This document shows positions 1 to 47,178 of a stretch of DNA of 47,178 nucleotides, in pieces. The position numbers and the translations under genes are program-made. The stretch lies in IMG/VR virus record IMGVR_UViG_3300042892_003812, positions 1 to 47,178 of that record, one strand, 5' to 3'. Under the pieces are notes generated by a model. It had not been told where the DNA came from and did not search any database. It worked only from the letters and a program-made list of their open reading frames with translations. Source of the DNA: a virus. Positions within the stretch are counted from its first letter, which is position 1. Each line of letters begins with the position of its first letter.

Positions 1-2444
1 TTGCTGATCCATACGCAGGGCTAACACCAACACAATTGCAAGATATCGGCGGCGCCGACCCTACTGATCCTTACATACGTGCCAGACTGGGTATACCACA
101 ATTGCCGGGCAGCACATTGTTGGCCACTAGCGGATTTGGCACAATCAAAACAGGTGTACCGACTATAGACTCAGCATTGGGCATCATTGGCGGTGGCGCA
201 ACTTCTTTATTCTCTAACTTCAGCAACACCATAGGCGGACTATTTGGTGCCAAGCCCACAGCATCTGCTGTGGCTGCTACCACAGGATCGGGCGTGGCCG
301 CATTGGTGGCACCTGTGACTGGGCCTCCCACGTCCAAAGCTGCAGTGGATGCAGCCAATGGTGGCGAAGGATTTGGACTTGGTACACCCGATGGCAATGG
401 TGGTTTTGTGAATGCCCAAGGGGATCCTGTGGATTCAGTTGGCATGCCCATTGCAGGAGTACCGCCTACAACCTATTCTGGAACCACACTCAGTGCCGAC
501 CAGGCAGATGCTTTTTACAACGGCACAGGAACATTAACTGCCGACCAACGTCTGGCACAGGATCAACAAACAGCCGCAGATGCCACAGTATTGTATCCAG
601 GCTCAAACAATACCAATCTCAAGAATATTGATGCGGCAGGTGGAGCCATTGCCAGGAATCAGGTTGGCATTGCCAACGCTGAACAAATTATTGCTGAACA
701 AAATCAAGAACTTGCTGACCCCAACATTTCAGATCAACGCAGAGAACAACTGTTGGCCAACAACGCCACTCAAGAAAATTATATTCGATTGGCCAATGAC
801 AACACAGCAGAAAATGAATTGGTAATTGAAGCCAACGCCGATGGATATGCAGCCGGCGGCGGCAACCCTGACAGTGGACAACCAGACCAGGTGGCAGCTC
901 TGGTGGATCCCGGCCTACAACCTGATTTTGTCACGGACGCTGAACAAATTGCCACACGAGACAGAATTGCAGTAGACCAAGCACAAGATTTTAACACCAA
1001 CGAGGATCCATTTGAAGTGTCAAGACTTGAAGCCGAACAAGATTTAGAAAATCAACAACCAGTTGACTTTGCTCCACAAGAAGTAGATGCAGAACAAGAT
1101 CCATTTGAAGCGGCAAGACTTGAACAAGAACAAGAACTTAATCGTCAGCGGTTGACTGAAGAAGCAGCAGACGTTGAGCCAGACTCTTTTGCAGGACAAA
1201 CTGATGAGTTTGGAGGAGTGGATGAAGCTGTGGCACAACGTCAACAGGACGTGGACACTGCCAACGATGCAGGATTGTCTGCTGAAGAAACAGACGCAGA
1301 ATTTGAACGTTTGCGTACAACAGACAATCCTGAACCAGTGGCAGAATTCCGTGGTGAAGGGTTTGATGTAATCTCGGATCCAGAAGGTTCAGGCGGCTTT
1401 GTTGACAGTGCCGGCAATCCAGTTGATGAATTTGGCATGCCCATATCGCCAGTTGCAAGTGCTGGGCCAGTAGGGGATACCACAGGTTATATCAATGATT
1501 CAGAAGCTATTGCCCAGGCCAGACTAGATGCAGGAGGTGAAACAGACGCAAGTCTAGGAGCAGCTGGCGAAACTCTACTTGCCAGCCGCACAGCCAATGC
1601 CAAAAATTTAGCCCAAAAACAGGCCACCATACAAGCACAATTCAAACAACCTGGCAACAAAGACTGGCGAGTGAGACTGAGCCTTGGTCCTGGTGCACAG
1701 TACCTTTACAATGCCACTCCTGCAGGAGTGTTGAAACCCTTGGCAGCCAATGGCGGAACAGATGGGGTAATATTTCCCTACACCCCCAATATCACCACCA
1801 CATATTCGGCCAACTACGAGCAGTATGATTTGACACACTCAAACTATCGTGGTATATTCTACAAAAATTCTCGAGTGGGTGATATTCAACTGCGCGGCAC
1901 TTTCACAGCACAAGACACCGACGAAGCCAATTATCTCTTGGCAGTAATACATTTTTTCCGCAGTGTGACCAAGATGTTTTATGGTCAAGATGATCAACGT
2001 GGTACACCACCTCCCATCTGTTTATTGAACGGGTATGGAGGTTATCAGTTTTCAGATCACCCTGTGGTGGTCAGTGCATTTAATTACAGTCTACCCAATG
2101 ATGTGGACTACATAAGAACTACCAACCCCAACAATTTTGGCCTGAACTTGAACAATCGTTACAACCCGTCAGGTGTGAGCTTGCCAGCAGGTGGCGCACT
2201 GGCTGGTCTCAACCGACTGCTTAATGCCATCCCTGGTGGGCTCAGCAAGGGTGCCCTGCCACGAACACCGGCACCCAACACAGTGGCAGGCAGTGTGACC
2301 AACAATGTACCAGCCAGTTATGTACCCACAAAGATGGAAATAGACATCACATTGATACCAGTACAAACACGCAGCCAAGTGAGCCAACAGTTCAGTCTCA
2401 AAGGCTTTGCCAACGGTGACCTACTCAAAGGAGGATTCTGGTAA
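1..2444 (+). CDS. gp48-like baseplate/tail-tube junction protein (5' partial)
   Basis: The reading frame is open from the first full codon at nt 3, so the true start lies upstream; the TTG at 36 is not a credible start. Roughly the first 530 visible residues are low complexity, rich in A/G/Q/D/E and apparently disordered. They include two DPFE-type Glu/Gln-rich segments (about 1007-1145) and an internal repeat (366-461 and 1356-1455, core GGFV...G.PVD..GMPI). The folded C-terminal part (about 1650-2440) has the look of T4 gp48/gp54 tail-tube initiator proteins: a tube-like beta-sheet region (VGDIQLRGTF), an alpha-helical insertion (LLAVIHFFRSVTKMFYG) and a final strand KMEIDITLIPV, like the end of gp48. 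It would cap the baseplate and nucleate the tail tube. The following gp53- and hub-like genes fit. T4 gp48 is 364 aa, so the long linker is an expansion. The assignment rests on pattern and synteny only. Confidence 0.6.
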   Translation, partial: ADPYAGLTPTQLQDIGGADPTDPYIRARLGIPQLPGSTLLATSGFGTIKTGVPTIDSALGIIGGGATSLFSNFSNTIGGLFGAKPTASAVAATTGSGVAALVAPVTGPPTSKAAVDAANGGEGFGLGTPDGNGGFVNAQGDPVDSVGMPIAGVPPTTYSGTTLSADQADAFYNGTGTLTADQRLAQDQQTAADATVLYPGSNNTNLKNIDAAGGAIARNQVGIANAEQIIAEQNQELADPNISDQRREQLLANNATQENYIRLANDNTAENELVIEANADGYAAGGGNPDSGQPDQVAALVDPGLQPDFVTDAEQIATRDRIAVDQAQDFNTNEDPFEVSRLEAEQDLENQQPVDFAPQEVDAEQDPFEAARLEQEQELNRQRLTEEAADVEPDSFAGQTDEFGGVDEAVAQRQQDVDTANDAGLSAEETDAEFERLRTTDNPEPVAEFRGEGFDVISDPEGSGGFVDSAGNPVDEFGMPISPVASAGPVGDTTGYINDSEAIAQARLDAGGETDASLGAAGETLLASRTANAKNLAQKQATIQAQFKQPGNKDWRVRLSLGPGAQYLYNATPAGVLKPLAANGGTDGVIFPYTPNITTTYSANYEQYDLTHSNYRGIFYKNSRVGDIQLRGTFTAQDTDEANYLLAVIHFFRSVTKMFYGQDDQRGTPPPICLLNGYGGYQFSDHPVVVSAFNYSLPNDVDYIRTTNPNNFGLNLNNRYNPSGVSLPAGGALAGLNRLLNAIPGGLSKGALPRTPAPNTVAGSVTNNVPASYVPTKMEIDITLIPVQTRSQVSQQFSLKGFANGDLLKGGFW
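366..1455 (+). repeat. Internal repeat pair in the gp48-like linker
   Basis: Two in-frame segments, 366-461 and 1356-1455, encode related peptides of about 32 residues. Both begin with EGF, continue through a short Gly/Asp-rich stretch to GGFV, and end with G(D/N)PVD..GMPI. They flank most of the low-complexity linker. They may be small structured elements in an otherwise disordered spacer. Confidence 0.6.
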
Positions 2445-2743
2445 TGGCCAACTATGATGCAACCAGTCCATATTTTGAAACTGGCTACAGTCAGTTTTTT
2501 CTTGATGTCATGGTCAACAGACCCATTCCCAAAGAAGATGACGACCTGACATTCACCATCAACGCCACCTATCAGTATAGACCAGACCTGTTGGCCTATG
2601 ACCTGTATGGCATAGCAGGCCTGTGGTGGGTATTTTATCAACGAAATCCCAATACCTTGCAAGCACCGCCTTTGGATTTTGTCGCAAACACTCTGATCTA
2701 CTTGCCAAAAATTACCACGCTGAAATCAGCCCTGGGGTTTTAA
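2444..2743 (+). CDS. gp53-like baseplate wedge protein
   Basis: This 99-residue protein is predicted to be a small baseplate wedge component like T4 gp53. The central segment (about residues 44-68) reads YQYRPDLLAYDLYG followed by GLWWVFYQRNP. That follows the gp53 pattern in which an Arg-Pro-(E/D)-(E/L)-L helix is followed by YG and an aromatic-rich LYWV helix. The C-terminus (LDFVANTLIYLP) resembles the LysM-like 'G..I.IP' ending seen in such proteins. It is about half the length of T4 gp53 (196 aa), so it is a minimal version. The start is well supported: AAAGGAGG at 2427-2434 lies 9 nt upstream, and the ATG overlaps the preceding stop by 1 nt (TAATG). It lies between gp48-like and hub genes. 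The main doubt is the short length. Confidence 0.6.
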   Translation: MANYDATSPYFETGYSQFFLDVMVNRPIPKEDDDLTFTINATYQYRPDLLAYDLYGIAGLWWVFYQRNPNTLQAPPLDFVANTLIYLPKITTLKSALGF

Positions 2744-2746
2744 CCC

Positions 2747-5700
2747 ATGGCCACAGCTGCTGAACTCCAATCAGAAATTCGTCGATTACAGGAAAGATAC
2801 CGCATAGCTCAGAACGGGCTTGCTACACTCAATAGAAATTTGCAAAGCAATCAGGCCATACTGGCAAGATACACTGCTGAAGTTTCTACCATTCCTGGAC
2901 AAGTGGCGTCACTGGAATCACAAATAAACGCAATCCAAGTTCCGCCTCCAGCCACTGCCAGTCAAGCCGCCAGTGATGACGCACCCCGGGGTCCTAATGC
3001 TCCTGCAGCCGCACAAGTTGCTAATAATGGTCGTATAGTGCCACCACCTGATACCAGCAGTGCCAGCACAGCAGATGTCACAGTCACATCCAACACCGGT
3101 GGTGAGACTGGCACCAATGGACCTGTGCGCACTACTGAACAAACTCAAGCCACCGGGCCTGACAGCAATAATGGAGAGGCATTACAAGCGCCTGCAGCGG
3201 GCGCCAGTTCAGAAGGCAATGCCGGAGAAAGAGAAGCACAATTAGCACAGGCTAAAACAATTACAAGTCCTGGAGCGGCCTCACTTCCTGACGATGCCAA
3301 AAACAACAGCACCAGCACAGTACAAGCCACCGCCAATGCCGCAGTAAATGCGCTCAAAATACAAGCTCGACCAAATCCTCTAGATCAGTTTGCCAGTTAT
3401 ACCTATTCAATATCAGTTTATCTACTGAGTGCCGATCAATACACAAGACTGTTACGTGGCAAAACAAAAAAAATTGACGGGTACTTTTTGTTATTTCAAG
3501 ATGGCGGTGCGCCAGTCAACCGCGGAGGTGCCAAAGACAACATGGGCACCGCTACAAACGTATCTGCCAGCGACAGCGGACGCAACCCATTCTTTCCCAA
3601 CGACTACTACATTGATTCCTTGACCTTGGATACCAGCCCATTGGGCAAGGCCACTGGTGCCAGTCACATGACAGCATCAATGAAAATGACAGTGAACGAA
3701 CCCAACGGTATCACCTTGATCGACAATCTATATTCAGCTGTGGCCAACCTGCAGCAGAAAAATGGCAGTGGCAAAGTCAACTATACTGCAGCTGACTACC
3801 TGGCCGTGATAAGATTTTATGGTCAAGGTGCAGACGGCAATCCTGTGCAGGTTCGTGCCAGCGGTGGCGCTGCAATAGAAAAGTTTATACCGTTCAAACT
3901 AGCCTCAATCAACTGGAGCGTTGGCAGCAAAATGGTCAGTTATGAATGGGATTGTGTACCTCAAGGCCTCTTGATTGCAGGATACACTGCTCGTGGTGCT
4001 GTGCCACATGATGTGCAGTTGGCCAGCACTACTTTGGGCCAACTGCTGGGTGGCAATGCAGTTTATGCTGGAACAGCGCCTAATGCTGCCACACCCGGCC
4101 AATCCACCACTGCCCAAAATTCGTCACCGGATCAAAGTGACGCTGAAACTGCCAGACTCAACAGGCAAGCAGGTAACCCGCCCAAGGCCATTGCCGCACC
4201 GACGAGTAAAAAAACCATCACACAAGGGCTCATGGCCGCGTTAACAGAGTTTCAGGAAGAACTGACCAAACCACAAGGAGGACAATCTGTACCAATATTT
4301 GACATAGCCGACAGATATTTTATTAGATTTGTGGACGGCATAGGGTATGACGGTAAAAAGATACCAGCGTCTGCTATTGAAAATGCCACGGTTACTCTGC
4401 CAAATACCAAGACTGATCAACGCCAGACTGCAATGGGCCCACCAGCTGCTGGCAAAGGTGGCAGTCCTGAAGCAATTGAACCCAACAAACAGGCAGTGGA
4501 CAATGCCACAAGAACATTCAGTATCACAGCAGGGCAAATGATTACACAGGCCATTGATCTTGCTATTCGCAACAGCAGTTACATCTCAAGCCAGGCTCTG
4601 GTGAGACAAAACAGCGACGGCCTACAGATCGCAAACCCAGACAAAAGAAATTCGCCCATGAGCTGGTTCAACATCATAATGAACGCTGAACCAAGACCCG
4701 GTGGCATCGATCCCAAACGCAATGACCATGCGTTTGACATCACCTATACTATCAAGCCCTATAGACTGCAAAACTTCAACAGCAAATATTTTCCTCCCAG
4801 TAGATTTGCAGGAGTACACAAAAGTTATCCCTACTGGTTCACAGGACAAAATACTGCTGTGGTAGAATACCAAGAAACATTGAATGCCTTGTATAGTATC
4901 ACTGTGAGTGGCAGTGATCCCAAAAATAGTGGCGCAGCCCGCATACGCGAATTGGCCACTGCAAGCCTACGAGATATTGCCAAATACAACTATGCTGTGA
5001 CCAGTGGTCAAAGCACTCAAGGTTCCTTAGACACAAGACTCAACGAAACAGCCGCAAATGCAGCAGACTATTTGTTCAGTCCCGGTGACCTGGCCAATGC
5101 CAAAATCAAAATTCTTGGTGACCCAGATTGGATACAACAAGGCAGTTTGTTCAAACAAATCACACCTGGTGAGAGTGAAGTGGCAGATGTTACTGGTTTT
5201 GGTGAAGACGGTAGTATCAGTTTTGAAACAGGAGATGTGTTGTTTGAAATTGTTTGGCAACGTCCTGAAGACTATGATCTTGCCACAGGTGTGGCTGATC
5301 CCTACAGCGGTGGTTATAGAGGTGTGGCCAACAAATCACGTGAACCTATACAAAGCCGAGTTTATACTGCTGTCAAAGTCTTGAGTGAATTTAGACAAGG
5401 TGCTTTTTATCAAACCATTGAAGGAACCCTGTATCAATTCCCATTGCCCAGCAAAAAGAACACAGTAAATGCCAGTGCATCTTCTACCACCAGCGACTCA
5501 CTTGACGACGCACGGGGCAGCAATACAGGTGCTGGTGCTCAAAACAATGGCGCAAGAACAACGGCCAATCAATTAGCCGGGGGTGGTCGTACTGGTATTG
5601 CGTTGCAAAATAGAATACAAGGCACAGCCACCACAGATCCACGTTCAGTATTGAGCACAGACGGAGGCACTGCAGCCATACTGGGCGCTCAACAAGCGTC

Positions 5701-6019
5701 GGCCGCACAACCCATTGCCAGATTTGCTGCCAGTAATGCAACCACTGGTGTGGACATCAACGGATTGGATGACAACACAACCTTGAACATAAGACCAGCT
5801 GCTCCACCACAAGCAGCCACTGACGGCGCAGACAACACAATCTCAGTCACGGCACCAATCAACTCAGGACCTCCCAAGTTGCCAGGGGTTGGTGCAGGAC
5901 TACCAGGATTGACAGACCTACAGTTGTCTCAGTTACAAGATGGCAATCCAGCCGACAGTGGAGATCCCACAAGTTCAACAAATCCCAGCAATCAAGATAT
6001 TGCTACAGACGGAGGCTAA
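2747..6019 (+). CDS. Large baseplate hub-like structural protein (gp27-position)
   Basis: A 1090-aa protein. Residues 1-65 form an amphipathic, probably coiled-coil helix (E/R/Q-rich heptads), followed by a Pro/Ala/Thr/Ser-rich linker to about 205. A first folded region (about 210-435) holds many beta strands (YTYSISVYLLSADQY, FKLASINWSVGSKMVSYEWD). A second (about 505-845) includes FDIADRYFIRFVDGIGYDG and AKIKILGDPDWIQQGSLF; the latter resembles the strand-turn motif of gp27/gpD-type hub domains that specify a spacing or translation value. The last ~170 residues are again low complexity. Its place directly before the gp5-like spike gene is where a hub protein is expected. I infer a hub or hub-associated protein; T4 gp27 is only 391 aa, so this is either a heavily extended gp27 or a two-domain fusion. 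It starts 3 nt after gp53-like. Confidence 0.5.
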   Translation: MATAAELQSEIRRLQERYRIAQNGLATLNRNLQSNQAILARYTAEVSTIPGQVASLESQINAIQVPPPATASQAASDDAPRGPNAPAAAQVANNGRIVPPPDTSSASTADVTVTSNTGGETGTNGPVRTTEQTQATGPDSNNGEALQAPAAGASSEGNAGEREAQLAQAKTITSPGAASLPDDAKNNSTSTVQATANAAVNALKIQARPNPLDQFASYTYSISVYLLSADQYTRLLRGKTKKIDGYFLLFQDGGAPVNRGGAKDNMGTATNVSASDSGRNPFFPNDYYIDSLTLDTSPLGKATGASHMTASMKMTVNEPNGITLIDNLYSAVANLQQKNGSGKVNYTAADYLAVIRFYGQGADGNPVQVRASGGAAIEKFIPFKLASINWSVGSKMVSYEWDCVPQGLLIAGYTARGAVPHDVQLASTTLGQLLGGNAVYAGTAPNAATPGQSTTAQNSSPDQSDAETARLNRQAGNPPKAIAAPTSKKTITQGLMAALTEFQEELTKPQGGQSVPIFDIADRYFIRFVDGIGYDGKKIPASAIENATVTLPNTKTDQRQTAMGPPAAGKGGSPEAIEPNKQAVDNATRTFSITAGQMITQAIDLAIRNSSYISSQALVRQNSDGLQIANPDKRNSPMSWFNIIMNAEPRPGGIDPKRNDHAFDITYTIKPYRLQNFNSKYFPPSRFAGVHKSYPYWFTGQNTAVVEYQETLNALYSITVSGSDPKNSGAARIRELATASLRDIAKYNYAVTSGQSTQGSLDTRLNETAANAADYLFSPGDLANAKIKILGDPDWIQQGSLFKQITPGESEVADVTGFGEDGSISFETGDVLFEIVWQRPEDYDLATGVADPYSGGYRGVANKSREPIQSRVYTAVKVLSEFRQGAFYQTIEGTLYQFPLPSKKNTVNASASSTTSDSLDDARGSNTGAGAQNNGARTTANQLAGGGRTGIALQNRIQGTATTDPRSVLSTDGGTAAILGAQQASAAQPIARFAASNATTGVDINGLDDNTTLNIRPAAPPQAATDGADNTISVTAPINSGPPKLPGVGAGLPGLTDLQLSQLQDGNPADSGDPTSSTNPSNQDIATDGG

Positions 6020-6022
6020 TCA

Positions 6023-7543
6023 ATGGCAGAAAGTGTACAACGCAGTCGAGGGCGTCCCAGCAATTACAAAATGGATCGCGGGGGTGTGCCCGCAGAATTT
6101 GGACCATTTGCCGGCATAGTAATGAGCACTGTGGATCCCACACGTGCCGGTCGTTTGCGAGTGTTTATTGATACCTTTGCTGCAGGAACTGAAAACAACA
6201 TGCAAGATGAAAGTTGTTGGACCACAGTGAGTTACATGCCACCGTTTTATGGATCAACTCCATTGCCGGGCACTGCCAATACCAACAACATTGGCACATA
6301 TCCGGGCAATCAAAACAGCTATGGCATGTGGTTCACACCGCCGGACGTGGGCATGACAGTGATGTGTGTGTTTGTGAATGGTGATCGCTCACAAGGTTAC
6401 TATATTGGCACCATACCAGATCAAGGACTGGGAAGAATGGTTCCGGCTCTTGGCTCAGTTGATCGCGCACAGGCAAAAGTGCAAAATCAAAATCAAGAAA
6501 CATATTTTGCCAATGCACCACGCTTGCCAGTAGCAGAAATAAACACCAACAACACAGATCTTTTCAACAGCCCAAGATTCTTTGACAGTGTTAAACCTGT
6601 GCAAGGTGTGGTGGCACAGGCTCTTTTACAACAGGGTCTCATCAACGACACCGAACGCGGCACTATCAATTCCAGCAGTCAACGGGAAAGTCCAAGCGCA
6701 GTGTTTGGAATCAGCACTCCTGGTATACCTATATATTCGGGAGGAATGAAACCCAATGACATTAGAACCAAACTCAATTCAGGTGAAATAAAGCCCAATG
6801 ACGCCAAGGTCATTGGTCGAGTGGGTGGTCACAGTCTTGTGATGGACGATGGAGACCTTGAAGGAAACAATGCATTGTTGAGATTGAGAACCTCAAAAGG
6901 TCACCAGATAACCATGAACGATTCGGGAAATTTTTTCTACATTGTGCATGCCAATGGACAAGCCTGGATTGAGTTTGGCGTCGAAGGCACAGTGGATGTT
7001 TATGCCACCAACTCTGTGAACGTGCGCACCAAAGGTGATATAAATCTACATGCCGACCGAGACATCAACATGTTTGCCGGAAGATTCGTCAAAATAAAAA
7101 GCAAGCAAGACATGCAGCTAGATACAGACACTTTTCTAAGTGTACGGGCCCAAGAAGATATCACTTTGTACAGCAAAAACACCATTGGCGTTAAAGCAGA
7201 TGGCACACTCACACTCAACAGTTCATCAGGATCTTGGGGTGCAGGATCTGCACTGGCTCTACAGGCAGGTGGTATAGACCTCAATGGTCCTGCAGCCGGC
7301 ACAGTAGCAAATCCACAACCATTGACCACGACTTTGTTGGATGATACTGAATGGGACACCAGTCGTGGCTGGATTGTCAAACCCGAAGCACTCAAAAGCA
7401 CAGTGAGTCGTGCACCCACACACGAACCCTATCCGTACCATAACAAAGGTGTGGATGTTGAGATAGCATTTGAAGAAGGCAAACCCAGTCCGCCACCTGG
7501 TGCAGTACCGGTTCCTCCAGGCATAGAAATACAGGCGCAATAA
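6023..7543 (+). CDS. gp5-like baseplate central spike (OB-fold plus beta-helix)
   Basis: A 506-aa protein likely to form the membrane-puncturing needle under the hub. Residues about 24-135 fit the gp5/VgrG OB-fold: FAGIVMSTVDPTRAGRLRVF, then W(F)TPPDVGMTVMCVFVNGDRSQGYYIG. After a linker, residues about 270-405 hold the short-period pattern of the triple-stranded beta-helix (VDVYATNSVNVRTKGDINLH, DINMFAGRFVKIKSKQDM, repeated 'a-x-a-x-x-x-x-D/T' strands). The last ~85 residues are Pro-rich and unstructured. I see no T4-type glycoside hydrolase 24 domain between the OB-fold and the helix, unlike T4 gp5 (575 aa). GGAGG at 6011-6015, 7 nt before the ATG, supports the start. The gene follows the hub-like gene by 3 nt. 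Confidence 0.8.
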   Translation: MAESVQRSRGRPSNYKMDRGGVPAEFGPFAGIVMSTVDPTRAGRLRVFIDTFAAGTENNMQDESCWTTVSYMPPFYGSTPLPGTANTNNIGTYPGNQNSYGMWFTPPDVGMTVMCVFVNGDRSQGYYIGTIPDQGLGRMVPALGSVDRAQAKVQNQNQETYFANAPRLPVAEINTNNTDLFNSPRFFDSVKPVQGVVAQALLQQGLINDTERGTINSSSQRESPSAVFGISTPGIPIYSGGMKPNDIRTKLNSGEIKPNDAKVIGRVGGHSLVMDDGDLEGNNALLRLRTSKGHQITMNDSGNFFYIVHANGQAWIEFGVEGTVDVYATNSVNVRTKGDINLHADRDINMFAGRFVKIKSKQDMQLDTDTFLSVRAQEDITLYSKNTIGVKADGTLTLNSSSGSWGAGSALALQAGGIDLNGPAAGTVANPQPLTTTLLDDTEWDTSRGWIVKPEALKSTVSRAPTHEPYPYHNKGVDVEIAFEEGKPSPPPGAVPVPPGIEIQAQ

Positions 7544-7544
7544 C

Positions 7545-9167
7545 ATGGCACAATTTTCATTTACCAGCAGTGACGGCAAATTATTCAGTATAAAAGGTCC
7601 TCAAGGTCTCACCAGAGAACAAGCCGAAGCTGTGTTTAAAAAACAAGACACAACAGGTAGTTTAGTGGGGTTTCAGCCAGGTGACAGTCTCTCTGCAGCT
7701 TCACAAGCTGCTGATGGTCTTGCCTCTGCACAAGGAGCATTGTCTCAGGCTCAAAGTGGACTGGCAGGCGCTCTTGACAACGTTGGTAGCGTTGCTTCTA
7801 TAGGATCAATCAGCACTGCACTTGGAGCGGCTGGCGGGGCACTTGGTGGATCTTTGGCCGCAACAGCGGCAGGATTGACCGCGGCAGTGGGTCCTGCTGT
7901 GTCAGCCATATCTGGCGCAATATCAAAGATATCCGGTGCCGGAAACGCAGGACAACCTTTGGTCAGTGCAGCTGTGATACAAGGAAGCACAGCAGTGTCT
8001 TCTATACAGACTATCAACAAAACCATAACTGGTTTTGCGGTAACAAATCCCATCAATACTGCTGATTTTACAAAGGTTGCCAGCAGTATCACTGGCGATA
8101 GTGCTGTGAATGGAATTGGCCCCATGAGTGTGCCAGAAGTTAATGGAGTACTAGCACAAGCAAAGAACTTAGTGGGCCAAGCCTCAAATGTTCTCAGTAA
8201 CGACAAAGGACTGGGATCGTTTGGATTTGATCTCAAACAATTGGAGGTTGCAGGCTATGTCAAACCAGGCGTGGCTGCCCTGGCCGCACAAGGTGCCAGT
8301 TTGTTTGCCACTGTGGCCAAGAGTCCGGCCGCCTGGACTGGCAAAGATGGTATCAAGAGTGCAACAGATTTACTGGCCAATGCTGGTAAACAAAGTCAAA
8401 TACAACAGGATCTCATGACCAAGGGTGTTGCAGGACTAGGTGCAGTAGGCATTCCAGTTCAAAACTTGTCAAGTCAAGGTATTGCAGGCATGGCACTGAA
8501 CGCGGCCAAAAGCATTGCTGACACAGAAGCATTTGCTAAAGGTCTGTCTATTCCTGGCGACGCAACAGGCGCTATACAAGCGGCTTTTTCCAGTGCAGTG
8601 CGTGATGGTGCATTTGCAGTTAACTTGGTCAATACCAAGATACCCACAGCATTTAAAGAACAAGATATTCCTGTGCCCAAGTCAGACACAGTAAATCGTG
8701 CCACACTTGATGCAGCCAGCACCAGAGTTGTTGGTGATCCAAAAGTACCCACACCCAGTTATACTGCCAAGGCCAACACAGGCATCGCAAGCGATTACAC
8801 AACTCAAGCAACAGCTTTCTTAAACGACTTGTTTATACCTGCTGGACAAAAATTTGAAGCAATAAATCCAAAAATTGCCGCCCTGGAAAATCAACAAACT
8901 ATTACACAAGCTCAGTATGACACAATCAATTCTGAACGTGATGCCGCCCTTAACAATTATATTATCAATGTTGTGCCCAAAGGATCCGTATTGATTGAAT
9001 TGTATAATGCTTTGCCCACTTCTGAACAAGCCATAATCAAAGATACGGAATTGTCAGTCGGTGCAATTACCATAAAGATTCAAGCCGTACAGGCATTGTT
9101 GACTCAACAGAAAGAACGATTGTATGTATTGAGTCTCAAGATTGAAGGACGAGGAGAGGGTGAATAA
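7545..9167 (+). CDS. Ala/Gly-rich baseplate-region structural protein
   Basis: A 540-aa protein of unknown function. The N-terminus (residues about 5-31, FSIKGPQGLTREQAEAVF) matches a short motif, 'dG....I.GP.G.T.EQA...f', common at the ends of phage structural proteins. Residues about 45-140 are strikingly Ala/Gly/Ser-rich with hydrophobic stretches (ALGAAGGALGGSLAATAAGL), which could be helices that pack or insert in a membrane. The middle looks alpha-helical. The last ~100 residues contain charged helices, possibly coiled coil. It sits between the spike and gp25 genes, so a hub-associated or spike-associated role is plausible. It could also be an ejected or tape-measure-like protein, but at 540 aa it is short for a tape measure. 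No clear Shine-Dalgarno precedes the ATG, which lies 1 nt after the upstream stop. Confidence 0.55.
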   Translation: MAQFSFTSSDGKLFSIKGPQGLTREQAEAVFKKQDTTGSLVGFQPGDSLSAASQAADGLASAQGALSQAQSGLAGALDNVGSVASIGSISTALGAAGGALGGSLAATAAGLTAAVGPAVSAISGAISKISGAGNAGQPLVSAAVIQGSTAVSSIQTINKTITGFAVTNPINTADFTKVASSITGDSAVNGIGPMSVPEVNGVLAQAKNLVGQASNVLSNDKGLGSFGFDLKQLEVAGYVKPGVAALAAQGASLFATVAKSPAAWTGKDGIKSATDLLANAGKQSQIQQDLMTKGVAGLGAVGIPVQNLSSQGIAGMALNAAKSIADTEAFAKGLSIPGDATGAIQAAFSSAVRDGAFAVNLVNTKIPTAFKEQDIPVPKSDTVNRATLDAASTRVVGDPKVPTPSYTAKANTGIASDYTTQATAFLNDLFIPAGQKFEAINPKIAALENQQTITQAQYDTINSERDAALNNYIINVVPKGSVLIELYNALPTSEQAIIKDTELSVGAITIKIQAVQALLTQQKERLYVLSLKIEGRGEGE

Positions 9168-9172
9168 ACACC

Positions 9173-9180
9173 CATAAATA
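9173..9180 (+). promoter_or_regulatory. T4-type late promoter motif CATAAATA (upstream of gp25)
   Basis: CATAAATA differs by one base from the T4 late consensus TATAAATA, read by the gp55 sigma factor with gp33 and the sliding clamp. It lies in a 17-nt gap. Only 4 nt separate it from the gp25 ATG, so a T4-like start site would fall at or next to the start codon and give an essentially leaderless transcript. Confidence 0.55.
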
Positions 9181-9184
9181 TCAT

Positions 9185-9562
9185 ATGGCACAAACATTCA
9201 TTGGGTTTAACACACAAGGACAATTCAAAAAGTTCACGCTCACAGACTTTGAACTGATCAAACGAGATCTACTGAACGCATTCAACATACGACAGGGGCA
9301 ATTGCCCGGTCGTCCAGCCTATGGCACTGTGTTGTGGGATTTTTTGTTTGAGAATCAACTGGAAGAATTACAAACTGGCATTGTAAACGAAATACAGCGT
9401 GTGGCCGGTGGAGATCCGAGAATATACATCAGTGACACACAGGTGTATCCACAGGACAATGGTATTTTGATCGAGATTGAACTACAAGTCATACCCAGCA
9501 GCGATGCTCAACGTCTCAGTATCTTTTTTGATCTACAACAAAGATCCGCAAGCTATGTATAA
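9185..9562 (+). CDS. 25: Baseplate wedge subunit gp25
   Basis: A 125-aa protein matching the gp25-like family (T4 gp25 is 132 aa), a wedge component that with gp6 and gp53 anchors the sheath to the baseplate. The family pattern is visible: KRDLLNAFNIRQGQLPGRPAYGT with the 'r.G.rp..p.yG' turn, then LWDFLFENQ (family 'L...lFE'), the helix EIQRVAGGDPRI (family 'ai...eprI') and the final strands ILIEIELQV. No Shine-Dalgarno is close; the purine-rich GGAGAGGG (9153-9160) is about 24 nt upstream. A late promoter motif sits 4 nt before the ATG, so translation may be leaderless or rely on read-through mRNA. Confidence 0.85.
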   Translation: MAQTFIGFNTQGQFKKFTLTDFELIKRDLLNAFNIRQGQLPGRPAYGTVLWDFLFENQLEELQTGIVNEIQRVAGGDPRIYISDTQVYPQDNGILIEIELQVIPSSDAQRLSIFFDLQQRSASYV

Positions 9563-9582
9563 ACTAAGCCGTTTTTAAAATC

Positions 9583-9590
9583 CATAAATA
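9583..9590 (+). promoter_or_regulatory. T4-type late promoter motif CATAAATA (upstream of gp6)
   Basis: CATAAATA lies in the 48-nt gap between gp25 and gp6. It ends 20 nt before the gp6 ATG. A T4-like start about 6 nt downstream would leave a short leader holding the ribosome site AGAGG (9597-9601), 9 nt before the ATG at 9611. Position, match and downstream ribosome site make this one of the two best promoter candidates. Confidence 0.65.
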
Positions 9591-9610
9591 AACAATAGAG
9601 GCTCAGTATA

Positions 9611-12600
9611 ATGGCAACAACCACAAGACAAACGGCAATATTTGGAGTTGAGGACTGGAAACAGATCTATCAAACCTACCGAGAAGCTGACTTTCAAAGT
9701 TATGATTTTGAAACTCTGCGCAAGAGTTTTGTGGACTACTTACGCCTGTACTATCCTGAAACATTCAATGATTACATTGAATCTTCAGAGTACATTGCCT
9801 TATTGGATGTTATTGCATTCATGGGCCAAGCACTGGCCTTTCGTACAGATCTCAACACTCGTGAAAATTACTTAGACACAGCCGAACGCCGCGACAGTGT
9901 GGTCAGATTGGCCAACTTGGTCAGTTACACAGCCAAACGTAATACCGCGGCCCAGGGTCTGCTCAAAGTTTTTTCAATCAGCACCACAGAAAATGTTGTG
10001 GATTACCAAGGTATCAATCTTTCCAATCTCACAGTGAACTGGGCGGATCAAACCAATCCAGACTGGCAAGAACAATTCACAGCCATTATCAATGCCAGTC
10101 TGGTAGACACACAACGAGTTGGACGTCCGGGCAATAGACAAACTATTTTAGGTGTGGATACCAACGAATACAGTATCAACCTTGTGCCAGGATTCTTGCC
10201 TATTGTGCCGTACACTGCCACAGTTGATGGAGTAAGTATGCCTTTTGAGGCCATGACATCTACTTCAGTGGGTGAAACATATTTGTATGAGCCAAGTCCG
10301 CAGGCCAACCGGCCATTCAATGTGTTGTTCCGCAACGACCAATTGGGTTTTCAGTCTGCCAACACCGGTTACTTCTTCATGTTCAAACAAGGTGTTCTAC
10401 AAAATCAAGATTTTAACTTGGCTGAAAAAGTCACCAACCGCACAGTCAATATCAATATTGAAGGAATCAACAACGAAGACCGTTGGTTGTTCCAGCTCGA
10501 CAATGTGGGCAATATAAATCGCGAATGGGAATATACAGAAAACATTTATTCAGCGGCAGCAGAGCAAGTGGGCACAACCCTGCGGCCAATCTATTCAGTG
10601 ACATCACGCACAAACGATCAAATAACCATGGTGTTTGGCGACGGGGTGTTCTCAGAAATTCCAGTGGGCACATTCCGCGCCTATGTACGTGCTTCTAACG
10701 GATTGCAATACATTATCAATCCTGAAGAAATGCAAAGTGTGACTATTCCCATCAGTTATATCAGTCGTGCTGGCAATCTTGAAACTATAACATTTACCTG
10801 TGGTATCACTCAACCAGTCAGCAATAGCCAAGCACGTGAAACTATTGATCAAATCAAACAACGTGCTCCTGCTAGATACTACACACAAGATCGCATGGTC
10901 AACGGTGAAGATTACAATCTCTTTCCTTACACACAATACAACTCCATTGTAAAAAGCAAGGCCTTAAATCGTGCTTCAATTGGTACCAGTCGTTATCTTG
11001 ACCTTGTGGACAACACAGGAAAATATTCCAGCACCAACAGTTTTGGCGCTGATGGTGGATTATGGGAACAAAATATTCTTCCTACCATTTTGTTCACATT
11101 TACCAACCGTAACGAAATTGCTGACTTTGTGACCAATCAGGTACAACCTGCTGTTGGTATAGCCACAATGAGACAGTTTTATTATGAAAACTTCCCTAGA
11201 GTTACTTCCAGCACATTGCCCACATACGGCGGCACAACATGGGTAACTGGAGCGTCGTGGACACAAAGCACCACTCTGGCCAATGAAACCACAGGCTATT
11301 TCAAGAACGCAGTGTATTCAGTAACATTTCCCACAGGATCACCTATTCCAGTGGGACCAACCACGACCACAGCATTCAAATATGTTGCTGTGGGTAGTTT
11401 GATAAAATTTGTACCACCGGCAGGTCAATATTTTGACAAAAACAACAAATTACAAACAGGAGTGCCAACATCCGCAGATCAAACTTTGCAAATTTGGGCC
11501 AGCCCTATCGGCATTGAAGGCTCGGGTTACAATAATGGATTAGGCAACTTACCTTCCGGAGCAGGACCAGTTGCACTCAACAATTTTGTGCCAACAGGTG
11601 CCTTGGTTGACACAATAATTCCTTTGTTTGTGACCGATATACCTGTTGCTATAGAGCAAAGCATTGCTGAACAGATGTTGTTGAATCGCAACTTTGGTCT
11701 TGGCTATGATAACGACGGTGATATTACTGGTACACCGTACTCATGGTATTTAATTACCAGCACCAATCTTGCACAAGATTCCTCTTGGAGCCAACAATAT
11801 GCTGGCAACAGCTCAGGTGCCAATCTTGATGCATCATGGTTGATACAATTTGTTGTGCAAAATCAAAATTATACAACCACCTTCCGTGGTCTAGCCTACT
11901 ATTTTGGATCAGTATTGAGCACAAGGTTTTTCTTTTATGATGGTGGCCAAATATATGACAGTCGCACAGGCTCAGTGATCAAGGACTTTATCAATGTGCT
12001 GGCAGTCAACACTCAGCCAGATTCTACAGATCATCTACCTGGCGATATCTTCATGACCATTACAGGACAACCAGTAGAGAGCGATGGCTACGTTGACGAT
12101 TTTCAGGTCTTGGTAGGATATCGTGACAGCGACAACGATGGAGTGCCAGACAATCCAGACTTCTTTAGTGAAATTGTAGCCCCAACGGTGAATTCCACCC
12201 AAAAATATATCTATCTACAGAAAACAGTGGACTTTGACAATTTGCAAAGATATCTGTTGGTAGAGCCTGGTATAGTTACCAGCGACTATGCCACGCTTGC
12301 TGCAATTGAATTACAAAAAAGTGCCTGGTCACCTGGTCAAGTGTTCTACGCCTATTCCACTCAAGAATTTTATCAGTTGTCAATCACAGTGACTGGAGCC
12401 AGAACCCTAATCAACGTCACTGACGAATGGATTGCTAGAATTGGTCGTCAAAGTTTGTATTTTCAATATCGTCACAATGCACCATTGACTTCAAGAATTG
12501 ATCCAGGCACAACCAACATCATTGATTTATATGTGGTAACATTGAGTTACTACACTGCCTATCAGAACTGGATACGCGATACCACAGGCACCATAGTTGA

Positions 12601-13189
12601 GCCCTTGGTTCCTACCATTGATCAATTGTCAACTGAATATCAAGGACTACAAGAGTACAAAATGTTGAGCGACAATATTATTTTGAATTCGGTGATATTT
12701 AAACCCTTGTTTGGAATCAAAGCAGATGCCAATCTGCGTGGTACCATCAAAGTAATTCGTGCTCAGGGATCTACAGCCAGCACAAGCGAAATCAAAAGTA
12801 GTGTGGTTGCGGCCATGAACACCTACTTCTCAATTGACAAATGGAATTTTGGAGATACATTTTATTTCTCTGAACTGGCTGCGTATCTACACCGTGAGCT
12901 AGGCACGATTATCAGTTCAGTGGTCTTGGTGCCGTTGGATAGGCAAAAATTCTTTGGTGATTTGTATGAAATACGGTCAACTCCTAGCGAAATCTTTGTC
13001 AACGGTGCCACAATCAACAACATTGAAGTTATAGAAGCACTAACCAGTAGCAATCTTCGCACAGCCTCTGGCAGTGGAGTGACCTTTGCTGCAGATGGTA
13101 GTAGTACAAGTATCAGTTCAAATGGTAGTGCTAATGGCGGAGGTGGCGGTGGTGGTGGCGGCTACGGTGGTGGCGGAGGATCGTATTGA
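9611..13189 (+). CDS. 6: Baseplate wedge subunit gp6
   Basis: A 1192-aa protein of the gp6/J-like family, the wedge core that dimerises into the inner baseplate ring. The N-terminal helical part (DFETLRKSFVDYLRLYYPE, then YIALLDVIAFMGQALAFRTD and NLNTRENYLDTAERRDSV) is the diagnostic gp6 start. The middle has beta-rich J-like segments (TMVFGDGVFSEIPVGT; ARYYTQDRMVNGEDYNLFP). The C-terminal part (PLFGIKADANLRGTIKV ... ISSVVLVPLDRQKFFGDLYE) is the usual gp6 ending. It is nearly twice as long as T4 gp6 (660 aa), with insertions around residues 480-880. The protein ends in a Gly-rich tail from residue ~1177 on, whose codons supply the GGAGG ribosome site of the next gene. AGAGG at 9597-9601 supports the start. 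Confidence 0.85.
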   Translation: MATTTRQTAIFGVEDWKQIYQTYREADFQSYDFETLRKSFVDYLRLYYPETFNDYIESSEYIALLDVIAFMGQALAFRTDLNTRENYLDTAERRDSVVRLANLVSYTAKRNTAAQGLLKVFSISTTENVVDYQGINLSNLTVNWADQTNPDWQEQFTAIINASLVDTQRVGRPGNRQTILGVDTNEYSINLVPGFLPIVPYTATVDGVSMPFEAMTSTSVGETYLYEPSPQANRPFNVLFRNDQLGFQSANTGYFFMFKQGVLQNQDFNLAEKVTNRTVNINIEGINNEDRWLFQLDNVGNINREWEYTENIYSAAAEQVGTTLRPIYSVTSRTNDQITMVFGDGVFSEIPVGTFRAYVRASNGLQYIINPEEMQSVTIPISYISRAGNLETITFTCGITQPVSNSQARETIDQIKQRAPARYYTQDRMVNGEDYNLFPYTQYNSIVKSKALNRASIGTSRYLDLVDNTGKYSSTNSFGADGGLWEQNILPTILFTFTNRNEIADFVTNQVQPAVGIATMRQFYYENFPRVTSSTLPTYGGTTWVTGASWTQSTTLANETTGYFKNAVYSVTFPTGSPIPVGPTTTTAFKYVAVGSLIKFVPPAGQYFDKNNKLQTGVPTSADQTLQIWASPIGIEGSGYNNGLGNLPSGAGPVALNNFVPTGALVDTIIPLFVTDIPVAIEQSIAEQMLLNRNFGLGYDNDGDITGTPYSWYLITSTNLAQDSSWSQQYAGNSSGANLDASWLIQFVVQNQNYTTTFRGLAYYFGSVLSTRFFFYDGGQIYDSRTGSVIKDFINVLAVNTQPDSTDHLPGDIFMTITGQPVESDGYVDDFQVLVGYRDSDNDGVPDNPDFFSEIVAPTVNSTQKYIYLQKTVDFDNLQRYLLVEPGIVTSDYATLAAIELQKSAWSPGQVFYAYSTQEFYQLSITVTGARTLINVTDEWIARIGRQSLYFQYRHNAPLTSRIDPGTTNIIDLYVVTLSYYTAYQNWIRDTTGTIVEPLVPTIDQLSTEYQGLQEYKMLSDNIILNSVIFKPLFGIKADANLRGTIKVIRAQGSTASTSEIKSSVVAAMNTYFSIDKWNFGDTFYFSELAAYLHRELGTIISSVVLVPLDRQKFFGDLYEIRSTPSEIFVNGATINNIEVIEALTSSNLRTASGSGVTFAADGSSTSISSNGSANGGGGGGGGGYGGGGGSY
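13176..13180 (+). promoter_or_regulatory. Ribosome binding site inside the gp6 Gly-rich tail
   Basis: GGAGG lies 8 nt upstream of the ATG at 13189 of the giant gene, inside the Gly codons that end gp6. It fixes the start at 13189, in a TGATG overlap with the gp6 stop, rather than the in-frame TTG at 13186. Confidence 0.75.
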
Positions 13190-16100
13190 TGGCCACAATT
13201 CGTAGTGTAGATTTTCTTCCTGAAATTTTTCAGACTGACGCCAACAAACAATTTTTGGCAGCCACACTTGATCAACTGATTCAAGAACCCAACTTTAGAA
13301 AAACCCAAGGATTTATTGGACGCACAGTGGGACCGGGTATTGATCCCAACGACAAGTATGTGATTGAGCCCACAAAAACACGAACCGACTATCAGTTGGA
13401 ACCAGGCGTGGTAAGTCTTGTGCCTGATACTGATACCATCAAAAATGTCATCACATATCCAGGATTGAATGATGCTGTGACATTTCAAGGGGGAGATGGC
13501 AACCGCCCTGACCGATTGTATTCAAGTGAATACTACTCTTGGGATCCATTTGTTGACTTTGATCCTTTTATTAATTTCAGCCAATACTATTGGATTCCAG
13601 CAGGACCTGATGCAGTAGATGTGGCATCTGCTGGCATTCCTACCACTGACAATTTTGTTGTGACCACCAGTGGTGATTCGTACAATTTTTCAGGCATCAA
13701 TGGAGACAATCCTGTTGTTACGCTGGTGCGAGGGGGCAGTTATGCTTTTCAGGTAACCAACCAATTTTACATACAGTCTGCTCCAGGAATTGCAGGAACA
13801 GTTCCTGCTACCCCAAACATCAGCAGTAGAGATGTGTATGGCGTGACCAACAATGGTACCGCATCTGGAACTGTTGTTTTTAATGCTCCTCTCAAGGACG
13901 CACAAAGTTTTTACTATAATCTCACCAGCATTGGTACCATTGACTTGGTTACAGAATTAGCATATGATGACATCAATGGTCAACCCTTGGTTGATTTTAT
14001 TGCCTCAACAGGTGGTATTGATTCAACCACTAACTTGGACAATCGCACACTGATTTTTATCAACAATCCTGCAAGAACGCAAAAATATCAAATCACACTC
14101 ACCACTGTGAGCGGCATTGTGTATATCCAATTAGCAGAAATAGCCACAATAAACAGTTTAGAAAAATGGACAATCAGTTACGGCACAGTGTACAGTAACA
14201 CACAATGGTACAAAGATCCAGCAGGAGTAATTAGAAGCGTTCCTTTATTGAGTGCAGTTCAAGACACATTATATTATCAATCTGGAACCAACGCAGAAAT
14301 ATTTGGACGTATAGTTCTTGTTGAACCTGGAAACAGCAGTGATCTTAATATCAACGACATTATAGATCAAAATTCTTATACCAGTCCCAACGGCGTGACC
14401 TTTACCAATGGTCTCAAAGTACGATTTACCGGAGATGTGATTCCTTCCAGTTTCGGTTCCGGCACCAGCAGCTTTGCATGTACAGCTACCGAAGCAGGTA
14501 CAAACTATATCACTTATTATGATGCTGTCAATTTATATGCGGGACAAGCTATTATTTTCCTCTCTCCAACTCTGGGTGGCCTGGTTGCTGGCACAACCTA
14601 TTATGTGAGATCAATTTCAGCAAACAACCTCAAATTCACAGTGAGTGCAGTACCAAATGGTCCTGTGGTCACACTTGCCACAGGCACAGGCACTATGAAT
14701 GCAATTGCTGTCAGCAATCGCGAATATTATGTGAGTGGTGTTGGCACAGCAATTGAATTGTTACCAGTTGAAAATTTCACTGTGTATGAAAGTTACGCTA
14801 CAGACTACACAGACAGCACAATTGCGATAGAACCTGCAGATCCTGATTACTTAACTATCAACCGTGCCAGTGCCGATCAAAACGCATGGTCAAGAAGCAA
14901 TAGATGGTTTCATATTGATGTAATCAACGCCACAGCTGAATACAATAATCAGATCGCTGAAATTGAAAGGTACACCAGAGCCAGTAGACCAATTTTACAA
15001 TTCCGCCAAGACATACGGTTATACAACATGGGTACCCAGGGCAAAGCTGCTGTAGACATTATTGACTTTGTGGAAACTGATGCATTTTCAAATGTGGCAG
15101 GTGCTACCAGTTATTCAACTGACGGTTACACCTTGGTTGAAGGCTCGCGAGTTATATTTGCTGCGGATGAAGATGCAGATGTACGCAACAAAATTTACGT
15201 GGTCAGTTTTGCCACACCTGATACCATTGCACCGTTGATACCACAACCAATTATTGTGTTGACCGAAGCAGCAGATGGTGCAGTTGAGATAGATGAATCA
15301 ACAGTATGTATCAACGGTGACACCAGTGCTGGATTTACGTTCTGGTATGATGGAATTGACTGGATTCAAGCACAACAAAAAACTTCAGTACAACAAGCAC
15401 CGTTGTTCGACATATACGACACAGATGATGTGAGTTTTGGCGATGCAGTCAAGTATCAGTCTACAGATTTTGTTGGTTCCAAATTGTTTAGTTATGCAGT
15501 AGGTGATACAACCATACTTGATCCAGTGTTGCAATTCCCATTACAATATTTGAATATCAACAACGTGGGTGACATTGTGTTCAACAACAATCTCTATGTT
15601 GACACATTCACTTTTACCACAGACAATGTCAGCACGGTGACAGCTATCAGTTCAGGTTCCGTAAGACAATATCAAACTCGTACCACATATACCAAGCTTC
15701 TTGGCTGGCAAACTGCTATCACTGAACAACAAATTTATCAACAATTTAAATTTACATACACCCAACAAACTCTTTTGCTGGACATCGCGGTCACTGCTCA
15801 AACATCAATTGCGGTGCCAGTAATAAAAATATATGTTGGCAGTCAATTTATTCAACCCAGCAAGTATACCTATACTGTGGGAACGGACAGTACGACCATT
15901 GTGTTGAACGACACTTATGTGCCTACTGACATCATTGAAGTGCTTGTGATCAGTGATCAAACCAGCAAAGTTGCATTCTATCAGGTGCCTGATAATTTAC
16001 AAAATAATCCTCTCAACGAAAACAGTCCAGCATTTACACTGGGCACAATTCGCACACATTATCAAAGCATTTGCGAAAATCTTTTGGAGTTGACTGGCCC

Positions 16101-19100
16101 AATCAACGGTGCAAATAACAGTAGAGATCTTGGTAATATTATTCCTTACGGTCAAGAGATCCTGCAACAGAGTTCTCCATTGACCTTGGCTGGCTATTTC
16201 ATGCGCAGTGACAGTTACAATATATTTGCATCATTACAATACAACAGTAGAGAATATATCAAATTCAAAGCTCAAATGTTGGACGCAGTGTTGACTCAAA
16301 ATAACATTGCATTCAAAACCACAGCCACTATTCTTGATCAGGCCATTCAAGACATCACGTTGGGCAAATTGGAAAGTCAACCGTTTTACTGGAGTGACAT
16401 GTTGCCACAAGGTATCACTGCGTACAGCAACAGTTACACTGTGGGATTTACCACAATAGCCACATTTGACACTGTGCAGACATACAATTACGCATCAGCA
16501 AATTATCTTGGACTTTGTGTATATCTGAATAATGATATTTTGGTTAGAGATCGAGATTATGTTGTGGCCACTGACGGCCCACGATTGACCATATTGGACT
16601 CGCTTGCCAGTGGCGATGTAGTAACAATCAACGAATACAGTGCCACTTACGGCAATTTTGTGCCCAACACCCCCAGCAAAATGGGACTGTATCCAAAATA
16701 CGAACCAGAAATCACAATCTTGGTAACTTCAAACGGAACCGGTGAATTTATTATCGGACATGATGGAAGCCAAACTCCGGTATTTGGAGACATCAGAGAT
16801 CAAGTGTTGTTGGAGTTTGAAACAAGAATCTACAACAACATCAAACAAGATGATAATCCAGTACCACTCACTATAGAAAATGTTTTGCCAGGACAATTCC
16901 GCGACACAGGATATACCTTTGAAGAAATCAATACCATCTTTGGTACAGATCTCTTGAGTTATCTTGGCTGGAACAAATTAAACTTCAAAGAACAAACATT
17001 CAGTGCCACAAATGAGTTTACCTGGAATTATAGCAATACCACCAATCGACTCAACAATGAAAATCTACTGGGTGCCTGGCGCGGCATATATCGCTATTTT
17101 TACGACACTCAACAGCCAAGTTATGCTCCTTGGGAAATGCTGGGATTCTCCATAGAGCCCACCTGGTGGCAGGATAGCTATGGTCCAGCTCCGTACACTC
17201 AAGACAACTTGGTACTATGGGATGATTTAGAAGCCGGTCTTGTGGCAGATCCTGTGGCTCCTTATTACAAGCCCAACTATGCAAGACCTGGATTGACTTC
17301 AGTCATACCCACCGGTGGTGAAGGAGAATTACTCAGCCCCCAAAACAGTGTGGTGGGCGGTTCTGTGTTGAATCAGAGTCTCAACGCAAAATATCAAAAG
17401 AGTTGGGCCATTGGTGATGGTGGACCAGTTGAAGCTTCCTGGTGGAACAGTTCTTCATATCCGTTTTCTGTCATGCATGTGTTGGCAGTTACTCGTCCTG
17501 CCAAGTTCTTTGCACTGTTTGCTGATCGTGATCTTTATAAATTCAACGCAGATTACGATCAATACCTTTACAACAATCGCTACCGACTGGATGCCAATGG
17601 TATAGAAGTTTATGGTGGAGAATTAAATGCATCAACAGGTGTGACAACTCCAGTCAGCAAAGCCAGTTATATCAATTGGATTGTGGACTACAATAGACAA
17701 ACTGGTGTGGATTCAACCAATCTGTTGACCGCAGATCTCAAAAGTTTAGACGTGAGATTGTGTTACAGAATGGCCAGTTATTCTGACAAACAGTATGTGA
17801 AATTGGTGACTGAAAAATCCAGTCCCAACAGTGTGAACACAACCTTGACCATACCCGATGAAAGTTACAATATATTGTTGTACAAAAATCAACCGTTTGA
17901 TCAAATCAAGTACAGCAGTGTGGCGGTACAAAAAGTCAGCGGTGGTGGATATGCAGTGTTTGGATATGGCACCACACAACCCTATTTTGAAATATTACAA
18001 AGTCAAGCGGTGGGCAAATTGCAAGAATACAGTTCCGGCGGCATAACTGTGCGTGTTCCAACTTTCTATACTGACAGTGTGGTGCAGGTTCCTTATGGAT
18101 TTGTGTTTGTAAATGAAACCGCGGTGAGTGATTTCTTGCTTAGCTACGGTAAATTGTTAGAAGATCAAGGATTGACATTCACAGATCAGGTAAATGGATA
18201 TGTGTTGGACTGGCCACGAATGGTAAATGAATTTTTATACTGGAGCCAACAAGGTTGGGGAACCAATTCACTTATCAATTTGAATCCGTTGGCCGGTGGG
18301 CTTACTGTGACTCGTGCTGGCGCGGTGGTTGACAGCATTGTGACTGAAACAAGTGAAAATTTGTTGTTGGATCAGAACTCAAATGAGATACCAACACGAA
18401 CACTTAATGTTGTGAGACTTGGAAATACCTTTACTATACAACCGTTAAGTACTCAAAGTATCAGTTATGTCAATTTGCGATTTACTAACTTCGAACACAT
18501 GCTGGTGTTGAGTAATAGGAGCACCTTTGGTGACCTGATATATGATCCGGTTACTGGTGCACGGCAAAATAGATTGAAGCTGGTGGCGGTGACAACCAAT
18601 GACTGGAATGGTAGTGTAGATACTCCAGGATTTATTTTGAATCAAGACAATGTTCAAGAATGGACTGGCCTGCGTGGTTATAGCAAAGGTGAAATTGTCA
18701 AGTACAAAAATGTGTATTGGTCAGCATTGACCATAGTGCAACCCAGTGCTAACTTTGACTTCAACGTTTGGACACAAAGCGACTACAGTCAAATTGAACT
18801 TGGACTACTGCCTAATCTGGCCAACAAAGCAGATCAACTGGCCAACAGCTACAACATAAATTCAGCCAATATTGAGACAGACAACGATCTTTTGAGTTAT
18901 GGATTGATTGGATTCAAACCTCGACAGTACCTGGCTGCATTGAATCTTGATGACGTGAGTCAAGTAAATGTGTATCGACAATTTTTGGGAACCAAAGGTA
19001 CTCGTCAAGCCACCGATTTATTCAAATCTGCTAATCTTGGAAAAGAATCTGCAGACTACTCAATCTACGAAAATTGGGCTGTGCAACGGGCTGTGTACGG

Positions 19101-22100
19101 AGCCAATGCCAACCGTAGTTTCCTTGAACTACGATTGGATAGAGCATTACTCAGCGCCAACCCAAGCCTGGTTCAAGTGACAGTACCACAACAAGCAAGT
19201 GCAGCAGACCAACAGATATTTTTAGAAAATGTATGGCGCTCAAGCCGTGCTTTGACCAGCACAAGTATTTTACCAACCACAACCGAACTACCCACTGACA
19301 CAGCCTTACCTGGTGCTGGATATGTGAACCTGGAAGACGTTGACATCACGGTGTTCGACATCACAGACACTGCAAGTCTTGCGGCCAACCTTGATTCTAT
19401 CCAGGTGGGTACCAGTATATGGGTGGCCAAGATCAACGACTACGATTGGAACATTTATCGCGCACGATCAGTACCAGGACAAATTCAGCATGTTTGTGAC
19501 AACTTGAATGGAACCAGCCGGGTAATCTTTAGTGGACAGCATGGACTGGTCACTGGTGACAAATTGATTATCAAGGGATTTGATAGCGAAATCAACGGCG
19601 TGTATCAAGTGCTTGGTGTTCCCAATCTCAACACTGTGAACATAGCATTTGCATTTACCAGTGATCGTGCAGTTGCAAATGGCACAGGAATTGGACTTAC
19701 ATTGCAAACCGCGCGGGTAGCACAAGCCAGTGATATTGCTCAGTTGCCGTTGGCTCTGGATACATTGCCACTGTCAAAAGTTTGGGTAGATAACAATGGA
19801 TATTCACTTTGGGAAGTGCTGGAAAAAAACAATGTGTTCTCAAGTGTGGTAGAATTAAGCCCTGAATTATTGGATGCCAGCGAACAATATGGTGCAAGTG
19901 TAGCACAAGCTCAAAACAGATTGGCTGCTTTTGTGGGTAGTCCGCGTTATGGATTCAGTTCAGGAATTTCAAAAGGCGCTGTTTATGTTTATTTAAAAAG
20001 TTTCAGTGATCAATATGTACCGGTAAGCCCACTGGGCAACGGCGATGCTATACTGACATTGGATGCAACAGGAGTAAGAGGATACGGCAACGCAGTGGAT
20101 TTTGGCAATCAAAACTGGGCAGTAGCAGGGGCCAGTGCAAGTTTTGGCGCCGCTGGCCAAGTTGATAATGGATACGCATGTGTGATATTCCGCGACCCAG
20201 TGTTGGCAGTTCCTGATTCTATTCCGTTTGCACAATGGCAGTTGCTCACACAACCCGCAGGATATGGCACTTTGTTGACTGGCGCAGGTGAATTTGGCTA
20301 CAGTGTGGCCATGAGTTTGGATGAACGTTGGATGTATATCGGAGCTCCAGGTCTAAACAGCGTACATGCCTATGGGTATCATGATTGGCAAAATCAAGTA
20401 ATCAAAGTCACAGGTGATGGGGTCACTACTGTTTACACCATTGACAACACAATTCAAATCAACAATGACTATCAACTCAAGGTAACCTTGAACGGTCAAG
20501 TGCAGACGGTGGTTACTGATTACACTATAGATGCAAGTTTTAGCACAGTTACCTTTCTTACCACGCCAGGAGTGACTGCAGCAGGCAGTTTTGTTCCTGG
20601 ACAATCATACTCTATTTTGACTGTGGGAACAACAGACTTTGTGGCCATTGGTGCCAGTGCCAACACTGTGGGAGTTGAATTTATAGCTACCGGTACAGGT
20701 TCTGGAACTGGCACTGCTCTTGTGCCCACATTGATTGAATTTTCTCGCTATAACAGTTTTCAAATTCCATACACAGCAGTGACTTACAATCTCGACGATG
20801 ATATCAACAACGATGGAAACAGAGTTGGATTGTTTACTGCTACCAACATATATTCATTTAGTATCACTCTAAATGGTGATTTGTTGCGTCCCAATATTGA
20901 TTACACGTTTGCAGGAACCACAGTGACATTTATCGTGGCTCTCACAAGTATTGATATTGTTGTGGTCAACGCCAAGGGATATTTTGAATATGTTGCCACC
21001 ATTGATTCCAGTTCTGTTACAGGTGGATTAACAGCTGGTGACAGGTTTGGACAAAGTGTTTCATGTTCTACAGATGGTCGTCAAGTGTTGATTGGCACAT
21101 CCAATCGCACTATAGATGGAGAAGTTGAAGCAGGCACAGTGTATGTGTTTGATCGCAATGTGCAAAAATTTATTTGTGCAACCACTGCAGCCAACACCAA
21201 CTTTACAGTGTTGGGTGGCACACCAACTGCTCCAGTCAGTGTGATAGTGAACAATGAATTTTACATAAATGAAACCGATAGCGTGATTGGAGCTGACAAC
21301 TCATTCACAACAAATGCAGCCATAGTCACAGTGGCAGGTACTTTGCAAGTTGGAGATGTGGTTGAAATTGAAACAAATCAATTCCAACAGCAACAGCAAG
21401 TTGATCAACATGTGGTTGCAGAATTTTCAAACTTTGGCCAGGCTGTGGATATGTGCAGTAACAATTGCAGTTTGTATGTGGGTGCGCCACAAAGCAGCCA
21501 ACAGACTTTTAAAGGTGGTGTGGTTGAACGTTTTGTTAACCAAAGCCGTGTGTATGGCACCTTGGCCTGCGGCAACCCATTTGGCACATTGACCCCTGGT
21601 AATACCCTACGAGTGAACAATCAAGACGTGGTGGTGCCAGGAGCTTGGTCTTCGGCCACAGCTTATAATGCAAACACAGTGGTTTATAACACCAGCGGCG
21701 CCACAACTGTCATTTATGTTTCTCTGCAGTACACTCCATCTTCTACAATATTAACCAACACAGCCTATTGGTTGCAAGTTGATTCAACCACAGTATCAGC
21801 GTCGGTGAGTTATCGTACCTTAGCCGCACAAATCAACGCAACTGTTTCTAATGTGATAGCAGTTGTGGATGATCACGGACATCTTACCATATCAACCAAG
21901 AACCTAGCTGCGGCGCCTGAATATGACAAATTACAGATAGCACCCGGTAGTGTGGGCACTGCATTCCAGACTATTGCATTTGAAACATTTGCATGGACTC
22001 AAACAATCACCAGTCCTTATGCTGTGCAATATGCAGGATTTGGCAGTGCTATCAGTATTGACGACACAGCTATTAATCTTGTGGTCGGAGCACCACGTGG

Positions 22101-25100
22101 CAGTCTATATCTTGAAACAGAATTTGATGATGGAACGACCTTCTTTGATGCTGGTAGTACTATTTTCTTCTCTTTGATAATCCAAAGTGGTGCAATTTAT
22201 ACATTTGACTATTTGCCCAGTAGTTCGTTGGTAGTAACTAATCCTGGCCAGTTTGTGTTTGGCCAACAAATCAACAACTCCCAGGTAAGTTCATATGACA
22301 CGTTTGGTACCTCTGTCAATTACACATCAGGAGTGCTCATGGCCGGGGCACCCAAAAATGACAACGGCGATAGCGATGCTAATTTTGGTGCTGTGTTTGT
22401 GTTTGACAACCCGGACAATTTGCCAGTGTGGACCGTGATACAGATTCAACAACCCACAGTTGATATACGTCTGTTGAACAGTGTGTTTTTGTATGATAGT
22501 ATTACCAGCGCAAGAACAAAGTTTTTGGATTTTATCAACCCATTACAAGGCAAAATACTGGGTGCCGCTCGTGCCAATATTGATTATATTGGTGCAGTGG
22601 ATCCAGCCGCATACAATGTTGGGGGAGTGAATCTCAAAGGTACCACGTGGTTTGAGGATCATGTGGGAGAAGTTTGGTGGGACACTAGCACTGTGAGGTT
22701 CATTGATCCGAATCAAGATTCAATAGTGTACGCCAGTCGACGATGGGCTCAGCTGTTCCCAGGAAGTCAAGTGGATGTTTACCAATGGATACGTAGCACA
22801 ACGCCTCCGTCATTGTACGCAGGCGAAGGCGTTCCACAAAACACACTGTCCTACACAGTAAACTCAAATCTGTCCCAAGATGGAACATTTGCCACCTACT
22901 ATTATTTCTGGGTGCGAGGCATCACAGTCACCGCTACACAACTGGGCAAAACATTACCAGCAAGTACAGTGGCATCATATATTGCTGATCCCAAGGCCAG
23001 TGGCATTGCTTACCTGGCTCCAATAAATGCCAGTACCATTGCACTATACAACAGTGCCGATGACATTGAGGCCAACGACACGGTGATCAGTATTGAGTAT
23101 GATCGTGAATTGACCACAGACAACGTTCACGTAGAATATGAACTAATTCCGCAAGACCGCGCAGATGGATTTTTAAGCGACAGTTTGTATCGTAAACTGC
23201 AAGACAGTTTCTGTGGAGTAGACACATTTGGCAATAAAGTTCCTGATCCCAACCTAGGACCAGCAGAACGTTATGGGGTACAATTCCGGCCGCGCCAGTC
23301 TATGTTCATAGACCGTTTCTCAGCATTGGAAAATTATTTGGTTCGAGCCAACACCGTGTTGGCCCAATACCCAATTAGCGAAACAAGATCCTTTAGCCTA
23401 CTAAACAGCAGTGAACCTATTCCAGTTGAGTCAGAAACAATCAATGCAGGAAGTTTTGTTGTGGGCAATACCTACACAATTTTCACTGTGGGAACAACAG
23501 ACTTCACACTTATAGGTGCCGCTTCAAACACTGTGGGAGTAGAGTTCTTGGCCACCGGTGCAGGCACAGGAACAGGCACGGCTGTGATAACAAATTGGAA
23601 TCTACAAGTTGCTAACCTAGAACAACTGGGATTCCAAACTCCAATTTGGTCTAATACCAGTGGACCAATACCATTGGGATACAAATATCTTGTTACCACT
23701 GACAGCAGCAATCGTGGTCTATGGACAATTTACACTGTGCAAAACAGCGATACCTTGGCAAACACAAGAGTATTGACCTTGACAAAACTACAAGGTTTTA
23801 ACACACCAGATTATTGGAGTTATATCGACTGGTACCGTCCTGGATACAATTCCAGTACCAAGGTTGTGGCTGAGGTCAACACATATTCAGCTCTGGCAAC
23901 CTTGACTGTGGCCATTGGCAGCAGCGTCAAAGTCACTGCTAACGCACAAGGCAAATTTGAAATTTATTTACTTACCGATCTAGGCTATGAACGAGTGGCA
24001 CTGGAGGACGGAACAATTGAATTTTCTGAAGAATTATGGGACTACGCTGTAGGACGTTTTGGATTTGACGTTGAAGTGTTTGATGCTCAATATTTTGATC
24101 AAGAACCAGTAAAAGAAACAAGAAAAATTATTCAAGCTATTAATGAAGAATTGTTGATAGACGATCTTGGTGTACAACGCAACAAAGCTCTGGTTTTGAT
24201 GTTTGACTATGTGTTGAGTGAATCTCTAGCACCAGAGTGGTTGGTCAAGACCAGTTTGATTGACGTGGATCACAACATAAGACAGTTGATTCCATATCAA
24301 AATTACCTGGTTGACAATCAAGAATTTGTAGAAGATTATATTCAAGAAGTCAAGCCATATCATGTGAGCGTGAGAGAATTCAATTTGAAATACACTGGAT
24401 TTGATGAATTTTTTGGAGATATTGCAGATTTTGATGTGCCGGCCTATTACAACACATCCTTAGAGATACCCAAATTTACCAGTCCAATACTGTTGCCTTA
24501 TGATCAGGGCACTGCATTTGGTTCGCCAACCAATATCGAAAGTGATTTACCAGCAACCAGTGCAGTCTGGACCACCTGGCCCTGGAGTCAGTGGTACAAC
24601 AATCACCTGTTGCAACTGGACAGTGTCACAGTCATTTCCGGCGGATCAGGATACACTGAACCACCTGTGGTGATAATCACCGGCGATGCATTGGTACCAG
24701 CTCAAGCCACCGCACTGATCAACAGTGCCGGGCAGGTGGTGTCAGTATCAGTAACCAGTGCAGGTTCTGGATACAGTCAAACACCTGTTGTGACATTTGA
24801 CGGTGGTAACGGCACGGCTGCTCAAGCCTACGCTCGAATGACCAATGATCTTGTGAGAAGCATACGCACAGTGATCAAGTACGATCGTTTTCAATATTTT
24901 AGTAATGTTCAAACGTGGAGTACAGACGGAACCTATCAAGATGGTCAGTTGGTACGCTATGAAAATCGTGTGTGGCAAGCCACATCCGCTGATTCAACAG
25001 CAGTGGTTGGCCCGTCGTTTGATCTAGAAGATTGGACTGAGATTGCACCTAGTGCACTAACCGGTGTTGATCGTACCATGGGTTATTATCAACCGGGTGT

Positions 25101-27972
25101 TAATCAACCAGGACTTGAGTTGCCACTCTTGATTGACGGAGTTGACTATCCAGGTGTTCAAGTTTATGGAAATTATTTCTCGGGTACCCCATTGGCCTTA
25201 GATGCAGTGTACTCCAGTGAATTCACAGACACTGGTCTAGGAACATTACCCACAGATATCAATGTTGAAGGTGGCGAATTCGTTGGCTTGTATGAAGGTC
25301 ATGCACCGGAAGAATTAGTGAATGGTGCAGAATTTGACACACTTGATTTCCGTGTTTACACACGTCCAGGTGCAGACTGGAACAGAGACGGGCATGGATT
25401 CCAATGGAGCACTATTCGTTACACATACGAACCTGCTATTGCCACTGATTATAGTTGGGCAGGACTTGTAGAAAATCCTGTTCAGGTGCTGGTCAGTAAT
25501 GTGACCACAGGTCTTGACCTTGCGGTTGATATAGATTACACAGTTGATTGGGTCAACCAAACAGTTGCATTGCTCACAGCCGTAGTGGAAGATGTTTTCC
25601 AAATCAGCGTGTATGAACTGGGCGGTGGAAGTCAATTGTATCGTGAAAATTACATTGGTGGAGACATTGGAGAAACTGTGGTGGTTCCTGTAAACTCGGC
25701 AGAAATTACCAGTATTGCTGTGTTTGTTAATGGTGAGAATGTTGGCAGTGTGACCTGGGAACCCTATGCCGACAGCACTGTCTGGAACACCGCCAACAGT
25801 TACAACAAATTAGCGGTGGTGAATAACAATGGTGATTATTACCGTGCGTTGCAAGATGTACCGATTGGCACTGCAATCTCCAACACATTGTACTGGTTTG
25901 AATTTGTTCCGGCCCAGCAAAGTCTAGTGGATTTTGGCACAGAGTATGGTGCCACAGACGGCGTGGCCATTGTGGTTTTTGGTACTTATACCGTTGATGC
26001 CGGCAACTTTGTGATTGGAAAATCATACACGATTACCACTATTGGTACCACTAACTGGGTCTCTATTGGGGCGTCATCTGCCGCAGTAGGTGTGAGTTTT
26101 GTGGCCACTGGCACAGGAACTGGCACAGGGCAGGCATCTAGTGCATACTCATGGTCAACCCCACAAACACAAATTGTCATAGTGAATGCTGACACAGCTG
26201 CATCGAAAAATATCACCATGACCAATAGTGTGCAAGGATCCAATCCTGCCAATGCTGTGGTCACACGCAATGGTTTGAGATTGAGACCACCGGCTGGAAT
26301 TGAATGGATTGGAGATGATTCTACTATCGGTAGTTACCCATTACCACAACGTCTTGGATTCAGCCAGTCGTTAATTTTTGCCCCCAGTGAAGTTAGTGTG
26401 TGGGTAGATAACATTTTGCAAAATCAAATTGTGGGACCTAGCCCCGGTACATACACAGTCACTGCCTATGATGGCACCGAAACTCGTGAAGTTTTATTTG
26501 TTACACCGCCACCTAGCGGATCAAGAATATTAATTTCTGTGTCAACTTTGGCAGATTATGTGATTGTGGGTGAGCAATTACAAATCACTGCTACTGTAAA
26601 CATCAACGATGTGTTTGCAATAACCACCTGGAACGATACTGCTCAACAATTTCCTTTGACCTTGGTTTTTGTTGGACCGGTAACTCAAGGATTCACAGTC
26701 ACAGAAGGATATGACAACACAGTTTATGATCCATTGTTTGTTGATGGCGCTGGGACAGGAACCTACCCAGCTGGACAATTTATAATAGGTAACACTTATA
26801 CTATTTTAACTGCTGGAGATACTGACTTTGTTGCCTTAGGTGCTGCCAATAACATTCCAGGAACTGTGTTTATTACAACCGGTATTGGTTCTGGCACAGG
26901 AACTGCCACCGGAACCACCACTGTTAGAAGTTCTGCAACTGATGCTTTTAATAATACAGCTGGATCATATGATTTTTCAATAGGTGTTTCTGAAAACATC
27001 AATGATTTTTATCTGCAAAGAAGTTTCAACAATGCCAGTCGACTATGGGTAACACTGGATGGAGAAAGACTGTTTGAGGGAGTGGATTACACTGTGCAAG
27101 GTGACTATTTGGTCCTAGCCAGTGGTGTAATTGGACCAGCACAGGTCATGGTAATTGAGCAGTACACCAATAGCATAGTCCCAGATGCCATGGCATTTCG
27201 TATATTCCAAGACATGCGTGGAGTGCAGGCCACTTATAGAATTACCAATGCTACCACAACCACACTGGCACAGGCATTGACCAGCACAGCAAACGTTGCT
27301 TATGTGACCAATGCTGAGGCACTAAGTCAACCAGACCTTGCGGCAGGCATTTTTGGTGTGATCACCATAGACGGTGAACGCATCATGTATCGTGAAAGAA
27401 ATACTGCTCTAAACACAATTTCGGGACTCATGCGTGGCACAGCAGGTACAGGAGCAGATGATCATGACACAGGTGCTGAGGTGTATGACACAGGACGAGG
27501 CAATTTGTTGGCTGAACAGTTTCAGGATTATGTTGTAAGTGATTCTACCCTGGGAGATGACAGCACCACAGTATTCTACGCACCCAGCATAAGAATTGGT
27601 AATTTTGAAGATTCTGCTGTTGAAGTGTCTGCCCTTGAAGTGTATGTGGGCGGCATGCGTCAATACGCTGAAAGCAATGATGGGTCAACCCTGATTACAA
27701 CACCCAGCCAGTACCGTTGGAATTGCATAGATGGTGGTGGTCCTGATTACACTGATAACGAAGGTAATATCACGCACAATCCTCTAACAATAGAGTTTGT
27801 TGTAGACAACACAGTGTATCCACCTTTACAAGCCCCTGCTGCAGGATCAGAAGTTACTATTCTGGTAAGGCAAGGAGTTACCTGGTACGCTCCTGGTACA
27901 ACCACAGCCAGCGACGGAATTGCACTGCAAGACACCGACACCGTGGCTGCAAGGTTTTTACGCGGTGCGTAA
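13189..27972 (+). CDS. Giant gp7-position baseplate/adhesin protein (4927 aa)
   Basis: One uninterrupted frame of 4927 codons. The N-terminal ~900 residues (VDFLPEIFQTDANKQFLAAT, LIQEPNFRKTQGFIGR, YYSWDPFVDFDPFINF, QAPLFDIYDTDDVSFGD) resemble the long structural proteins that follow gp6 in aquatic T4-like phages, so I infer a gp7-position baseplate arm. QEFVEDYIQEVKPYHVSVRE (about residue 3712) belongs to the same type. Between and after these lie extension modules. There are seven FG-GAP-like blades (about 2232-3079) and four ~46-residue GTTDF repeats (from 2465, 3420, 4271 and 4528). Four W..Y..G..V carbohydrate-binding-like modules start near 1825, 2819, 3909 and 4198. A GSGY pair is at 3817-3884. 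Many 'vnG....DYtv' strands recur throughout, and a GERIMYRERNT...GLMRGT element lies near the C-terminus. It probably forms baseplate arms carrying receptor-binding parts. T4 gp7 is 1032 aa. No frameshift was seen. Confidence 0.7.
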   Translation: MATIRSVDFLPEIFQTDANKQFLAATLDQLIQEPNFRKTQGFIGRTVGPGIDPNDKYVIEPTKTRTDYQLEPGVVSLVPDTDTIKNVITYPGLNDAVTFQGGDGNRPDRLYSSEYYSWDPFVDFDPFINFSQYYWIPAGPDAVDVASAGIPTTDNFVVTTSGDSYNFSGINGDNPVVTLVRGGSYAFQVTNQFYIQSAPGIAGTVPATPNISSRDVYGVTNNGTASGTVVFNAPLKDAQSFYYNLTSIGTIDLVTELAYDDINGQPLVDFIASTGGIDSTTNLDNRTLIFINNPARTQKYQITLTTVSGIVYIQLAEIATINSLEKWTISYGTVYSNTQWYKDPAGVIRSVPLLSAVQDTLYYQSGTNAEIFGRIVLVEPGNSSDLNINDIIDQNSYTSPNGVTFTNGLKVRFTGDVIPSSFGSGTSSFACTATEAGTNYITYYDAVNLYAGQAIIFLSPTLGGLVAGTTYYVRSISANNLKFTVSAVPNGPVVTLATGTGTMNAIAVSNREYYVSGVGTAIELLPVENFTVYESYATDYTDSTIAIEPADPDYLTINRASADQNAWSRSNRWFHIDVINATAEYNNQIAEIERYTRASRPILQFRQDIRLYNMGTQGKAAVDIIDFVETDAFSNVAGATSYSTDGYTLVEGSRVIFAADEDADVRNKIYVVSFATPDTIAPLIPQPIIVLTEAADGAVEIDESTVCINGDTSAGFTFWYDGIDWIQAQQKTSVQQAPLFDIYDTDDVSFGDAVKYQSTDFVGSKLFSYAVGDTTILDPVLQFPLQYLNINNVGDIVFNNNLYVDTFTFTTDNVSTVTAISSGSVRQYQTRTTYTKLLGWQTAITEQQIYQQFKFTYTQQTLLLDIAVTAQTSIAVPVIKIYVGSQFIQPSKYTYTVGTDSTTIVLNDTYVPTDIIEVLVISDQTSKVAFYQVPDNLQNNPLNENSPAFTLGTIRTHYQSICENLLELTGPINGANNSRDLGNIIPYGQEILQQSSPLTLAGYFMRSDSYNIFASLQYNSREYIKFKAQMLDAVLTQNNIAFKTTATILDQAIQDITLGKLESQPFYWSDMLPQGITAYSNSYTVGFTTIATFDTVQTYNYASANYLGLCVYLNNDILVRDRDYVVATDGPRLTILDSLASGDVVTINEYSATYGNFVPNTPSKMGLYPKYEPEITILVTSNGTGEFIIGHDGSQTPVFGDIRDQVLLEFETRIYNNIKQDDNPVPLTIENVLPGQFRDTGYTFEEINTIFGTDLLSYLGWNKLNFKEQTFSATNEFTWNYSNTTNRLNNENLLGAWRGIYRYFYDTQQPSYAPWEMLGFSIEPTWWQDSYGPAPYTQDNLVLWDDLEAGLVADPVAPYYKPNYARPGLTSVIPTGGEGELLSPQNSVVGGSVLNQSLNAKYQKSWAIGDGGPVEASWWNSSSYPFSVMHVLAVTRPAKFFALFADRDLYKFNADYDQYLYNNRYRLDANGIEVYGGELNASTGVTTPVSKASYINWIVDYNRQTGVDSTNLLTADLKSLDVRLCYRMASYSDKQYVKLVTEKSSPNSVNTTLTIPDESYNILLYKNQPFDQIKYSSVAVQKVSGGGYAVFGYGTTQPYFEILQSQAVGKLQEYSSGGITVRVPTFYTDSVVQVPYGFVFVNETAVSDFLLSYGKLLEDQGLTFTDQVNGYVLDWPRMVNEFLYWSQQGWGTNSLINLNPLAGGLTVTRAGAVVDSIVTETSENLLLDQNSNEIPTRTLNVVRLGNTFTIQPLSTQSISYVNLRFTNFEHMLVLSNRSTFGDLIYDPVTGARQNRLKLVAVTTNDWNGSVDTPGFILNQDNVQEWTGLRGYSKGEIVKYKNVYWSALTIVQPSANFDFNVWTQSDYSQIELGLLPNLANKADQLANSYNINSANIETDNDLLSYGLIGFKPRQYLAALNLDDVSQVNVYRQFLGTKGTRQATDLFKSANLGKESADYSIYENWAVQRAVYGANANRSFLELRLDRALLSANPSLVQVTVPQQASAADQQIFLENVWRSSRALTSTSILPTTTELPTDTALPGAGYVNLEDVDITVFDITDTASLAANLDSIQVGTSIWVAKINDYDWNIYRARSVPGQIQHVCDNLNGTSRVIFSGQHGLVTGDKLIIKGFDSEINGVYQVLGVPNLNTVNIAFAFTSDRAVANGTGIGLTLQTARVAQASDIAQLPLALDTLPLSKVWVDNNGYSLWEVLEKNNVFSSVVELSPELLDASEQYGASVAQAQNRLAAFVGSPRYGFSSGISKGAVYVYLKSFSDQYVPVSPLGNGDAILTLDATGVRGYGNAVDFGNQNWAVAGASASFGAAGQVDNGYACVIFRDPVLAVPDSIPFAQWQLLTQPAGYGTLLTGAGEFGYSVAMSLDERWMYIGAPGLNSVHAYGYHDWQNQVIKVTGDGVTTVYTIDNTIQINNDYQLKVTLNGQVQTVVTDYTIDASFSTVTFLTTPGVTAAGSFVPGQSYSILTVGTTDFVAIGASANTVGVEFIATGTGSGTGTALVPTLIEFSRYNSFQIPYTAVTYNLDDDINNDGNRVGLFTATNIYSFSITLNGDLLRPNIDYTFAGTTVTFIVALTSIDIVVVNAKGYFEYVATIDSSSVTGGLTAGDRFGQSVSCSTDGRQVLIGTSNRTIDGEVEAGTVYVFDRNVQKFICATTAANTNFTVLGGTPTAPVSVIVNNEFYINETDSVIGADNSFTTNAAIVTVAGTLQVGDVVEIETNQFQQQQQVDQHVVAEFSNFGQAVDMCSNNCSLYVGAPQSSQQTFKGGVVERFVNQSRVYGTLACGNPFGTLTPGNTLRVNNQDVVVPGAWSSATAYNANTVVYNTSGATTVIYVSLQYTPSSTILTNTAYWLQVDSTTVSASVSYRTLAAQINATVSNVIAVVDDHGHLTISTKNLAAAPEYDKLQIAPGSVGTAFQTIAFETFAWTQTITSPYAVQYAGFGSAISIDDTAINLVVGAPRGSLYLETEFDDGTTFFDAGSTIFFSLIIQSGAIYTFDYLPSSSLVVTNPGQFVFGQQINNSQVSSYDTFGTSVNYTSGVLMAGAPKNDNGDSDANFGAVFVFDNPDNLPVWTVIQIQQPTVDIRLLNSVFLYDSITSARTKFLDFINPLQGKILGAARANIDYIGAVDPAAYNVGGVNLKGTTWFEDHVGEVWWDTSTVRFIDPNQDSIVYASRRWAQLFPGSQVDVYQWIRSTTPPSLYAGEGVPQNTLSYTVNSNLSQDGTFATYYYFWVRGITVTATQLGKTLPASTVASYIADPKASGIAYLAPINASTIALYNSADDIEANDTVISIEYDRELTTDNVHVEYELIPQDRADGFLSDSLYRKLQDSFCGVDTFGNKVPDPNLGPAERYGVQFRPRQSMFIDRFSALENYLVRANTVLAQYPISETRSFSLLNSSEPIPVESETINAGSFVVGNTYTIFTVGTTDFTLIGAASNTVGVEFLATGAGTGTGTAVITNWNLQVANLEQLGFQTPIWSNTSGPIPLGYKYLVTTDSSNRGLWTIYTVQNSDTLANTRVLTLTKLQGFNTPDYWSYIDWYRPGYNSSTKVVAEVNTYSALATLTVAIGSSVKVTANAQGKFEIYLLTDLGYERVALEDGTIEFSEELWDYAVGRFGFDVEVFDAQYFDQEPVKETRKIIQAINEELLIDDLGVQRNKALVLMFDYVLSESLAPEWLVKTSLIDVDHNIRQLIPYQNYLVDNQEFVEDYIQEVKPYHVSVREFNLKYTGFDEFFGDIADFDVPAYYNTSLEIPKFTSPILLPYDQGTAFGSPTNIESDLPATSAVWTTWPWSQWYNNHLLQLDSVTVISGGSGYTEPPVVIITGDALVPAQATALINSAGQVVSVSVTSAGSGYSQTPVVTFDGGNGTAAQAYARMTNDLVRSIRTVIKYDRFQYFSNVQTWSTDGTYQDGQLVRYENRVWQATSADSTAVVGPSFDLEDWTEIAPSALTGVDRTMGYYQPGVNQPGLELPLLIDGVDYPGVQVYGNYFSGTPLALDAVYSSEFTDTGLGTLPTDINVEGGEFVGLYEGHAPEELVNGAEFDTLDFRVYTRPGADWNRDGHGFQWSTIRYTYEPAIATDYSWAGLVENPVQVLVSNVTTGLDLAVDIDYTVDWVNQTVALLTAVVEDVFQISVYELGGGSQLYRENYIGGDIGETVVVPVNSAEITSIAVFVNGENVGSVTWEPYADSTVWNTANSYNKLAVVNNNGDYYRALQDVPIGTAISNTLYWFEFVPAQQSLVDFGTEYGATDGVAIVVFGTYTVDAGNFVIGKSYTITTIGTTNWVSIGASSAAVGVSFVATGTGTGTGQASSAYSWSTPQTQIVIVNADTAASKNITMTNSVQGSNPANAVVTRNGLRLRPPAGIEWIGDDSTIGSYPLPQRLGFSQSLIFAPSEVSVWVDNILQNQIVGPSPGTYTVTAYDGTETREVLFVTPPPSGSRILISVSTLADYVIVGEQLQITATVNINDVFAITTWNDTAQQFPLTLVFVGPVTQGFTVTEGYDNTVYDPLFVDGAGTGTYPAGQFIIGNTYTILTAGDTDFVALGAANNIPGTVFITTGIGSGTGTATGTTTVRSSATDAFNNTAGSYDFSIGVSENINDFYLQRSFNNASRLWVTLDGERLFEGVDYTVQGDYLVLASGVIGPAQVMVIEQYTNSIVPDAMAFRIFQDMRGVQATYRITNATTTTLAQALTSTANVAYVTNAEALSQPDLAAGIFGVITIDGERIMYRERNTALNTISGLMRGTAGTGADDHDTGAEVYDTGRGNLLAEQFQDYVVSDSTLGDDSTTVFYAPSIRIGNFEDSAVEVSALEVYVGGMRQYAESNDGSTLITTPSQYRWNCIDGGGPDYTDNEGNITHNPLTIEFVVDNTVYPPLQAPAAGSEVTILVRQGVTWYAPGTTTASDGIALQDTDTVAARFLRGA
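19882..22425 (+). repeat. Seven FG-GAP-like propeller blades in the giant protein
   Basis: Seven segments share the signature '(F/Y)G.(S/A)V......l.(V/I)G(A/S)P......G.(V/A)YvF'. They lie near 19882, 20068, 20284, 21040, 21427, 22036 and 22300. Examples are FGYSVAMSLDERWMYIGAPG and FGTSVNYTSGVLMAGAPKND. Seven blades is the number of an integrin-alpha-type beta-propeller. Blades 3-4 and 5-6 are separated by inserts that include a GTTDF repeat and a carbohydrate-binding-like module. Confidence 0.65.
20581..26910 (+). repeat. Four copies of a ~46-residue GTTDF/GTGTGT repeat
   Basis: Copies at 20581-20718, 23446-23584, 25999-26137 and 26770-26910 follow the pattern 'AG.FV.G..Y.I.T.GTTDF..IGA..N.VGV.F.ATG.GTGTGTA'. 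Copies 1 and 2 are also very similar as DNA, including ACTGTGGGAACAACAGACTT in both, so spread by duplication is likely. The unit looks like a small beta hairpin domain common in phage fibre proteins. Its function is unknown. Confidence 0.8.
24637..24840 (+). repeat. Tandem GSGY repeat pair in the giant protein
   Basis: Two adjacent units of about 34 residues (giant-protein residues about 3817-3884) share 'SGGSGYTEPPVVIITG' and 'SAGSGYSQTPVVTFDGG'. Each is followed by Ala-rich strands (AQATALINSAGQV, AAQAYARM). The pattern is frequent in phage tail-fibre and baseplate proteins and suggests a short beta-structured spacer. Confidence 0.65.
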
Positions 27973-27976
27973 ACAA

Positions 27977-27984
27977 CATAAATA
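27977..27984 (+). promoter_or_regulatory. T4-type late promoter motif CATAAATA (after the giant gene)
   Basis: CATAAATA starts 5 nt after the giant gene's stop, and 7 nt separate it from the ATG of the 49-aa gene at 27992. The predicted start site falls about 2 nt before that ATG, again a near-leaderless arrangement. Confidence 0.55.
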
Positions 27985-27991
27985 ACATATC

Positions 27992-28141
27992 ATGCCAAAT
28001 ACACAACCAACCAAAACAGTTGACCCAAAACAGCAGACAATGCCCGCCAAACCCAACGAGACTGGAACCATCAATGTGCAAGGATATTTTAGAGTGTTTG
28101 ATCCAAACACACAGAAAACCATTGTGGAGGGACGAGCATGA
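27992..28141 (+). CDS. Small virion-associated protein (49 aa)
   Basis: A 49-residue frame with no homologue I can name. It is supported by an upstream late promoter motif and by a 4-nt ATGA overlap with the next gene at 28138; its last codons contain that gene's GGAGG ribosome site (28126-28130). Residues 1-23 are polar and Pro/Lys/Gln-rich. Residues 24-47 (TGTINVQGYFRVFDPNTQKT) have the same spacing of TG, G, basic-hydrophobic-aromatic and DP as the N-terminus of the following 201-aa protein (TGPAKITGHVKIYDPTSGE). It may be a truncated paralogue or an accessory subunit of that protein. Confidence 0.7.
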   Translation: MPNTQPTKTVDPKQQTMPAKPNETGTINVQGYFRVFDPNTQKTIVEGRA

Positions 28142-28743
28142 TCGAAACTGGACCAGCCAAAATTACCGGGCATGTCAAAATTTATGATCCCACAAGTGGT
28201 GAAATATTTTATAACGACCATAATGCAATTAACTATGAAAATATTTCAGTAGCAATGGCGCAGACACTGAGTGACAGGAATTTAGGATACATCTATCAAA
28301 TGGCGTTTGGCAACGGTGGTAGCTCAGTAGATCCCACTGGTGTGATAACTTATTTGCCGCCCAATACCACAGGACAAAATGCCAGTTTGTACAATCAAAC
28401 CTATCAAAAAGTAGTGAACGACAATTCAGCAGCTGACACTGATCCAATCAACAACAACATGACTGTGTTGCACACAGCAGGCGCTTTTTACAGTGATATT
28501 CTGGTGAGTTGTTTGTTGGACTACGGCGAACCAGCACAACAACAGGCTTTTGACAATTCAACCAACTTCAATGGCGAATTTGTGTTTGACGAGCTGGGAC
28601 TCAAGGTGTGGAACGGCGCGGCGGACAATTTGCGTCTGATAACACATGTGATTTTTCACCCTGTACAAAAAAGTTTAAATCGTCAAATTCAAATTGATTA
28701 CACATTGAGAATTCAAACTTTAAGCAATATCAATGCGGTATAA
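28138..28743 (+). CDS. Conserved T4-like phage structural protein (201 aa)
   Basis: A 201-aa protein of a type I recognise from structural regions of aquatic T4-like phages, without a firm function. The N-terminus ITGHVKIYDPTSGEIFYNDH leads into NAINYENISVAMAQTL and then FGNGGSSVDPTGVITYLPP. The rest is beta-rich (FVFDELGLKVW; LRLITHVIFHPVQKS). The 'DHNAINYEN' and 'FGNGG...D.TG.I.Y' pieces recur in this family. A role as a baseplate or fibre-attachment protein fits its place between the giant protein and the fibre. GGAGG 7 nt upstream and the ATGA overlap with the 49-aa gene support the start and suggest coupled translation. Confidence 0.65.
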   Translation: MIETGPAKITGHVKIYDPTSGEIFYNDHNAINYENISVAMAQTLSDRNLGYIYQMAFGNGGSSVDPTGVITYLPPNTTGQNASLYNQTYQKVVNDNSAADTDPINNNMTVLHTAGAFYSDILVSCLLDYGEPAQQQAFDNSTNFNGEFVFDELGLKVWNGAADNLRLITHVIFHPVQKSLNRQIQIDYTLRIQTLSNINAV

Positions 28744-28746
28744 ATA
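28739..28746 (+). promoter_or_regulatory. T4-type late promoter motif TATAAATA (upstream of tail fibre)
   Basis: A perfect match to the T4 late consensus TATAAATA. It overlaps the stop of the 201-aa gene and ends 18 nt before the fibre gene's ATG. A start about 6 nt downstream would leave a short leader containing AGGA (28754-28757), 7 nt from the ATG at 28765. Confidence 0.75.
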
Positions 28747-28764
28747 TTGAAATAGGAAACTGAC

Positions 28765-30834
28765 ATGGCATATACAATTAATCTTACTGATGGAACCGTT
28801 TTTGCCACAGTCAACGACGGCACAGTGAACACTTCTAGCAGTGTGACTTTGGTGGGAAAAAACTACGCCGGTTATGGTGAATTTTTAGATGAAAATTTTA
28901 TCCAGATGCTGGAAAATTTTGCAAAAACCACAGCCCCTGCAGCTCCGTTGACTGGACAGCTTTGGTTCAACAAAACCAACAACCTGATGAACGTGTACAA
29001 TGGCACAGCGTTCAAAACACTGTCAATCACAACTGCCAGTGCTTCTGCTCCCGCGTCCAATGTCCAAGGCGATTTATGGTATGACACTACCAATCAACAG
29101 TTGAATGTATACACAGGTTCAGCCTTTTTAGTAGTTGGACCTGCCTATACCAGCGCAAGTGGCACAGCCGGGGCTATTCCTGAAACTGTAAACGATTCTG
29201 GTGGAACTCCATTTTTTGTAACGTCAATATATGCTGAGAATGCGAGAGTGGCAATCTACAGCAATAATGCCACATTTACTGCAGCAGCTCCTACTGCTAC
29301 TTTGTTCCCCACAGTTTACAAGGGCGTGACCATGAGCAATGCCACAGGTACCAACATGAGTGGCAACTTGATTGGCGGGGGCAACGTGACCGTTACCACA
29401 AACATCAGTACCGTGATGGCAACATTTACCGGCACTGGTGCTAACATTGCCGGATATGGTAATATTACAGGCAACATCACCGGTGGCAACATCCTCACTG
29501 CTGGCTTGATTTCGGCAACAGGTAATATCGCCGGCGGCAATGTGCTAGGCGGAGCCAATGTAAATGCCACGTTGTTTACAGGTACCACAATAAGTGTTAG
29601 TGGCAACATCACAGGTGGCAATGTGTTAGGTGGGGCCAATGTCAATGCTACCACTCACACAGGTACTACAGTATCGGTCACTGGCAACATCACAGGTGGC
29701 AATGTGCTAGGTGGAGCCAATGTCAATGCTACCACTCACACAGGAACCACTGTTAGTGTAAGTGGCAATATCACAGGTGGCAACATCCTGACTGCGGGTG
29801 CAATCTCGGCCACTGCCAATGTGTCAGGCAATTTCTTCCTGGGCAACGGATCTCAACTGACAGGCGTTGCTGCAGCAGCATCGGCTGCCCAGATAGAACT
29901 TGGTACATCAAATATTAAATTTGCTGGTTCTGGCAATGCCGCTACCATAAACATTGGCGGCACTTCAAATGTGGTTGTGATTGACACCACCACGTTGTTT
30001 GCCAATGTTGCCAACGTTCAAAGCATCGTAAAAAGCAGCGCAAATGCAATAGGTAATGTTGGTAGCACAACAAATTATTTCAATCAGATATTTGTGGATA
30101 GAGTGAATGCTACCACTGTTTCTGCCTCCGGCAACGTCACCGGTGGTAATGTGCTAGGTGGAGCCAATGTCAATGCCACGTTGTTTACAGGTACCACAGT
30201 AAGTGTCACTGGCAACATCACCGGTGGCAATGTGCTAGGTGGAGCCAATGTCAACGCAACTACACACACAGGTACCACAGTGAGTGTGAGTGGCAACATC
30301 ACTGCTGGCAACTTGATTACTTCGGGTACCACAGGCGTTTTGAGTGTGAACAGTATCACACACACTGGCACCAATGCAATAGGTAACATTGGCAGCTCCA
30401 GCAGCTATTTCAATCAAGTGTTTGCCACAGCAACCACAGCACTGTATGCTGACGTTGCGGAACGTTTTTGGGCGGATGAAATACTGGAACCAGGCACTGT
30501 GGTTGAATTAGGCGGGGTCGCAGAAATCACTAGATCTGTCACAGAATTAAGTGAAAATGTGTTTGGTGTGATAAGTACTAGAGCAGCATATTTGATGAAC
30601 GGTGGTGCAGGCGAAAACGACACACATCCTCCAGTTGCAATGACCGGACGTGTGCCAGTCAAAGTTGTAGGCACAGTACGCAAAGGTGACAGATTAGTTT
30701 CAGCAGGCGCAGGCATTGCCAGAGCGGCCCAAGCAGGAGAAGTCACCGCATTCAATGTAATTGGACGAAGTCTGGTTGACAAACCCACCCTAGAATCAGG
30801 TACAATTGAAGCAATTGTGACCATCAAGAACTAA
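28765..30834 (+). CDS. Tail fibre-like protein with 27-residue repeats and C-terminal self-processing-type domain
   Basis: A 689-aa protein. Residues about 1-110 carry an N-terminal attachment-type region with GKNYAGYGEFLDENFIQMLE and two copies of 'G.LW(F/Y)(N/D).TN...NVY.G.AF', a pattern common in aquatic T4-like fibre genes. Residues about 240-540 hold 27-residue repeats (TGNITGGNVLGGANVNA with THTGTTV), probably a beta-structured shaft. The C-terminal ~128 residues (from 562, ADVAERFWADEILEPGTVVE, then FGVIS and PVAMTGRVPVKVVGTVRKGD) resemble the intramolecular-chaperone/peptidase G2 type ends of phage fibres, which assist trimer folding and may be cleaved. It likely binds the host surface. 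AGGA at 28754-28757 supports the start, with a perfect late promoter above it. Confidence 0.7.
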   Translation: MAYTINLTDGTVFATVNDGTVNTSSSVTLVGKNYAGYGEFLDENFIQMLENFAKTTAPAAPLTGQLWFNKTNNLMNVYNGTAFKTLSITTASASAPASNVQGDLWYDTTNQQLNVYTGSAFLVVGPAYTSASGTAGAIPETVNDSGGTPFFVTSIYAENARVAIYSNNATFTAAAPTATLFPTVYKGVTMSNATGTNMSGNLIGGGNVTVTTNISTVMATFTGTGANIAGYGNITGNITGGNILTAGLISATGNIAGGNVLGGANVNATLFTGTTISVSGNITGGNVLGGANVNATTHTGTTVSVTGNITGGNVLGGANVNATTHTGTTVSVSGNITGGNILTAGAISATANVSGNFFLGNGSQLTGVAAAASAAQIELGTSNIKFAGSGNAATINIGGTSNVVVIDTTTLFANVANVQSIVKSSANAIGNVGSTTNYFNQIFVDRVNATTVSASGNVTGGNVLGGANVNATLFTGTTVSVTGNITGGNVLGGANVNATTHTGTTVSVSGNITAGNLITSGTTGVLSVNSITHTGTNAIGNIGSSSSYFNQVFATATTALYADVAERFWADEILEPGTVVELGGVAEITRSVTELSENVFGVISTRAAYLMNGGAGENDTHPPVAMTGRVPVKVVGTVRKGDRLVSAGAGIARAAQAGEVTAFNVIGRSLVDKPTLESGTIEAIVTIKN
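29482..30390 (+). repeat. 81-bp in-frame tandem repeats of the fibre shaft
   Basis: The GG(T/C)GG(C/T)AA core recurs exactly every 81 nt at 29533, 29614, 29695 and 29776, with a shorter 51-nt unit starting at 29482. A second cluster lies at 30142, 30223 and 30304. Each unit encodes 27 residues, with TGNITGGNVLGGANVNA followed by a Thr-rich stretch. Adjacent units are nearly identical as DNA, so copy number could change by recombination. The ~280-nt stretch between clusters lacks the repeat. Confidence 0.85.
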
Positions 30835-30846
30835 CAGGGAATAGAA

Positions 30847-31866
30847 ATGACATATTCAAGTCAAGGACTAATACAAGCGGTAGACTATAATGGTTTTGTT
30901 GGACCCACTGCCAATGGCGGCACTGCCGGAGCCAACTTAAATGATATTTGGGCCACAGGTGCCACCGACAAAGGTTGGGGACAAACCGCAGTAACAAATC
31001 CCGTAGCTGCTGATACAGTCACAGCCACACAATGGGCCAGCCTGGTCAACAACCTGGCCAGTGCAGGGAATCAAACCAGCAGCACACTCACAGCAAGATC
31101 AGCACCCACAGTAGGCGAAACCATCAGCATTTTGGCTGCACTTAACACTGATTTAACCACTGTCACAACCAATCGTGGCAATGCAGCCGACTCGGGCACT
31201 GAGTACGGTGTATTTACTACTGCTACTGGTACTTCAAAGACCAGTGCCACAGGCTCAGGACAAAGTGCCTGGACTATCACATTTACACACACAGTAACAT
31301 TCCCGTCGGCTGATCAGGCACGTTATTTCTGGAACGCCGGAGGCATTGTACGCCTCAAGTATGGTAAGTCAAGCACAGGCCAAGATGCTGATGCTGACTG
31401 GAATAACTTGGCTGGACAGTGCGGTAGTATAAATCTCACAGGCCGTGTAAACGGAACCACCCAAACTATCGCGGCGCAGGCCTACACTGGAACCACTCGA
31501 CTCAGCGGCACCGGCGGCACACAAACCACTCTGGCAACCACAACAGGCTGGTACAATCTCACAGGCTCACCCACCACCATATTCCAACTGAATGATGCAG
31601 TTGCGCCTTACTCAACCAATTTCATCCGCACTCAAGCCACAGCCACCAGTTCCACAGTGCTGACCTTGGTCACTGTGTGGAGTGATGACGGCACATCAGG
31701 TGCAGGCACCACTGCCAACATCACGGGTGGTACCGGAGTGACCAGCCCTGCCACTTCAATTGGTGCAGCCACTGCCCCGACCACATTGGTCACTTATATT
31801 CCACCAAGCACAACATATCTTTCCAACTCGTGGGGCACACCCGCTATTAACGCTGAAGTAGCGTAA
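30847..31866 (+). CDS. Conserved T4-like phage structural protein (339 aa)
   Basis: A 339-aa protein of a virion type I recognise from aquatic T4-like phages. The N-terminus is typical: GLIQAVDYNGFVG, then LNDIWATG...GWGQT and ATQWASLVNNLASAGNQ. The remainder is rich in Thr/Ser/Gly and beta strands (WTITFTHTVTFPSADQARYF; FQLNDAVAPYSTNFIRTQAT). It is likely a fibre, fibril or baseplate-decorating protein; no enzyme motif is visible. AGGGA at 30836-30840, 6 nt before the ATG, supports the start. It is the last gene before the terminator at 31883-31909 and so closes the late structural transcript. Confidence 0.65.
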   Translation: MTYSSQGLIQAVDYNGFVGPTANGGTAGANLNDIWATGATDKGWGQTAVTNPVAADTVTATQWASLVNNLASAGNQTSSTLTARSAPTVGETISILAALNTDLTTVTTNRGNAADSGTEYGVFTTATGTSKTSATGSGQSAWTITFTHTVTFPSADQARYFWNAGGIVRLKYGKSSTGQDADADWNNLAGQCGSINLTGRVNGTTQTIAAQAYTGTTRLSGTGGTQTTLATTTGWYNLTGSPTTIFQLNDAVAPYSTNFIRTQATATSSTVLTLVTVWSDDGTSGAGTTANITGGTGVTSPATSIGAATAPTTLVTYIPPSTTYLSNSWGTPAINAEVA

Positions 31867-31882
31867 TCGGCTAAAATCTTAC

Positions 31883-31909
31883 AAAAGAGGTAGACTTTGA
31901 CCTCTTTTT
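31883..31909 (+). terminator. Rho-independent terminator ending the structural module
   Basis: A perfect 9-bp stem (AAAAGAGGT 31883-31891 with ACCTCTTTT 31900-31908) encloses an 8-nt loop. The 3' arm runs into TTTTT (31905-31909) followed by CTT. It starts 16 nt after the stop of the 339-aa gene. Because the 5' arm begins with AAAA, it could also work on the opposite strand, but no - strand gene ends nearby. Confidence 0.85.
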
Positions 31910-31913
31910 CTTG

Positions 31914-31919
31914 TACAAT
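31914..31919 (+). promoter_or_regulatory. Possible -10 element TACAAT just after the terminator
   Basis: TACAAT resembles a bacterial -10 box. A start about 7 nt downstream would coincide with the ATG at 31926. No -35 box lies at the usual 17-nt spacing; TTGACC at 31897 is only 11 nt away. The call is weak and rests on the need for some promoter below the terminator. Confidence 0.25.
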
Positions 31920-31925
31920 AAATCT

Positions 31926-32234
31926 ATGGAAACTGAAAAACTTGTGGCCCATGCACGGGCTCGATTCGATCACGCCACCGCACGTCGCACTCTTAAAGAA
32001 AAATACGAGGCCCGAATGTTGTTTGCTCATGACGGCGGTATGTGGTGTGCCGGACCTAAACTGCAATGTGTGTTGTTGGCCTGTGCTCAAGACAAGGATG
32101 TGGTGTTGTTAGACCTGTATGAAACTCCTGTGCGTGTGAACGTTCCCGAATTGTTTGCTCTATCACATGCTCGTTGGCAAGAGCAAATGAATGCCTGGCA
32201 TGTGGAACACCAAAATCTCAACAACAACCGATGA
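31926..32234 (+). CDS. Conserved phage protein of unknown function (102 aa)
   Basis: A 102-aa protein of a type I have seen in aquatic T4-like phages without an assigned function. Residues 1-35 are charged and helical (ARARFDHATARRTLKEKYEA). The remainder has a compact hydrophobic core (FAHDGGMWCAGPKLQCVLLA, DVVLLDLYETPVRVN) and a helical end (SHARWQEQMNAWHVEH). The start is placed at ATG 31926; the upstream in-frame TTG would lie against the terminator hairpin. No Shine-Dalgarno is visible. Its stop overlaps the next gene by 4 nt (ATGA). It begins the accessory cassette. Confidence 0.65.
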   Translation: METEKLVAHARARFDHATARRTLKEKYEARMLFAHDGGMWCAGPKLQCVLLACAQDKDVVLLDLYETPVRVNVPELFALSHARWQEQMNAWHVEHQNLNNNR

Positions 32235-33037
32235 CCACTGGCGCACTGATATTTGCTTTTGACAATGAATCAACCGACTACGTTACTATGGCTTCATGGA
32301 GTGCTAGAAATATTCGTAGGCACCTCAACATACCTACCGCCGTGATCACTGATACCCGACCCGAAGATCCGCGACTTCGGGGCTTTGATCAAGTCATCAG
32401 GGCCGTTCCTCAATCGGGAGGAACACGTTGGTTTGAGGATTATCAAGCGACTGTTACATGGCACAACGCAGGTAGAACTGATGCCTATACTCTTTCCCCT
32501 TGGGATCAAACCCTAATACTCGATGCTGACTATGTGGTGGCCAGTGATCAATTGAAGATCTTGCTCAACAGCAATCAAGAGTTTTTGGCACATGCTCATG
32601 CATATGACATTACTGGACAAGACAACTTTGTGGGTCTCAATAAGTACGGAGAGTACAACATTCCCATGTCATGGGCCACAGTGATAATGTTTCAGAAGAG
32701 CACTCATGCTCGATTGATATTTGAGTGCATGCAAATGATTCGAGACAACTGGCGACACTACAAAGATTTGTATCGAATCGCCAGTTCTACCTATCGCAAT
32801 GACCATGCACTAAGCGTAGCATTAAATATTGTAAATGGACAAACGCTAGAATACACCAGCATACCCTGGGACCTGGCCAGTGTCACTCCCGAGCACACTG
32901 TAACTAGGACCAGCAAAGATTGCTACAGAATAGATTATATGGATCGAGACAAACGACCACGTTGGACCACCATACGCAATCAAGATTTTCATGCCATGGG
33001 CAAACAACATTTGGAGAAAATAATTGAAACCCGTTGA
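32231..33037 (+). CDS. GT-A-like glycosyltransferase (268 aa)
   Basis: Predicted nucleotide-sugar-dependent glycosyltransferase. The N-terminus GALIFAFDNESTDYVTMASW followed by ARNIRRHLNIPTAVITD is the first Rossmann-like strand-helix unit of GT-A folds. QTLILDADYVV (DAD at residues 98-100) supplies the metal-binding DxD motif. FVGLNKYGEYNIPMSWATVI and the later HALSVAL segment fit acceptor-side and C-terminal parts of small phage transferases. The start is taken at ATG 32231, in an ATGA overlap with the upstream gene; longer in-frame starts would overlap that gene far more. The next gene is a diverged relative. Donor and acceptor cannot be told. Confidence 0.6.
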   Translation: MTTGALIFAFDNESTDYVTMASWSARNIRRHLNIPTAVITDTRPEDPRLRGFDQVIRAVPQSGGTRWFEDYQATVTWHNAGRTDAYTLSPWDQTLILDADYVVASDQLKILLNSNQEFLAHAHAYDITGQDNFVGLNKYGEYNIPMSWATVIMFQKSTHARLIFECMQMIRDNWRHYKDLYRIASSTYRNDHALSVALNIVNGQTLEYTSIPWDLASVTPEHTVTRTSKDCYRIDYMDRDKRPRWTTIRNQDFHAMGKQHLEKIIETR

Positions 33038-33809
33038 GGAGCAAGGCTATCTAATAGTAGCAACCAACACTGCCAACACAGACTATGTGAATTGCAGTGA
33101 AACCTTGGCCAAGACCATCAAGTACTGGCACCCTAATGCCAGAATCTGCCTGCTTACCAACCATGCCCGTGAGCCGGACCATTTGTTTGATCATGTGCGT
33201 GAATTTCCTTTTCCCATTGATGAGGCAAATCCTTACGCCAATGACTGGCAAGTGTTCTACGCTACACCATTTCGTGAAACAATCAAACTAGAAGCAGACA
33301 TGTTGATCACCAGCCCTGTTGATCACTGGTGGACTATGTTACGTCATCGTGACGTTGTGGTATCAACCGGCTGTAGAGACTGGAAAGATCAGCGGGCCAA
33401 GTCCAGACACTATCGCCAAGTGTTTGATGCCAACAATCTGCCTGATGTGTACAATGCCATAACCTACTGGCGTTTAAGCAAAACTGCACAGGAGTTCTTT
33501 GTGACAGTGCGCAACATATTTGAAAACTGGCCGCAGTATCGTGCCATGTTAAAATTCCCCGAAGCGGCACCGTCAACAGATGTGGTGTATGCCATTGCAG
33601 CCACTATCGTTGGTCCAGAAACATGCACCATGCCATTTGCCAGTTACCCCACTATTGTACACATGAAGCGTCACATTATTGCTGCCAAGCGAGATCCTTG
33701 GGTGGACGAATTGATCACTGAGTATCGTGATTATGAACTGCGAGTCAATACTGTAGTGCAACGCGGTGCATTTCACTACAATGTAAAAGATTGGCACCAT
33801 GAACTCTGA
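33024..33809 (+). CDS. GT-A-like glycosyltransferase paralogue (261 aa, TTG start)
   Basis: A probable glycosyltransferase related to its upstream neighbour. Shared layout includes an N-terminal strand GYLIVATNTANTDYVNCSE, a helix, then ICLLTNH. ETIKLEADMLI (EAD at residues 90-92) sits where the neighbour has LILDADYVV, so the first Asp of DxD is Glu here. Later VYNAITYWRLSKTAQEFF and APSTDVVYAIAATIVG match the neighbour's acceptor-side region. There is no ATG near the start. TTG at 33024 is chosen because GGAG (33013-33016) lies 7 nt upstream and coding continues directly; it overlaps the previous gene by 14 nt. The Glu could alter metal use or activity. Confidence 0.6.
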   Translation: MKPVEEQGYLIVATNTANTDYVNCSETLAKTIKYWHPNARICLLTNHAREPDHLFDHVREFPFPIDEANPYANDWQVFYATPFRETIKLEADMLITSPVDHWWTMLRHRDVVVSTGCRDWKDQRAKSRHYRQVFDANNLPDVYNAITYWRLSKTAQEFFVTVRNIFENWPQYRAMLKFPEAAPSTDVVYAIAATIVGPETCTMPFASYPTIVHMKRHIIAAKRDPWVDELITEYRDYELRVNTVVQRGAFHYNVKDWHHEL

Positions 33810-34131
33810 AGAATTCTGGGCAATCTTGCATGCCATGCCTGAACCACAACCAGTGTCGTGGCGTTTGTATTACGACCAATCAGGTGAGCCAATAACCTAC
33901 AGCATGGAACACATGCCTGGTACATACATTGACGTTGATGCTGAAACCTATGCTCGGGCACCCATGCACGTGAGAGTACAAGACGGTCGTTTAATAGAAC
34001 TGAAATCAGCTGTGCGCAAACTGGCACCCTCAGACACAGGTACCGCTTGCCATCCCGACAATGTGGCCATAGTGGTTGCCGAAACAGAACCACACCAAAG
34101 ATGGAGTATGAAAACTTATGAATCCAATTGA
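33799..34131 (+). CDS. Conserved phage protein of unknown function (110 aa)
   Basis: A 110-aa protein of a type recurring in T4-like phages, with no known activity. It begins MNSEEFWAILHAMPEPQPVS and continues WRLYYDQSGEPITYSMEHMP, GTYIDVDAETY and HVRVQDGRLIELK, suggesting a small beta-rich domain. It overlaps both neighbours (11 nt upstream, 14 nt downstream), which implies coupled translation with the transferase-like genes. It may be a small partner of these, but nothing in the sequence shows this directly. Confidence 0.6.
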   Translation: MNSEEFWAILHAMPEPQPVSWRLYYDQSGEPITYSMEHMPGTYIDVDAETYARAPMHVRVQDGRLIELKSAVRKLAPSDTGTACHPDNVAIVVAETEPHQRWSMKTYESN

Positions 34132-35041
34132 CATAGCAGATCTAGACTGCATTTATCTATCATATGATGAGCCGGAAAAAGAACAGTATTGGATCCGCAT
34201 TCGTAACATGGTGCCTTGGGCCAAGCGTGTGGATGGTGTACTGGGAAGCGATGCGGCACACAAAGCCGCGGCCCTGGCGTCTGAAACAGAACGATTTATC
34301 CTTGTGGATGGGGACAATATACCCGACCCAGCGTTTTTTAATCAAACGCTTGATTTTGCCACACCTGAACATGAGCGGGCTGTGTTCCGCTGGCGAGCTC
34401 GTAATCATGTGAACGGACTCATGTACGGCAACGGCGGCTTGAGTTCGTGGACACGTGAGCATGTGATGAACATGAAGTCTCACGAGAACACCGACGGTCG
34501 TGACGAAACTGTGGTGGAGTTTTGTTTTGATCCGCTATACTGGCCCATGCACGACTGCTATTCTACTACCTATCCCAATCAATCACCGTTCCATGCTTGG
34601 CGTGCCGGATTTCGTGAAGGTGTCAAAATGTGTCTACAGCGTGGTCGTAGACCCACACTGGATGAATTTAAAAAACAGGTCTTACGAAATCTTGATCATT
34701 TGACCATATGGCATAATGTGGGTGCAGATGCAGAACATGGAGAGTGGTGCATTGCCGGCGCACGTCAAGGAACTTACATGACCATGCTCACTGCCTGGGA
34801 TTACAAACTGGTTCAAGATTTTTCAGCTCTGGCAGAATTATGGTCAACTGTGAAAGATTCACAACCAAGACTTTTAAGCAACCAATTGGGACCAGAATTG
34901 GGCACCCAATTAGATCTGCCCATGGCCATATTAGAGTCGGAACAAAGTAGTTTTTTCAAGTATCACTATCGTAGTAACTGGCACAATCGTGGCGTTATGA
35001 CACGTGAGATAGATGTCATCCGCCAACAAGAAGGCTGGTAA
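34118..35041 (+). CDS. DxD-containing glycosyltransferase-like phage protein (307 aa)
   Basis: A 307-aa protein with an N-terminal GT-A-like half. DCIYLSYDEPEKEQYWIRI opens the first strand-helix, VDGVLGSDAAHKAAALASE follows, and FILVDGDNIPD carries DGD (residues 64-66) as a likely metal/nucleotide motif. The middle (FRWRARNHVNGLMYGNGGLS; EFCFDPLYWPMHDCYSTTY) is distinctive for a phage-specific family. The C-terminal third is helical. GGAG at 34103-34106 is 11 nt upstream of the ATG. The last 26 nt overlap the end of the opposing SGNH gene. I infer a sugar transferase, though substrate and activity are unproven. Confidence 0.5.
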   Translation: MNPIDIADLDCIYLSYDEPEKEQYWIRIRNMVPWAKRVDGVLGSDAAHKAAALASETERFILVDGDNIPDPAFFNQTLDFATPEHERAVFRWRARNHVNGLMYGNGGLSSWTREHVMNMKSHENTDGRDETVVEFCFDPLYWPMHDCYSTTYPNQSPFHAWRAGFREGVKMCLQRGRRPTLDEFKKQVLRNLDHLTIWHNVGADAEHGEWCIAGARQGTYMTMLTAWDYKLVQDFSALAELWSTVKDSQPRLLSNQLGPELGTQLDLPMAILESEQSSFFKYHYRSNWHNRGVMTREIDVIRQQEGW

Positions 35042-35726
35042 TTTTGTTTGCTAATTCTAAATGAGTTCTTGGACCATAATGGAATCCGTCTCGTGCAAAG
35101 TCCAATTGAGTCATTGGTGGAATTAGATCTGCACCCAACTCTGCATAGTCAACAGGTTGATCGTGCCAGTTGGTTATAAAACTATGCACCAATTTGGTAT
35201 CACCTGCCAGGGCCTGTATTGTTTGGAAGTTTGTGAACCAATTTTGATAATTCTCTTCGGAAGAGTATAATGGTTCGCACTCGGTACGTTCATCATCGTG
35301 CCAGTCTGGTTGAGGTCGCTCTCTGCGATGACTGAATGTATAATGTATTACAATGGCCTTTGGTTGAAACAGTTGCAGTAGTTGTTGAAGTTTTCTTGCT
35401 ATCCAATCGTTACTGGCACCGTTTAGACTGAAGTTGAGCACCTGGTGCAATAGTTGTTGCTCCAATAGATCTGTATATCGTTCTTGTGTGTTGTTTCCTA
35501 GTCCCAGAGTAAAACTATCTCCTAACACCAGAATTGCATTGTGTTCGAATTTGTCAACCGAGTGTGTTCTAAATCCAACTTGGTTGAACTGATAACTCAC
35601 TGGAGGGTGCTGATCAAACCGTCGGTGGTCAAAGCAATGCGCTCGGCTGTCCATGCCAAGAGAGTCTGACTGCAAGTTAGCATAAAAAGGAATATGGATA
35701 TGATGCCGAACAAAATCTATGTACAT
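35016..35726 (-). CDS. SGNH/GDSL-like hydrolase (236 aa)
   Basis: The only convincing - strand gene. AILVLGDSFTLGLGNN carries the block I Gly-Asp-Ser (GDS residues 69-71, Ser nucleophile). LNGASNDWIARKL (about 101-113) matches the block II/III Gly and Asn region. DFARDGFHYG holds Asp213 and His216 of the catalytic D-x-x-H. All four SGNH-type blocks can be placed. Family members remove acyl (often O-acetyl) groups from sugars or act as esterases, so a role in glycan modification is plausible. No signal peptide is visible, so it would act in the cytoplasm or in the virion. The gene ends convergently, overlapping the 307-aa gene by 26 nt. It starts divergently, with its ATG overlapping a late-type motif that reads the other way. 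Confidence 0.75.
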   Translation of the reverse strand: MYIDFVRHHIHIPFYANLQSDSLGMDSRAHCFDHRRFDQHPPVSYQFNQVGFRTHSVDKFEHNAILVLGDSFTLGLGNNTQERYTDLLEQQLLHQVLNFSLNGASNDWIARKLQQLLQLFQPKAIVIHYTFSHRRERPQPDWHDDERTECEPLYSSEENYQNWFTNFQTIQALAGDTKLVHSFITNWHDQPVDYAELGADLIPPMTQLDFARDGFHYGPRTHLELANKITSLLVGG

Positions 35727-35731
35727 AAATA
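35724..35731 (+). promoter_or_regulatory. T4-type late promoter motif CATAAATA (in the accessory cassette)
   Basis: CATAAATA reading rightwards, followed by T-rich DNA, in the 55-nt divergent gap between the SGNH gene and the P-loop-like gene. Its first three bases are the complement of the SGNH start codon. The predicted start near 35737 falls 4 nt before a 14-codon frame (35741). It would drive the long rightward operon as a late transcript. Confidence 0.5.
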
Positions 35732-35740
35732 TTTTTCACA

Positions 35741-35785
35741 ATGAATGTTTTAATACTTACTCCTGATCGTATGAGCGTTAAATGA
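35741..35785 (+). CDS. 14-codon leader or gene remnant
   Basis: The frame MNVLILTPDRMSVK begins just after the predicted late start site and ends in an ATGA overlap with the next gene. MNVLILTPDR resembles the N-terminus of a family of phage proteins that, as I recall, start ILTPD.VGSTLLQR, so this may be the stub of a deleted gene. It could also be kept as a leader that couples ribosomes into the next gene. Both readings are inference. Confidence 0.35.
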   Translation: MNVLILTPDRMSVK

Positions 35786-36483
35786 TTATTGCATTTTATC
35801 CTGGCGCAGGCGGCAATAGATACCTACAAAAGTTGTTGGGCAACGACTGGTCGCAACCACACACAAGTTATGACCAAATCAACACCAATCAACAGTATGC
35901 ACATCGGTATCTGCTGGATCATGTGCCACAAACTGAATCCCAGTACATATTAACACATTGCATGAACAGCCAAAAGATACAGCAGACATTTCCAGGACAT
36001 GCTATAATGTTTATCAAAAGCCATCTTCAAATTAGTCTGCAGAGAGAATGGGCACTGCACGGACATCAACGATTTCAGGACCGAAAGATAAAGAATACAG
36101 TGTCAAGACTGGAGCACTACTGGGCTTTCCGAGCGTCCACCTGGCCCGATATTGAGCATGAAGATCAAATTGATCAATTGCCCGAGAATATTAGACAAGA
36201 AGTCCAAATTGATTATGTCAAAGTAGTCAACAGCGTCATTCATACAGTGCCCGGCAAACTAGCCCAATATACACGCAACACAATTGACAAGATCAATTCA
36301 GCATATGAAATCATTAAATGGCATCTGGATTATTATGATCAGTATCCTGTGGACTTTGCCGGGGCCGAACAGGTTATTGATATAGATTCCGACAACAATG
36401 AGTTTGGTGCGCTGATGCAGGCAGAACTTGATCGATACCAAAGTGAAATATTCAATCAAGTATGGAACGCTGTCAATGAGTAA
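35782..36483 (+). CDS. P-loop/sulfotransferase-like phage protein (233 aa)
   Basis: A 233-aa protein whose N-terminus, MIIAFYPGAGGNRYLQKLLG, has a strand, a Gly-rich loop and a helix. This is the layout of the 5'-phosphate-binding loop of sulfotransferases ('YP.sG...L..lL') and related P-loop enzymes. IMFIKSHLQISLQREWALHG (about residue 75) could be the 3'-phosphate side. The rest is helical, with EIIKWHLDYYDQYPVDF near the end. I recognise the type from aquatic phages but know of no biochemical assignment. The ATG overlaps the stop of the 14-codon frame, and the following radical SAM gene overlaps this one by 8 nt. Confidence 0.5.
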   Translation: MIIAFYPGAGGNRYLQKLLGNDWSQPHTSYDQINTNQQYAHRYLLDHVPQTESQYILTHCMNSQKIQQTFPGHAIMFIKSHLQISLQREWALHGHQRFQDRKIKNTVSRLEHYWAFRASTWPDIEHEDQIDQLPENIRQEVQIDYVKVVNSVIHTVPGKLAQYTRNTIDKINSAYEIIKWHLDYYDQYPVDFAGAEQVIDIDSDNNEFGALMQAELDRYQSEIFNQVWNAVNE

Positions 36484-37852
36484 TAAAAGTGTGTTTATGG
36501 GCTCAGCAGAGCAAATGAAAGACAAACTGGGCCCTGCATTGTGCCTGGCCAAATGGAAACAAGTATCATTACACCTGCCCACAGGACTCAACAACTCATG
36601 TTACCATCCTCCATTACACGCAATTGATCCTGTGGCCATTGCTGCCAATCCTGCGGCACTGCACAATACCGAACACAAAAAAGCACAACGACAGTTGATG
36701 CTGTCAGGTGAACGTCCTGCAGAATGCTCTTACTGCTGGAACATGGAAGATCAGGGCAAACTCAGCGACAGACACTATCGTTCAGGAGAACCTTGGGCCG
36801 CAGTGGACTTTGAACAAATAAAAAATAGTACAGGAGCCGAAGATGATATTATCCCTAGTTATGTTGAAGTTAATTTTAATCACGCTTGCAATCTCAAGTG
36901 TAGTTATTGTAGTCCTCAATTTAGTAGCAGTTGGCACGATGAAGCCCAGAGAATGGGGCCTTATGCTACCAGTACTCCGCACAACAGCCTGGACCATTTT
37001 ACCGGGAATAGGCGCATTATTCCTGCCCGAGAGCATAACCCTTATGTAGAAGCATTTTGGGCATGGTGGCCCCGACTATATCCCACACTGGAACACTTCC
37101 GCATGACCGGTGGCGAACCGCTAATGGATCGCAATACCTATCGAGTGTTTGACCATGTGATTGAGAACCCGTCAAAGAAACTGCATCTAAATGTCACATC
37201 AAACTTCTCAGTAGATGAAGTGTTGTTTCAAAAGTATCTGGCCGCTGTCAAAACCATTTGTGATGGCCGCATAGAACATTTCATGCAGTATGTAAGTTTA
37301 GATGGCTGGGGTACTCAAGCAGAATACATGCGACACGGCATGAACTTTGATCTAGTGTGGTCACGTGTGGATCAATATCTTACGCAAGTGCCCTCCTACA
37401 ACAGTCTAACGTTTATTATCACAATGAACAATCTGTCTGTAAGCAGTCTGCAACAACTGCTGGAAGGCATACTAGAACTACGCCGCAAGCACAGCACCAC
37501 GTATCAACGTGTGTGGTTCGATACACCTGTGCTACGTGAGCCTGTGTGGCAAAGCCTGCAGATCTTGCCTGAATCATATGCACAACGACTAGAAAGTGTG
37601 CGTGACTGGATGAGTCAACATTTAACCACCGAATCAGATCCTTACAACGGATTCAAAGACTACGAAGTGGCAAGATTAGACAGGGACATTGCTTGGATGC
37701 GCAGTGCCCAGACACAAGATCATAGCCTGGCACGTGCAGACTTTTATCGTTTCTTTAGTGAACACGACCAACGCAGAGGCACTGATTTTTTGCAGACTTT
37801 TCCAGAAATGAAATCATGGTGGACTGAATGTGAGTACCACACTAGATCATGA
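36476..37852 (+). CDS. Radical SAM protein 1 with N-terminal twitch domain (458 aa)
   Basis: A radical S-adenosylmethionine enzyme. The 4Fe-4S/SAM motif is C-x3-C-x2-C at Cys138, 142 and 145 (HACNLKCSYC), followed by FRMTGGEPLM (the SAM-binding GGE). Before the barrel is a half-SPASM (twitch) cysteine set, Cys23, Cys42, Cys84 and Cys87 (NSCYHPP; CSYCWNMED), likely holding an auxiliary cluster, as in the N-terminal twitch radical SAM family. The C-terminus ends DQRRGTDFLQTFPEMKSWW, a tail shared with its paralogues. The ATG at 36476 is chosen over upstream TTG because it gives a short overlap and a family-like N-terminus. It is closest to radical SAM protein 2, with a 352-aa gene in between. 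The substrate is unknown. Confidence 0.8.
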   Translation: MSNKSVFMGSAEQMKDKLGPALCLAKWKQVSLHLPTGLNNSCYHPPLHAIDPVAIAANPAALHNTEHKKAQRQLMLSGERPAECSYCWNMEDQGKLSDRHYRSGEPWAAVDFEQIKNSTGAEDDIIPSYVEVNFNHACNLKCSYCSPQFSSSWHDEAQRMGPYATSTPHNSLDHFTGNRRIIPAREHNPYVEAFWAWWPRLYPTLEHFRMTGGEPLMDRNTYRVFDHVIENPSKKLHLNVTSNFSVDEVLFQKYLAAVKTICDGRIEHFMQYVSLDGWGTQAEYMRHGMNFDLVWSRVDQYLTQVPSYNSLTFIITMNNLSVSSLQQLLEGILELRRKHSTTYQRVWFDTPVLREPVWQSLQILPESYAQRLESVRDWMSQHLTTESDPYNGFKDYEVARLDRDIAWMRSAQTQDHSLARADFYRFFSEHDQRRGTDFLQTFPEMKSWWTECEYHTRS

Positions 37853-38907
37853 AGTTGTATGTGGATCATTACTGTGAGATTGCTGACATGTTGGCACATT
37901 GGACAACAGAACAATTCTATGGGTTTGAACAGTTAACAATTGACCCAGGCGCCACCTACGTTGTGGGTCGCATACAACTCAAAAACAATGCAGAACAAAT
38001 TCGACGCATAGTAACCGAGCGCACAGCCAAAGTGATCTTTTCGAACCCTGCTGAAGGGTCAGAAACATTTGTACAGCACCTGCGCCTGTATGGTGTAGAA
38101 GATCTAGTATTAGACGGACTGCTACCTGTTGTGGTGGGCGGCCCAGTACCGGATGCGTACCCACACATGCTGTATGAACATTTTTTGACACAGCCATTTA
38201 GATACCAAGAAAATTGTGCGGCTGCAGATCGTGTGAGTGAGGTGTTTGCTAAAAAACACAAGCCCTACCGGTTCCTTTTCTTGAATGGCCGTTCGAGACC
38301 GCATCGCCGTGCATTGATTAATGCCTTTGAACAGCGCGGATTGTTGGCACAAGCATTATGGACAAATCTAGACTCACATGCAGGCCCTGTTCATTTGTTA
38401 CCCCCAGAATACGAAGTAGAACAATTTCAACCGCACATGAACACCACTCAGCAGGGTTTTGTCAAAGCAGAGTTGTTTAATAATTTATGGGGCGAAATAT
38501 ACATTCGATCGGAACCCTATATTGACACTTACTTTTCAGTAGTGACAGAAACAGTATTTGATTATGCCCACAGTTTCAGAACAGAAAAGATAGCCAAGCC
38601 CTTGTGTCAAGGGCATCCGTGGATTGCCGCTGCCAACGCAGGCTTTTACAGAGACATGCACAATCTGGGATTCCAGACTTTTGGGCACGTGATAGACGAA
38701 TCATTTGATTCTATAGACAATGCTCAAGATAGGATCAATCGCATTGTGACCATAGTGGATGACCTTTGTGGCCAAGATCTGCTACAATTACTAGCGGCAT
38801 GTGAAAGTGTTTGTAAATACAATCAACAACATCTACGCACCGTGAGTCAAAAGTGGCAACGGGAATTGCCCTCTCGATTTTTTGACTTTTTATCCCAGCA
38901 CCCATGA
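37849..38907 (+). CDS. Putative GT-B-like glycosyltransferase, C-terminal E-K-x-x-K-P motif (352 aa)
   Basis: A 352-aa protein of uncertain function. RFLFLNGRSRPHRRALI (residues 141-157) looks like the first strand and loop of a C-terminal Rossmann domain. YIDTYFSVVTETVFDYAH and then FRTEKIAKPLCQGHPWIAA (about 224-261) follow the pattern of nucleotide-sugar-binding regions in GT-B enzymes such as fucosyltransferases ('.s.v.E......EK..kpl..G.p.i'), with Glu246 and Lys247. FGHVIDESFDSIDNAQDRI closes the domain. I infer a glycosyltransferase, but no close family was identified. The gene is linked to both neighbours by ATGA overlaps, so its expression is tied to radical SAM proteins 1 and 2. Confidence 0.5.
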   Translation: MKLYVDHYCEIADMLAHWTTEQFYGFEQLTIDPGATYVVGRIQLKNNAEQIRRIVTERTAKVIFSNPAEGSETFVQHLRLYGVEDLVLDGLLPVVVGGPVPDAYPHMLYEHFLTQPFRYQENCAAADRVSEVFAKKHKPYRFLFLNGRSRPHRRALINAFEQRGLLAQALWTNLDSHAGPVHLLPPEYEVEQFQPHMNTTQQGFVKAELFNNLWGEIYIRSEPYIDTYFSVVTETVFDYAHSFRTEKIAKPLCQGHPWIAAANAGFYRDMHNLGFQTFGHVIDESFDSIDNAQDRINRIVTIVDDLCGQDLLQLLAACESVCKYNQQHLRTVSQKWQRELPSRFFDFLSQHP

Positions 38908-40241
38908 ATGATCTAGAATTTAAACACACAGTATTAGACCGACTCTCAGCCAGTTTCTGTGCGGCAAAATGGTATAACGCAACCATTTGGTTAGGAAGTG
39001 GGCAGACCACAAGTTGCCATCACCCGCCAGCCCATTTGGTGGACCCGGATCGAGTCCGCGCCAACCCTAGGCTGTTGCACAATACTGATCAAAAGAAAAA
39101 GGATCGTCTACAGATGATCCTTGGGGAGCGTCCCCCTGGCTGCGAGTACTGTTGGAAAATAGAAGACATGGGTCGGGACGCTATTAGTGACCGTGTGTAC
39201 AAATCGAAGATATATCCTATAGAGGCGCTAGATGAAGCATTTAATACTGCACCCGATCGAGATGTCAATCTCCGTACCTTGGAAATTGCTTTTGATCGTA
39301 CTTGTCAATTTGCTTGTTCTTACTGCAACCCTGCTTTTAGCACAACTTGGGTTAGTGATATTCGACGTAACGGACCCTATCAAGATCTTGTTAGTGACGG
39401 GCGCAATCACTTTACCCACACCCATGATAGTGCTCAATTGTTTAAGATCACAGAGAGTAATCCCTACGTTGATGCATTTTTTGCATGGTGGGAAACAGAT
39501 CTACATCGTACCCTTACAGAACTTAGAATCACAGGAGGAGAGCCCCTTATGTCCGCCCACACCTGGCGGCTCATTGACTGGTTTCGAGAGCACACGGGCA
39601 AGAGTACTACACGCTTGGCTATCAATAGTAACCTGGGCACCGACGTTGACATTGACCGACTGCTTGCCAGCACCAAGGGAATGTCAATCGACCTATACAC
39701 CAGCAATGAAGCCGTTTCCGTTCAAGCCGAGTACATCCGTGATGGGCTTGTATGGGACGACTGGGCTAACAATGTAGAACGCCTGTTGGACTCTGGGCAG
39801 TTCCGTGGCATACATGTGATGTGTACCATTAACGCTCTTTGTTTGAGCACACTGGATCAATTGCTGGAATGCATAATGAATTGGAAAATTAAATACGGAC
39901 GTGACGCCATATCATTTACATTAAATATCCTACGCTTTCCTAGTTTTCAGTCGCCTTTGGTTTTACCTGAGGCCCAGCGCACAGTATACAGACAAAGTCT
40001 AGTCACATGGCTGGCGCACTGGGCTGATAGTGAATTCATTCACGAGCATGAAGTAAATCACACACAGCGTCTAATAGATTACTTGGATGTGGTAAAAACT
40101 CCCCATTCAGAAGCATTTGATCGACCTAAGTTATTGAACGATTTTAAACAGTTCTACACACAGTATGATCAACGTAGATCAAAAGACTTTGGTCTAGCGT
40201 TCCCTGAACTAAAAGAATGGTATGACTCAATACAAGTATAA
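38904..40241 (+). CDS. Radical SAM protein 2 with N-terminal twitch domain (445 aa)
   Basis: Paralogue of radical SAM protein 1. C-x3-C-x2-C lies at Cys134, 138 and 141 (RTCQFACSYC), and LRITGGEPLM follows. The N-terminal twitch cysteines are Cys19, 38, 80 and 83, with the same distinctive SCHHPP and CEYCWKIED contexts as protein 1. The C-terminus DQRRSKDFGLAFPELKEWY matches the family tail. Both proteins carry NPYVDAFFAWW/NPYVEAFWAWW before the GGE strand. The pair therefore forms a subfamily, probably acting on related substrates. It starts in an ATGA overlap with the 352-aa gene. An out-of-frame 181-codon ORF lies inside (39232-39777; see findings). Confidence 0.8.
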   Translation: MNDLEFKHTVLDRLSASFCAAKWYNATIWLGSGQTTSCHHPPAHLVDPDRVRANPRLLHNTDQKKKDRLQMILGERPPGCEYCWKIEDMGRDAISDRVYKSKIYPIEALDEAFNTAPDRDVNLRTLEIAFDRTCQFACSYCNPAFSTTWVSDIRRNGPYQDLVSDGRNHFTHTHDSAQLFKITESNPYVDAFFAWWETDLHRTLTELRITGGEPLMSAHTWRLIDWFREHTGKSTTRLAINSNLGTDVDIDRLLASTKGMSIDLYTSNEAVSVQAEYIRDGLVWDDWANNVERLLDSGQFRGIHVMCTINALCLSTLDQLLECIMNWKIKYGRDAISFTLNILRFPSFQSPLVLPEAQRTVYRQSLVTWLAHWADSEFIHEHEVNHTQRLIDYLDVVKTPHSEAFDRPKLLNDFKQFYTQYDQRRSKDFGLAFPELKEWYDSIQV

Positions 40242-41484
40242 TAGCACAGATCTAGTACGCCCAACAGAATTAACTGAGCGTGAGCGTTTCCTATTAGAAG
40301 ATTCTAAAACATTCTGTATATACCCATGGATCCATTTACACGCTTATCCTACAGGCGAAGCATATCCCTGTTGCCATGCTGAAATGAAACCAGGTGTTGT
40401 GGGCAACTGTAGAACCAATACGCTTGAAGAAATATGGACAGGCAAACCCATGAAGCAACTACGTGATAGTATGTTGAGTGAAACGCCACATGCGGCTTGC
40501 ATACGCTGTTATGAACAAGAACAGTCGGGATTCTTTTCGGGACGTAAATCGGCTAACAAACACCACGGGCATCACATAAAAAAACTGGAAACAAACCCAT
40601 TTGAAATGACCTACTGGGATATTCGTTTTAGTAACTTGTGTAACTTGAAATGTAGATCTTGCGGGCATATCTTTAGTTCGCAATGGTATCAGGACCAGGC
40701 AAAACTAGCAGGACCAGAATGGAAGGATCGCAATAGTGTGCTAAACTATGCAGGTCGTACAGAAACAGACATGTGGACACAATTAGAGCCCCATTTGGAC
40801 TATGTGGAACAGATTTACTTTGCAGGTGGTGAGCCATTGTTAATGGAAGAACACTACCGCATTCTGGAAGAACTGGTAAAACGCAAACGTTTTGATGTAC
40901 GACTAATCTACAACACCAACTTCACGCACACAGACCTTAAAGGCCGGAGCGTATTTGAGTATTGGCGACAGTTTAACAGTGTAGCAGTGGGTGCCAGCCT
41001 AGATGGTATGGGACACCCTGCTGAATATATTAGAAAAGGCACCCGATGGTATGACGTTGTTCAGAATCGTCATAGAATGATTGCAACATGCCCCGACGTG
41101 GACTTTTATATCAGCCCCACACTCAGCATAATGAATGCTTGGCACCTGCCAGACTTTCACAAGGAGTGGGTCTCTGCTGGATTAATTCGCGCACAGGATT
41201 TAAATGTAAATATACTGCAAGATCCTGCACACTATCGTATAGACATTGCTCCTGCAGAATATAAACAACGCCTGGAAGAAAAGTATTTGAAACACCTATC
41301 CTGGATGAGCGACAGAGATCCGCTACAACGTGCCACACAAGGGTTCCGGAGCGCCATTGCCTTTATGAACGCAACAGATAATACCCAACTAATAGATACA
41401 TTCTGGCGCAAGACACATGAATTAGATGATATTAGAAATGAATCGTGGTCACATGCATTACCAGAATTGGCCGCATTAAAATGA
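40222..41484 (+). CDS. Radical SAM protein 3 with N-terminal twitch domain (420 aa)
   Basis: Radical SAM enzyme of the second subfamily in the cassette. The N-terminal twitch shows FCIYPWIHLHAYPTGEAYPC followed by Cys51, Cys63, Cys93 and Cys96 (CIRCYEQE), with the conserved EEIWTGKPMKQLRDSML helix between. C-x3-C-x2-C is at Cys140, 144 and 147 (NLCNLKCRSC), followed by IYFAGGEPLLMEEHY and IYNTNFT. The tail (LDDIRNESWSHALPELAALK) keeps the PE(L/M) signature. The start overlaps the previous gene by 20 nt, and the stop overlaps the next gene by 4 nt (ATGA). No out-of-frame partner is visible here. The substrate is unknown. Confidence 0.82.
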   Translation: MTQYKYNSTDLVRPTELTERERFLLEDSKTFCIYPWIHLHAYPTGEAYPCCHAEMKPGVVGNCRTNTLEEIWTGKPMKQLRDSMLSETPHAACIRCYEQEQSGFFSGRKSANKHHGHHIKKLETNPFEMTYWDIRFSNLCNLKCRSCGHIFSSQWYQDQAKLAGPEWKDRNSVLNYAGRTETDMWTQLEPHLDYVEQIYFAGGEPLLMEEHYRILEELVKRKRFDVRLIYNTNFTHTDLKGRSVFEYWRQFNSVAVGASLDGMGHPAEYIRKGTRWYDVVQNRHRMIATCPDVDFYISPTLSIMNAWHLPDFHKEWVSAGLIRAQDLNVNILQDPAHYRIDIAPAEYKQRLEEKYLKHLSWMSDRDPLQRATQGFRSAIAFMNATDNTQLIDTFWRKTHELDDIRNESWSHALPELAALK

Positions 41485-42698
41485 ATTTACCACAAGACAA
41501 ATTTTGCGTGTTGCCCTGGATCAGCCTAGAAGCCTCACCTGTAGGAACTGTGCGTCCATGTTGCTTGGCCGATGACGAGATACTAGATGATGCAGGCCGC
41601 AAGTTTGAATTAAGTACGGCTAACTTTCGAGACATACAAAACTCCGATCACATGCGTCAACTACGCCAACAGTTCTTGGACAGCGAACAGCCACAAACAT
41701 GCCGTAAATGCTGGTCAGAAGAACGTGCTGGTCGTACTAGCAAACGTATGCACACACTAGACAGACTCAAGCACATGGGCATCGGGTCAGAATTCACAGC
41801 AGATGCCAAGCCACTCATGTTCTTGGATCTCAAACTGGGCAATATATGTAATCTTAAATGTCGCATATGCGGGTCATGGTCATCAAGTCAATTTGCCGCA
41901 GAAGATATTGCACAACTACCCCGGGACGAACAGAAAAAGTCACACGCTTACACAATGCTACGGGCCGGTGCATGGCCCAGAGAAAATGATCAATTCTGGT
42001 CGGAAATAGACAATCATTTAAATGACATACGCTATATAGAATTCACCGGCGGTGAACCATTCTTGATTGACGAGCATTTTGATATGCTACAGGGCATGGT
42101 GGATCGTGGTATTGCTGATCAAGTTGAAATTCATTACAACACCAATGGCACACAATATCCCCAACGTGGGGAACAGATTTGGCGTCATTTCCGCAAGGTA
42201 GAAATTGCATTCTCTATAGATGACACAGGTGAGCGTTTTGAATATCAGCGTTCAAATGCTGAGTGGAAGCTGGTATGTGAGAACATGGATCGTTTCCGTG
42301 ACTTGAAAGAAATACACGCTAATATTCATTTGCAAATCTGCACCACAGTAAATGTGTTTAACATTCGCTACATAGATCAATTGGCTGTGTGGCTGGACCG
42401 CAATACCAACAGCTTTGAATTTGTGTATTGGAATGTCATGCATGACGCTTGGTATTTCTCCGTTGCTACCCTGCCTGACACGGCCAAACTAGCACTGACC
42501 CAACATTTGTCAACAGCAGCCATTCCCCCGCGTTGGCAAGGGGAGTTTGCTAGGATTGTGGACTTTATGAATGGCGGCGCAAGCACAGATGGATTTATGT
42601 TACGCATGAAAATACAGGATCTAGATCTCAAAAGAAATACTGACTTCGCAATTAGTTGTCCTGAAATGGCTGAATTAATTGAATACAGCAGGTGTTAG
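41481..42698 (+). CDS. Radical SAM protein 4 with N-terminal twitch domain (405 aa)
   Basis: Radical SAM enzyme close in layout to protein 3. Twitch cysteines are Cys9 (KFCVLPWISLEASP), Cys27, Cys28 (RPCCLADDE), Cys74 and Cys77 (CRKCWSEE). C-x3-C-x2-C lies at Cys123, 127 and 130 (NICNLKCRIC), then IEFTGGEPFLIDEHF and IHYNTNGT. The tail is DLDLKRNTDFAISCPEMAEL. ATG 41481 is chosen because it overlaps the previous stop as ATGA and starts just before the twitch; an earlier in-frame start would lie 36 nt inside the previous gene. It ends 56 nt before the epimerase gene, one of the few gaps in the cassette. Confidence 0.82.
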   Translation: MNLPQDKFCVLPWISLEASPVGTVRPCCLADDEILDDAGRKFELSTANFRDIQNSDHMRQLRQQFLDSEQPQTCRKCWSEERAGRTSKRMHTLDRLKHMGIGSEFTADAKPLMFLDLKLGNICNLKCRICGSWSSSQFAAEDIAQLPRDEQKKSHAYTMLRAGAWPRENDQFWSEIDNHLNDIRYIEFTGGEPFLIDEHFDMLQGMVDRGIADQVEIHYNTNGTQYPQRGEQIWRHFRKVEIAFSIDDTGERFEYQRSNAEWKLVCENMDRFRDLKEIHANIHLQICTTVNVFNIRYIDQLAVWLDRNTNSFEFVYWNVMHDAWYFSVATLPDTAKLALTQHLSTAAIPPRWQGEFARIVDFMNGGASTDGFMLRMKIQDLDLKRNTDFAISCPEMAELIEYSRC

Positions 42699-42754
42699 AT
42701 TAATTTTCGATCCCGATGATCACAAAATTGCTACATATAGAAGGAAAGATTTCA

Positions 42755-43714
42755 ATGAAAAAGATATTGGTATGCGGAGCAGGAGGATTTATTGGCACAC
42801 ACCTTGTGCGCAGCCTACGAGCACAGGGCCATCATGTGATAGGAGCAGATTTAAAATTTCCTGAGTTTTCAGTCACCGCCGCAAATGAATTCCGTCAAGT
42901 GGACCTGCGCAATCAACAGCTGGTTGCACAATTAATCACACAAGACATAGATGAAATATATCAACTGGCCGCAGACATGGGCGGTGCTGGGTTTGTTAAT
43001 ACAGGTGATAATGATGCTGACATCATGTACAATTCTGCAACTATCAATCTCAACGTTCTAAATGAAATGGTCAAGAAAGAAGTTAAAAAAATATTCTATA
43101 CCAGCAGCGCCTGTGTCTACCCAGAGCACAATCAACTTGACCCCGACAATCCCACGTGCTCAGAAGCTAGTGCATATCCTGCTGATCCTGATTCCGAATA
43201 CGGCTGGGAAAAACTGTTCAGTGAACGTCTTTATGCCAGCTTTGCCCGAAACTATGGTATTGACACACGCATAGCCAGATTGCACAATGTGTTTGGTCCA
43301 TTGGGTTCTTGGTCAGACGGCAGAGAAAAAGCGCCAGCTGCTTTGTGTCGCAAAGTGCTGGCCAGCACAGGCACAGTGGATGTATGGGGGCCAGGGCATC
43401 AAACACGAAGTTTTATGTACATAGATGAATGCATTGAAGGCATCCACAGATTAATGGCCAGTGATTACACTCAACCCTTGAATATAGGTTCAGCCAGACT
43501 GATCAGCATCAATGAACTGGTTTACATGATTGGTGATCTTTGTGATAAAAAGATCATGATTAACAATGTCACAGGGCCACAAGGTGTAATGGGTCGAGTC
43601 AGCGACAACACACAAATTCGGCGTGTGTTGGGCTGGGAACCTCCGGACAGCCTTGAATCGGGGCTGGAACAAACATTAAAATGGATTGCTCAACAAAGCT
43701 ATGCGCAAGCCTGA
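42755..43714 (+). CDS. GDP-mannose 3',5'-epimerase-like NAD-dependent sugar epimerase (319 aa)
   Basis: A short-chain dehydrogenase/extended epimerase. Residues 8-14 (GAGGFIG) are the NAD(P)-binding loop. QLAADMGGAGFV (70-81), SSACVYPEHNQL (117-128), YGWEK (149-153, the Tyr-x3-Lys pair) and GREKAPAALCRK (189-200) match plant-type GDP-D-mannose 3',5'-epimerase. Its two epimerisation residues, Cys145 and Lys217 in Arabidopsis, correspond to Cys120 and Lys192 here, with the same spacing of 72. WGPGHQTRSFMYIDECIEG and a final LGWEP segment also fit. Expected product: GDP-L-galactose and/or GDP-L-gulose from GDP-mannose. A related GDP-sugar epimerase is possible. AAGGA (42741-42745), 9 nt upstream, fixes the ATG at 42755. 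Confidence 0.8.
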   Translation: MKKILVCGAGGFIGTHLVRSLRAQGHHVIGADLKFPEFSVTAANEFRQVDLRNQQLVAQLITQDIDEIYQLAADMGGAGFVNTGDNDADIMYNSATINLNVLNEMVKKEVKKIFYTSSACVYPEHNQLDPDNPTCSEASAYPADPDSEYGWEKLFSERLYASFARNYGIDTRIARLHNVFGPLGSWSDGREKAPAALCRKVLASTGTVDVWGPGHQTRSFMYIDECIEGIHRLMASDYTQPLNIGSARLISINELVYMIGDLCDKKIMINNVTGPQGVMGRVSDNTQIRRVLGWEPPDSLESGLEQTLKWIAQQSYAQA

Positions 43715-44990
43715 TACCATGTGTCTTGCACCCTGGGTGCATACCTATCTTTCACCGCAGACTGAGCGCAGAATGTGTTGTGCGTCACGGGAACCTGCGC
43801 AGAATTTTGAACAGTACATAGATACTGCCGCAGGCACAGGGCGATATATACCCGTGACTCTTGAGGCGCACTGGAATTCAGAACACATGCGATCAGTACG
43901 GCGGCGCATGATGGCCGGAGAAACACTACCAGAATGTGAGGTTTGTAATGACCGGTTACTCAATGTATCCGTATACCGCGATTATTTTTGGCACCTGTTC
44001 CAGGGAAGACTTGATCAAATATGGGATAACACTGAACCAGATGGATCGACTCATATGCGCCCTGTTTCATGGGATTATAGGTTTTCAAACCTGTGCAATT
44101 TCAAATGTAGAACCTGTGGCGACATGCTGTCCAGCGCCTGGGAGAGTGAACAAAAGCAGAACAACATGGTTGACTGGGCTAATCCTAAAAACAATTGGAT
44201 GCGAAACGATATACGTGCCGAAATCTCACATTTTCAGGATAGTCAAATTGAAGCCGAATTCAGTTCAGCTGTTGAGCAACACAGAGTAGAAGAAATATAC
44301 TGGGTGGGTGGCGAACCCCTGATGTACGAACAGCACTGGCGTTACATGAAACGAATCGTAGAACTAGGAGACGGGGGGAAATTATATGCTAGATACAATA
44401 CTAATCTTAGCCGCGTACACTATCGCGGCATTGATCTTTTTGACGATATTCTCAGTCATGTTCGGGACTGGCAAATATGTGCTAGCCTGGATGGAACTGA
44501 CCACATTGGGGAATATATTCGTACAGGATTGGATTATGCACAGTTCAAGCGTAATTTTGAACACGGACTACAGTACGCAACAAATGCCAGACAAATGCGT
44601 ATTGATTTTACACTCACTTTGCCCGGAATGTTCGAAACGGATGCAATACAACAATTGGCAAAACAGTTTGGAGTAGAACTGCTGGCCAAGGTTATCTTCA
44701 GTTTCTCACCAGATATTATCTTGAGTCCTTTAGCATTACCTAGACACATACTAGATTCATGGATCGACGAACTAGCAGGCCGCTCCGCAGGTGCCATGCG
44801 TGATGTACTGTTACAATTAAAGACCCGGCCCACATTTGAGGAACAATGGCCGGATCAATATCGTGCAGGGCTTGCAAAAGGCAAAGCCCGTGTGTTACAA
44901 CTAGAACAAATAAGAACACAGTCAGTAACAATGACAGATATCCTGGGCAGCCGTCCAGAAGTACTAGAATGGTGGATGAAAATTGCTTGA
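43701..44990 (+). CDS. Radical SAM protein 5 with N-terminal twitch domain (429 aa)
   Basis: The most diverged of the five. Twitch cysteines are Cys8 (MCLAPWVHTYLSP), Cys26, Cys27 (RMCCASRE), Cys79 and Cys82 (CEVCND), with the HMRSVRRRMMAGE helix before the last pair. C-x3-C-x2-C is at Cys132, 136 and 139 (NLCNFKCRTC), then IYWVGGEPLMYEQHW and ARYNTNLS. The tail (TMTDILGSRPEVLEWWMKI) keeps Pro-Glu and Trp. ATG 43701, overlapping the epimerase gene by 14 nt, is preferred over TTG 43686 and the later ATG 43719. Overlap with the epimerase gene suggests joint expression and perhaps a shared sugar pathway. Confidence 0.8.
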   Translation: MRKPDTMCLAPWVHTYLSPQTERRMCCASREPAQNFEQYIDTAAGTGRYIPVTLEAHWNSEHMRSVRRRMMAGETLPECEVCNDRLLNVSVYRDYFWHLFQGRLDQIWDNTEPDGSTHMRPVSWDYRFSNLCNFKCRTCGDMLSSAWESEQKQNNMVDWANPKNNWMRNDIRAEISHFQDSQIEAEFSSAVEQHRVEEIYWVGGEPLMYEQHWRYMKRIVELGDGGKLYARYNTNLSRVHYRGIDLFDDILSHVRDWQICASLDGTDHIGEYIRTGLDYAQFKRNFEHGLQYATNARQMRIDFTLTLPGMFETDAIQQLAKQFGVELLAKVIFSFSPDIILSPLALPRHILDSWIDELAGRSAGAMRDVLLQLKTRPTFEEQWPDQYRAGLAKGKARVLQLEQIRTQSVTMTDILGSRPEVLEWWMKIA

Positions 44991-46020
44991 TACGATTGAA
45001 ATAGATCTACGCAGTCAAGATAACAAAGTCTTAACTGTGTACATAGATGTGGAAGACAACAGTTTAAGTCGTAAATGGCTCACAGCATTAAATGATATTG
45101 TTCATAATAATCTGCACTTAGAAAAGAACTACTGCTGGTTAGGCTGGACAGAAAGTGCAAGAAACGCAGAGTATTTGTGTATACAGATCAATAGATCAAT
45201 TAATGCCATTAATGCCAGCACGTTGGATTATCGCATTCAAGACTTCTTTAGCCCTGGCACAGTGATTCAAGCTGATCTAGACATTGATCATGCACGAATG
45301 AATCAACTGCACAGATACTTTGAAGATCTTCAGGGCACAGCAGGTGCCATGAGCTCGCACTACACAGCCGCAGATGATCACACACGTTGGCACATACGTC
45401 AATTGAACCTGTTGTGTCACGAACTAGAAAGTCTTGTGTTAAGTATGCGTAAGGCCGTGCAGGCACCGGAATGGCGTAGACCGTCGCAATTGATGTGCTG
45501 GTTACAGGCGCCACGCTATGAACTGGATGAACAAGACTTAGAGTTGTTTGGCATCGATACTATTAATCGTAGTTTGGGCGGTGTGTATGTGGGAGTTAAT
45601 AAAGCAGTGGGCAAGCATCATTGGGAAGTGTTCTGTGACGAAGGCAGAGATTCGCGAATTGGCGAACTTGTTACCTCAGGACTACGCACACAGACTCAGG
45701 CCGCTGCGGACTTTGACATTGAATGGGCACGTGATCCCGGCGCATACCCGTGGCAAATCACGCAGTTGGCCGAATTTCGTGAATGGCTTGCCAGGAATGG
45801 ATTCAACCCAGATGATCCCGGCCTCACAATTGGTCACCCGCAGGTGGGGCAGGTTGATCTTGAAAGGTCATTTGGTACAACCAATTACCAAACAATCTGG
45901 GCACAACTAGCACAACACATGGATGTGTACTCAATTCGCACTTCAAGTGCTGGTGCTATATACAACTACAGTTGGAGTGATCCAGACTATGATCTACAAC
46001 AAATTAAGGAATTAAAATGA
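44983..46020 (+). CDS. Conserved protein of unknown function (345 aa, TTG start)
   Basis: I cannot assign a function. The protein is mixed alpha/beta with no cysteine clusters or transmembrane segments. Noticeable parts are DIEWARDPGAYPWQITQLAE, DPGLTIGHPQVGQVDLE and LEKNYCWLGWTESARNAEYL. The central region (about 100-150) is helical, His- and Arg-rich. The frame has no suitable ATG near its beginning; TTG at 44983 overlaps the radical SAM 5 stop by 8 nt and is preceded by GGTGG (44971-44975). It is coupled to the 33-aa gene by an ATGA overlap. Its constant contact with the radical SAM and carbamoyltransferase genes suggests the same pathway. Confidence 0.6.
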   Translation: MLDTIEIDLRSQDNKVLTVYIDVEDNSLSRKWLTALNDIVHNNLHLEKNYCWLGWTESARNAEYLCIQINRSINAINASTLDYRIQDFFSPGTVIQADLDIDHARMNQLHRYFEDLQGTAGAMSSHYTAADDHTRWHIRQLNLLCHELESLVLSMRKAVQAPEWRRPSQLMCWLQAPRYELDEQDLELFGIDTINRSLGGVYVGVNKAVGKHHWEVFCDEGRDSRIGELVTSGLRTQTQAAADFDIEWARDPGAYPWQITQLAEFREWLARNGFNPDDPGLTIGHPQVGQVDLERSFGTTNYQTIWAQLAQHMDVYSIRTSSAGAIYNYSWSDPDYDLQQIKELK

Positions 46021-46118
46021 AATGGATTCGCAGACTTTGGGATAGAATTACGCTAGAATATCGTTATCGTAAAAAATTAAAAGAACTACGCAAACGAGAT
46101 CCTTTTATCTACAAATGA
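46017..46118 (+). CDS. 33-aa basic peptide
   Basis: A 33-residue frame with ATGA overlaps at both ends (46017-46020 with the 345-aa gene, 46115-46118 with the carbamoyltransferase). The double overlap is strong evidence that it is translated. It is highly basic, with 6 Lys and 7 Arg against 4 acidic residues, and has Trp3, Trp8 and an RYRKKLKELRKRD helix. It is probably a small helical, nucleic-acid- or membrane-binding protein conserved beside this transferase. Given the radical SAM genes nearby, it could also be a peptide substrate, though it lacks a clear leader/core layout. Confidence 0.65.
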   Translation: MKWIRRLWDRITLEYRYRKKLKELRKRDPFIYK

Positions 46119-47178
46119 ATATTCTTGGTATCTCTGCAGGCTTTCATGATGCCGCTGCCACAGTTGTCTCACCTGACGGGGAGATACTGTTTGCTGCACA
46201 TTCTGAGCGTTATAGCAAAAAGAAAAACGACGCTGACTTTTGTCAGGGCTTGCTAGACGAAATTCTTGAATATGGTCCTGAAACAGTTGCGTACTATGAA
46301 CGCCCTTGGGCAAAACAAGCAAGACAATGGTACGCAGGCCAAGGCGTTGAATGGGACAAACTAACAACAAAACAAATATTACGTAAACAGTTGGGCGGAC
46401 AAATTGAACCTGAGCGGGTACACAGTTACAATCACCATTTATCGCATGCGGCCGCGGGCTTTCAAACCAGCCCGTTTGAACGTGCCACAGTGGTGGTAAT
46501 AGATGCAATAGGTGAATGGGATACCGTCAGTATCTGGGGTGCCGAATATGATTCAAAAGGTCGGGCACAGTACAAGAGATTATGGCGTCAGATTTATCCA
46601 CACTCAATTGGGCTGTTCTACAGTGCAGTGACCAGCCGCATTGGCCTACACCCACTGGACGAAGAATACATCACCATGGGCATGGCAGCCTGGGGACGCA
46701 ACACCTGGTATCATGACATGCGTGAACATGTTATTGCTAGTGAACGTGATCTTGAACTGCGACACAACTTTCACACAGGCATGAGCGCAGAGTTCTTGGT
46801 AGGCGCCAGTAATGAAAACATTGCAGCCGCTGGGCAGTTGGTAGCAGAAGATCTTATTCGACAAGTAATGATTCGCGCTAGAAACCTAGGTTTTAATTCA
46901 AATCTGGTATATATGGGTGGGGTGGCATTGAATTGCACAGCCAACCGAATGCTAGGAGATTACTTTGAAAATATATGGATTATGCCTTGTCCCGGTGATG
47001 CTGGTAGCAGTCTCGGTTGTGCCGCTTTGGCTCTTGGGCGTAGAATTAACTGGCGCAACAGTTATCTGGGCCATTGCATTCCAGGTGTTTATCCTGTTAA
47101 CCAGTTGCTGGATCGGCTTCTTGGTGACAAAATTGTCGGAGTGGCATCAGGCAGAGCCGAGTTTGGCCCCCGCGCACT
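46115..47178 (+). CDS. NodU/TobZ-type carbamoyltransferase (3' partial)
   Basis: An open frame running off the window end, with 354 codons visible. The N-terminal ASKHA-like domain is clear: NILGISAGFHDAAATVV (2-18), HHLSHA (107-112, the metal-binding His set), VVVIDAIGEWDTVSIWG (126-142), GGVALNCTANRM (268-279) and CPGDAGSSLGCAALALG (292-308). The last residues, SGRAEFGPRA, are the 'GR.EfGPRALG' motif before the C-terminal YrdC-unlike half, which is missing here. Family enzymes transfer a carbamoyl group from carbamoyl phosphate (via carbamoyl-adenylate) to a sugar hydroxyl or similar group, so it likely finishes a small molecule or glycan. The start is fixed by the ATGA overlap with the 33-aa gene. 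Confidence 0.9.
   Translation, partial: MNILGISAGFHDAAATVVSPDGEILFAAHSERYSKKKNDADFCQGLLDEILEYGPETVAYYERPWAKQARQWYAGQGVEWDKLTTKQILRKQLGGQIEPERVHSYNHHLSHAAAGFQTSPFERATVVVIDAIGEWDTVSIWGAEYDSKGRAQYKRLWRQIYPHSIGLFYSAVTSRIGLHPLDEEYITMGMAAWGRNTWYHDMREHVIASERDLELRHNFHTGMSAEFLVGASNENIAAAGQLVAEDLIRQVMIRARNLGFNSNLVYMGGVALNCTANRMLGDYFENIWIMPCPGDAGSSLGCAALALGRRINWRNSYLGHCIPGVYPVNQLLDRLLGDKIVGVASGRAEFGPRA

Follow-up and report, generated by a model that had tools for sequence, protein, structure and literature searches.

The window analysed here, an entire virus record of 47,178 bases, encodes in one frame a protein of 4,927 residues. With a probability of roughly two in three, this protein occupies the gp7 slot of a jumbo T4-like myovirus as a structural part of its baseplate wedge, and it probably represents gp7 in a much enlarged form. 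This giant is a member of an already known family of giant baseplate proteins of large phages and is notable for its size.

Reading frame of the giant gene

The giant gene (13189-27972, plus strand) is translated into 4,927 residues with a single terminal stop codon and none internally; the computed mass of the protein is 536.7 kDa and its pI 4.25. The frame takes up 31.3% of the window and the protein is 4.8 times as long as T4 gp7 (1,032 residues, L088), in agreement with the nearly fivefold length and the share of about 31% given in an earlier note on this DNA. The start codon overlaps the stop codon of the preceding gp6-like gene (TGATG), and a Shine-Dalgarno-like GGAGG lies directly 5' of it. 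Given the base composition of the window, a stop-free run of 4,927 codons would arise by chance with a probability of about 1e-120.

The metagenomic source of the DNA and the broken frames of a few relatives could suggest that such a length results from an artefact of assembly or gene fusion, but the probability of this is negligible. Complete, uninterrupted homologous frames were found in a first round in 49 IMG/VR contigs (4,699-5,336 residues, median 4,961) and in a second round in about 50 further IMG/VR contigs (4,208-5,340 residues), and isolate genomes hold homologues of up to 4,555 residues. The shorter-looking frames of four relatives (L018, L061, L161 and L162) continue in another frame or hit the contig end, and look like assembly frameshifts. 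Furthermore, dN/dS of the giant gene against its relatives is 0.03-0.12 in each computable segment, and purifying selection acts along its whole length. An assembly artefact as the source of the length was excluded by the approximately 100 complete frames, similar in length and independent of one another, together with these dN/dS values. The earlier note had described an intact single frame and had named an artefactual frame as grounds for abandoning its reading; translation, relatives and selection bear out the former and speak against the latter.

Gene neighbourhood in the window

The baseplate genes preceding the giant, as well as its conserved 3' neighbour, were identified from PHROG matches:

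2444-2743, plus strand: gp53-like baseplate wedge subunit, 99 residues (PHROG 7145, E 8e-20; PHROG 1269)
6023-7543, plus strand: gp5-like baseplate hub / tail lysozyme, 506 residues (PHROG 13211, E 2e-38)
9185-9562, plus strand: gp25-like baseplate wedge subunit, 125 residues (PHROG 43, E 9e-10)
9611-13189, plus strand: gp6-like baseplate wedge subunit, 1192 residues (PHROG 10646, E 4e-276; PHROG 219, E 3e-21)
13189-27972, plus strand: giant virion protein, 4927 residues (PHROG 10938, E 9e-295; dN/dS 0.03-0.12)
28138-28743, plus strand: protein of 201 residues, PHROG 11259 (unknown), conserved neighbour 3' of the giant

With the giant in the place of gp7, the order gp53-gp5-gp25-gp6-giant contains the gene order gp25-gp6-gp7, for which the gp6-gp7 order of T4 and that of S-SSM5 were compared. 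Genes of approximately the same length as that of the 201-residue protein also follow the giant in Cassandra, SCTP-2, Vibrio 2.275.O and Phosso. Some relatives lie on contigs as long as 344 kb, which makes a jumbo T4-like myovirus the most likely source of the window.

Several other features of the window were recorded. The gp6-like protein closes with a glycine-rich tail, GGGGGGGGGYGGGGGSY (13130-13189), abutting the start of the giant. An ORF of 49 residues (27992-28141, plus strand; MPNTQ...VQGYFRVFDPNTQKTIVEGRA) separates the giant from the following gene and is conserved in L003, L009, L013 and L055; ORFs of 41-42 residues occupy the position 3' of the giant in Cassandra and Atu_ph07. A protein of 540 residues, for which neither a PHROG nor a Pfam match was found, is encoded between the gp5-like and gp25-like genes (7545-9167, plus strand). 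The region 3' of the structural genes (36428-47176, plus strand) holds at least five radical-SAM/SPASM-like ORFs together with an NAD-dependent epimerase (42716-43714) and a carbamoyltransferase (46115 onward), and looks like a sugar- or base-modification cluster. A single minus-strand ORF with weak GDSL-lipase similarity (35016-35726) is situated within the plus-strand block.

Protein family and presence in virions

The full-length giant matches the profile of PHROG 10938, a family described as virion structural protein, in four stretches with E 9e-295, and CBB_236 fits the same profile end to end; phAPEC6 gp245 and GAP32_230 are also included in this family. Homologues, revealed by matches to residues 1-2900, are held by at least 84 isolate-phage records, and the ten inspected measure 3,138-4,555 residues:

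CBB, CBB_236: 3,340 residues
RaK2, ORF070: 3,326 residues
121Q, gp582: 3,323 residues
XacN1, ORF325: 3,313 residues
RAS14: 3,138 residues
Vibrio 2.275.O: 3,771 residues
SCTP-2, gp140: 3,807 residues
Cassandra: 3,857 residues
Atu_ph07: 4,449 residues
Phosso: 4,555 residues

Extreme length is the rule of this family and not an exception. A further scan with the Cassandra block returned no relatives. The homologue lies directly 3' of a gp6-like gene in the window, CBB, RaK2, Cassandra, XacN1, Phosso and 121Q; in SCTP-2, RAS14 and Atu_ph07 the gene 5' of it is annotated merely as 'hypothetical' in the records, and gp58 of AP-J-162 (4,455 residues) is preceded by a baseplate wedge protein (PMC11242549). 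The gp6-adjacent slot is kept across phages of both Gammaproteobacteria and Alphaproteobacteria.

Mass spectrometry of CBB and phAPEC6 identifies members of PHROG 10938 as virion proteins. The virion proteome entries of CBB give CBB_236 with 21 unique peptides and 7.72% coverage (PMC5259590), and those of phAPEC6 give gp245 (381.88 kDa, 17 peptides), which adjoins gp244, a 'baseplate wedge' protein (PMC7247149). The computed mass of 121Q gp582, 381.87 kDa, equals that of phAPEC6 gp245. By analogy, the giant of the window's own phage would be located in the virion as well. The proposal of a virion or baseplate protein, made at the outset, thus agrees with the gp53-, gp5-, gp25- and gp6-like genes just 5' of the giant and with the orthologues in these published proteome entries.

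From its length and modularity the giant could conceivably be a polyprotein-like precursor cut into several separate virion proteins, and peptide coverage in the published proteome entries is only about 8%, but nothing direct points to such processing, and it is very improbable: those entries assign the CBB and phAPEC6 peptides to one product and note no cleavage, all relatives keep the order of the conserved blocks, and no protease or cleavage motif was recognised.

Relationship to gp7

The giant was compared by hhalign with a gp7 reference set comprising T4, Aeh1, Vibrio F86, phiM19 relatives and cyanophage giants. In the controls, T4-type gp7 matched phiM19-type gp7 with a probability of 98.9%, and the cyanophage giants matched phiM19-type gp7 with 98.5%, from which it follows that the test works and that the cyanophage giants are gp7 homologues. 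A comparative paper states that gp7 is absent from cyano- and pelagimyophages (PMC7029224); contrary to this, the gp6-adjacent cyanophage giants carry the gp7 core. Some records of cyanophages (ACG-2014f) already name the homologue 'baseplate wedge initiator'. In S-SSM5, SSSM5_094 (L165:11916-28078), which directly follows gp25-gp6, reaches 6,171 residues and is longer than the giant of the window.

Comparison with T4 gp7 gave no homology for residues 1-700, 901-2100 and 3101-4080 of the giant (0.1-0.2% probability), the deep profile of the KGT block scored 0.4%, and no match was found between residues 1-180 and the N-terminal core of gp7 or between the helical region 3560-3760 and the gp7 core. 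The best hhalign match in the protein is the following block:

18982-19047, plus strand: gp7-core-like block, residues 1932-1953, FLGTKGTRQATDLFKSANLGKE

It opens with F-L-x-T-K-G-T at residues 1932-1938. The giant family matches phiM19-type gp7 with 52.6% over residues 1913-1961, FLGTKGT being placed on FYRTRGT; with 63 diverse members the same match rises to 54.8% (E 1.2e-4), under the usual 90% threshold, and against the T4 or cyanophage gp7 profiles alone the KGT block is insignificant. When the whole protein was scanned, windows with the KGT block ranked first with a score of 36.2, as compared with 31.4 for the best region elsewhere and 19.9 for the best reversed decoy; the runner-up corresponds to the GSGYTxPP module, which is apparently present in phiM19-type gp7, too. 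Residues K1936 and G1937 are invariant among 68 relatives. In the AF2 model of residues 951-2150 the KGT block is helical with a low pLDDT of about 35-47, and gp7 was not found among the top 50 PDB matches of this model (Foldseek).

Taken at the level of sequence, homology of the giant to gp7 is probable, at about two in three, and not proven. A gp7-like N-terminal part had been claimed in the earlier note; of this, a moderate gp7-core signature (hhalign 53-55%) stands, located at residues 1932-1953 and not N-terminally, T4 gp7 itself giving no match. Since the core motif lies 1,900 residues into the giant, at residue 102 in phiM19 gp7 and at approximately residue 700 in S-SSM5, gp7 would, if the proteins are homologous, have grown by insertion ahead of the motif.

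Conserved core and optional modules

The giant of the window was aligned with those of six isolates (CBB, RaK2, Atu_ph07, SCTP-2, Vibrio 2.275.O and Cassandra). Residues 1-150, 510-2100 and 3100-4080 are common to all six, residues 200-510 and 2150-3100 are absent or nearly so from CBB and RaK2. The last 850 residues of the protein are variable.

13189-13638, plus strand: conserved N-terminal domain, residues 1-150, in all inspected isolate homologues
14716-19488, plus strand: conserved core, residues 510-2100, common to the six isolates

The AF2 models of residues 951-2150 and 3101-4240 have pLDDT values of 73.9 and 71.3, respectively, with 85-93 for about residues 1005-1450. No significant match of this well-modelled core was found by structure in PDB, and profiles built from three regions of the giant, run against PDB sequences, gave nothing at E up to 1; the BFVD matches for the core are homologues from Atu_ph07 and uncultured Caudovirales.

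The mosaic of propeller, sugar-binding-like and repeat modules supposed in the earlier note was found in the form of seven FG-GAP blades, four CBM5/12-like modules, about eight 'DYT' beta modules and four GTTDF modules, and module presence varies among relatives. Whole-protein self-BLAST and tblastn against the window listed no repeats, these probably being hidden by the full self-match; repeats were instead sought with protein chunks and profiles.

15823-15954, plus strand: DYT module 1, residues 879-922
16513-16641, plus strand: DYT module 2, residues 1109-1151
18658-18771, plus strand: CBM5/12 (chitin-binding type 3)-like module 1, residues 1824-1861 (Foldseek probability 0.98-1.00, rmsd about 2 Å, E 0.2-0.5)
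19885-22410, plus strand: seven FG-GAP blades, residues 2233-3074 (Pfam FG-GAP_2, E 3e-15)
20476-20577, plus strand: DYT module 3, residues 2430-2463
20857-20970, plus strand: DYT module 4, residues 2557-2594
21235-21369, plus strand: weak DYT module, residues 2683-2727 (E 0.002)
21643-21771, plus strand: CBM5/12-like module 2, residues 2819-2861, within the propeller (iterated profile)
24613-24912, plus strand: GSGYTxPP module, residues 3809-3908 (PHROG 1922, E 9e-12; PHROG 460, E 1e-10)
24913-25035, plus strand: CBM5/12-like module 3, residues 3909-3949 (Pfam CBM_5_12, sub-threshold E 0.18; Foldseek, chitin-binding domains and phage Milano RBP)
25480-25617, plus strand: DYT module 5, residues 4098-4143
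25783-25896, plus strand: CBM5/12-like module 4, residues 4199-4236 (internal comparison, profile)
26392-26547, plus strand: DYT module 6, residues 4402-4453
27043-27168, plus strand: DYT module 7, residues 4619-4660

The FG-GAP blades lie at residues 2233, 2298, 2368, 2617, 2746, 2948 and 3036, with insertions after blades 3 and 5, and have profile E-values of 5e-7 to 3e-16; FG-GAP_2 scores above the Pfam cut-off and occurs in 32 of 35 relatives. Residues 2233-3074 are predicted to form a seven-bladed FG-GAP beta-propeller, which is an optional add-on, being missing from the CBB and RaK2 homologues. The DYT modules resemble the N-terminal domain of T7 gp17 (profile, Foldseek), PF03906 being detected in 10 of 35 relatives for the copies in the propeller region, and the GSGYTxPP module is common to gp5-type and head-closure phage proteins.

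The four CBM5/12-like modules were located by internal comparison and an iterated profile, and do not reach the Pfam gathering score (PF02839, 12.3 bits against a cut-off of 26.2). In Foldseek searches with two separate AF2 models, stretches of 43-57 residues matched chitin-binding domains of chitinases and the receptor-binding complex of Milano (8fqc), with probabilities of 0.98-1.00, rmsd of about 2-5 Å and E 0.05-0.9; since the output carries no query coordinates, we infer the assignment of these matches to the CBM5/12-like modules. Fold resemblance at E 0.05-0.9 is consistent with a sugar-binding role, which these modules may have.

It is this abundance of beta-rich module arrays, like the pieces of tail fibres and receptor-binding proteins, together with a gp7 similarity confined to a block of approximately 50 residues, that would fit a fibre or adhesin fixed to the baseplate and without kinship to gp7, its KGT match being due to chance and the gp7 role being filled by another protein. 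We consider this unlikely, although clearly less so than processing or an artefact, because the best-conserved parts of the giant are large domains (residues 900-2100 and 3100-3400) and not modules, the gp6-adjacent slot is kept in phages of both proteobacterial classes, and the cyanophage giants in that slot clearly have the gp7 core.

Turnover of the GTTDF module

The GTTDF module, 48-53 residues long, occurs in four copies in the giant:

20572-20730, plus strand: copy 1, residues 2462-2514
23437-23595, plus strand: copy 2, residues 3417-3469, a clean in-frame insertion
25990-26148, plus strand: copy 3, residues 4268-4320
26761-26919, plus strand: copy 4, residues 4525-4577, an in-frame insertion

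No copy is present in 43 of 68 relatives, and the remainder have 1-5. The close relatives L003, L007, L008, L009 and L013 lack the copies at 3417 and 4525, and relatives without them show 81-88% identity over the conserved core; contig L002, which is 95% identical, stops before both sites. At the DNA level, the copy at 3417 is nearest to copies at the 2462 site (76%), and that at 4525 to copies in L120 (79-81%), a distant phage with a core approximately 67% identical. One copy is also carried by the gp6-like gene of L107 (L107:3459-7064; 74% identical to gp6 of the window), and three isolate records contain similar modules that go by unrelated names. The GTTDF module gave no meaningful match in PDB. 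Tentatively, the giant gene may be considered as a landing platform for small mobile in-frame modules, so that wedge proteins could become diverse through the shuffling of DNA pieces the size of a domain, a process not tied to the exchange of tail fibres, with the gp7-like core fixed.

Proposed role of the giant

In T4 baseplates, rearrangement of the wedge on contact sets off sheath contraction. As an enlarged gp7, the giant would use its conserved core (residues 1-150, roughly 510-2100 and roughly 3100-4080) to attach to the dimer of gp6 and to adjacent subunits, and this core would have the place beside gp6 in the wedge that gp7 has in T4. The optional parts, namely the propeller, the CBM5/12-like, DYT and GTTDF modules and the last 850 residues, which vary, would sit in surface loops and point outward, contacting sugars of the host surface or docking fibres or other tail parts. 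As in T4, rearrangement of the wedge upon contact would make the sheath contract. That the core touches gp6, and that the modules contact the host or dock other parts, is what we infer.

The earlier suggestion that the length of the giant replaces separate fibres or adhesins is not supported for the relatives, since phAPEC6, CBB and RaK2 have the giant plus separate tail fibres: the virion proteome entries of phAPEC6 include six tail fibres and three putative fibre proteins (PMC7247149), baseplate fibres are described for CBB (PMC5259590), and RaK2 has branched long fibres. The tail-fibre families PF13884 and PF07484 gave no match in the contigs of seven relatives, which is not read as absence of fibres, these two families covering few fibre types and the contigs being perhaps incomplete.

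If the modules bind host sugars, such baseplates would have built-in, rapidly exchangeable adhesins in addition to fibres. Hundreds of jumbo-phage and freshwater contigs list the giant gene as 'hypothetical' or 'virion structural protein', and its reading as a wedge protein in the gp7 slot would give it a testable virion location.

Comparison with known systems

T4 gp7 resembles the giant in its position between gp6 and the downstream genes and in a K-G motif after F-[YL]-x-T; in contrast, it has one fifth of the length, propeller and CBM modules were not seen in it, and neither sequence nor fold gives a significant match. The phiM19-type gp7 (about 1,007 residues) shares the aligned F[YL]xT[KR]GTxxS block with the giant, but has it at residue 102 instead of 1936, and no counterpart of its N-terminal half was seen in the giant. 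S-SSM5 SSSM5_094 is similar in its slot after gp25-gp6, its huge size, its mosaic with GSGYTxPP modules and its gp7 core motif; the two proteins do not align over their full length and have in common the modules and, weakly, the gp7 core. The CBM5/12 domains and the Milano 8fqc complex are alike in predicted fold (rmsd about 2-5 Å), with weak E-values.

Within PHROG 10938, the proteins of CBB, RaK2, 121Q, phAPEC6 and GAP32 share with the giant of the window the core over residues 1-150, 510-2100 and 3100-4080 and the slot after gp6 or a baseplate wedge gene. Their identity to it is 22-31% in most of the conserved blocks, and those of 121Q, CBB and RaK2 differ in their length of 3,323-3,340 residues. 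The giants of Atu_ph07, AP-J-162 and Phosso (4,449, 4,455 and 4,555 residues, respectively) differ in their overall identity of about 25-30% and in other C-terminal modules, but they occupy the same slot and have a similar length, and that of Atu_ph07 aligns along most of the region 2150-3100 with about 12-29% identity per segment of 100 residues.
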